From the IMG/VR virus record IMGVR_UViG_3300011187_000040, positions 1 through 29,861 of that record: a stretch of 29,861 bases of DNA; one strand, 5' to 3'. The stretch comes from a virus. The position numbers and the translations under genes were made by a program. The notes under the pieces are model-generated. The model made no database searches. It saw only the letters and a program-made list of their open reading frames with translations, and was not told the origin of the DNA. This document shows, in pieces, positions 1 to 29,861 of the stretch (positions are counted from its first letter, which is position 1; every line of letters starts with the position of its first letter).

Positions 1-61
1 GATTGGGGACGTAGCCACCGGGAAGGCCGTTGTAGTAGTGGTAGTGGATCAAGTCAGTCAC
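1..61 (-). CDS. Start of an unknown gene cut by the left edge
   Basis: Only the first 20 codons are in the window. A GTG start at 61-59 is preceded by a fair ribosome binding site (ACAGGAATCAC) and further up by the leader motif CACTACC (92-86) and a strong promoter (124-96). The visible protein begins VTDLIHYHYYNG and is rich in His and Tyr. I do not recognise it. The promoter and leader support a real gene; function cannot be judged from 20 residues. Confidence 0.6.
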   Translation of the reverse strand, partial: MTDLIHYHYYNGLPGGYVPN

Positions 62-95
62 CGTGATTCCTGTCGTGGTAGATGCGGTAGTGAGT

Positions 96-124
96 ACGCT
101 ACCGGACCTTGTCAAGTTTGTCAA
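96..124 (-). promoter_or_regulatory. Leftward sigma-70-type promoter, TTGACA-N17-TAGCGT
   Basis: On the minus strand, TTGACA (124-119) is followed after exactly 17 bases by TAGCGT (101-96). The same hexamers and spacing occur in two more copies at 919-947 and 1388-1416. Expected transcription start is near 89-90, right at the leader motif CACTACC. The -35 element contains the TGA stop of the gene at 121-255. Confidence 0.75.
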
Positions 125-255
125 GTCGAGTCAGAGTGAGTCTTCATGAGGCCGAAGGCGGAGACGGCGGCGAGGATGAGCCACGAGGCGTCGTGGACCC
201 CTGCCCCAACGCCCAGCACGAGGCCGATGAACATGAGGTAGCGGAGGAAGATCAT
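121..255 (-). CDS. Small membrane protein, 44 aa, unknown function
   Basis: ATG at 255-253, TGA at 123-121. The start overlaps the stop of the upstream 48-aa gene as ATGA, the usual coupling in this genome. The product is almost entirely hydrophobic: residues about 2-18 and 25-36 could each be a membrane segment, broken by VHDAS, with a polar tail ending in KTHSDST. No family is recognised. Its TGA stop lies inside the -35 hexamer of the next leftward promoter, so the gene ends exactly where a new transcription unit begins. A small phage membrane protein is the most that can be said. Confidence 0.6.
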   Translation of the reverse strand: MIFLRYLMFIGLVLGVGAGVHDASWLILAAVSAFGLMKTHSDST

Positions 256-398
256 GGTGCATACTCCGTGACGTGATCGGGGACGCGCATGTAAAGCGGG
301 TCGGCCATGCCGTCGTAGTCGTCCCGACCCACCCGCCCCGCCTCGCGGATCGCGTCGACGTCGTCAGCGAGTGGTGCGTAGGTCGTTGCGGTAGTCAT
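252..398 (-). CDS. Small acidic protein, 48 aa, unknown function
   Basis: ATG at 398-396 has a good ribosome binding site (GAAGGGCAG, six bases upstream) and the leader motif CCACTACC just before it (418-411). The product begins MTTATTYAPLADDVDAIREA and is charged, with several Asp and Arg and no membrane segment or metal site. Its TGA overlaps the ATG of the next gene by four bases. I recognise no family. The combination of leader motif, Shine-Dalgarno sequence and coupling makes it a real gene despite its size. Confidence 0.65.
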   Translation of the reverse strand: MTTATTYAPLADDVDAIREAGRVGRDDYDGMADPLYMRVPDHVTEYAP

Positions 399-433
399 GG
401 TCTGCCCTTCGGTAGTGGTGGTGGTCGTGCCTA

Positions 434-877
434 TCAGTTGTTTCCAAGCGACCCGCGACGGGCCATTGAGGTCCAGATTTGGCCACCGATAACGAGGTGG
501 TCGAGCAGGTTGACACCAAGGGTCTCGCCTGCCTTGGCGAGCCTGCGGGTCACTGCTTCGTCATCGGACGACGGCTCAGTGCTTCCGCTCGGATGGGTGT
601 GGCAGAGAACGATGGCCGCCGCCCCGTGCGTCAGAGCAGAGCGGTACACCTCACGCGGTGCCATGAAAGTGTGATCAACGCTGCCAAGGCTCACGACCTC
701 TGTAGTGATGAGGGCGTGCTTGGTGTCCAGCACGAGCATGAGGCAAACCTCGCGGTCAACCGGCATGTCACGCAGCACCTTGAAGAAAGCCGTTGCGGCC
801 TTCACTGGCGCGTCGATCACCGGCCTCGTCTCTACATATGCGCCGGGTGCTTCTCCGGCAAATGGGGCGTAACACAT
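434..877 (-). CDS. radC: RadC-like JAMM/MPN protein
   Basis: A 147-aa protein matching the RadC (JAB/MPN) domain. It carries the full metal-binding JAMM signature HTHPSG...SSDD (H-x-H-x7-S-x2-D), preceded by the usual hydrophobic strand (AAIVLCHTHPSG) and followed by a helix and LLDHLVIGG, a typical RadC C-terminal strand. RadC proteins of bacteria were once tied to DNA repair; the domain is a Zn-dependent peptidase fold whose substrate here is unknown. It lacks the N-terminal helix-hairpin-helix part of cellular RadC, as phage and mobile-element copies usually do. Start ATG 877 has AGAAAGG upstream, leader motif CCACTACC (903-896) and promoter 947-919, so it begins its own transcript. Confidence 0.85.
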   Translation of the reverse strand: MCYAPFAGEAPGAYVETRPVIDAPVKAATAFFKVLRDMPVDREVCLMLVLDTKHALITTEVVSLGSVDHTFMAPREVYRSALTHGAAAIVLCHTHPSGSTEPSSDDEAVTRRLAKAGETLGVNLLDHLVIGGQIWTSMARRGSLGNN

Positions 878-895
878 GATTTATGGCCTTTCTTT

Positions 896-952
896 GGTAG
901 TGGGGCGATGTGAGAGTAACGCTAGCACACTGTTTGTGAGTTGTCAAATCGG
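896..952 (-). repeat. 57-bp direct repeat, copy 1 (promoter plus leader motif)
   Basis: Identical to 1365-1421 except at one base (948 A, 1417 G). It contains a complete minus-strand promoter and the leader motif CCACTACC, so the repeat is a duplicated transcription/translation start unit placed before the RadC-like gene. The two copies are 469 bp apart in the same orientation. Confidence 0.9.
919..947 (-). promoter_or_regulatory. Leftward promoter of the RadC-like gene
   Basis: Minus strand TTGACA (947-942), 17-base spacer, TAGCGT (924-919), with the extended -10 bases TGC before TAGCGT. Expected start of transcription is near 912. The stop codon of the upstream 135-aa gene (946-944) is embedded in the -35 hexamer. 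Confidence 0.8.
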
Positions 953-1351
953 AGTCTCGGCCCCCTCCTCGACGGAGTCGAAGATTCGGTGCGTCTTCGG
1001 GCTCCACGACACCCTTTCGTGCAGCAGGGTCTTCTTTACGAACTGGAGTCGAGTCTTGCGACTCACGTTCGTCGTGAGCCCGATGTAGCGAGTGAGGTCG
1101 TCGGCGGTCGGGGCGAACGGCTGCCCCTTCACGGTGCAGCAGTGGTGCCCGATGGCAGCGAGCAGTCCTGCCCGCCAGACGAACTCCTCCACATCCCCCT
1201 TGTTCGGGATGCCGGGGAGGTCGACCGCGAGAGTGGTCCAGATGATCGCATCGAGGACAGCACCCTCGATGTCGGTGTAGGTGGCATCCTCGCCACGGGT
1301 CATGAGGTCAGCGTAGACCTCGGTATCTGCTGCGTTCCAATTGAGGCTCAT
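944..1351 (-). CDS. Unknown phage protein, 135 aa
   Basis: ATG at 1351-1349 has the strong site AAGGAGCC six bases upstream and the leader motif CCACTACC (1372-1365). The protein begins MSLNWNAADTEVYADL, has a helical-looking middle (AVLDAIIWTTLAVDL and FVWRAGLLAAIGHHCC) and a basic C-terminal part (NVSRKTRLQFVKK). The His-His-Cys-Cys cluster at about residues 69-72 is conspicuous but is not a complete metal site. I do not recognise a family. It is the first gene of the leftward early block and is driven by the promoter at 1416-1388. Confidence 0.7.
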   Translation of the reverse strand: MSLNWNAADTEVYADLMTRGEDATYTDIEGAVLDAIIWTTLAVDLPGIPNKGDVEEFVWRAGLLAAIGHHCCTVKGQPFAPTADDLTRYIGLTTNVSRKTRLQFVKKTLLHERVSWSPKTHRIFDSVEEGAETPI

Positions 1352-1364
1352 CGCGGCTCCTTAT

Positions 1365-1421
1365 GGTAGTGGGGCGATGTGAGAGTAACGCTAGCACACT
1401 GTTTGTGAGTTGTCAAGTCGG
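1365..1421 (-). repeat. 57-bp direct repeat, copy 2 (promoter plus leader motif)
   Basis: Same unit as 896-952 with a single mismatch. It lies before the 135-aa gene and forms the leftward half of a divergent promoter region whose rightward half is at 1453-1482. Confidence 0.9.
1388..1416 (-). promoter_or_regulatory. Leftward promoter of the 135-aa gene
   Basis: Minus strand TTGACA (1416-1411), 17-base spacer, TAGCGT (1393-1388), within the 57-bp repeat. It is divergent from the rightward promoter at 1453-1482, so 1352-1508 is a two-way control region. Confidence 0.8.
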
Positions 1422-1430
1422 CGTCTCCAA

Positions 1431-1466
1431 CTACTTGACGACAAAAGACTACTTGACGACAAGAGA
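1431..1466 (+). repeat. Tandem 18-bp repeat carrying TTGACG
   Basis: Two adjacent copies of CTACTTGACGACAARAGA (1431-1448, 1449-1466) with one mismatch. The second copy supplies the -35 of the rightward promoter. The first has no matching -10 at a proper distance, so the repeat may be a duplicated activator or repressor site. Confidence 0.7.
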
Positions 1467-1482
1467 CTCTAAATGGTAGAGT
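1453..1482 (+). promoter_or_regulatory. Rightward promoter, TTGACG-N18-TAGAGT with extended -10
   Basis: TTGACG (1453-1458), 18-base spacer, TAGAGT (1477-1482), preceded by TGG so that it reads TGGTAGAGT, an extended -10. A start near 1489 would give a leader opening with CCCCTACCC, the plus-strand variant of the leader motif. It should drive the small membrane gene at 1509. Confidence 0.65.
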
Positions 1483-1508
1483 AGTGAGCCCCTACCCGGA
1501 GAGAAGAC

Positions 1509-1679
1509 ATGAAGTTGCTCATCATCATCGGCGTCGTCGTGGCGGGTCGCTGGGCGTACCGCCGTGCCATGAACGAACGCGAGGCAGCGATACGGCTGCA
1601 CCCGTCCACCGTCGACCGCCTCATGGACGACGGGCGCGGCAGTGACAGGGGATGGGCGTTCACGGCTCTGAACCCGTAG
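1509..1679 (+). CDS. Small membrane-anchored protein, 56 aa
   Basis: ATG at 1509 follows the ribosome binding site GGAGAGAAG and leader motif CCCCTACCC (1489-1497). Residues 2-13 (KLLIIIGVVVAG) form a short hydrophobic N-terminal segment, too short for a classical lipoprotein signal; then RWAYRRAMNERE is strongly basic and the rest is polar. It is probably anchored in the membrane by its N-terminus. No family is recognised. A strong terminator follows at 1691, so it is a single-gene transcript under its own promoter, as expected for a tightly controlled early phage gene. Confidence 0.65.
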   Translation: MKLLIIIGVVVAGRWAYRRAMNEREAAIRLHPSTVDRLMDDGRGSDRGWAFTALNP

Positions 1680-1690
1680 AACGGCAAGAC

Positions 1691-1726
1691 GAGAGCCCCC
1701 GCCGGAAGAATTCGGCGGGGGCTCTC
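1691..1726 (+). terminator. Strong stem-loop terminator
   Basis: A perfect 14-bp inverted repeat, GAGAGCCCCCGCCG / CGGCGGGGGCTCTC, with an 8-base loop, follows the 56-aa gene by 11 bases. The downstream TTGT is a poor U-tract, common in high-G+C actinobacteria. As a near-perfect hairpin it may work from both sides. Confidence 0.8.
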
Positions 1727-1859
1727 TTGTGCCCACTACCACATGAGCAGCCGGTACACGGGATGACGCGGCGCTCTCCAAGGTAGCGAGTCCTTCCACT
1801 GCGGTCCAACCCCTCGCGCGGGGTGTCCGGAGAGGCTAGTGTAGCGCGTCCGCTACCGG
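1727..1859 (+). promoter_or_regulatory. Control region with leader motif and GTAGCG inverted repeat
   Basis: No convincing gene. It holds a leader motif CCACTACC (1733-1740) followed by a seven-codon reading frame (1743-1766, ATG to TGA) with no clear ribosome binding site; a half-site GGTAGCG (1782-1788); and a 16-bp inverted repeat GTAGCG-CGTC-CGCTAC (1841-1856) touching the next start codon. TAGTGT (1837-1842) could be a -10 but no good -35 precedes it. The inverted repeat is operator-like. Confidence 0.4.
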
Positions 1860-2087
1860 ATGGAGGGCGTCTTGGACGCCGTGACAGAGATGAACCTCGT
1901 GTTGGAGAGACTCCGCATGTTGGCAGGTCGGATCGAACGAGGGGAGCAGGCGCGCAAAGACAGGGACGCACTGTTCGTGGAGTGGTACGGCACGCTCCCC
2001 GGTGCTGTCATGGCAGATGCTGCGAACGTAACACGCACTCGACCGTACCAGATTCACAAGGAGTACATCAGTGTCTCTGACGACTGA
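1860..2087 (+). CDS. Small putative DNA-binding protein, 75 aa
   Basis: The protein has a long N-terminal helix with charged residues (VLERLRMLAGRIERGE) and a C-terminal stretch AVMADAANVTRTRPYQIHKE. The latter resembles the short helix-turn-helix proteins placed before replication genes in actinophages, though the match is weak. ATG 1860 has no upstream Shine-Dalgarno sequence; it sits directly after the inverted repeat 1841-1856, so translation may be nearly leaderless. ATG 1890 within the same frame is a possible alternative. The 3' end overlaps the primase start (GTG 2071) by 17 bases, and this gene also carries that start's AAGGAG site, so the two are coupled. It may regulate its own operon through the adjacent inverted repeat (inference). 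Confidence 0.6.
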   Translation: MEGVLDAVTEMNLVLERLRMLAGRIERGEQARKDRDALFVEWYGTLPGAVMADAANVTRTRPYQIHKEYISVSDD

Positions 2088-3873
2088 ATCCAGCCACGCA
2101 GACTGGGTAGACCACTACAACGAAATAGGTCTATCTACCGTCCCGATCACAGCGGCCAAGCGTACCGACATCACTTCGTGGCACGAGCGTCCGATCAATT
2201 CCTCCGATCTCGACTCCTACCACGCTCAATACTCACAGGGCGTAGGAGTTCGCTCCGGTCTCGGCTTCGTCATTCTCGACCTCGACTGTGATGAGGCAGT
2301 GCAGGTGGCGCCGGCCATTGTTCCGGAGTGGACGACGGCCATTGCTGGGCGAACGCGCCGACCGGGCACTCACTATTACTACCGATGCGACGACGTTCCA
2401 GACGGGGTCAAGAAGCGCGATCCGATCTCTGACGTAGTCAAGATTGAGGTCGAACAGTACGACGACGACGGCAACCTAGTTGGCCACAAGGAGAAGTTGC
2501 CTGCTCTGGTCGAATTGTTTGCTGACTTCCAGTACGTCGTCGCGCCTCCGACTACGACCTACATTCGCAAGGACGGGATGCCGGACACCTATATTTGGGA
2601 CCGTCCGTTGGAAAGCGTCAAGACGCTCCGATGGCAGGAGATCGTCACTGCCCACCACCTCATCGGCGCTGCCAGCCTGCTCATCCGCAACTACCCGCCG
2701 TCGGGCGCTCGTAACGAGGTGCTCCACGGGCTCTGGGATGTGATCTACGGGCGCAATCCCGGGTGGTGGAACGAGCACCACCTCAAGTTCTCCGACTTCG
2801 CCACCATGATCTGCGAGGCTGCCGAGGACAACAACTACGAGCGCCGGGAGGAGATCCGTATTCGTGCGGAGAGAGTGCGTGAGGGCGAGACGATCAAGAG
2901 CAGAGCGACGGTGCTGGGCACCGACGGTGCCAACGTGGCAGCGATCTCCAAGGCGCTCGACCTGCTGTTCGAGGTCATCCCTGCTGTTGGTGAAGAGGAG
3001 GAGACGCCTCCGGAAGTCGCCCCCAACTCGCGCCTCTGGCTACCGGGTGAGATCCAGTCAGCCAAGTTTCCGCCTATCGAGTTTGTGCTCGACAAGTTCG
3101 TCGTCCGCAACGTCGCTACGGCTCTCATCGGCAGGCGGGGCATCGGCAAGTCGTTCGTGACGTTCGACTGGGCGAAGCGCATGGCCCAGAAGGGTGAGCG
3201 CGTGCTCATCATGGACTATGAGAACGCCGACTGGATCGTGCAAGACAGGTTCACGGCGCTGGGTCTCGGCTCCGACCACTGGGTCGCACCGTGGATCAAT
3301 CCCCCAGTCAACATCATGAGGCCACAGGGCGTGTCGAGGCTGGCAGCGGTCATCGAGGAGCACGAGATCACGGTGGTCATCATCGACGCCTTCACCGATC
3401 TTGCTCACAAAGCCGGGGTGTCGATCAACGACAACCTAGAGATGGCTCAGATGACGACGCGGCTCAACGACATCCTCAACATGGGCATAACGCTCATCGT
3501 CCACGATCACAAGCCCGCCTCCAACGACGCGCGGCCGAAGGGTGCGGGCGAAAAGGAGAACCTGCTGCAAGTCATCTGGGACATCAACGAGGTCAAGCGG
3601 GATTCGATGAACTATCCGTGTCGGTTCGGCTCTCCAACCTCTGACGAGGGCATCTCACAGGGCGTGTCGGGCGCATTCACGATTTCACTGCTCAAGGATC
3701 GCACCGGGAGGCTGGGCGCGCACGGCTCTGCCCGCCACGTTCTCGCTGACTGCGCCACGGACAGCCCGGAGGTGGTCTTCGACTACCGGGACACCTACGA
3801 GCAGCGCAACGCGCTCGTGGAGGCTATGGGACGGTCCGGCGGCAGCGGGCGGAGCCTCAACGGGCTCTCGTGA
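2071..3873 (+). CDS. Bifunctional primase/polymerase-helicase fusion
   Basis: A 600-aa replication protein. Residues about 10-190 are a prim-pol domain (archaeo-eukaryotic primase fold): the acidic catalytic motif ILDLDCD places Asp at 70 and 72, and GTHYYYR places a conserved His at 101. A linker follows. Residues about 330-540 form a RepA/DnaB-type RecA-fold ATPase with Walker A GRRGIGKS (354-361) and Walker B VVIIDAF (Asp 439), then a likely sensor HDHKP. Such fusions prime and unwind the phage DNA. GTG 2071 is chosen for its ideal AAGGAG site seven bases upstream, inside the preceding gene. The C-terminus (GGSGRSLNG) is disordered. A hairpin follows, ending the unit. Confidence 0.88.
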   Translation: MSLTTESSHADWVDHYNEIGLSTVPITAAKRTDITSWHERPINSSDLDSYHAQYSQGVGVRSGLGFVILDLDCDEAVQVAPAIVPEWTTAIAGRTRRPGTHYYYRCDDVPDGVKKRDPISDVVKIEVEQYDDDGNLVGHKEKLPALVELFADFQYVVAPPTTTYIRKDGMPDTYIWDRPLESVKTLRWQEIVTAHHLIGAASLLIRNYPPSGARNEVLHGLWDVIYGRNPGWWNEHHLKFSDFATMICEAAEDNNYERREEIRIRAERVREGETIKSRATVLGTDGANVAAISKALDLLFEVIPAVGEEEETPPEVAPNSRLWLPGEIQSAKFPPIEFVLDKFVVRNVATALIGRRGIGKSFVTFDWAKRMAQKGERVLIMDYENADWIVQDRFTALGLGSDHWVAPWINPPVNIMRPQGVSRLAAVIEEHEITVVIIDAFTDLAHKAGVSINDNLEMAQMTTRLNDILNMGITLIVHDHKPASNDARPKGAGEKENLLQVIWDINEVKRDSMNYPCRFGSPTSDEGISQGVSGAFTISLLKDRTGRLGAHGSARHVLADCATDSPEVVFDYRDTYEQRNALVEAMGRSGGSGRSLNGLS

Positions 3874-3897
3874 CCCCTCCGTGAGTGGATAGGGGTT

Positions 3898-3933
3898 GCT
3901 CCGGTCCCCCCCGTAAGGTGAGAGGACCGGAGC
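3898..3933 (+). terminator. Stem-loop after the primase-helicase gene
   Basis: GCTCCGGTCC (3898-3907) pairs perfectly with GGACCGGAGC (3924-3933) around a 16-base loop. There is no U-tract. It lies in the 131-base gap between the primase-helicase and the next gene and probably terminates or attenuates transcription. Confidence 0.55.
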
Positions 3934-3956
3934 ATACCACATCCGAGGAGCGGTTC

Positions 3957-3965
3957 TGGTAGGGT
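3957..3965 (+). promoter_or_regulatory. Possible extended -10 promoter, TGGTAGGGT
   Basis: TGGTAGGGT closely matches the extended -10 of the rightward promoter at 1474-1482 (TGGTAGAGT). As there, the leader motif CCCCTACCC (3975-3983) and a ribosome binding site follow. No -35 is apparent. It would restart transcription after the hairpin at 3898-3933. Confidence 0.4.
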
Positions 3966-4004
3966 CGCTGGCGGCCCCTACCCCCTGTGAGATAGGAGAT
4001 CCTT

Positions 4005-4499
4005 GTGTACGAAGTGCAGACACCTCGTGGACCACTCAGAGTCGAGGCTCAGTACGTTCACCACGCCCAAAGGCTACTGGAAAGAGCGTTCAGTCGCATC
4101 GGTGGTACCCACGGTATCACGAGCGAGATGCTCGGGATGATTTGCGACTTTGCGTGTGACGAAGGCAACGAGGAGGCCATCAAGCGCAACTCGTATCGAG
4201 TGATGTGGCACCTCCGCAACGAGGTGCTCATCCGGTACCAGTCTCCGGCCGACATCCAGCGGTTCACTGTCGAGGGTGCGTTCGATCCGTTCACTCCTAA
4301 GTACCGGGAGATCCGTCACGACATGGTTCGGTACCTGTCAGAGTATCCGAACCCACGGTACAGCGCTGTGGCGAGCAAGTACAACTCATCCTCAGTATTT
4401 AAGAGGGTGCTCAATGATCTCAAGGCCGCGCAGATGGTTGATGTGTCCGGACGCGGCAAGAAGAAGCGCATCGTGGCGCTCAACTTGGAGAACGCATGA
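4005..4499 (+). CDS. Unknown replication-region protein with winged-helix-like end, 164 aa
   Basis: GTG 4005 follows ATAGGAGATCC and the leader motif CCCCTACCC. The protein is soluble. Its C-terminal 70 residues (IRHDMVRYLSEYPNPRYSAV, then a second helix and a strand ending GRGKKKRIVAL) have the pattern of a winged helix: a helix, a second helix with a Ser-rich turn, and a basic wing. The N-terminal half is helical and acidic. I do not recognise a named family. It overlaps the SNF2-type helicase gene by four bases (ATGA), so the two are co-translated and may act together, for example by directing the helicase to DNA. Confidence 0.65.
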   Translation: MYEVQTPRGPLRVEAQYVHHAQRLLERAFSRIGGTHGITSEMLGMICDFACDEGNEEAIKRNSYRVMWHLRNEVLIRYQSPADIQRFTVEGAFDPFTPKYREIRHDMVRYLSEYPNPRYSAVASKYNSSSVFKRVLNDLKAAQMVDVSGRGKKKRIVALNLENA

Positions 4500-5935
4500 G
4501 CATCCTCACACCTCTTATGCAGCACCAACGGCAGGGCGTCGAGTTCCTCATCTCGCACGAGGGTGGCGGCTTGCTCTGGGAGCCGGGCACCGGCAAGACG
4601 CTGACCGTGATCTCCTACCTCGACTACCTCGTGGACGTGCACGACAGGGCAGCGGTGCTCGTCACCGCCCCGCTCTCCGCCGTGGACACATGGCCGGACG
4701 AGATCGCCAAGCACCTCAACCTGCCCAACGTGCGGGTCACCGTGCTCACGGGCTCGGGCAAGAAGAAGATCGAGACACTCAACGATCTGGAGCCGCTCGA
4801 CCGTGGGCTCGACGTCATCGTGGTCAACCTCGACATCTTCTCCCAGTCTCACAAGTACACCTCATCTCAGACAGTCCGGGGCAAGTTCTGTGACGTGATC
4901 CGTAGATGGGGCTTCGACCTCATGGTTGTGGACGAGTCGCACCGAATTAAGGGGCACAACTCCAACATGAGCAGGGCCATCGGCTCCCTCGCTCGCTTCC
5001 TACCTCAACGCATTATTCTCACGGGCACGGTCGCACCACACAGCCCGCTCGACATCTTCGCACAGTGGAGGTTCCTCAACCCGGAGCGGTTCGGCACGCG
5101 CAAGGCTTCTTTCGAGGGCAGGTATGCGATCCTTGGAGGCTGGCACGGGAAGCAGGTCATCGGCTTTCAGAACCAGAAGGAACTCAACCGCAAGCGCAGC
5201 ATGGACTCAGTGGTCGTGCTCAAGAAGGACGCCCTCGACCTCCCGCCTGTGACCTCAACAACGCACCACGTCACGCTCACTCCGAAGGAGCGCAAGGCGT
5301 ACAACGATCTAGCCACGCACATGATGCTGGACGAGGGGCCGGACGGTGAGCCGTACATCTCGGCCAACGCTCTGACTCAGTGGCTCCGTCTTCGCCAACT
5401 CACCTCTGGTCATCTGACCGATGGTGATGCCGTCAAGCATCTGGGTGACAGCAAGATCAAGCACGCAGCCGACCTCGTATCGGACCTCGTCTCAGCCGGG
5501 CAGCAAGTGGTGGTGTTCGCTCACTTCGTGGACGACATTCGCCGCATGACTATTGCACTGGAAAAGTCTAAGATCAACGTCCAGATGATCTACGGGGCTA
5601 CGCCGGGAGAGGAGCGCCGTGACATCCGCAAGTCGTTCTACGATGGTGGCACGCAGGTCGTCGTTGCCCAGATGCGGACGGTGTCTCTCGCCATCAACGA
5701 GTTCGTCGTTGCAAATCACGCTGTGTACCTTTCGATGTCAGAGCGCCGGGACGACTACATCCAGTCCCGCGACAGGCTCATCCGCAAGGGGCAGGAGAAT
5801 CCTGTCACGCTGCATCACATGATCGTGCGGGACAGCATTGACGAGATCATCATGCAGGCTCACGCTGAAAAGGGCAGGCTGGAAGCCTTCATCCTCGCAC
5901 GACTCGACCAAATCACAAAGGGCATTGCCGCATGA
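4496..5935 (+). CDS. SNF2-family DNA helicase/translocase
   Basis: A 479-aa superfamily 2 ATPase. It opens with a Q-like LMQHQRQGVEFL, Walker A WEPGTGKT (28-35), the SNF2-type motif II DESH (146-149, DLMVVDESHRIK) and motif III ILTGT. The C-terminal lobe has motif V-like residues and motif VI QSRDRLIRKGQ, the SNF2/RapA form of Q-x-x-x-R-x-x-R-x-G-Q. The length is right for a minimal two-lobe phage enzyme with no accessory domain. It should track along duplex DNA, remodelling protein-DNA complexes or branched DNA. The gene overlaps its neighbours on both sides by ATGA, placing it in one operon with the winged-helix-like protein and the DNA polymerase. Confidence 0.9.
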   Translation: MSILTPLMQHQRQGVEFLISHEGGGLLWEPGTGKTLTVISYLDYLVDVHDRAAVLVTAPLSAVDTWPDEIAKHLNLPNVRVTVLTGSGKKKIETLNDLEPLDRGLDVIVVNLDIFSQSHKYTSSQTVRGKFCDVIRRWGFDLMVVDESHRIKGHNSNMSRAIGSLARFLPQRIILTGTVAPHSPLDIFAQWRFLNPERFGTRKASFEGRYAILGGWHGKQVIGFQNQKELNRKRSMDSVVVLKKDALDLPPVTSTTHHVTLTPKERKAYNDLATHMMLDEGPDGEPYISANALTQWLRLRQLTSGHLTDGDAVKHLGDSKIKHAADLVSDLVSAGQQVVVFAHFVDDIRRMTIALEKSKINVQMIYGATPGEERRDIRKSFYDGGTQVVVAQMRTVSLAINEFVVANHAVYLSMSERRDDYIQSRDRLIRKGQENPVTLHHMIVRDSIDEIIMQAHAEKGRLEAFILARLDQITKGIAA

Positions 5936-7773
5936 GTCACGCTCACTACCACAACGTCATGACAGACGAGGACTACAAGTCGTTCCTCCTGTGGATGGCG
6001 AAGTTGCGCGACCCGGTCGCGTTCGACATCGAGACGACGGGGCTGGATCACACAGAGCGGGGTGCGCAGATCCTCTCCGTGTCCTACACGACGACGGCTC
6101 CGGGTGAGGAGACGTGGGTCATACCACTCGGCCACTCGCACGGTTCGTGGGGCTACAAGTGGAGGCAGATGGCGCAGGAGATCGCTGTGTTCTCTCTCAG
6201 TCACGACCTCATCGCCCACAACGCACCGTTCGAGGTGGCATGGTTCCGCCAGCACACTGACGTAAACCTGTCAGACTCGATCTACTGGGACACCATGACG
6301 GTTGCCCACCTCCGCAATGAGAATGAGAGCAAGCGGCTCAAGAACAACGCCGCACACCTCATGGGTGGAGACTGGGGCATCGACGTGAAGGATGCGGCCC
6401 GCGTGCCGTGGTTCGATCTCGCGCCGTACAACGCACTGGACACCATCGCGACCGCCCGGCTGTACCACGAGCAGCGCCCCGCCCTGCCGCCCGCCCTGCT
6501 CGACCTGTACATGTCCACGGTGCGCCCTGCGCAGGCTGTTCTCACGCGCGTGAGCGCCACGGGGATGCCACTCGACCTCGACACCGCTCGCGCTGCTCTC
6601 CGCCACGCTCAGACACGCTCAGGCACCGCTGCCATGAACCTGCTGGCGCTGGCGGGGTACTACGGGCTCGATCCGGGTGACTATCCGACGCTCTCGTGGG
6701 AGGCGACGTCCAAGTGGTTCCTCGCCTTCACCGGGGCAGCGGTCGAGCACGGTGATCTCTATGTACAGGACACTACACCTTCTGGTCGTGCGTCGTGGGC
6801 CAGCGGGGTCCTCAACAGGCTGGCGCGCGAGGGCTACGGGGTGGCGCAGGAAATCCTCGACTACCGGGACGGGTCAAAGGAGGCCCAGTTCCTAGAGTCG
6901 TGGATCGACGCTGCGGACAGGGAGGCGCGGGTGCACGGCCAGTACCACGTCGCTCGTGTCAGGACGGGCCGGCTGTCCTCGTCGGACCCCAACATGCAGC
7001 AGGTCAAGCGCTCGCTCAAGCCTGTCTGGGCAGCGCCGCCGGGCTGGGAGTTCTGCGAGATTGACTACTCCCAGATCGAGATGCGAGTCATGGCGGAGTA
7101 CATCCACCGGGACGTGCTGCCGGACAACCCCCTGCTCATGGCCTACTTGGAGGGGCTCGACCTGCACCGGATGAACGCCACGCTGGCGACCGGGGGGAGC
7201 GTCGAGGACGTGACGCCCGGCGAGCGTCAAGCCGGGAAGGCCATCGGCTTCGGCTTCCTGTTCGGCATGGGGCACCGCAAGTTCGTGGCGTACGCGGAGG
7301 ACACCTACGGGGTCAAGTTCACAGAGAGCGAGGCGCGCGAGATCCGGACCCGCTTCTTCCAGCGGTGGGAGGGGCTGGAGGAGTGGCACATTCACCAAGC
7401 GAGACTCGTGCAGAGTGGCGGCTTCGTGACTAACATCTTCGGGAGGCGACGGCGGCTGCCGGATGCATTCAGCACGGACGACTTCGTCCGGGCGGGCGCG
7501 ATCCGACAGGCGATCAACAGCCCGATCCAGTCCACCGCCAGCGATTTCATGCTGCGAGGGCTGACCCAGATTGATCGACGTGAGGACATCCAGATCGTCG
7601 GGACCGTGCACGACTCGGTACTACTACTTGTGCGGTCAGCGCACGATGCAGAGTCTGCGGCTTGCGATCTGCTGACCAGTTCGGATATAGTGTCTGTACC
7701 GATCGAGGTTGACATCAGCCTCGGCCCCCGTTGGGGGGAGTATCACACAACCCGCTCACTAAGGAGCACATGA
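5932..7773 (+). CDS. polA: DNA polymerase I-like family A polymerase with 3'-5' exonuclease
   Basis: A 613-aa replicative polymerase without the 5'-3' nuclease domain. Exonuclease motifs: FDIETTGLD (Asp 32, Glu 34), AHNAPFE, and YNALD for Exo III. Polymerase motifs: A EIDYSQIEMRV (catalytic Asp 378), B on the O-helix RQAGKAIGFGFLFG (Arg 432, Lys 436, Phe 440) and C VGTVHDS (His 560, Asp 561). The O-helix differs from the usual form: Gly at 439 where Asn is common, and Phe at 444 where Tyr is usual. Start ATG 5932 overlaps the helicase stop and has AAAGGG upstream; ATG 5959 is an inferior alternative. It copies the phage genome. Confidence 0.93.
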   Translation: MSHAHYHNVMTDEDYKSFLLWMAKLRDPVAFDIETTGLDHTERGAQILSVSYTTTAPGEETWVIPLGHSHGSWGYKWRQMAQEIAVFSLSHDLIAHNAPFEVAWFRQHTDVNLSDSIYWDTMTVAHLRNENESKRLKNNAAHLMGGDWGIDVKDAARVPWFDLAPYNALDTIATARLYHEQRPALPPALLDLYMSTVRPAQAVLTRVSATGMPLDLDTARAALRHAQTRSGTAAMNLLALAGYYGLDPGDYPTLSWEATSKWFLAFTGAAVEHGDLYVQDTTPSGRASWASGVLNRLAREGYGVAQEILDYRDGSKEAQFLESWIDAADREARVHGQYHVARVRTGRLSSSDPNMQQVKRSLKPVWAAPPGWEFCEIDYSQIEMRVMAEYIHRDVLPDNPLLMAYLEGLDLHRMNATLATGGSVEDVTPGERQAGKAIGFGFLFGMGHRKFVAYAEDTYGVKFTESEAREIRTRFFQRWEGLEEWHIHQARLVQSGGFVTNIFGRRRRLPDAFSTDDFVRAGAIRQAINSPIQSTASDFMLRGLTQIDRREDIQIVGTVHDSVLLLVRSAHDAESAACDLLTSSDIVSVPIEVDISLGPRWGEYHTTRSLRST

Positions 7774-7774
7774 C

Positions 7775-8137
7775 ATGGCAACTGCCACCAAGAACACCAC
7801 GCCCGACCTCTCCAGTCTGAACCTCCCCGGCGTCGGCAAGGTCTCCGCCGCCAAGGAGGTCCCCGGCGTCACCCGTGGGGAGCAGGCATCCGTCTACAGC
7901 CCGCTGTTCGCGGCGGCGCACGACATGCCGCTGACGGAGGACGGCACCCACGAGGCCATCGTCCTCAACGGGTTCGAGGACAACGCCTCGGCCGCCACCA
8001 AGGCGGGCTACATCCGGCGCATCTCCTCGGATGACATCGAGGTGAAGCAGCGCGGCAAGGACGTCTACGTCCGCGCGCTGACCGCCAGTGAGGTCACCGC
8101 CGCACGCAAGGCGTCGAAGGCCAAGGCTGACGCCTGA
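7775..8137 (+). CDS. Unknown protein after DNA polymerase, 120 aa
   Basis: ATG 7775 follows the polymerase stop by one base and has the strong site AAGGAG (7761-7766) inside the end of the polymerase gene. The protein has a Ser/Pro-rich start, a middle that predicts as beta strands (EAIVLNGFEDN, KAGYIRRISSDDIEVKQRG) and a basic Ala/Lys tail (AARKASKAKADA) that could contact nucleic acid. I recognise no family. Its position between polymerase and nuclease genes suggests a DNA-metabolism accessory role (inference). A hairpin follows at 8150. Confidence 0.7.
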   Translation: MATATKNTTPDLSSLNLPGVGKVSAAKEVPGVTRGEQASVYSPLFAAAHDMPLTEDGTHEAIVLNGFEDNASAATKAGYIRRISSDDIEVKQRGKDVYVRALTASEVTAARKASKAKADA

Positions 8138-8149
8138 GCCGCACCGGGG

Positions 8150-8168
8150 GAGGGGCCGTGAGCCTCTC
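8150..8168 (+). terminator. Hairpin in a G-rich/C-rich tract
   Basis: GAGGGGC-CGTGA-GCCTCTC forms a 7-bp stem with one G-T pair. An alternative longer pairing is GGGGGAGGG with CCCTCCCCC further out. It lies 12 bases after the 120-aa gene and before a leader motif, so it probably ends or attenuates the polymerase transcript. No U-tract. Confidence 0.4.
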
Positions 8169-8213
8169 CTCCCTCCCCCCACCACTACCACGCCGTAAAT
8201 CTGGAGACTCAAC

Positions 8214-8315
8214 ATGAACACGGAGCAGGCGGCTGCGGGACTCATCGACTCCATCATCGCACGCCGTGCGCGTGACACCAAGATCCGTGAGGCACTTGAC
8301 GAGATCGAGTCCTGA
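8214..8315 (+). CDS. Very small acidic/basic helical protein, 33 aa
   Basis: ATG 8214 has CTGGAG ten bases upstream and the leader motif CCACTACC at 8182-8189. The predicted product is one amphipathic helix with a basic middle (IIARRARDTKIRE) and an acidic end (ALDEIES). The leader motif, ribosome binding site and helix-like composition support it as a real mini-gene, but it could also be a leader peptide for the Cas4-like gene downstream. No function is assigned. Confidence 0.5.
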   Translation: MNTEQAAAGLIDSIIARRARDTKIREALDEIES

Positions 8316-8334
8316 GACACGGCGAGCCGGGCTG

Positions 8335-8343
8335 TGCTACACT
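8335..8343 (+). promoter_or_regulatory. Possible extended -10 promoter, TGCTACACT
   Basis: TG-C-TACACT is a good extended -10; the region 17-19 bases upstream has only a weak -35 (TGAGAC). A start near 8350 would give a leader with the motif CCACTACC (8365-8372) and the site AAGGAGGGG before the Cas4-like gene. Confidence 0.45.
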
Positions 8344-8388
8344 GGGCGGTCCGGCCTCCGCCGTCCACTACCACGCAAAGGAGGGGTC

Positions 8389-9486
8389 ATGACTGACCTC
8401 TGGAACAACAGTCGTTTCTCGACGCTCCGGTCCTGCGAGCAGAAGTTCGTGTACCGCTACGTCGAGGGACTCAACACTCCGACGAATCCGACCGACGAGA
8501 AGTTGCTGCTGGGCTCGTGGTTCCACGCGCTCATGTACGCACACGGGCTCCGACAGGGTATGGTGCAGGAGTCACTCCTGCACCCGGTGCCCGACACGAT
8601 GAACCTCGGCTTCGACTTCATCGACCCGATGCCAGTGCCGACAGAGTACGACGGCACACTCGTGACGCAGGTGCAGGACTACCTCACGTCACAGTTCTTG
8701 GCCAAGGTTGGCGGCATGTCCCCTGACCTCGACGCCATCCCTGAGCGTGCGTGGTTCCTGTTCGACCGCTACGTCGCCCGATGGTTTACGCAAGGCAGCC
8801 TGCTCACCGACAAGGTGCTGGCCGTCGAGTACGAGTGGCAGCGCACCGACGAGGCATCGGGCATCACCTACGTCGGGAAGATCGACAAGATCATCCTTCG
8901 TGAAGACGGGCTCTTGATCCTGCGTGACTACAAGACGACGGGCCAGAAGCCGACCACCGACTTCCGACTCACGAACAGTCAACTGCACTTGTACGCATGG
9001 GGCGTCGCACCGTTCCTCGACATGCATGGCCTGTCGGTCGACGCTGTCGAGTACGACTACGCCATCACTCGTGAGCCCCGCGTTCGTCTCACGAAGGCGG
9101 GTGCTCTCTACAAGAACCAGTCCGTCATGGATTACCGGGCTCTTGAGTATCTGCTCAGTGAAGAACTGCGAGCGTCGGATCACGACCACGCCTACGACGA
9201 CGAGCGGTTCGCTGACCACTACGAGGCTGCGCGCGAGGAGGGGGACGAGAAGTTCTTCTCCCGCAACCTCCTGCCGATCAACGAGACGGTCATCATTCGC
9301 CTGCTGGACGAGCAGGTGCAGTTGGTCGACCGGGCCACCCGGCTCGACAACGGCTCCGCGCTGCCCATCGCAGCGCCGGGCCGCGCGTGCGGGTGGTGCG
9401 AGTACAGCGATCTCTGCGTGGCGGAGATGTACGGGAACGACGCCACTCCCATCCGTGAGTTCTACCAGATCGTGAGCGACACATGA
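8389..9486 (+). CDS. Cas4/RecB-type FeS-cluster exonuclease
   Basis: A 365-aa PD-(D/E)XK nuclease. The catalytic core shows GKIDKI (Asp 166) and LRDYKTT (Asp 180, Lys 182), the D...(D/E)xK pattern of the RecB/Cas4 family. Four cysteines, C16 near the N-terminus and C334, C337 and C343 at the end (CGWCEYSDLC), match the split [4Fe-4S] site of Cas4 and AddB nucleases. The start ATG 8389 has an excellent AAGGAGGGG site and the leader motif CCACTACC; longer in-frame starts lack both. It likely resects DNA ends for recombination by the Sak4-like ATPase two genes on. No CRISPR array is present, so a spacer-acquisition role is not supported. Confidence 0.88.
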   Translation: MTDLWNNSRFSTLRSCEQKFVYRYVEGLNTPTNPTDEKLLLGSWFHALMYAHGLRQGMVQESLLHPVPDTMNLGFDFIDPMPVPTEYDGTLVTQVQDYLTSQFLAKVGGMSPDLDAIPERAWFLFDRYVARWFTQGSLLTDKVLAVEYEWQRTDEASGITYVGKIDKIILREDGLLILRDYKTTGQKPTTDFRLTNSQLHLYAWGVAPFLDMHGLSVDAVEYDYAITREPRVRLTKAGALYKNQSVMDYRALEYLLSEELRASDHDHAYDDERFADHYEAAREEGDEKFFSRNLLPINETVIIRLLDEQVQLVDRATRLDNGSALPIAAPGRACGWCEYSDLCVAEMYGNDATPIREFYQIVSDT

Positions 9487-9827
9487 GTACCCTCCCCTAC
9501 TCGTGCCTGCTCCTCGACTGCGAATGGAAGCACATCACGGGTTCGGCCAGCAAGCCCGCCGATACCGAAGCGACTCTCTGGGTTCATCTCAGTGTTCACC
9601 GAGTCGAAGAGTGGGCGGCCACCGTCACGACCCTCGCCAAGTTGGTCCTCATGAACTCTGTGGAGACGGACTCCGGCTGCGGCTGTTGCGCTGGCCCTGA
9701 CATGTGCTCGTACTGCGGCGAGAAGTGGTACTTCAATTCTAATTCTCGGGAGTACAACTACGTCATTGCACACGAACTCAACTGTATAACCGTCCAACTG
9801 GGCGGGCCTGTATCGGAGACACGCTGA
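9483..9827 (+). CDS. Cys/His-rich unknown protein, 114 aa
   Basis: The start overlaps the nuclease stop (ATGA). The protein has seven cysteines and scattered histidines: CLLLDC near the N-terminus, then a dense cluster CGCCAGPDMCSYC at about residues 60-72, which could bind one or two zinc ions, and a late AHELNC. The pattern suggests a zinc-stabilised small domain. I do not recognise a family. Translational coupling places it with the nuclease and the RecA-fold ATPase, so a role in the same DNA-processing pathway is possible but unproven. Confidence 0.65.
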   Translation: MSTLPYSCLLLDCEWKHITGSASKPADTEATLWVHLSVHRVEEWAATVTTLAKLVLMNSVETDSGCGCCAGPDMCSYCGEKWYFNSNSREYNYVIAHELNCITVQLGGPVSETR

Positions 9828-9931
9828 TGGAACCCTACGTTGTAGTTATCAACAACCTGCTGTTCTACGGATTCCTCGCCTTCGTGGTGTGGGTCATGTA
9901 CGGACGCAACGACAACGGAGATGACGAATGA
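9827..9931 (+). CDS. Single-pass membrane mini-protein, 34 aa
   Basis: ATG 9827 overlaps the stop of the previous gene (TGATG), and its own TGA overlaps the next ATG (ATGA), so it is coupled on both sides. Residues about 5-24 (VVVINNLLFYGFLAFVVWVM) form one clear membrane helix, followed by a charged tail YGRNDNGDDE. A membrane protein inside a recombination operon is unexpected. It has no recognised family. Confidence 0.6.
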   Translation: MEPYVVVINNLLFYGFLAFVVWVMYGRNDNGDDE

Positions 9932-10707
9932 GCCTGCTCGGAGACATCCGCAACCAACCACGACAGGCTGACCACGCTCGCGTGCTCATCCACGGGCAGC
10001 CCGGCACCGGGAAGACGACCCTCGCCGGAACCATCGCAGAGACGGGCCTCACGCTCTACCTGTACGTCAAGGGCGAGGAGGGCATCGGCTCCCTGTACGG
10101 CACAGACCACGACGAGAACCTCGTGATTCACCAGTTGTCTGGAATCCCAGAGATGGAGTTGCTGTACTACGAACTCCTCAAGGGTGACCACGACTACAAC
10201 GCCGTGGTACTCGACTCCGTGTCCGCCCTACAGACGATGTGGAAGAAGTACCTCCTGCGCCTGCCGATGGACGCCCCTGCCAAGGAGCGCCCGGCCACCG
10301 ACTTCGCTTTCTGGGGATCGCTGGCCGACGGGTTCACCGACCTGTTCACGTTCTGGTACGGGCTCGCATCTCACACGGCCAAGAAGCCGATCCACGTCGT
10401 CATGACGAGCCAGACCAAGGCTATCGATGACGCGGCAGGGGACAGCAAGATGCAGCCGGATCTCCACAAGGGTCCGCTGGCGCCTGCCGTCTCTCGCTCC
10501 GACCAGATTCTCTACACGCACATGATGGACGACCCAGATGACTGGGATTCTCAGAAGCACGTAGTGCGTGTCAAGCCCTCTTCGTCTATCGTGGCGAAGA
10601 CTCGATGCTCCCCTGCGGTGGCGGACAAGATCCCCTCTGTCATGGGAGTGCAGAACCGCGTCACCCTTCTCAAGTACCTCTCGGTGCTGGGTGTCGCCGG
10701 GGTCTAA
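9928..10707 (+). CDS. Sak4-like RecA-fold AAA ATPase (putative annealing/recombination)
   Basis: A 259-aa P-loop protein with Walker A HGQPGTGKTT (22-31) and Walker B AVVLDSVS (Asp 96). Then come VMTSQTKA, typical of the motif after Walker B in this AAA_24/Sak4 group, and a C-terminal part rich in basic residues. Sak4 proteins are short RecA/Rad51 relatives that promote single-strand annealing in phages, usually with a cognate SSB. The next gene encodes an SSB-like protein, which supports the assignment. Members of this family are often annotated only as a phage nucleotide-binding protein. It overlaps the preceding gene by four bases. Confidence 0.82.
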   Translation: MSLLGDIRNQPRQADHARVLIHGQPGTGKTTLAGTIAETGLTLYLYVKGEEGIGSLYGTDHDENLVIHQLSGIPEMELLYYELLKGDHDYNAVVLDSVSALQTMWKKYLLRLPMDAPAKERPATDFAFWGSLADGFTDLFTFWYGLASHTAKKPIHVVMTSQTKAIDDAAGDSKMQPDLHKGPLAPAVSRSDQILYTHMMDDPDDWDSQKHVVRVKPSSSIVAKTRCSPAVADKIPSVMGVQNRVTLLKYLSVLGVAGV

Positions 10708-10761
10708 TCCTAGACCTCATCCGCTAAGTGCGCGAACAACCACGCACAGGAAGACAGAACA

Positions 10762-11232
10762 ATGGCAGACACGAAGATGGACCTGACGGGGCACACGCCC
10801 CGCTTCGGACGCCGACTCAATCCGGGGAACTACCTCGTGGTGGTCGACGCTGTGGAGTACAACGAGGAGGCGCCCAAGGGTCAGTCCCTGCGGTTCACGT
10901 TCAAGAGCGTCGAGGGCGAGAGCGAGGGCGGCACCGTTGCTGCCACGCTCTACATCATCAACGACAACTTCACGGGGTCCAAGGGCCACCGGGGTGCCAC
11001 GCTCGACAACTGGTTCCACCTGCTTGAGGCCGTTGGCTTCAAGCCGGGGAAGTTCGACGCCGTGAAGATCGGCGACCAGATGGTCGGCAAGCGTCTGGGC
11101 GTGGAGGTCGTGAACTCCGACCCGGTGGGTCCGGAGAGCAAGATCTACGCGAACGTCAACTCGTTCTTCCCGGCCTCCGCGATGGGGGACGAGTCGCAGG
11201 ACGAGAACGACGACGAGACGGGCCTCGCCTAA
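10762..11232 (+). CDS. Putative single-stranded DNA-binding protein, 156 aa
   Basis: The N-terminal 115 residues have alternating strands (NYLVVVDAVEYN, LRFTFKSVE, AATLYIINDNF, RLGVEVVNSD), as in the OB-fold or DUF669-type phage SSBs. The C-terminus is a long acidic tail (GDESQDENDDETGLA), the usual protein-interaction tail of SSBs. It follows the Sak4-like gene, the standard pairing. ATG 10762 has AGGAAG eleven bases upstream. It lacks a conserved motif that would settle the family, so the call rests on tail, size and neighbours. Its stop overlaps the start of the VRR-NUC gene by one base (TAATGG). Confidence 0.65.
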   Translation: MADTKMDLTGHTPRFGRRLNPGNYLVVVDAVEYNEEAPKGQSLRFTFKSVEGESEGGTVAATLYIINDNFTGSKGHRGATLDNWFHLLEAVGFKPGKFDAVKIGDQMVGKRLGVEVVNSDPVGPESKIYANVNSFFPASAMGDESQDENDDETGLA

Positions 11233-11534
11233 TGGCACGCACCGGACCTGAGACACGTCTCGTGAAGCGCATCAAGCGTGCCATCGAGGAACGCCTTGGG
11301 TCCGGTGCGTTCGTCTTCAAGGTTCACGGAGGCCCGTTCCAACAGGCGGGCCTCCCTGACCTCATCGGCTGTGTCAACGGGCTGTTCATCGCCCTAGAGG
11401 TGAAGCACCCGGACCAGTCTCATCCGGTCAGCAAGATCCAGCAGCACATCATCGACCGCATCACCGCAGCAGGCGGAACCGCTGCCGTGGTGGAATCCGT
11501 CGAGGACGCGCTGTACGTTCTGGGTCTCGACTAA
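11232..11534 (+). CDS. VRR-NUC domain nuclease
   Basis: A 100-aa stand-alone VRR-NUC protein. Signature elements in order: PETRLVKRIKRAIEE helix, GGPFQQAGLPDLIG with the metal-binding Asp 43, then IALEVKHP with Glu 56 and Lys 58, and QQHIIDRITAAGG. The family is a PD-(D/E)XK branch found in FAN1 and in small phage proteins that cut branched DNA such as Holliday junctions. It would resolve intermediates made by the Sak4/SSB pair or debranch DNA before packaging. It is the last protein gene before the tRNA. Confidence 0.88.
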   Translation: MARTGPETRLVKRIKRAIEERLGSGAFVFKVHGGPFQQAGLPDLIGCVNGLFIALEVKHPDQSHPVSKIQQHIIDRITAAGGTAAVVESVEDALYVLGLD

Positions 11535-11539
11535 CTCAC

Positions 11540-11613
11540 GCCCCCGTAGCCCAACTGGCAGAGGCGTGCGTTTCAAGAACGCATAGTTGTGAGTTCGACT
11601 CTCACCGGGGGTA
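11540..11613 (+). tRNA. tRNA with anticodon CAA (Leu codon UUG), short variable arm
   Basis: A complete cloverleaf. Acceptor GCCCCCG/CGGGGGT (first pair G-U) with discriminator A at 11613; D arm GCC/GGC with GG in the loop; anticodon stem TGCGT/ACGCA with loop TTCAAGA (CAA at 11574-11576); variable loop of five bases; T arm GTGAG/CTCAC with loop TTCGACT. CCA is not encoded. By anticodon it is tRNA-Leu(CAA), but bacterial Leu tRNAs have a long variable arm and this is a class I body, so the charged amino acid is uncertain. UUG codons occur in the replication genes, for example at 2497 and 2515. Confidence 0.9.
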
Positions 11614-11615
11614 CT

Positions 11616-11693
11616 ATGTTCGTCTTTATAGCAGGGGTTGTAGTAGGCGCGACGCCTCACGTTGACCCCACGACACAAGAGGACGACGCATGA
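11616..11693 (+). CDS. Tiny hydrophobic peptide, 25 aa
   Basis: ATG 11616 begins three bases after the tRNA, and the TGA overlaps the next ATG by four bases. The product starts MFVFIAGVVVGA, a short membrane-like segment, and ends in an acidic tail. The only ribosome-binding-like sequence (GGGGG) lies in the tRNA acceptor stem. It may be a real coupling peptide for the gene at 11690 or just a chance frame. Confidence 0.35.
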   Translation: MFVFIAGVVVGATPHVDPTTQEDDA

Positions 11694-11932
11694 GCGACAC
11701 ACGCTGGTGCAAGAACTGCAACGGTTACGGCAACCATTCCACCGCTTGGTGTCATGGGCCGATTCACCAACCTCAACCTGAGCCGGTTGTCTCCGACGCG
11801 ATGATTGTCGCCTTCCAGCAAGCACACTACGACGCCTACGGCGGATGCGACCCCGAGTGTCCCTTCTTCAGCGCCGAAGACGTAGCGCACTCCCTCGCTG
11901 CCGCGCTCAGGGCGCAGGCATGTGACGCATGA
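11690..11932 (+). CDS. Small putative zinc-binding protein, 80 aa
   Basis: The N-terminal 25 residues hold CKNCNGYGNH...WCH, a CxxC followed by His and a second Cys-His: a likely zinc knuckle. The rest is an acidic helical module (EPVVSDAMIVAFQQAHYDA ... ALRAQA). The same module type ends the protein at 13239-13535, where 19 bases are identical (11902-11920 and 13505-13523). Small zinc proteins with this helical tail are common and unassigned in actinophages. The start ATG 11690 has AGAGG upstream. Its TGA overlaps the next ATG. Confidence 0.65.
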   Translation: MSDTRWCKNCNGYGNHSTAWCHGPIHQPQPEPVVSDAMIVAFQQAHYDAYGGCDPECPFFSAEDVAHSLAAALRAQACDA

Positions 11933-12309
11933 GCACACACACCCACCGGGAGATCGTCCCCGGCTGCTTCCGCTGAGACATCGGCAAGGACGAGACGGAC
12001 GCTGCCCTTGACCGGCTGGTGCGAATCAGCGAAGAACTGGGCCTGTACGACCTCGCTGCGAATCTGACCGACCGACTCAACACCGTTGAATGCGACGCGC
12101 TCACGGATGACGTGGCGCCCACCGACAAGGAGCAGACCGATGACCGTCGCCGCCTCATGGGCGCTCGTCGCCGCCGGCGGCTGGCTCCTCGGCATCCACC
12201 GGTGGTGCCCCCAAGCCGGCTGCGGCCGCCTCATCCCCACCGCCCTCACCTCCGGCAACTCCGTCCGGTGGGCGCGTGCTTCGCGCACCGACAAGGAGCA
12301 GACCGATGA
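11929..12309 (+). pseudogene. Small CxxC gene interrupted by an in-frame TGA
   Basis: ATG 11929 overlaps the upstream stop (ATGA) and encodes MSTHTHREIVPGCFR. Then TGA (11974-11976), then the same frame continues DIGKDETDAALDRLVRISEE and on to PTDKEQTDD at 12144. The TGA stands where a Cys would complete C-F-R-C, a CxxC pair, so a TGC-to-TGA change is the simplest reading. Alternatives are UGA readthrough, or a shorter protein from GTG 12019. Beyond 12144 the frame runs on through the GC-rich segment as an Arg-rich run (LMGARRRRR) to 12309; that part looks non-natural and is explained by an inserted segment at the 25-bp repeat. Confidence 0.55.
12120..12144 (+). repeat. 25-bp repeat / translation-start cassette, copy 1
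   Basis: The sequence from C12120 through GACAAGGAGCAGACCGATGAC is identical to 12286-12310. It encodes the C-terminal TDKEQTDD of the upstream frame and at the same time supplies AAGGAG and the ATG (12140) of the next gene. Degenerate copies are at 12495-12516 and 12921-12940. Confidence 0.9.
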
Positions 12310-12313
12310 CTGA
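12140..12313 (+). CDS. Small protein in a repeat-bounded cassette, 57 aa
   Basis: ATG 12140 lies in the first 25-bp repeat with AAGGAG eight bases upstream, and the gene ends in the second repeat with the tail TDKEQTDD. The N-terminus is a hydrophobic helix (SWALVAAGGWLLGI); then HRWCPQAGCGRL has a C-x4-C pair and the rest is neutral. The segment between the repeats is visibly richer in G+C than its neighbours. I recognise no family. It could be a membrane-tethered small metal-binding protein. Loss of the cassette by recombination between the repeats would leave both flanking genes intact. Confidence 0.55.
   Translation: MTVAASWALVAAGGWLLGIHRWCPQAGCGRLIPTALTSGNSVRWARASRTDKEQTDD
12286..12310 (+). 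repeat. 25-bp repeat / translation-start cassette, copy 2
   Basis: A perfect copy of 12120-12144, 166 bp downstream. Here it is followed directly by TGA, giving the upstream gene a clean stop and the next gene an ATG (12306). Confidence 0.9.
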
Positions 12314-12518
12314 CGACGACACGATGGACCGGATGGTCGAAGCAGCACGGAACGCTATGGCCGCTCCGCGCTACTGCCCTTGCGGTCGGATGTGGGAGCC
12401 GCTGCGGGAGGACTACGAGCGGGAGGTGGCTGCCGTGTTGGCTGCCGCACCCCTTGCGAAGATGTTCGACGCTGCGTACATCAACTCGGACCGCACAACG
12501 GAGCAGTCCGGTGGATGA
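12306..12518 (+). CDS. Small CxC protein of the accessory cluster, 70 aa
   Basis: ATG 12306 is provided by the second 25-bp repeat. The protein is MTDDDTMDRMVEAA..., with RYCPCGRMW (a C-x-C pair) in the middle and an Ala-rich helical C-terminus (VAAVLAAAPLAKMF). The end, DRTTEQSGG, is a diverged form of the TDKEQTDD tail. The pattern of an amphipathic MVEAA helix, a small Cys motif and Ala-rich helices is shared with other genes of the cluster. Function unknown. It overlaps the next gene by eight bases. Confidence 0.6.
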   Translation: MTDDDTMDRMVEAARNAMAAPRYCPCGRMWEPLREDYEREVAAVLAAAPLAKMFDAAYINSDRTTEQSGG

Positions 12519-12708
12519 GGCGCTGCGCTCCTACGACGTCGTGACCCTTGAGCCATGTGATCGGCACGACCCATGCGCCCACGTGACGATGATGTGCCAC
12601 ATGTGCGGGAAGTCGGCACACATCCTCGACACGGGAAGCCGCCGCCGGTGGAAAGAGTCACATCTGGCCCGACATGGGTTCATCCAAGACAAGGAGGAAA
12701 ACGCATGA
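12511..12708 (+). CDS. Small zinc-finger-like protein, 65 aa
   Basis: GTG 12511 follows GGAGCAGTCCG, a degenerate copy of the repeated start cassette. The product holds CDRHDPCAHVTMMCHMCGK followed by SHLARHGF: several Cys and His in a C-x6-C...C-x2-C...H-x3-H array, enough for at least one zinc site. The tail (IQDKEENA) is acidic and also contains AAGGAGG for the next start. No named family. The longer frame starting upstream at 12454 has no ribosome binding site and reads as a shadow of the previous gene. Confidence 0.6.
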   Translation: MDEALRSYDVVTLEPCDRHDPCAHVTMMCHMCGKSAHILDTGSRRRWKESHLARHGFIQDKEENA

Positions 12709-12950
12709 GCATCCGACGACCCGCCTACTTCATCCTCACCTGCGACGGTGACGGCTGCACCGAGAAGGTGCCCCATCCGAATTCCGAGTTCGGCGCGTGG
12801 TCCGACTACACCGGCGCGTTGGAGGATGCCTACCAGTCCGACTGGACCGTCGAGGATGCTGCCCCGCCACAGCCGGGATGCCCGACACCTCACCGCCACT
12901 TCTGCCCGGACCACGCGCCCGACGAGGAGCAGACCGATGAGACGCTTTGA
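12705..12950 (+). CDS. Small Cys-containing protein, 81 aa
   Basis: ATG 12705 overlaps the previous stop (ATGA) and has the near-ideal AAGGAGGAAAACGC. The product begins MSIRRPAYFILTCDGDGCTE, with a C-x4-C pair, then an acidic middle with Trp and Tyr (FGAWSDYTGALEDAY) and a second PGCPTPHRHFCPDH cluster, giving C...H-x-H-x-C...H. This layout resembles the short C4-type or CHHC proteins common in actinophage accessory regions. It ends in DEEQTDETL, a variant of the tail encoded by the repeated cassette. Function unknown. Confidence 0.65.
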   Translation: MSIRRPAYFILTCDGDGCTEKVPHPNSEFGAWSDYTGALEDAYQSDWTVEDAAPPQPGCPTPHRHFCPDHAPDEEQTDETL

Positions 12951-13242
12951 ACTTCACCGCGACGAAGACCCCTCAGGAGTGTCGGGGCTAGGTGTTGTCG
13001 CCGAGGGCGTCGCGTTCTCCGATGGAGGACCAGTCGCACTGCGCTGGACCTCTGACTGGCCGACCAGTGTCGTCTTCCATGATCGAGGTCTCGATTCGCT
13101 GGAGGCTGTCCACGGCCACAACGGCGGTACCCGCATCGTGTGGCTCGACCCGGCACCCGACCCGCTCGGGGCCTGCTGCTGTGTTGATGCAGCCTCCGCA
13201 CCTCATTGCCCGGTGCACAACTGGGGCGGCGGTGCCGCATGA
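12937..13242 (+). CDS. Unknown protein with C-terminal Cys/His cluster, 101 aa
   Basis: ATG 12937 lies in the fourth copy of the start cassette (GAGGAGCAGACCG). The first 75 residues look like beta strands (GLGVVAEGVAFSDGGPVALRW, TSVVFHDRGL, RIVWLDP), and the end has ACCCVDAASAPHCPVH, a compact Cys/His cluster that could bind zinc. It overlaps the upstream gene by 14 bases and the next by four. Not recognised. Confidence 0.6.
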   Translation: MRRFELHRDEDPSGVSGLGVVAEGVAFSDGGPVALRWTSDWPTSVVFHDRGLDSLEAVHGHNGGTRIVWLDPAPDPLGACCCVDAASAPHCPVHNWGGGAA

Positions 13243-13535
13243 CCACCGCCGAAGTTGCAGACGACCTTGAGCGGCACATCGCCCGCGAGGCCGGACTGTG
13301 CAGCCGCTGCGACGCACCGGCGGTGGTCTCGAAGGACGACACGATCACCGGCACAGACCTGCCGTGTACGCAATGCAATGCTACTCCGCACGTCGAGCCG
13401 GACGTGACCGTCACCGATGCTGTAGTGAAGGCGTTGTGGGAGGAGTTCGCTCCCAACCTGCCGGGATACATCACCTACGGGGACATCCAGACGGTCGCGT
13501 ACGACGCGCTCAGGGCGCAGGCAGGTGAGCCCTAG
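13239..13535 (+). CDS. Small zinc-ribbon-like protein, 98 aa
   Basis: ATG 13239 overlaps the preceding stop (ATGA). Two CxxC pairs, GLCSRCDAPA and LPCTQCNA, about 28 residues apart form a classical four-Cys zinc ribbon. The C-terminal half, VTVTDAVVKALWEEF ... AYDALRAQAGEP, is the same helical module as in the 11690 gene, with a 19-bp identical stretch encoding ALRAQA. This is the last gene of the rightward operon; its TAG shares the palindrome CTAG with the stop of the convergent endolysin gene. Function unknown, possibly nucleic-acid binding. Confidence 0.65.
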   Translation: MTTAEVADDLERHIAREAGLCSRCDAPAVVSKDDTITGTDLPCTQCNATPHVEPDVTVTDAVVKALWEEFAPNLPGYITYGDIQTVAYDALRAQAGEP

Positions 13536-14056
13536 TTGTACGACCACTGTGCCGGGTCGGTCGGTGTGGCACCGTCAGACCACGGACCAAGGTGTCGCAG
13601 ATCAAGGTGACGCACCCAGTTAGTGCGGCCGATCTCGAACGAGCCGATGCCGCTGAACAGGCGCAGGCTCAGGACAGTGGACGTGAGGATGTAGCCGGTG
13701 GGGATGTCGACCGCGAGACCCTGCATGTGCTGACTCTTCGAGGCACCTCCCACCTTCTTGTTGTGGGCGGGGTCGCGGTAGCCGCTCACGATGTTGAGCG
13801 GGCTGCCCCCCTTGCGAGCGCGCAGCACCTCTAGTGCAGCGAGAACCTCACGGCGGATGTGAGCACGACCATCACCGTTGCTGGTGAACTCTGAGGCGCG
13901 GAAGTGTGGGGACAGGTACGGCAGCATGGCCTTGCAGCCCATGGTGTTTGGGCCCATGATGCCGTCCACCTCCAGCATCCTGAACGTCTCACCTCGACCG
14001 CCCAGCGTCGCACGCTGGAAGTCTTCGATGCTCTCGAACCACTTGGTGTAAGTCAT
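13532..14056 (-). CDS. Endolysin, peptidase M15 (D-Ala-D-Ala carboxypeptidase/endopeptidase type)
   Basis: A 174-aa lysis enzyme. Residues about 10-45 end in VDGIMGPNTMG, which matches the end of a peptidoglycan-binding (PG_binding_1) repeat. Then HFRASEFTS opens an M15A peptidase with S-x-H-x2-G-x-A-x-D (Ser 108, His 110, Asp 117) and HLDLR (His 150, Asp 152). His 110, Asp 117 and His 150 are the expected zinc ligands. It would cut peptide stems or cross-bridges of the cell wall. The gene is last in the leftward late operon, coupled by ATGA to a membrane protein and close to a holin, forming a lysis cassette. Its TAG stop overlaps the convergent gene's TAG. Confidence 0.9.
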   Translation of the reverse strand: MTYTKWFESIEDFQRATLGGRGETFRMLEVDGIMGPNTMGCKAMLPYLSPHFRASEFTSNGDGRAHIRREVLAALEVLRARKGGSPLNIVSGYRDPAHNKKVGGASKSQHMQGLAVDIPTGYILTSTVLSLRLFSGIGSFEIGRTNWVRHLDLRHLGPWSDGATPTDPAQWSYN

Positions 14057-14430
14057 TCCTGAGTCTCCATTTCGTTTTCTATAATTTCTGCTATCACTAC
14101 CCGTAGTGCTTCGAGGGTGTCGTCTGAGGGCGGGGGATTGACCTGCGAATCTAGTTCTCTGAGCAAGTTGTTGTGCTTGACCAGTGTGTTGTCGATGCGG
14201 TGTATACGGTCGTAGAGAGAAGATCCGTGGTTGGGTCTAAACTCTGTAGCCATCTCTTCAAGGATGGGCTTGACAGCGTTCATCATGGTGATGATCTCTG
14301 CGACAGGACGTACTATCGTTGACCACACTCGTTGAACAGCGAAGAGAACTCCAGATATTAGCACGACCCACTGTGACCACTCAGGTAGAACAGGCTGACT
14401 GACAATGCTCTCAAGGGCTATTGTCAACAT
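14053..14430 (-). CDS. Lysis-cassette membrane protein, 125 aa (DUF2746-like)
   Basis: One clear membrane helix at about residues 18-37 (WSQWVVLISGVLFAVQRVW), then a long soluble C-terminal region with coiled-coil character (SLYDRIHRIDNTLVKHNNLLRELDSQ) and an acidic end. Similar one-TM coiled-coil proteins, often annotated DUF2746, sit beside endolysin genes in actinophages and may act as a second holin or a spanin-like factor. That role is inferred from position and architecture. The start at 14430 overlaps the end of the holin gene, and the stop overlaps the endolysin start by ATGA. The base composition is lower in G+C than in the tail genes. Confidence 0.65.
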   Translation of the reverse strand: MLTIALESIVSQPVLPEWSQWVVLISGVLFAVQRVWSTIVRPVAEIITMMNAVKPILEEMATEFRPNHGSSLYDRIHRIDNTLVKHNNLLRELDSQVNPPPSDDTLEALRVVIAEIIENEMETQE

Positions 14431-14632
14431 CGACGTCCTTCACAGCAGGAGGTCGAGTAGAGGTGTATCGGGTGGCGAGACCTGACAGGGGAACACCGAG
14501 GACAGCAGCGGCAAGAGTCGCCCAACCTCCAGCGTCGTTTTCATCGAGCGCTCCGTACACCACCAACAGTGGGATGACGGCGAGTGAGATGCGGTACAGG
14601 TATGCGCGTACCTTCTCTTCGGACAGGTTCAT
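14411..14632 (-). CDS. Putative holin, 73 aa
   Basis: ATG 14632 has AAGGAG inside the last codons of the upstream tail gene, two bases away. The protein has a charged start (MNLSEEKVRAYLYR), two membrane helices (about 16-30, SLAVIPLLVVYGAL, and 37-54, WATLAAAVLGVPLSGLAT) joined by DENDAGG, and a polar C-terminus. This is the class II holin layout. With the endolysin two genes on, a pore-forming lysis role is likely. Confidence 0.7.
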   Translation of the reverse strand: MNLSEEKVRAYLYRISLAVIPLLVVYGALDENDAGGWATLAAAVLGVPLSGLATRYTSTRPPAVKDVDVDNSP

Positions 14633-14634
14633 GG

Positions 14635-15336
14635 TTACTCCTTGATAACGAGGCTGTGCAGCGATACGTCTGCGCCGTCGAGGCGGAGCGCGATCTGGCC
14701 TGCGTACTCCGGCGACGGGTCCGCCACGTTGTTGAAGATCTGTGCTCCATCGAGCCAGACGCTCCAGCGGCCCGGGACGGACAGGTCCGCGTAGAACGAG
14801 TGGCGCACCCCGGCCGTCGGGTCCCAAGCCCCGGGTGCGCCGGCGATGCTCGTGCCCGAGGGGTTGGCGGGGTCATACCCGTCTGCGTCTCGCTCTTCGG
14901 CGAACAGCGACACCCGACCGTTCTGCTTGAACTGAAGGTGGGTGGCGAGCAGATTCGAGTGGTGGAAGAGGCTCATCTTGAAGCCGAGGTTGCCGTGACT
15001 CGCGTAGTGGCCGCCCGAGTCCCAACCCTCCACCTTGAACGTGCAGGCGATTCGCGGCAGCAGGCGGTGCTTGCCGAAGATGGTGCGGTGGTACCGAGTC
15101 GACCGGGCCGCGCCTCCCTGAGAGACCGGCCTGCAGGTGCGCAGGTGCTTCGTCTTGCCGTTCTGCGCGTCGCCCGCCGCGATCGTGTCTTCCTCGACTC
15201 GCCACGCCGCGCCGCCGGAGCCGTAGACGTAGACCGAGTCCTGCGTTTCGGGCAGGCTGCGGAAGTCGTCCTCGTCGACGATCACACCGTCGGAGCGACC
15301 CCAGATCAGGTCGTAGAGGAGGTCGGTGGTTGTCAT
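14635..15336 (-). CDS. Putative tail or surface protein with jelly-roll (lectin-like) fold, 233 aa
   Basis: ATG 15336 has GGAAAGAGAACGC upstream; the longer frame to 15849 is a shadow of the neighbouring gene. The pattern is beta-rich: RIACTFKVEGWDSGG, LGFKMSLFHHSNLLATHLQF, RHSFYADLSVP, then RWSVWLDGAQIFNN. That last element is the strand-turn typical of concanavalin-like or polysaccharide-lyase-type sandwich domains, in which a ligand or glycan is bound. At the end of the tail genes, such proteins are usually tail-tip or receptor-binding components. No catalytic residues can be assigned, so enzyme or lectin remains open. Confidence 0.55.
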   Translation of the reverse strand: MTTTDLLYDLIWGRSDGVIVDEDDFRSLPETQDSVYVYGSGGAAWRVEEDTIAAGDAQNGKTKHLRTCRPVSQGGAARSTRYHRTIFGKHRLLPRIACTFKVEGWDSGGHYASHGNLGFKMSLFHHSNLLATHLQFKQNGRVSLFAEERDADGYDPANPSGTSIAGAPGAWDPTAGVRHSFYADLSVPGRWSVWLDGAQIFNNVADPSPEYAGQIALRLDGADVSLHSLVIKE

Positions 15337-15353
15337 TGCGTTCTCTTTCCCAA

Positions 15354-16436
15354 CTAGGCGTTGGTCCACTGTGCGCCGTCCCAGCGCTTTAGGAGTGCGA
15401 GCTGGAAGGATGTCCCGTCGTAGACCCTGATGGGGGCGGTAACGAATTCCGCACCGTCCCAGAACTTGATGGTACCTACGGCGGTGACTGTGACGGCCAG
15501 ACTGTAGGGACCGCTGACGTCGGACACGTCCCACGTCTTGACCTCGAACCCGACGACGTCGCCGGCCGCTCCCCATCCGACCGGTAGCGCGACGGCGGTC
15601 GAGGTTGCCGTGTTCTTGACCTCGGTCGGCTGCCAAGTGGAGTCCGACGCACGCCAGTAGGTCGTGACGGTCGCGATGGTCCGCGAGAGCGCGTAGGCGC
15701 TCTGGGTGTCGCCGGCGTCCGGGTCGTCGAACGTCCAGTCCACGGTGAGCGATGCGGTCACGGCGGCGTCGGTGCCGTCGCCCGGGGCGTCGATCGTGGG
15801 GGCGTTCGGCGGGTCGTTGCCGACGAGTATCGCGACCTGCTGGCCGCACACCGGGCCGAACGCACCCGCCGTTGCGGTCTTGTCGCCCGTCGCGCCCGCT
15901 ACGGGCTGCGTAAAGTCGGACAGCCGCAGGGACACGTCGACGTTGTTGGTGTCGCCTGCGAACCCTCTGGACGTGGTGCCCGACGGAGTCGTGACGGTCG
16001 TCTCCCTGCCGACGCCGGACGCGACGATGACCCAGTCGTTGTCGCCCGTCGTCGTCACCGACGGGGCCGTAATCGTCGTCAGTTGGTCCGTTTCTGCCGA
16101 CGCCGACGAAACGTCGATAGGTGCGACCGTGTCCACACCCGAGTAGGTCGAGATGACCCCGACGGAGGATTTGGCTCTGCTCAGGGTGAACGTGTAGGTC
16201 GACGGTTCCGACCCGCCCGCCGCCTTCCAGTAGACGGCCTGCCGCATCTGGTTAGTGTCGACCAGCGTGTTGACGACCTCTGTCCACCCGGCCGGAGGCG
16301 TCACCGTCGAGTCAGTGGAGACGGCCAAAACCGCAACCATGACGTGACCCTCGACCGTCCCCGGCGGCTTGTTGATGACAAGCGTCGTCGCGCCGTCGTC
16401 AGTCTGTGTTGCCGCCGCAACAAACGCGATAGCCAT
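15354..16436 (-). CDS. Minor tail protein with Ig/Fn3-like beta domains, 360 aa
   Basis: A Thr/Val/Asp-rich protein made of beta-sandwich modules. The N-terminal 200 residues (TTLVINKPPGTVEGHVMVAV, WTEVVNTLVDTNQMRQAVYW, GVISTYSGVDT) match the all-beta domain found near the tail tip in many actinophages. After NDPPNAPTIDAPGDG comes a Fn3/Ig-type module (LTVDWTFDDPD, YALSRT, TWQPTEV, VGFEVKTWD). The C-terminal 40 residues have a short W-D-G repeat (FWDGAEF, VYDGTSF, RWDGAQW), often an anchoring or trimerising element. ATG 16436 has AGGGGGGCTGACC upstream. It likely binds host surface carbohydrate. Confidence 0.7.
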   Translation of the reverse strand: MAIAFVAAATQTDDGATTLVINKPPGTVEGHVMVAVLAVSTDSTVTPPAGWTEVVNTLVDTNQMRQAVYWKAAGGSEPSTYTFTLSRAKSSVGVISTYSGVDTVAPIDVSSASAETDQLTTITAPSVTTTGDNDWVIVASGVGRETTVTTPSGTTSRGFAGDTNNVDVSLRLSDFTQPVAGATGDKTATAGAFGPVCGQQVAILVGNDPPNAPTIDAPGDGTDAAVTASLTVDWTFDDPDAGDTQSAYALSRTIATVTTYWRASDSTWQPTEVKNTATSTAVALPVGWGAAGDVVGFEVKTWDVSDVSGPYSLAVTVTAVGTIKFWDGAEFVTAPIRVYDGTSFQLALLKRWDGAQWTNA

Positions 16437-16439
16437 AGG

Positions 16440-16811
16440 TCAGCCCCCCTGCGAGGTCAGCCGACGGTGCACGTCAGCGAGAGTGTCGACAGGCGGGCCG
16501 ACCTTGGTCCACCCGTCGGCGGCCGTGCCGGTCACGACGTGGACACCGCCCGGGGTCCGTGCAAGGTGGACGGTCGTGTCGTCGTCGGTCACCACGACCG
16601 TCCACACCCCGCCCGACAGACGCTCCGAGTCGACGATGGTCAGCAGGCTGACGGGGACGGGTGCGATGACCTGCGCGATGGCGTCACGGGCTGCCGCACG
16701 CTGGGCTTGGTCGGCGGCGGCTTGGTCGACCACGTCAGCGTCGTGGGCGACCTGCGCCGCCCCAGTCAGGGTCGTGACACCGGCAAGATCGGCGAGTGTG
16801 ATCGGCATCAT
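16440..16811 (-). CDS. Unknown tail-region protein, 123 aa
   Basis: ATG 16811 overlaps the preceding stop by four bases and has GAAGG five bases upstream; the next codon is also ATG (16808). The first 50 residues are Ala-rich helix (VVDQAAADQAQRAAARDAIAQ), followed by beta strands (VWTVVVTDDDTTVHL, VHVVTGTAADGWTKV). A short helical stem and a small beta domain would suit a tail-tip or chaperone-like role (inference). No family is recognised. Confidence 0.6.
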   Translation of the reverse strand: MMPITLADLAGVTTLTGAAQVAHDADVVDQAAADQAQRAAARDAIAQVIAPVPVSLLTIVDSERLSGGVWTVVVTDDDTTVHLARTPGGVHVVTGTAADGWTKVGPPVDTLADVHRRLTSQGG

Positions 16812-17065
16812 GGCGCCTTCAAGATCGTCGTCGCATACCACCTGGCGCCGAAGCGGCCCAGCCCGACCGTGTCGCCAACGTCCGGCGTCAGCCCGACGAC
16901 CGGGGTCACGTCGGTCGGGACACCGTCCGGACCACGACGCACCGTCAGCGGCGACACGACGGCGACGACCCCCCAGTCGGTGACCGACGCGACCCGGCGG
17001 GCCTCCTGGCGGGCGACCGTGCGGGCTGCCGCGAGCAGCCGTGTCGTGAGCGTCGGGCCGGTCAT
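16808..17065 (-). CDS. Small tail protein, 85 aa
   Basis: ATG 17065 overlaps the upstream stop (ATGA). The N-terminal helix is basic (LLAAARTVARQEARRV), then VASVTDWGVVAVVSPLTVRR and TPVVGLTPDVGDTVGLGRF form a short beta barrel-like part typical of small OB-type baseplate proteins. The longer frame upstream (to 17164) reads as a shadow. Function not assigned. Confidence 0.6.
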   Translation of the reverse strand: MTGPTLTTRLLAAARTVARQEARRVASVTDWGVVAVVSPLTVRRGPDGVPTDVTPVVGLTPDVGDTVGLGRFGARWYATTILKAP

Positions 17066-18192
17066 GCGTCGACCTTCCGCAGCTCGAGGGTCATGTCCGA
17101 CCCGTCGAGCGGCAACGTCCACCCGACGACCTGCCACCGGCCGGCCACCCCGGCAGCAGGCCACGTCAGACGGACGATGTCGAAGTGGCCGTGCAGCGGG
17201 TTCGGGCCGACCGTCACGGTCGCGGACGCCGACGACTGCCGGTCACGCTCAACCTGCGCGTCACCCGCAGCCACCAGCGACGCGAAGTCGGCGGCCTCGG
17301 TCGCATGGACGGCCGAGATGATCCGGCCGCGCTGGTCGATCGACGTGACCCCGTCCGACTGGTTCACCACCTCGTAGAGGGTGGAGCCGGCTGTCGGCTC
17401 GCCACGTTCGGGGTCGTCGACCCAGAACACCCACCGGTTCGGCACGTCGAACAGGTCCTGCTCCACCGCAGCGTCAGGCACCACAGTCGTGTCGTCGTCG
17501 GTCGCGTCGTACACCCACTCCACAGGCCGAGCCGTCGGCGGACGGTAGGGCTGGGACCGGAACCGGCCGGCCTCGTCGGCCCGCAACGACCGGTAGCCCG
17601 CCTGATCCAGCAGGTCGTTGACGACCCGCAGCCACGTCACGCCGTCACGCAGCGCCCACGTGAGGCCCTCAGCGGTCGCAGGTGCGTCACCGACCTCGGT
17701 GAGCACCACCGGCGCGACGACCCCGGCAGCAGCGACCGCAGCCTCGACAGCCGTCTGCAGGCCAGTGCCGGCTGCAACCTGGTAGGTCGCGCCGACCGGC
17801 GAGTCCAGAGCAGCGAGCAGGTCGTACCCGTCGATCTGCCAGACCGGGTCGGACGACTCGTCAACCTGCCTCACCGGCGTGTCGAGGAGGAACACCCCGA
17901 GGAACGTCCTGACGGTGACGCCGCCGGCGGTCAGGTCCATCCACGGCCGCAGCCGCACCGTCCCCCACGACAGCTCCCGAGCCAGCTGCACCTGGCAGGT
18001 CCGGTGGATCGTCCGATAGGCCCCGTAGACGATCTGCCCGGCCGGCACCACGTCCGCCGACACGTCCTCCAGCAGGGTCCCGTCGGCGTCGAGCAGGTCC
18101 GCACCGACGTCCACGACGATGTTTCCGGCCACCACGTCGCGGACCTGCACGTCGGTGAGCAGGTCCCGGGGCGGGGCGGTGGTGATCTGCAT
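17062..18192 (-). CDS. Minor tail/baseplate protein (DUF5047-like), 376 aa
   Basis: ATG 18192 overlaps the TGA of the upstream gene by one base (TGATG); the upstream extension to 18354 is a shadow. It has an N-terminal beta region (VRDVVAGNIVVDVGADLL, RTFLGVFLLDTPVRQ, WQIDGYDLLAALDS), a helical domain around TWLRVVNDLLDQAGYRSL, and a C-terminal beta domain ending in RWQVVGWTLPLDGSDMTLEL. The general layout resembles DUF5047 or gp27-like tail hub proteins of actinophages. It is placed after the tape measure gene, where hub proteins sit, and probably forms the tail tip hub. The family name is a tentative match. Confidence 0.6.
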   Translation of the reverse strand: MQITTAPPRDLLTDVQVRDVVAGNIVVDVGADLLDADGTLLEDVSADVVPAGQIVYGAYRTIHRTCQVQLARELSWGTVRLRPWMDLTAGGVTVRTFLGVFLLDTPVRQVDESSDPVWQIDGYDLLAALDSPVGATYQVAAGTGLQTAVEAAVAAAGVVAPVVLTEVGDAPATAEGLTWALRDGVTWLRVVNDLLDQAGYRSLRADEAGRFRSQPYRPPTARPVEWVYDATDDDTTVVPDAAVEQDLFDVPNRWVFWVDDPERGEPTAGSTLYEVVNQSDGVTSIDQRGRIISAVHATEAADFASLVAAGDAQVERDRQSSASATVTVGPNPLHGHFDIVRLTWPAAGVAGRWQVVGWTLPLDGSDMTLELRKVDA

Positions 18193-18587
18193 CAGACGGC
18201 CACCGTGTCCGTCGTCGTCTCGAACATCAGGGAGATCGACGCGAACCCTTCGTCGGCACCCGCGTACTCGACGACCTCGAAGTTCTGGAGGACCCCGATG
18301 ACCACACGGCCACGAGGCTCCCGGAACAGCAGCAGCGTCGCGGCGGAAGCCCACGCACGAAGCTGGTCGACACCTTCGCGCTCGACGACCGTCGCTGACA
18401 GCTGGAGCGCCCTGCGATCGTCAGGACGGCTGACCGTCCGTCGGCGTCCGCCGGAGTAGGTGCGGACCTCCGGGCTCCTGCCCGCTTCCTCGGACAGCTC
18501 CGACAGGTCGACCTGGATCGCTGCCGTCAGGTCGTCGGCCAGCTGGAACCATCCCTGCTCGAACGTCACGGCCGCCACGTCAGGCAC
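18192..18587 (-). CDS. Putative distal tail protein, 131 aa
   Basis: GTG 18587 is inside the last codons of the tape measure gene (8-base overlap). The protein is beta-rich (WFQLADDLTAAIQVDL, RALQLSATVVERE, RVVIGVLQNFEVVEY, FASISLMFETTTDTVAV), with the strand pattern of small distal tail or tail-tip ring proteins. Position directly after the tape measure gene is where Dit proteins lie. Length is shorter than a typical Dit, so it may be a minimal form. No motif decides it. Confidence 0.55.
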   Translation of the reverse strand: MPDVAAVTFEQGWFQLADDLTAAIQVDLSELSEEAGRSPEVRTYSGGRRRTVSRPDDRRALQLSATVVEREGVDQLRAWASAATLLLFREPRGRVVIGVLQNFEVVEYAGADEGFASISLMFETTTDTVAV

Positions 18588-20670
18588 CCGCCCGGGCGGC
18601 CTGCTGGAGCGACCCGCCCATGAGCCACTCCATCAGCACGGTCCCGTCAGGGGTGACTAGCTGGATCGGCTGACGGACTCCACGCCGCTCGCCGGTGAGG
18701 TCCCGCAGCGCCTGCAGGACCCGTGGGTCGGCACCACCGCCACCACCGCCGAACGTGCCACCGAACGTGCCACCGGCGGTGGACGAGATCGTCGCGGCGC
18801 CGGCCGCCCTGTCAGCTGCACGGGCGATGTCGCTGACCGTCGAGGTCAGCCCGTCCGCGACCATCCTGCCGATCTTGACGCCGGCACGGTCCGGAGACCC
18901 TGATCCGGACAGCGGTCCGACCTTGGCCGGGGAGAACGGCAGGGCGTCTCGAATCCTGCCAGCAACCGCCCCGATGGCGTCGCCGACGGAGCCGATCATC
19001 GACCCGATCCCTCGGATCAGCCCCGCGATGATCTCGCGGCCGGCGGTGTAAAGCGCCGGTACCAGCTGCATGACGGCGTCGACGACCGCCGGGACCAGGT
19101 CTGTCAGCACCACACCGATGAGCTCGGGCAGGACCTCCGGGAGCGCGTCGACAAGCGCGGTGAACACCTGGATGCCTGCGTCGAGCAGCACCGGGATCAT
19201 CTCGAGCAGCGTGGCGATGACGGCAGGCAGGACCGTGCCGACGAGCACGTCGATGATGGTGGGGAGGACCTCGATGACTGCGTCGACGATCGCGAGGAAC
19301 GTCGTGATGGCCGCGTCGAGCAGCTGCGGGATCATGTCCAGCACCGTCCCGAGCACGGCAGGCAGGACGTCGCCGAGGAGCGTGTCGAGCAGGGTCGGGA
19401 GGATGTCGACGACCGCGTCGACGAGGGTGGTGAACGCGACGACTGCAGCGTCGAGCAGCTGCGGGATCATCCCGAGGATGGTCTGTAGGACCGTGGGGAG
19501 GACGTCACCGACCAGCGTCCCCACAAGCGTCGGCAGCACTTCCACGACCGCGTCGATCAGGCTGGTGAACAGCTGCAGTCCGGACTCAAGCATCTGCGGG
19601 ACAGCAGTCACGATGAAGTCGAGGACCTGCGGGATCATCGTCCCGGCGATCCACTCGACCAGCTGCGGGAGGAACTGGACGGCAGCGTCTAGCAGCGCCG
19701 GGAACAGCACCAACGCGGCGTCGAGCATCCGCTCCCGCGCGTCGATGATGGCCTGGAAGATCGTCGTGAAACCGCCCTCGGCCAGCCACGTCACCACACT
19801 CGCGATGGCGGTCTGGGCAGCCGTCAGGATTCCGGCGAACATCTCGCCGGAACCGTCTGCGAGGGTCCCGAAGATCTCCTTGAGCCCGGCGACGCCGCCG
19901 CCTGCCTCGTCGAACGTGTCCTTCAACCGACCCAGCAGGCCGATGCCGTCCTGCAACGCCGGGAACACCGTCGAAGACAGGAACTCCATGACCGGGGTGA
20001 GCCCCTGGCGGAGCAGCGCACCCGCCGACTGGGTGATGTCGTCCCACTGGTCGGTGAACACCTCCGCAGCCGCCGCAGCGTCCTCGGACATGACGATCCC
20101 GAGCTCCTGCGCCTTCTCACGGGCAGCGTCTATCCCGGCACCACCGTCGGCGAGCGCAGCAGCAAGTTCGGGCCCGGCACGCATGCCGAGCAGGTCCCCG
20201 GCCAACGCGGCGCGTTCAGCGTCGGACTCGATCCCTGCGAGCTTCGGGAGGACCTCGTCGAGCACGGCACCGGTGTCGCGGATGTTGCCGCTGCCGTCCT
20301 TCAACGAGACGCCCAGCGTCTTGAACGCGTCGGCCGACGCGCCGCCGGTCGTGGCAGCCTCACCGAGGTTCTTGTTGAACTTCTGGACGGCAGTGTCGAA
20401 CTTCGTCGCGTCGACACCGCCCTGACCGAACGCGAACCGGAGTTCCTGCATCTGCTCGACACCCAGCCCGGCCTTCTGGGACGTCTTGGCGATCTCGTCG
20501 CCGAACGCCGCGACCTTGAACGCGCCGCCGACGGCGGCTGCGCCGGCTGCGGCGAACGCTGCTGTGCCGATGGCAGCGAACTTGCCGAGCTTCTTGCCGA
20601 CGTTGCCGACCGAGTCGGCGAGCGGCTTGGTGTCGCCCAGGACACGGACGGTGAGGGTGCCCTTAGCCAT
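18580..20670 (-). CDS. Tape measure protein
   Basis: A 696-aa protein, the longest in the late operon. The N-terminus (MAKGTLTVRVLGDTKPLADS, then KKLGKFAAIGTAAFAAAGAAAVGG) is typical of phage tail tape measures. A helical domain follows, then five tandem repeats of 45 residues with the core LP..L...L...LP.VL....MIPQLLDA (19000-19674). The C-terminus is Gly-rich (GTFGGTFGGGGGGAD), then RVLQALRDLTGERRG. It sets tail length and is threaded through the tail tube. ATG 20670 is preferred over GTG 20673 because GGAGG lies six bases before it. With about 1.5 angstrom per residue, a tail near 100 nm is plausible (inference). Confidence 0.92.
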   Translation of the reverse strand: MAKGTLTVRVLGDTKPLADSVGNVGKKLGKFAAIGTAAFAAAGAAAVGGAFKVAAFGDEIAKTSQKAGLGVEQMQELRFAFGQGGVDATKFDTAVQKFNKNLGEAATTGGASADAFKTLGVSLKDGSGNIRDTGAVLDEVLPKLAGIESDAERAALAGDLLGMRAGPELAAALADGGAGIDAAREKAQELGIVMSEDAAAAAEVFTDQWDDITQSAGALLRQGLTPVMEFLSSTVFPALQDGIGLLGRLKDTFDEAGGGVAGLKEIFGTLADGSGEMFAGILTAAQTAIASVVTWLAEGGFTTIFQAIIDARERMLDAALVLFPALLDAAVQFLPQLVEWIAGTMIPQVLDFIVTAVPQMLESGLQLFTSLIDAVVEVLPTLVGTLVGDVLPTVLQTILGMIPQLLDAAVVAFTTLVDAVVDILPTLLDTLLGDVLPAVLGTVLDMIPQLLDAAITTFLAIVDAVIEVLPTIIDVLVGTVLPAVIATLLEMIPVLLDAGIQVFTALVDALPEVLPELIGVVLTDLVPAVVDAVMQLVPALYTAGREIIAGLIRGIGSMIGSVGDAIGAVAGRIRDALPFSPAKVGPLSGSGSPDRAGVKIGRMVADGLTSTVSDIARAADRAAGAATISSTAGGTFGGTFGGGGGGADPRVLQALRDLTGERRGVRQPIQLVTPDGTVLMEWLMGGSLQQAARAGA
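19000..19674 (-). repeat. Five tandem 45-aa repeats (135 bp each) in the tape measure gene
   Basis: Repeat starts are FLPQLVEW, VLPTLVGT, ILPTLLDT, VLPTIIDV and VLPELIGV at 45-residue steps, read on the minus strand from 19674. Each has two helices separated by a LP/IP turn. Copies 2 and 3 are closest to each other (both contain MIPQLLDAA), which suggests recent duplication. Confidence 0.85.
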
Positions 20671-20812
20671 CACTCACCTCCGGTCATGTGCGTGGCGATC
20701 CACGTCTGGAACGTGCTGGCCTCACGGAACGTGAGACGGTCGACGTCCCACGGGGCGATCCCGAACAGGTGTGCGAAGGCGGGTAGCTGCTCGTGCAGCG
20801 CCCGCCTCAGGC
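20670..20812 (-). CDS. Tail assembly chaperone, frameshifted extension (gpT-like)
   Basis: This is the -1 frame continuation of the chaperone gene at 20807-21115. It reads GSLRRALHEQLPAFAHLFGI, then APWDVDRLTFREASTF and a short tail, the conserved ending of the long tail assembly chaperone of siphoviruses. The frame is open upstream to 20945 but lacks a credible start, as expected if it is reached only by ribosomal frameshifting. Its stop overlaps the tape measure ATG (TGATG). The product is the long form of about 148 aa, needed in a small ratio to the short form for tail assembly. Confidence 0.8.
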
Positions 20813-21115
20813 TTCCGGGTCTGCCACCTCGCCGGCCGGGTCGGCCGTGGTGGACGCAAAGTCGGCGTCGAAGTTCAGGTAGGTCAGGCCACCTGCGACC
20901 GTCTCGAACGTGACCTTCGGGTCGGTCTGGCGGCGCTTCAGCCACAGCACACCGGCGAGGGTGTCAAGGTCCGGGCTGTCGGTGAACGCCGAGATCAGTC
21001 CGACACCCATCTCGCGGCGGAAGTCGCGGGCCTCGAGTGCGGTGAAGTCCTGGAACCTCACGATCGTCTCGACGCCGTCGACGGTCAGGGCGAGCGCGGG
21101 AGGGTCGGTGGGCAT
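20807..21115 (-). CDS. Tail assembly chaperone, short form (gpG-like)
   Basis: A 102-aa protein between tail tube and tape measure genes. ATG 21115 has ACAGGACACC upstream. Strands (ALALTVDGVETIVRFQD) are followed by helices (DFRREMGVGLISAF, LDTLAGVLWLKRRQ) and a flexible end (STTADPAGEVADPEA), the normal gpG layout. The gene ends at 20807, within the -1 frame that encodes gpT. A canonical X-XXY-YYZ slip site is not obvious; the best local candidate is C-CCG-GAA (20819-20813), just before the stop. Together the two forms guide tail tube polymerisation around the tape measure. Confidence 0.8.
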   Translation of the reverse strand: MPTDPPALALTVDGVETIVRFQDFTALEARDFRREMGVGLISAFTDSPDLDTLAGVLWLKRRQTDPKVTFETVAGGLTYLNFDADFASTTADPAGEVADPEA

Positions 21116-21129
21116 GGGTGTCCTGTCGG

Positions 21130-21537
21130 TCAGAGGAACGGGCCGTCGCCGGCCATCGCCTTGCGGATGGCGGCCATGTAGGTCCGCTCGATGTCGGCAC
21201 GGTTGTCGCGGACCGTGCCCATGATGTGCGGACGTCGTGGCGCGCCCTTGAAGCTGCCCACGAGGCGGCGTCCCCACGGCAGCAGCGCCGGGGCGACGTC
21301 CTGCCCGGCACGGTGGTTCCCGCCGGCACGCAGCAGCACCTCACGCTTGGTCGCCGACGGGCGGACGGTGGAGCCGCCGCCTGCGCCGACCGCACGGGGG
21401 TCTCCCTGCGGGAGGCGGGCGATGATGTACTGGCCGACGGACTTGTTGGCCTGCCCGAGACGCTTGGGGAGGTCCCGGTCCACAGCCTTGCGGGTGAGCC
21501 GGTTGAAGTCCTTGAGCCCGTCGACCTCGATCCTCAC
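21130..21537 (-). CDS. Basic tail-region protein, possibly HK97 gp10-like, 135 aa
   Basis: GTG 21537 overlaps the tail tube stop by four bases (GTGA). The protein begins VRIEVDGLKDFNRLTRKAVD, like the opening of HK97 gp10-type tail completion proteins, then has a basic, Gly-rich middle (RPSATKREVLLRAGGNHRAG) and the end IERTYMAAIRKAMAGDGPFL. The gp10-like match is tentative. If right, the position after the tail tube gene rather than before it is unusual. Confidence 0.5.
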   Translation of the reverse strand: MRIEVDGLKDFNRLTRKAVDRDLPKRLGQANKSVGQYIIARLPQGDPRAVGAGGGSTVRPSATKREVLLRAGGNHRAGQDVAPALLPWGRRLVGSFKGAPRRPHIMGTVRDNRADIERTYMAAIRKAMAGDGPFL

Positions 21538-22478
21538 GTGGCGAACTCTTCGCCGTTCACCAGCACGGCGGTGAGTGCAGCAGCGTCGTCGACGCCGCCG
21601 AGGCACTTGAACGGCAGCGGCTGCATCAGCTGCTCAGGTCCGGCCACCTCAGGGGTCTCGCCGTCGAACCGGCTGTTCGTCGTGATCGTCAGCGAGTCGG
21701 TGCCGTTGTTGAACGCCATCACGACGGCGACCTCGGTCCCGGCCAGGTAGCGGTTGTAGGCGGTGAGGTCTTCGAAGTCGGCAGAGAAGCTGCCGGTGGC
21801 CTCGCGCATCCCGGACTCGAGCTGCTGGGCCACCGACGAGCCACCGATGCGGTGCCGGTCGACCTTCAGCGCGTTGCTCACGTCGAGCTGCAGCGACTCG
21901 ACCACCGCGATCTCGGACCCGGCGATCGACACCGACCCCTCGACGAACACGAACGGGGCGGCCGTCGGGTAGGACGCCGACGCGAGCGCCGTCCCGGTCG
22001 TCTCGGTCTGTGCAGACACTTCCAGGTTGAGCTTGGCGATCTCCCCGACGGCGCACGCCAGCGACCACGACGGCAGCTTGCAGCCGGCGTAGGTGAACGG
22101 CTGGACAGTCCCGGCGATGTCGGGCCGGCCGACCTGGACGGTGAACGACTTCCCGGTGAGGTCGCCCATCGTCGCAGTGTGGGTGTACGGGCCCGCACCT
22201 GACGTGACGACCGACCCGAACATGTGGGTCAGCAGCGTCGCGAGGGGCTCGTCCCACAGCTCGAGGGACACCGGGCCGCCGATGGTCGTCCCGCCGGACT
22301 TCCACTGGTGGGTGGTGCGGCGGCCTGCGCGGAGACCGCCGGACTCGATCCGGGCGATCTCCTGCTTGATCGACTCGGACAGGAACCCGGGGTGGAACAG
22401 GTCCGGTGTGACACCGGTCCCGTAGGTCGTCTCGGACTTGAACCCGAGCTGTGCGGAGATGCCTGCGGGGGCGACCAT
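21534..22478 (-). CDS. Major tail tube protein
   Basis: A 314-aa beta-rich protein. It starts with AGISAQLGFKSETTYGTGVT, the common opening of actinophage tail tube proteins, and includes GPVSLELWDEPLATLLTHMF and SVVTSGAGPYTHTATMGDLTG, strongly typical of this family (the THT...G turn recurs in phage tail tubes). The C-terminal third (SFSADFEDLTAYNRYLAGTE) is the remaining tube domain. It stacks as rings to make the tail. Position between terminator and chaperone genes is standard. ATG 22478 follows the upstream stop with AGGAGGACTGAC as ribosome binding site. Confidence 0.88.
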   Translation of the reverse strand: MVAPAGISAQLGFKSETTYGTGVTPDLFHPGFLSESIKQEIARIESGGLRAGRRTTHQWKSGGTTIGGPVSLELWDEPLATLLTHMFGSVVTSGAGPYTHTATMGDLTGKSFTVQVGRPDIAGTVQPFTYAGCKLPSWSLACAVGEIAKLNLEVSAQTETTGTALASASYPTAAPFVFVEGSVSIAGSEIAVVESLQLDVSNALKVDRHRIGGSSVAQQLESGMREATGSFSADFEDLTAYNRYLAGTEVAVVMAFNNGTDSLTITTNSRFDGETPEVAGPEQLMQPLPFKCLGGVDDAAALTAVLVNGEEFAT

Positions 22479-22479
22479 G

Positions 22480-22653
22480 TCAGTCCTCCTGCTTGGTCTT
22501 GGTGGTGCGGACGGTCGCCCACACGTCGGTCTGTGCCGTCAGTGACTTCGCGAGGTCGGCGGGCACCTCGACGGTGCCGCCGGCCGGCACGACGTCGCCT
22601 GTGGCGGCGATCTGCCGCTCGGACGGCGACACGTTGCGGATCTTCTTGGTCAT
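22480..22653 (-). CDS. Small protein before the tail tube gene, 57 aa
   Basis: ATG 22653 has GGAGCCCCC upstream. The product is MTKKIRNVSPSERQIAATGD, then VVPAGGTVEVPADLAKSL and a basic tail with TTKTKQED. The VVPAGGTVEVP strand-turn is found in small phage proteins that act as spike or tail-tube accessory parts, but the match is loose. It carries the ribosome binding site of the tail tube gene in its last codons, so it is coupled to it. Confidence 0.6.
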   Translation of the reverse strand: MTKKIRNVSPSERQIAATGDVVPAGGTVEVPADLAKSLTAQTDVWATVRTTKTKQED

Positions 22654-22664
22654 GGGGGCTCCGG

Positions 22665-23132
22665 TCACTGGAGGCGTGCCTGGACACGGACGTCGAGGAC
22701 GAGTTCGCATGCCCACCCGCGCTCGAACGGGAACAGGGTTGAGGTGAGGTCGTTGACCTGTGCCGCGACGAGCCCGTCGACGCCGAGCTTGGGGTCGTCC
22801 GCCAGCACGTTCTCGACGGCGGCGGCGATCGTGAACGCTCGGACCTCGCAGGTCTGGGCGTCTGCTGCGGTCAGCTCGGGGCGGAACGTCCAGCAGGTCA
22901 CCGGCACGATGTAGTCCTCGGCGCGCTGCTTGCGGCCGGCCTTCATCGTCGGGATCGTCGAGTCCCCGTCGATGCGGATGTCGTCGAGCTGCGGATGACG
23001 GCCGAGGAACACCGCCTCAGGCGCGGCCGCAGGTCCGGGCCACGCGTAGTCGACGGGAAGGTCCAGTTCGGCGCGGAGCAGGGCGACCAGGGCGATCTTG
23101 ACGGCCGGGATGGTCGAGGTCAGGGCGACCAT
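22665..23132 (-). CDS. Putative tail terminator protein, 155 aa
   Basis: Begins MVALTSTIPAVKIALVALLR, a helix typical of tail terminators. Then a middle with beta strands (APEAVFLGRHPQL, DDIRIDGDSTI, EDYIVPVTCWTFRP), a helix (CEVRAFTIAAAVENVLADD) and a C-terminal strand (ACELVLDVRVQARL). This alpha-beta order is that of lambda gpU/HK97 terminators, which cap the tail and dock to the head. ATG 23132 follows the previous stop with one base between (TGACATG). The call rests on order and pattern, not on a conserved motif. Confidence 0.65.
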   Translation of the reverse strand: MVALTSTIPAVKIALVALLRAELDLPVDYAWPGPAAAPEAVFLGRHPQLDDIRIDGDSTIPTMKAGRKQRAEDYIVPVTCWTFRPELTAADAQTCEVRAFTIAAAVENVLADDPKLGVDGLVAAQVNDLTSTLFPFERGWACELVLDVRVQARLQ

Positions 23133-23133
23133 G

Positions 23134-23763
23134 TCAGGCGACCGCTGGCGTGCGGATGTGGTCGCCGAGGAACTCGTGGACCATCGGGTCGACGGCCTTG
23201 TAGAACCCGAGCATGGCGCCGCCAGTGTCGAACGGGTCCTGTGCACGCGCCCACGCGCCCTGGTCTCGCTGCCAGAGCCGCCGCAGGATGCTGCCTGCCG
23301 CGACCTTGAAGTCGACCGGGACGGCGCTCGTGTCCGCCGCCCGCCCTGCGGTGTAGGACACCTCGACGTTGCGGCGGCCGTGCGGGAACCGGCCGTCGAT
23401 GCTTCCGCAACGTCGCCGGAGCCAGACCAGTTCGCCGTATCGGCCGACCGGGTCGAGCAGGTAGCCGTCGGCCGGCTTGATGGCGTTCGTCTCGGCTGTG
23501 AGCGTCGTCGCGGTGGTGTGGTCGTACTCAACGACCGAGCTGGCTGACGTTGCGTACGGGACGTGCAGGGCGATCTGGTGGCGGCCACCGTCGTGCTGCT
23601 CGCCGGTCACGGCGCGGCGCACGACGGGTCCGCAGATGTCGTCGATGCGCAGAGACACTGCGGTTATGAACCGGGCTGCTTCGGCGTCGGTGGCGGTGGG
23701 TTCCTGCGGGACGTTGATCGCGTCGCGACCCTCGGCGAGCGTGATGAGGTCGAGGGTCGCCAC
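23134..23763 (-). CDS. Putative head-tail adaptor (gp6-like connector), 209 aa
   Basis: GTG 23763 is just before the upstream stop, with one base between. The product VATLDLITLAEGRDAINVPQ resembles the start of HK97 gp6-like adaptors (a helix beginning LITLAEARDALN...). Then AARFITAVSLRIDDICG, a helix, followed by beta strands (HQIALHVPYATSASSVVEY) and EVSYTAGRAADTSAVP with a C-terminal helical pair. It joins portal and neck and should form a twelve-subunit ring. The family match is good by its start and order. Confidence 0.72.
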   Translation of the reverse strand: MATLDLITLAEGRDAINVPQEPTATDAEAARFITAVSLRIDDICGPVVRRAVTGEQHDGGRHQIALHVPYATSASSVVEYDHTTATTLTAETNAIKPADGYLLDPVGRYGELVWLRRRCGSIDGRFPHGRRNVEVSYTAGRAADTSAVPVDFKVAAGSILRRLWQRDQGAWARAQDPFDTGGAMLGFYKAVDPMVHEFLGDHIRTPAVA

Positions 23764-23764
23764 G

Positions 23765-24046
23765 TCAGCTGCCCTTGTGGGCTGCGCCGGTGTGGATCGC
23801 CAGACCACGCTCAGTGCCCGCGTAGTCGCACCCGTTGACCGGGCAGCTGCCCGGGTCGTCGGGTTCCGGGGCGTCGTCGGTGGTGGTGGTCTGTGTGGAC
23901 GGCTCGTAGCCGACCTGGTCGGCTGCTTCGGCGTCGACCTCGCGGCCGGCCGAGGACCACAGCACGGCTGCTGTCGGGTCGCCGTGCTCGACCAGGGCGC
24001 CGTCGGCGTCCAGGTACACCCGGCGGTCTGTGATGATCTTCGCCAT
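23765..24046 (-). CDS. Head-region protein with C2H2-type zinc finger, 93 aa
   Basis: The N-terminus (MAKIITDRRVYLDADGALVE) is two strands, typical of small head-completion proteins. A disordered acidic linker with TQTTTTDDAPEPDDPG follows. The last 30 residues are CPVNGCDYAGTERGLAIHTG and then AAH, a C-x4-C-x11-H-x4-H array consistent with a C2H2 finger. The finger could bind DNA or protein at the head vertex. ATG 24046 overlaps the stop of the upstream 69-aa gene. A comparable finger starts the terminase small subunit. Confidence 0.65.
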   Translation of the reverse strand: MAKIITDRRVYLDADGALVEHGDPTAAVLWSSAGREVDAEAADQVGYEPSTQTTTTDDAPEPDDPGSCPVNGCDYAGTERGLAIHTGAAHKGS

Positions 24047-24255
24047 CAGACCGTGTCGATTCGGGTGAACGTGTCCACGTCGGTGAACTCGTACACGTTG
24101 TCGTTGGCGAAGTCGACGTAGAGGTCTCCCGCCACGATCGAGCCGTCGTAGGTCGTGCCGCCGACGGGTGCCCCGGTCCCGGTGTAGGTCCGGGGTCCGG
24201 TCGTCTCCATCACGACACCGCCGGTGATGACGTTGCCTCCCTCGATGACTGCCAT
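24046..24255 (-). CDS. Small head protein, 69 aa
   Basis: ATG 24255 has GAGGAGCAGCAAC upstream. The Gly/Thr/Val-rich product begins MAVIEGGNVITGGVVME, then PRTYTGTGAPVGG and GDLYVDFANDNVYEFTDVDT, a beta hairpin pattern. Proteins like this directly downstream of the capsid gene may be capsid decoration or stabilisation factors, but no family is certain. A pair of strong hairpins separates it from the capsid gene. Confidence 0.55.
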   Translation of the reverse strand: MAVIEGGNVITGGVVMETTGPRTYTGTGAPVGGTTYDGSIVAGDLYVDFANDNVYEFTDVDTFTRIDTV

Positions 24256-24277
24256 GTTGCTGCTCCTCGTCGTGTGG

Positions 24278-24309
24278 TTCGGCGGCCCCGGTCTCCCGGG
24301 GCCGCCGAA
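24278..24309 (-). terminator. Perfect 14-bp hairpin downstream of the capsid gene
   Basis: TTCGGCGGCCCCGG (24278-24291) and its perfect complement (24296-24309) enclose a 4-base loop TCTC. No U-tract follows on either side. It lies between the capsid and 69-aa genes and is likely a partial terminator or an mRNA end-stabilising structure that raises capsid over downstream expression. Confidence 0.65.
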
Positions 24310-24314
24310 GTGAT

Positions 24315-24330
24315 GCCCGCCGGAGCGGGC
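24315..24330 (-). terminator. Second short hairpin after the capsid gene
   Basis: GCCCGC-CGGA-GCGGGC, a 6-bp stem with a 4-base loop, immediately next to the capsid stop (24336) and to the larger hairpin. Likely acts together with it. Confidence 0.45.
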
Positions 24331-24335
24331 GGAGG

Positions 24336-25589
24336 TCAGACGCCCGTGACCGTCGCGAACGCGGACGGACGGGTGAACACCAGCGCGGCGCGCATGTCGG
24401 CCCGGATGGCCTGCTTGCCGTTGATGAAGTCCGACGCGTGGCTGTTGGTGACCTGCACGTCGATGCCGCGCCGGACGGCGAGCAGCGAGTAGTTCGTCCA
24501 GTCGCCCACGACCGCAGTGTTCTCGGTCTGTGCGTCGGACTCGACGACCTGGAGGCCCCAGATGCGGGCCGGGCCCGCCTCGGACGGCGAACCCCAGATG
24601 TAGATCCCGTCGGCCGTGCGCAGCAGACGGACGTCCTGCCAGTCGTTGGGGTGGAACACCACCGCCGACGGCATCGCGCGTCCGGTGACCTTGACCTTCG
24701 TCATGGCCTTGTAGACCGCGTCCGGGGTCGGGTCGGTGCCCTTGGCCTGCGTCTGGATCCCGGTGACGTTGTTGACGCCCTCGAGGTTCGGCGCGGTGCC
24801 GGAGCCGACGAGGATCTGAGCGTCGAGACGCTGACGGAGCATGAAGCTGAGCCGCATCTCGACGTACTCGCGTGCGCCCGGGACGTCCTCGAGCTGCTCG
24901 TCGGTGACGGGCAGCCACACGGACGGCTTGCGGACCGGGCTGTTGCGCTCGGTCAGCACCAGCGCAGCCTCGCCGTAGGCGGTGCCCTCCGCAGCCTCGG
25001 CCGCGGCGTTGGTGAAGGTCGTCTCCTCCATGTAGACGTAGGCGTTCTGGCCCCACGGGATCATCGGGATCAGGTCGGTGACCTGCACCGGACGCTGCGC
25101 GTCGGGGACGACCAGCCCGGACCGGGTGGTCTCGGGCGCCCAACCTGCGGAGGTCTCCATCAGGGTGTTGCGCGGGCCGCGGAGCGCGTCACGCAGGTCG
25201 ATGTCGAGGTGTGCCTCTGGGCCGTTCGAGCCGGCCCGGTCGGTGTACGCGGACGAGCTGATGAACGCCTCACCGAGGGACTTGGCGCGGGCAGAGCCCG
25301 ACGCGGCGCCGGGCTCGCCGCCCATACCGGTCGGGTCGACCGAGACGAGGTCAGCGGCGGCATTGACGGCACGGAGCTGCTCGGCCTTGACGCCGAGGTC
25401 GGTGAGCTCGTCGTTGAGCGTGCGGATCGTCTCGGCGGCTGCGGAGGTGTCGCCGGCGAACCGCTCGACCTTCGCAAGGTCAATGGTCCCGTCGGGACCG
25501 GACTGCGCCTCGGCGAAGATGGAGGCCAGCTCGTCCTGCTTGGCCTTCAGCTTGCCCTCGGCGTCCTTGAGTGCTGGGAACGTGGTCAT
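24336..25589 (-). CDS. Major capsid protein, HK97 fold
   Basis: A 417-aa capsid protein. Residues about 1-110 are a charged coiled-coil (LKDAEGKLKAKQDELASIFA, then IRTLNDELTDLGVKAEQL), the delta or scaffold domain usually removed by the protease. The mature part shows RGPRNTLMETSAGWAPETTR, YVYMEETTFTNAAAEAAEG, VWLPVTDEQLEDVPGAREY and RRGIDVQVTNSHASDFINGK, all features of HK97-type capsids (the E-loop, A-domain and P-domain order is normal). ATG 25589 has AGGAG eight bases upstream and overlaps the protease stop. The protease gene just before it supports cleavage of the coiled coil. Confidence 0.92.
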   Translation of the reverse strand: MTTFPALKDAEGKLKAKQDELASIFAEAQSGPDGTIDLAKVERFAGDTSAAAETIRTLNDELTDLGVKAEQLRAVNAAADLVSVDPTGMGGEPGAASGSARAKSLGEAFISSSAYTDRAGSNGPEAHLDIDLRDALRGPRNTLMETSAGWAPETTRSGLVVPDAQRPVQVTDLIPMIPWGQNAYVYMEETTFTNAAAEAAEGTAYGEAALVLTERNSPVRKPSVWLPVTDEQLEDVPGAREYVEMRLSFMLRQRLDAQILVGSGTAPNLEGVNNVTGIQTQAKGTDPTPDAVYKAMTKVKVTGRAMPSAVVFHPNDWQDVRLLRTADGIYIWGSPSEAGPARIWGLQVVESDAQTENTAVVGDWTNYSLLAVRRGIDVQVTNSHASDFINGKQAIRADMRAALVFTRPSAFATVTGV

Positions 25590-26503
25590 GCGTGAATCTC
25601 CTGTGTGAGCGCGACGAAGCGCGCGTATTCGTTGGCCACGACGTCGCCGTGGCCGTCCTGGTCGTTGCTGGGTGCCAGCAGCCCGTTCAGCCGTGTGACG
25701 CTGTCTCGGAGCCCGTCCAGGCTCGTGACGTTGACCACAGACAGGGACTTGCCGACGTCAGCACGAAGGGCGGCCACCCGTTCCGCGCTATCGAGCACCG
25801 ACGCGACCACTCCCATGGCCGTGTCGAGCTCGTCGTTCAACGTCCGCCTGGTGGCAGACGCCGAAGTTTCGTTGGTGCGCAGGTCGACGAGATCGTCGAC
25901 GAGGCCCTCGTCGAGAGTCTGCTGCGCGGTCAGCCACGTCTCGGCTGCCATCATCTGCCGGAACCCGTCAGGGTCGGAGCCCGACGCCGACGCGTAGATC
26001 CCGGCGATGACCTGATCCTGCTGATCGAGCAGCGCGGCCATGGCCTCGTGCTCACGCGAGTCGCCGATCGTGACGCCCCACGCGTTGTGGATCATCATCT
26101 GGCCGGCCTGAGCGATCTGGCGGACGTCGCCGGCCTGTGCGATCACCGACGCGATCGACGCGGCGACACCGTCGATCCGGGTCGTCACCTCGGCCGGGTG
26201 AGCGAGCAGCGCGTTGTAGATCGCGATGCCGTCGAACACGTCCCCGCCGGGGCTGTTGATCTCCACTCGGATGTTTGGCCGGTCGACCTCGTCGAGGTCG
26301 CGTGCGACCGACTCGGCGTTGACACCGAGCCACCAGATCTCGTCGTAGATCCGCAGCACCGCCGTGTCGTCGTCGACGTTGCGGAGCGTGTAGCCGGCCT
26401 CACGGGCGACGTTCGGGGCATGCTCGGCCGTCAGCGCACGCAGGTCCCCGATCACGTCTGGGAGCCGGGCACGAAGGCTGGCGTGGAGCGTCTTGAGGTC
26501 CAT
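25586..26503 (-). CDS. ClpP-like prohead protease
   Basis: A 305-aa protease. The ClpP-type core shows VEINSPGGDVFDGIAIYNAL (substrate-binding GG loop), RIDGVAASIASVI with the nucleophile Ser (residue 116 from ATG 26503) and MMIHNAWG with the catalytic His (139). The third acidic residue is not obvious. The C-terminal 100 residues are helical (VVASVLDSAERVAALRADVG) and may act as internal scaffold. ATG 26503 is chosen because AGGAG is five bases upstream; GTG 26509 overlaps that same ribosome binding site, though it makes a four-base overlap with the portal stop. Confidence 0.88.
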   Translation of the reverse strand: MDLKTLHASLRARLPDVIGDLRALTAEHAPNVAREAGYTLRNVDDDTAVLRIYDEIWWLGVNAESVARDLDEVDRPNIRVEINSPGGDVFDGIAIYNALLAHPAEVTTRIDGVAASIASVIAQAGDVRQIAQAGQMMIHNAWGVTIGDSREHEAMAALLDQQDQVIAGIYASASGSDPDGFRQMMAAETWLTAQQTLDEGLVDDLVDLRTNETSASATRRTLNDELDTAMGVVASVLDSAERVAALRADVGKSLSVVNVTSLDGLRDSVTRLNGLLAPSNDQDGHGDVVANEYARFVALTQEIHA

Positions 26504-26505
26504 GG

Positions 26506-27792
26506 TCACTCCTGCTGGACTTGGACGGAAGGTCGGCCGGTGTGCTCGAGCAGCCGGAGGTCTCCCGAGGTGATCGCGGCCACAGCAGAGTCCGGCTCGA
26601 AACCGTCCCGTGCGAGCGCGGCGATGGCCTGCGCGTTGACGTTGAGGATGTCCGCGGCGTCGCGGGCGTCGTCCTGGAGGAACGGGATGTCGCGGTCGTC
26701 GTACCAGAGCCGCGCGCCGTCAGGGACGTCGACCGCAGGGGCGAGTGCGGCGGCCATCGAGCGCCACAGCGGACGTGCTCCGACGTCGGCGAACCGTCGC
26801 TTGGCGGCGTTGAAGTTGCCAGCGTTCAACGCCGAGCCGGCCATCCCCTCAGAGAACATGGCCAGCACTGCACCGACCAGTGACGCCGCGGCGATGCGCG
26901 ACTCCCCTGCACCTTGGGTGACCTTGAAGTCGAGCTGCTTGAGGTCTGCCGCGACCGTCTTGAGGTCCGCACCTCCGCCGAGATGGATCGTCTGGTAGGC
27001 CCGTTCCCAGCCGCGGTGGTGCTCGGCGAACAGCTCGGCGTGGGCCTTGACCTTGTCTGGCGCCACAGACGCGTCGTAGGTCACGACCTGCCCGCCGGTC
27101 GCTCCGTTCTCGAAGAACTTCAGCTTGTGGCGTGAGGTGGCGTTGTCGGCGTCGACCTCACGAAGGATCGCCGTGATCCACGACATGCCGCGCCACTGCG
27201 CGGTCGGGTCTGGGATCGGCGACCAATGGATGACCTCGGCGGCCGGGATGATCGTCGGCTCGACCCCGGGCGGCTGGTAGACGATCCCGACAGGCTCCGC
27301 GTCGACATGCCACGGGGACGTGCCATCCGGGTACGAAGTGACGATTGTGACCCAGTCCGGACGCAGCCTGCGCAACGTTCGGCCGGCAGGACCTCCGTCA
27401 CGCACGGTCGCAAAGAAGTTGCCGGCAAGCGATCCGTCCTGGTCCATCCGGGCGATCAGCTCGCCCGTTGTCGCACCGGTCCACGGCTTCTCGAGCAGCA
27501 GCAGCGACGGGTCACCGAACAGGTCGCCGGGACGGCCGTTCTCCAGACGCTGGAACTGGAACCGTGCCTCCCCGAGGATCGCCTGACGGATCAGCATCGT
27601 GGTGAACACGACCCCGTTGCCCTTGTAGGCACGTCGCACCAGGTCGTCGAAGTCCTCACCGATCCGCTCACGAGGACCGACCGGGGCTGATCCGAGGATC
27701 TGAGGGACCGACCACATGTCGGGCTGACGGAAGTCCTGCCCGATCGAAGACAGGGTGAGGTTGATCGGCCTTCGCCGTGCGGAGATCCTCAC
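26506..27792 (-). CDS. Portal protein, HK97-type
   Basis: A 428-aa portal. Typical elements: AYKGNGVVFTTMLIRQAILG (clip and stem helices), LFGDPSLLLLEKPWTGATTG, then LIARMDQDGSLAGNFFATVR, PAAEVIHWSPIPDPTAQWRG with SWITAILREVDADNATSRH, and IAAASLVGAVLAMFSEG. The portal forms the ring through which the terminase packages DNA. GTG 27792 is the start: no strong Shine-Dalgarno, but it overlaps the upstream TGA by two bases. The gene is followed by protease and capsid genes in the standard order. Confidence 0.9.
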   Translation of the reverse strand: MRISARRRPINLTLSSIGQDFRQPDMWSVPQILGSAPVGPRERIGEDFDDLVRRAYKGNGVVFTTMLIRQAILGEARFQFQRLENGRPGDLFGDPSLLLLEKPWTGATTGELIARMDQDGSLAGNFFATVRDGGPAGRTLRRLRPDWVTIVTSYPDGTSPWHVDAEPVGIVYQPPGVEPTIIPAAEVIHWSPIPDPTAQWRGMSWITAILREVDADNATSRHKLKFFENGATGGQVVTYDASVAPDKVKAHAELFAEHHRGWERAYQTIHLGGGADLKTVAADLKQLDFKVTQGAGESRIAAASLVGAVLAMFSEGMAGSALNAGNFNAAKRRFADVGARPLWRSMAAALAPAVDVPDGARLWYDDRDIPFLQDDARDAADILNVNAQAIAALARDGFEPDSAVAAITSGDLRLLEHTGRPSVQVQQE

Positions 27793-27959
27793 GTCTGGTC
27801 GTCGTCACGCTGGACCGCGATGTCAAACATGCCCGACCAGGCGAACAGCAGAACACCGCCGGCGATCAGGGCGCCGCCGGTCGACCAGCGGGCCACTCCG
27901 GCAACGATCAGCGCGAACGCGATCAGCGACACCGCAGCGGAGAACAGGTCGGTCCGCAT
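27789..27959 (-). CDS. Small two-helix membrane protein between terminase and portal, 56 aa
   Basis: ATG 27959 has GAGGAG seven bases upstream; GTG 27974 would give four-base coupling with the terminase stop but has no site. Two membrane helices (LFSAAVSLIAFALIVAGVAR and ALIAGGVLLFAWSGMFDI) and a charged tail VQRDDDQT. Such mini-membrane proteins between terminase and portal genes occur in several actinophages with no known role. Confidence 0.65.
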   Translation of the reverse strand: MRTDLFSAAVSLIAFALIVAGVARWSTGGALIAGGVLLFAWSGMFDIAVQRDDDQT

Positions 27960-27970
27960 GGTTGGTCTCC

Positions 27971-29503
27971 TCACGTCACGAACGAGAACGGGCCGGGGTC
28001 GGTGTCACGGTCGTCGTGCCCGAACTGCTGCAGACCCCACAGCGCGAGCGTCTCGGCGACAAGCGGGGTGATGTCGCCGCCTGCCTTGCGCTGCCACGCC
28101 CACGCCCCAGCGAGCGTCCGGCGCGACGCGGTCGAGACCGCTTCGTCAGCGATCGCCTGGCCGCGGTGCTCGAGCTCGCCCGACACGACCGCGTCGAACA
28201 TCTGCCCGCACGCCGCCACCATCTGCCTCGTCGTGGTGGACACCAGCAGCCGGTTCGGGGTCGGACCGCGATCGTCTGCCACCTGCAGGCCGGCGCGCTC
28301 CAACTCGTCCAGCAGCGACGCTGCGGGAGAACGCTCGTCCAGTACGACCGCGACGGGACGTCTCGACTCGGCAAGCTGCAGCAGACGGTCCACAACCCAC
28401 CGTGTGCCGGGCCGCCGGTCGTACCCGGACCTGTCGCCGGTGACCTCAACGTGCGGGGCGCCACCGTCCGACCAGCCGGCCACCGCGACGGTGGCCCACT
28501 CGCGGTCCGGTGAGACATCGAACGCGAACACAAGCGGCGAACCGTCTGCGATCGTCGCAGTCGGCGATGCCAGATCGGGCCAGCACGCCTGGAACCGGTC
28601 CTCGTCACCGTCGTCATCGACCGACGGCCAGTCACCGACTGACAGCAGCTCGGTCGCGAACCCACGCCGGTCCATCTTCACACGCTCGCCGGCCATCGTC
28701 TCGACCTCGATGCGGAACCCGAGCCCCGGCGTGGACTTGACCCACTGTTCCGGGTCGTCCGCCACCGCGTCGGGGTCGCGGGCGTACTCGGCTTCGTCGG
28801 CCGTCCACTCGAACCAAGCGGCCGTCTCGTCGGTCCCCGTCTTCGCGGCTGAGCGGGCCCGGGCGAACTCGACACCGTGCGCATGGATCGTCTGATCCAC
28901 CGCCGACCCGACCATCCACAGCTGCGGGTTCGGCCTCGCGCGCATCACCGGCCGGAGTGCCGACATGACCGCCGTGGGAAGCTCCATCGCCTCGTCAAGC
29001 ACGACCAGGTCGCCAGACAGGCCACGTCCGCCACCCTTCGTACGGGTCTTGAACTTGATCTTCTCGCCCGACCGCAACGAGATCGACTCGTCACCGTGAG
29101 ACCGCGACACGCGCTTCACGCGACGGTCGAACTCGGGCGTCCCCTCGATCAGCGACAGCAGCCGGTCGAAGTGTCCCATCGACGTCTCGAACAGGTGCGC
29201 CGAGTGGATGATCAGCCGGTCGCCGAACAGGAACAGCCCCGCGAGCTCACGCGCCTCGAGGATCGCACCCTTGCCGTTCTGTCGGGCGACGAGCAGACCG
29301 ACGTCCTTCGCAGCCCACCGGCCCTCGACCGTCTCACCGAGCGCCTTCCTGAGCACCAGCTGCTGCCACGGGTCGAGGAGCAGACCGGCCGTGGCAGCAA
29401 GGTCGATCGCTTCGTCCCCGGCAGACGTCGGCGCGTCAGGCGCGACCGACCATGTCGGGGTCTGCCTGCCGACGGCGACGGCGGGCGGCGAGATCGTCGA
29501 CAC
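27971..29503 (-). CDS. Terminase large subunit
   Basis: A 510-aa motor and nuclease. ATPase part: LLVARQNGKGAI (Walker A-like RQNGKG, residues 74-79) and GDLVVLDEAMEL (Walker B with Asp-Glu). The nuclease part has FAFDVSPDREWATVAV (Asp of the RNase H-like site) and VVLDERSPAASLLDEL. The RQNGKG form, with Gly where Ser/Thr is usual in Walker A, is seen in actinophage terminases. GTG 29503 is chosen for the perfect GAGGAGG site six bases before it; the 29563 start is a shadow of the small subunit gene. It cuts concatemers and pumps DNA into the prohead. Confidence 0.92.
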   Translation of the reverse strand: MSTISPPAVAVGRQTPTWSVAPDAPTSAGDEAIDLAATAGLLLDPWQQLVLRKALGETVEGRWAAKDVGLLVARQNGKGAILEARELAGLFLFGDRLIIHSAHLFETSMGHFDRLLSLIEGTPEFDRRVKRVSRSHGDESISLRSGEKIKFKTRTKGGGRGLSGDLVVLDEAMELPTAVMSALRPVMRARPNPQLWMVGSAVDQTIHAHGVEFARARSAAKTGTDETAAWFEWTADEAEYARDPDAVADDPEQWVKSTPGLGFRIEVETMAGERVKMDRRGFATELLSVGDWPSVDDDGDEDRFQACWPDLASPTATIADGSPLVFAFDVSPDREWATVAVAGWSDGGAPHVEVTGDRSGYDRRPGTRWVVDRLLQLAESRRPVAVVLDERSPAASLLDELERAGLQVADDRGPTPNRLLVSTTTRQMVAACGQMFDAVVSGELEHRGQAIADEAVSTASRRTLAGAWAWQRKAGGDITPLVAETLALWGLQQFGHDDRDTDPGPFSFVT

Positions 29504-29816
29504 TGTCAGCCTCCTCGACGTCGTCAGAGGCCGTCGCTGCGGCGATGTCGGCCAGCGTCGCACGCAGTTCGCGGACCAGTTGGGCGAGGTCGCGTGGCGA
29601 GTCGGTCAGGTCGATCGCCAACGCCAGATGCATCGCCGCAGCCACGAGCGCCGACGGTGCGTCAGGCGGGATCTGGCGGCGGGTCGCCACGACCTGCGAC
29701 TCGGCAGCCTGCGTCTCGAACGTCTGCCCGTCGTGGCGGTGCCGCAGATGCGACGAGAGCCCGCCGCGTGTCTTGGCGACCATCCCGCAGCCGGGGGCCG
29801 GGCACGGATGCTCCAC
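29436..29816 (-). CDS. Putative terminase small subunit with C2H2-type zinc finger, 126 aa
   Basis: GTG 29816 has AGGAGACGCC upstream. The N-terminus HPCPAPGCGMVAKTRGGLSS then HLRHRHDG gives C-x4-C-x12-H-x4-H, a C2H2 finger. Then helices (SALVAAAMHLALAIDLTDSP, RDLAQLVRELRATLADIAAA) and an Arg-rich tail (AARRRRRQADPD). Its place directly before the large terminase, with a 68-base overlap, and its size suit a small subunit that recognises the packaging site. The usual small-subunit helix-turn-helix is not apparent; the finger may replace it (inference). Confidence 0.65.
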   Translation of the reverse strand: MEHPCPAPGCGMVAKTRGGLSSHLRHRHDGQTFETQAAESQVVATRRQIPPDAPSALVAAAMHLALAIDLTDSPRDLAQLVRELRATLADIAAATASDDVEEADSVDDLAARRRRRQADPDMVGRA

Positions 29817-29861
29817 GGCGTCTCCTGCGGTTCACAAGGCGTCGGGGAGAGGAAGAACAAC

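Follow-up and report, generated by a model that had tools for sequence, protein, structure and literature searches.

The stretch of DNA considered here (the window) is a virus record of 29,861 bases. Over their full length, its first 12,440 bases match the IMG/VR record 3300035034_000835 (G001 in the following, 30,402 bases); there are 8 mismatches, none of them inside the motif copies described below. The part shared by the two records encodes RadC-like, primase-like, helicase, DNA polymerase, Cas4-type exonuclease, Sak4-like and SSB-like proteins, and G001 also codes for Arc-like and WhiB-like proteins. The closest isolates, by Pol and terminase, are phages of Gordonia and Rhodococcus. Genes were called by a simple script in the window and in the portion of G001 that precedes it, for a total of 64, and we considered as gapped the leader of any gene with an upstream gap of at least 30 nt (28 of the 64). 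The start of the RadC-like gene was moved by hand from GTG 820 to ATG 877; with the unmoved start there would be one motif leader fewer in the counts that follow.

A short motif, C[AC]CTACC and once CGCTACC, lies in sense orientation 19-31 nt before the start codon and directly 5′ of the Shine-Dalgarno (SD) site of ten early genes. On the minus strand, the leader of the gene starting at GTG 61 holds TCACTACC at 86-93, enclosed in the dyad GGTAGTGAGTACGCTACC (86-103), with CACTACC starting 3 nt past the -10-like hexamer TAGCGT. On the same strand, CCACTACC is found at 411-418 before ATG 398, in the 36 nt that separate this gene from the RadC-like gene, at 896-903 before ATG 877 of the RadC-like gene itself, and at 1365-1372 before ATG 1351. 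A single 64-nt promoter-leader cassette makes up both the leader at 903 and that at 1372; its second copy (1364-1427) is 97% alike. On the plus strand, CCCCTACC lies at 1489-1496 before ATG 1509, with CCCTACC starting 7 nt past TAGAGT, and again at 3975-3982 before GTG 4005, as the right arm of GGTAGGG (3958-3964) ... CCCTACC. The variant CGCTACC (1851-1857) is inside the dyad GTAGCG-CGTC-CGCTAC, and its likeliest start is TTG 1872. Two further plus-strand copies of CCACTACC precede ATG 8214 (8182-8189, in a 77-nt gap with no promoter match) and ATG 8389 of the exonuclease, PHROG 1218 (8365-8372, with TGTGCTACACT upstream, by eye). The tenth leader copy is in G001, at reverse-complement position 16370 before the gene start 16347.

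The sites listed in the initial annotation are all present in the sequence, with small corrections to their limits: the octamers of two plus-strand leaders are 1489-1496 and 3975-3982, and the site given as 92-86 is TCACTACC at 93-86. The annotation had also placed a gene start at 1860, for which the caller picks TTG 1872; with GGAGGG as the possible SD of this start, CGCTACC would come before the SD as in the other leaders. That the motif is not part of the SD site holds as well, since the copies sit upstream of the SD and contain no SD core. Upstream of starts, C[AC]CTACC has nine copies, which begin at -31 to -19 and stand at a variable distance from the SD, about 1-14 nt by eye.

Further copies lie elsewhere. 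One, CCACTACC at 1733-1740 on the plus strand, is intergenic and directly follows a perfect inverted repeat of 14 nt (1691-1726), with only a 7-codon ORF downstream (1743-1766, by eye). Three others, in sense and noticed afterwards, are a few nucleotides inside called reading frames, starting at +11, +12 and +15: CCACTACC at 40-47 on the minus strand (gene of start 61, 7-mer core from 15 nt inside the frame), TCACTACC at 5943-5950 on the plus strand (7-mer core 12 nt into the DNA polymerase frame, start 5932) and a copy at 15784 of G001.

The repetition in leaders is real. The window has 12 copies of YCMCTACC versus 1.76 expected, and none of 100 shuffles reached 12. Among all 7-mers, CACTACC ranks first for presence in the 50-nt stretches before the 64 called starts; it is in 7 of these leaders, with 14 copies in total on both strands. 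Its enrichment has a p of 5e-8 uncorrected, or about 9e-4 when corrected for 16,384 words, which puts it on a par with the SD words. The degenerate form C[AC]CTACC, with 18 copies in total, is present in sense in 9 of the 64 leaders and in antisense in 2, versus 0.52 expected; when any base is allowed at position 2 the values are 10 and 4. A looser test, which counted each 7-mer wherever it preceded an SD-like word and ATG or GTG, fails to set CACTACC apart: it came joint third to sixth with 7 hits (9 for CGACCTC). Leader-like copies in this phage were 9 of 18 for the motif, 0 of 17 for the reversed control and 4 of 10, 1 of 23 and 2 of 8 for three rearranged control words.

All nine leaders with C[AC]CTACC are gapped. 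When the 28 gapped leaders were shuffled with preservation of dinucleotides (2000 rounds), the motif was found in 0.41 of them on average and in at most 4, versus 9 observed, hence leader composition is not the explanation; the commonest 7-mer of the shuffled leaders, whatever its sequence, reached at most 5 (500 rounds), versus 7 for CACTACC. These values bear on a reading that we regard as distinctly unlikely, in which the letters have no role and are a by-product of C/A-rich leaders and of the duplication of a few promoter-leader cassettes. The repeated cassette of the leaders at 903 and 1372 speaks for such an origin, but counting that pair once still leaves 8 leaders, and in the window from 1 to 2100 no longer repeat is common to the leaders beyond this pair and two 20-nt dyads.

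The copies are not spread evenly over the genes. Including CGCTACC, the motif is in 10 of the 12 gapped leaders of a contiguous early block that runs from the G001 start 16347 to the window start 8389, the limits of which were set after the sites were seen; the other two have near forms ahead of the SD, ATCTACC before the G001 start 17481 and CACTATC before the G001 start 16987. The motif is in none of the 16 gapped leaders outside this block and in none of the 50-nt stretches upstream of the 30 virion- and lysis-module genes. The enrichment before starts over the rest of the genome, on which the initial annotation let its proposal depend, and the link with early genes, which it suggested as a possibility, are upheld, the motif being confined to early or replication genes, in sense and before their SDs.

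The same annotation took most of the genes concerned for the first of their transcription units, which the promoter matches bear out only in part. The promoter-like pattern TTGAC-N16-18-TANNNT has nine matches in the window and the upstream part of G001, versus 0.96 in base-shuffled sequence, and all nine precede early genes. Five of them have an exact motif 3-16 nt past the -10, two have the near forms, and the last two (G001 starts 15299 and 14582) have another leader, common to both. Seen from the motif, 5 of the 10 leaders are behind such a match. At the starts 1872, 4005 and 8389 no more than an extended -10 can be made out by eye, and the starts 398 and 8214, in their gaps of 36 and 77 nt, have neither a promoter match nor a promoter visible by eye. 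A general promoter scan of the window from 1 to 9000 gave 3 sites versus 1.3 expected.

This proximity to promoters is an argument for the main rival to a role in the mRNA, namely that the motif is an asymmetric operator in the DNA. In this view CNCTACC, or the dyad GGTAGNG...CNCTACC, would be where a phage regulator sits at the starts of early promoters and shuts them off, as with the stoperators or operators of other Actinobacteria phages. We consider it unlikely, though it has several points on its side. An inverted GGTAG or GTAG half-site is present in four leaders, two of which form alike dyads with a 4-nt spacer (87-106 and 1841-1860, 85% identity over 20 nt), while those at 1475-1496 and 3958-3982 are looser (by eye); the Arc-like and WhiB-like proteins of G001 could supply a regulator, and a repressor would be expected to work on just such a contiguous early block. 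On the other hand, 6 of the 10 motif leaders have no inverted half-site (by eye), and GGTAG often overlaps the -10 hexamer itself, which may account for the dyads. In all five promoter-matched leaders the motif follows the -10, and copies also occur before 398 and 8214, in gaps that lack a promoter match, and a few nucleotides inside reading frames. Cluster A stoperators are likewise short and asymmetric and recur in short intergenic regions, but have another sequence and are known sites of a transcriptional repressor. They are spread genome-wide including among structural genes, whereas the present motif is missing upstream of the virion and lysis genes.

Control borne by the transcript at a step other than translation, that is antitermination or RNA processing by a factor that loads or cuts at CACUACC in early leaders, appears quite improbable to us. 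It would fit the sense orientation, the presence of the motif in early leaders both with and without a promoter match, and the gene-less copy right behind the inverted repeat (1691-1740). However, no second common element was seen beside the motif in the leaders inspected, terminator-like sites in the window from 1 to 9000 are not above chance (1 found versus 3.9 expected), and the sole Rfam match above threshold is a tRNA.

The reading that we prefer, with a probability of roughly 0.45, is that the motif is a lineage-specific mRNA leader element which acts at translation initiation on the early genes of a phage whose nearest isolated relatives grow on Actinobacteria. The sense orientation, the closeness to the SD, the occurrence in gaps irrespective of a promoter match and the absence from coupled genes favour an mRNA leader element for fresh translation starts. 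CACUACC (or CCCUACC) would be carried in the 5′ leader of the early mRNA, where we infer its presence, and would act in the RNA on genes that have to be initiated without the help of coupling to a preceding gene. The element might keep the SD region single-stranded and let the 30S subunit land there, or else be read by a factor of the phage or of the host. In either case the motif probably aids or controls the start of reading of early messages. From its orientation and position we infer a role in translation; the step affected and any binding partner are put forward as suppositions. The variable distance to the SD counts against the leader element. So does the fact that CACTACC and CCCTACC start only 3 nt (start 61) and 7 nt (start 1509) past a -10-like hexamer, so that the RNA may begin at or inside the motif. 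ACUACC can pair with a 16S segment that we take to be conserved; a 6-nt match to rRNA is presumably expected by chance, and the idea was dropped.

Predicted folding does not decide the mechanism. With the 5′ end of each leader assigned by us 8 nt before the motif, the motif is predicted to be unpaired with a value of 0.54-0.88 in 9 of the 10 leaders and to be paired in that of gene 1509 (unpaired 0.07). The mean folding energy is -10.7 for the motif leaders (n = 10), -11.9 for motif-less early gapped leaders (n = 12) and -13.5 for early ungapped ones; the motif leaders would hence not be clearly less folded than the motif-less gapped leaders.

For comparison with relatives we scanned with a three-sequence Pol alignment, which gave one informative record, IMG/VR 3300023049_000088 (G009, 35,925 bases), the closest relative that was found. 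Its proteins are 55% (Pol), 59% (helicase), 51% (exonuclease) and 65% (Sak4-like) identical to those of the window, and gene order is kept. CMCTACC has 5 copies in the G009 genome, and the reversed control has 24. None of the 19 gapped early leaders of G009 contains C[ACG]CTACC, one CGCTACC lying 53 nt before a start, just beyond the stretch that was counted, and the motif is absent at both orthologous starts that have it in the window (genes 944-1351 and 8389-9486). Retention at the orthologous starts of relatives, on which the initial annotation had made its proposal depend, is therefore contradicted in G009, the single relative available, and as far as one relative can show the motif would mark the lineage of the window alone; the only other carrier found is the 99.9% identical G001.

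The gapped early leaders of G009 are nevertheless C/A-rich in the same place, with an A+C fraction of 0.71 (n = 19) versus 0.60 for its ungapped early genes (n = 9). Their top 6-mer is ACACAA (9 of 44 genes, p 1.6e-11 versus the genome). In shuffles of the 19 leaders ACACAA reached up to 8 (observed 9) and CACAACA had a mean of 2.02 and a maximum of 7 (observed 7 of 19); since shuffled leaders nearly or fully reach the observed counts, this recurrence is largely a matter of composition, a point in favour of the by-product reading. These leaders suggest a shared need for an open, G/U-poor leader, to which the present phage may add a lineage-specific reading of the letters, since CACTACC exceeds composition here. 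A bolder idea, which we hold to be improbable, is that each phage lineage tags its early leaders with its own short sequence (CACUACC here, another in the sister phage G009), to be read by a phage-coded factor or by a phage-altered ribosome that favours the phage's own messages.

In the other phage and bacterial loci the motif is at background. The Pol scan supplied, together with two isolates, 82 further loci (1.39 Mb), in which 29 of 291 copies were leader-like, versus 44 of 534 for the control; the G001 locus had 9 of 15 and 0 of 3, respectively. For 80 bacterial loci, which amount to 1.53 Mb and whose titles point mostly to Actinobacteria, the values were 10 of 170 and 26 of 490 for the reversed control, a background level that gives no sign of a host signal. 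These loci came from the Pol-alignment scan of bacterial genomes, at 25-33% identity, and their titles suggest chromosomal Pol genes and not relatives. A general phage leader signal was rejected too: the promoter-motif-SD pattern was found in 49 IMG/VR stretches, one of which is this phage, versus 95 for the reversed motif, an excess of the control that again suits a by-product. A start codon followed by at least 25 open codons was present in 40 of the 49 motif hits and in 71 of 80 control hits (the best 80 of the 95). A few other IMG/VR contigs have two promoter-motif-SD leaders (L054; L009 and L024, on one contig; L031, by eye).

Searches for closer relatives were made in several ways. Megablast of the window from 1 to 12000 gave no match among phage records, and neither did tblastn with the 600-aa primase-like protein; the matches of the Pol, exonuclease, helicase and RadC-like proteins in phage records were all below 60% identity. 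Single-protein scans of IMG/VR returned nothing beyond the near-identical G001, and a degenerate pattern of a 34-aa protein common to G009 was found in IMG/VR only in G001 and G009 and in no bacterial genome. The Pol-alignment scans and this pattern thus yielded no relative at intermediate distance in IMG/VR or in bacterial genomes.

The place of the motif is comparable to that of published start-associated repeats, as initially proposed, and its sequence is not that of cluster K. The closest published analogue is in cluster EC Microbacterium phages, for which PMC7302621 describes an 18-bp asymmetric motif, TAGaCTATaGGTgTaAgC, with 12 copies in similar orientation. These copies occupy small intergenic stretches, 21-30 bp ahead of the start codon and before the RBS; five of them lie in or beside the structural gene region, and the motif recurs in every genome of the cluster. 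Both elements, as far as that description goes, are asymmetric, in one orientation and upstream of the RBS, with a slightly wider range here (-31 to -19). The EC repeat is longer, has another sequence (absent by eye from the leaders inspected), lies partly in or beside the structural region and is in each cluster genome, whereas the present motif is 7-8 bp long, is missing upstream of virion and lysis genes and was otherwise found only in G001.

The cluster K start-associated sequence (SAS) is described in PMC3203893, which also names the stoperators of cluster A mycobacteriophages, as a 13-bp asymmetric sequence at the RBS with the SD core AGGAG, 3-7 bp from the start and almost always in one orientation, at non-structural genes with large upstream gaps, and with a suspected role in translation initiation. 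An SAS-like motif is reported in cluster EF (PMC7302621), abundance varies by lineage, with fewer SAS in K4 and none in a K8 phage (PMC12699233), and promoters were located in the extended SAS of Adephagia (PMC11373665). The present motif resembles the SAS, as there described, in being asymmetric, mainly in sense (9 versus 2 of 64) and at gapped non-structural genes. It differs in its length of 7-8 bp, in the lack of AGGAG and in its position upstream of the SD; moreover, the SAS is conserved across related phages, often at the same gene families, whereas the present motif is not kept in G009, the one relative compared. The motif is hence a member of a loose group of lineage-specific start tags, with an EC-type position, and is not an SAS.

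Recurrent start-associated sequences have been reported in phages of clusters K, EC, EF, EG and EI, with a function given as unknown in the accounts cited (PMC3203893, PMC7302621, PMC12699233, PMC11373665). To these the present case contributes a shorter element, clearly apart from the Shine-Dalgarno, together with a sister phage, G009, whose replication genes are largely alike and whose leaders are different. The pair formed by the window and G009 is suited to a leader swap, which would set the letters of the motif against a leader that is merely C/A-rich and open.

The right part of the window (13335-29861) carries an HK97-type virion module, the terminase of which resembles that of Rhodococcus phages. 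The replication genes are common to the window and to the related IMG/VR records G001 and G009, but the terminases of these two records, which are 59% identical to each other, differ from that of the window. G001 and G009 also encode a portal-sized protein and a giant protein, the latter adjoining both the terminase and the portal-sized gene. The giant protein is 2195 aa long in G001 (locus L003, 5652-12239) and 2356 aa long in G009 (7771-14841 of the reverse complement of locus L232), the two being only 28-34% identical, in pieces. A search of PHROG and Pfam with the 2195-aa protein of G001 gave no match. In the window, the module switch comes after 194 nt that match the end of the G009 record at 98.5% identity, and the GC content drops to 0.578 at 13.5-15.0 kb. 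The window may be read either as an assembly chimera or as a mosaic phage.

A phage-encoded tRNA-Leu (CAA) gene lies at 11540-11614 of the window.

As regards leaders, another sequence, CGCTTGACTCCAAACAACAGGACAGAAAC and CGGCTCGACTCCAAATGACAGGACAGAAAC, is common to two leaders of G001 (reverse complement, starts 15299 and 14582) and is a second recurring leader within the same phage. Two promoter-CACTACC-SD-ATG leaders per contig were also seen in unrelated IMG/VR contigs (L054; L009 and L024; L031), as either recurring leaders of their own or chance occurrences.

The 34-aa reading frame at 9827-9931 of the window is 94% identical to its counterpart in G009 (locus L153, 13407-13511), against 51-65% for the neighbouring proteins, which would suggest either a recent exchange between phages or a small protein strongly kept. 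Finally, the early block is inverted relative to the replication genes between window/G001 and G009, since the early genes of G009 (L153, 3567-3923 and 3997-4599) are on the plus strand, whereas their orthologues (944-1351 of the window and 16436-16987 of G001) are on the minus strand.
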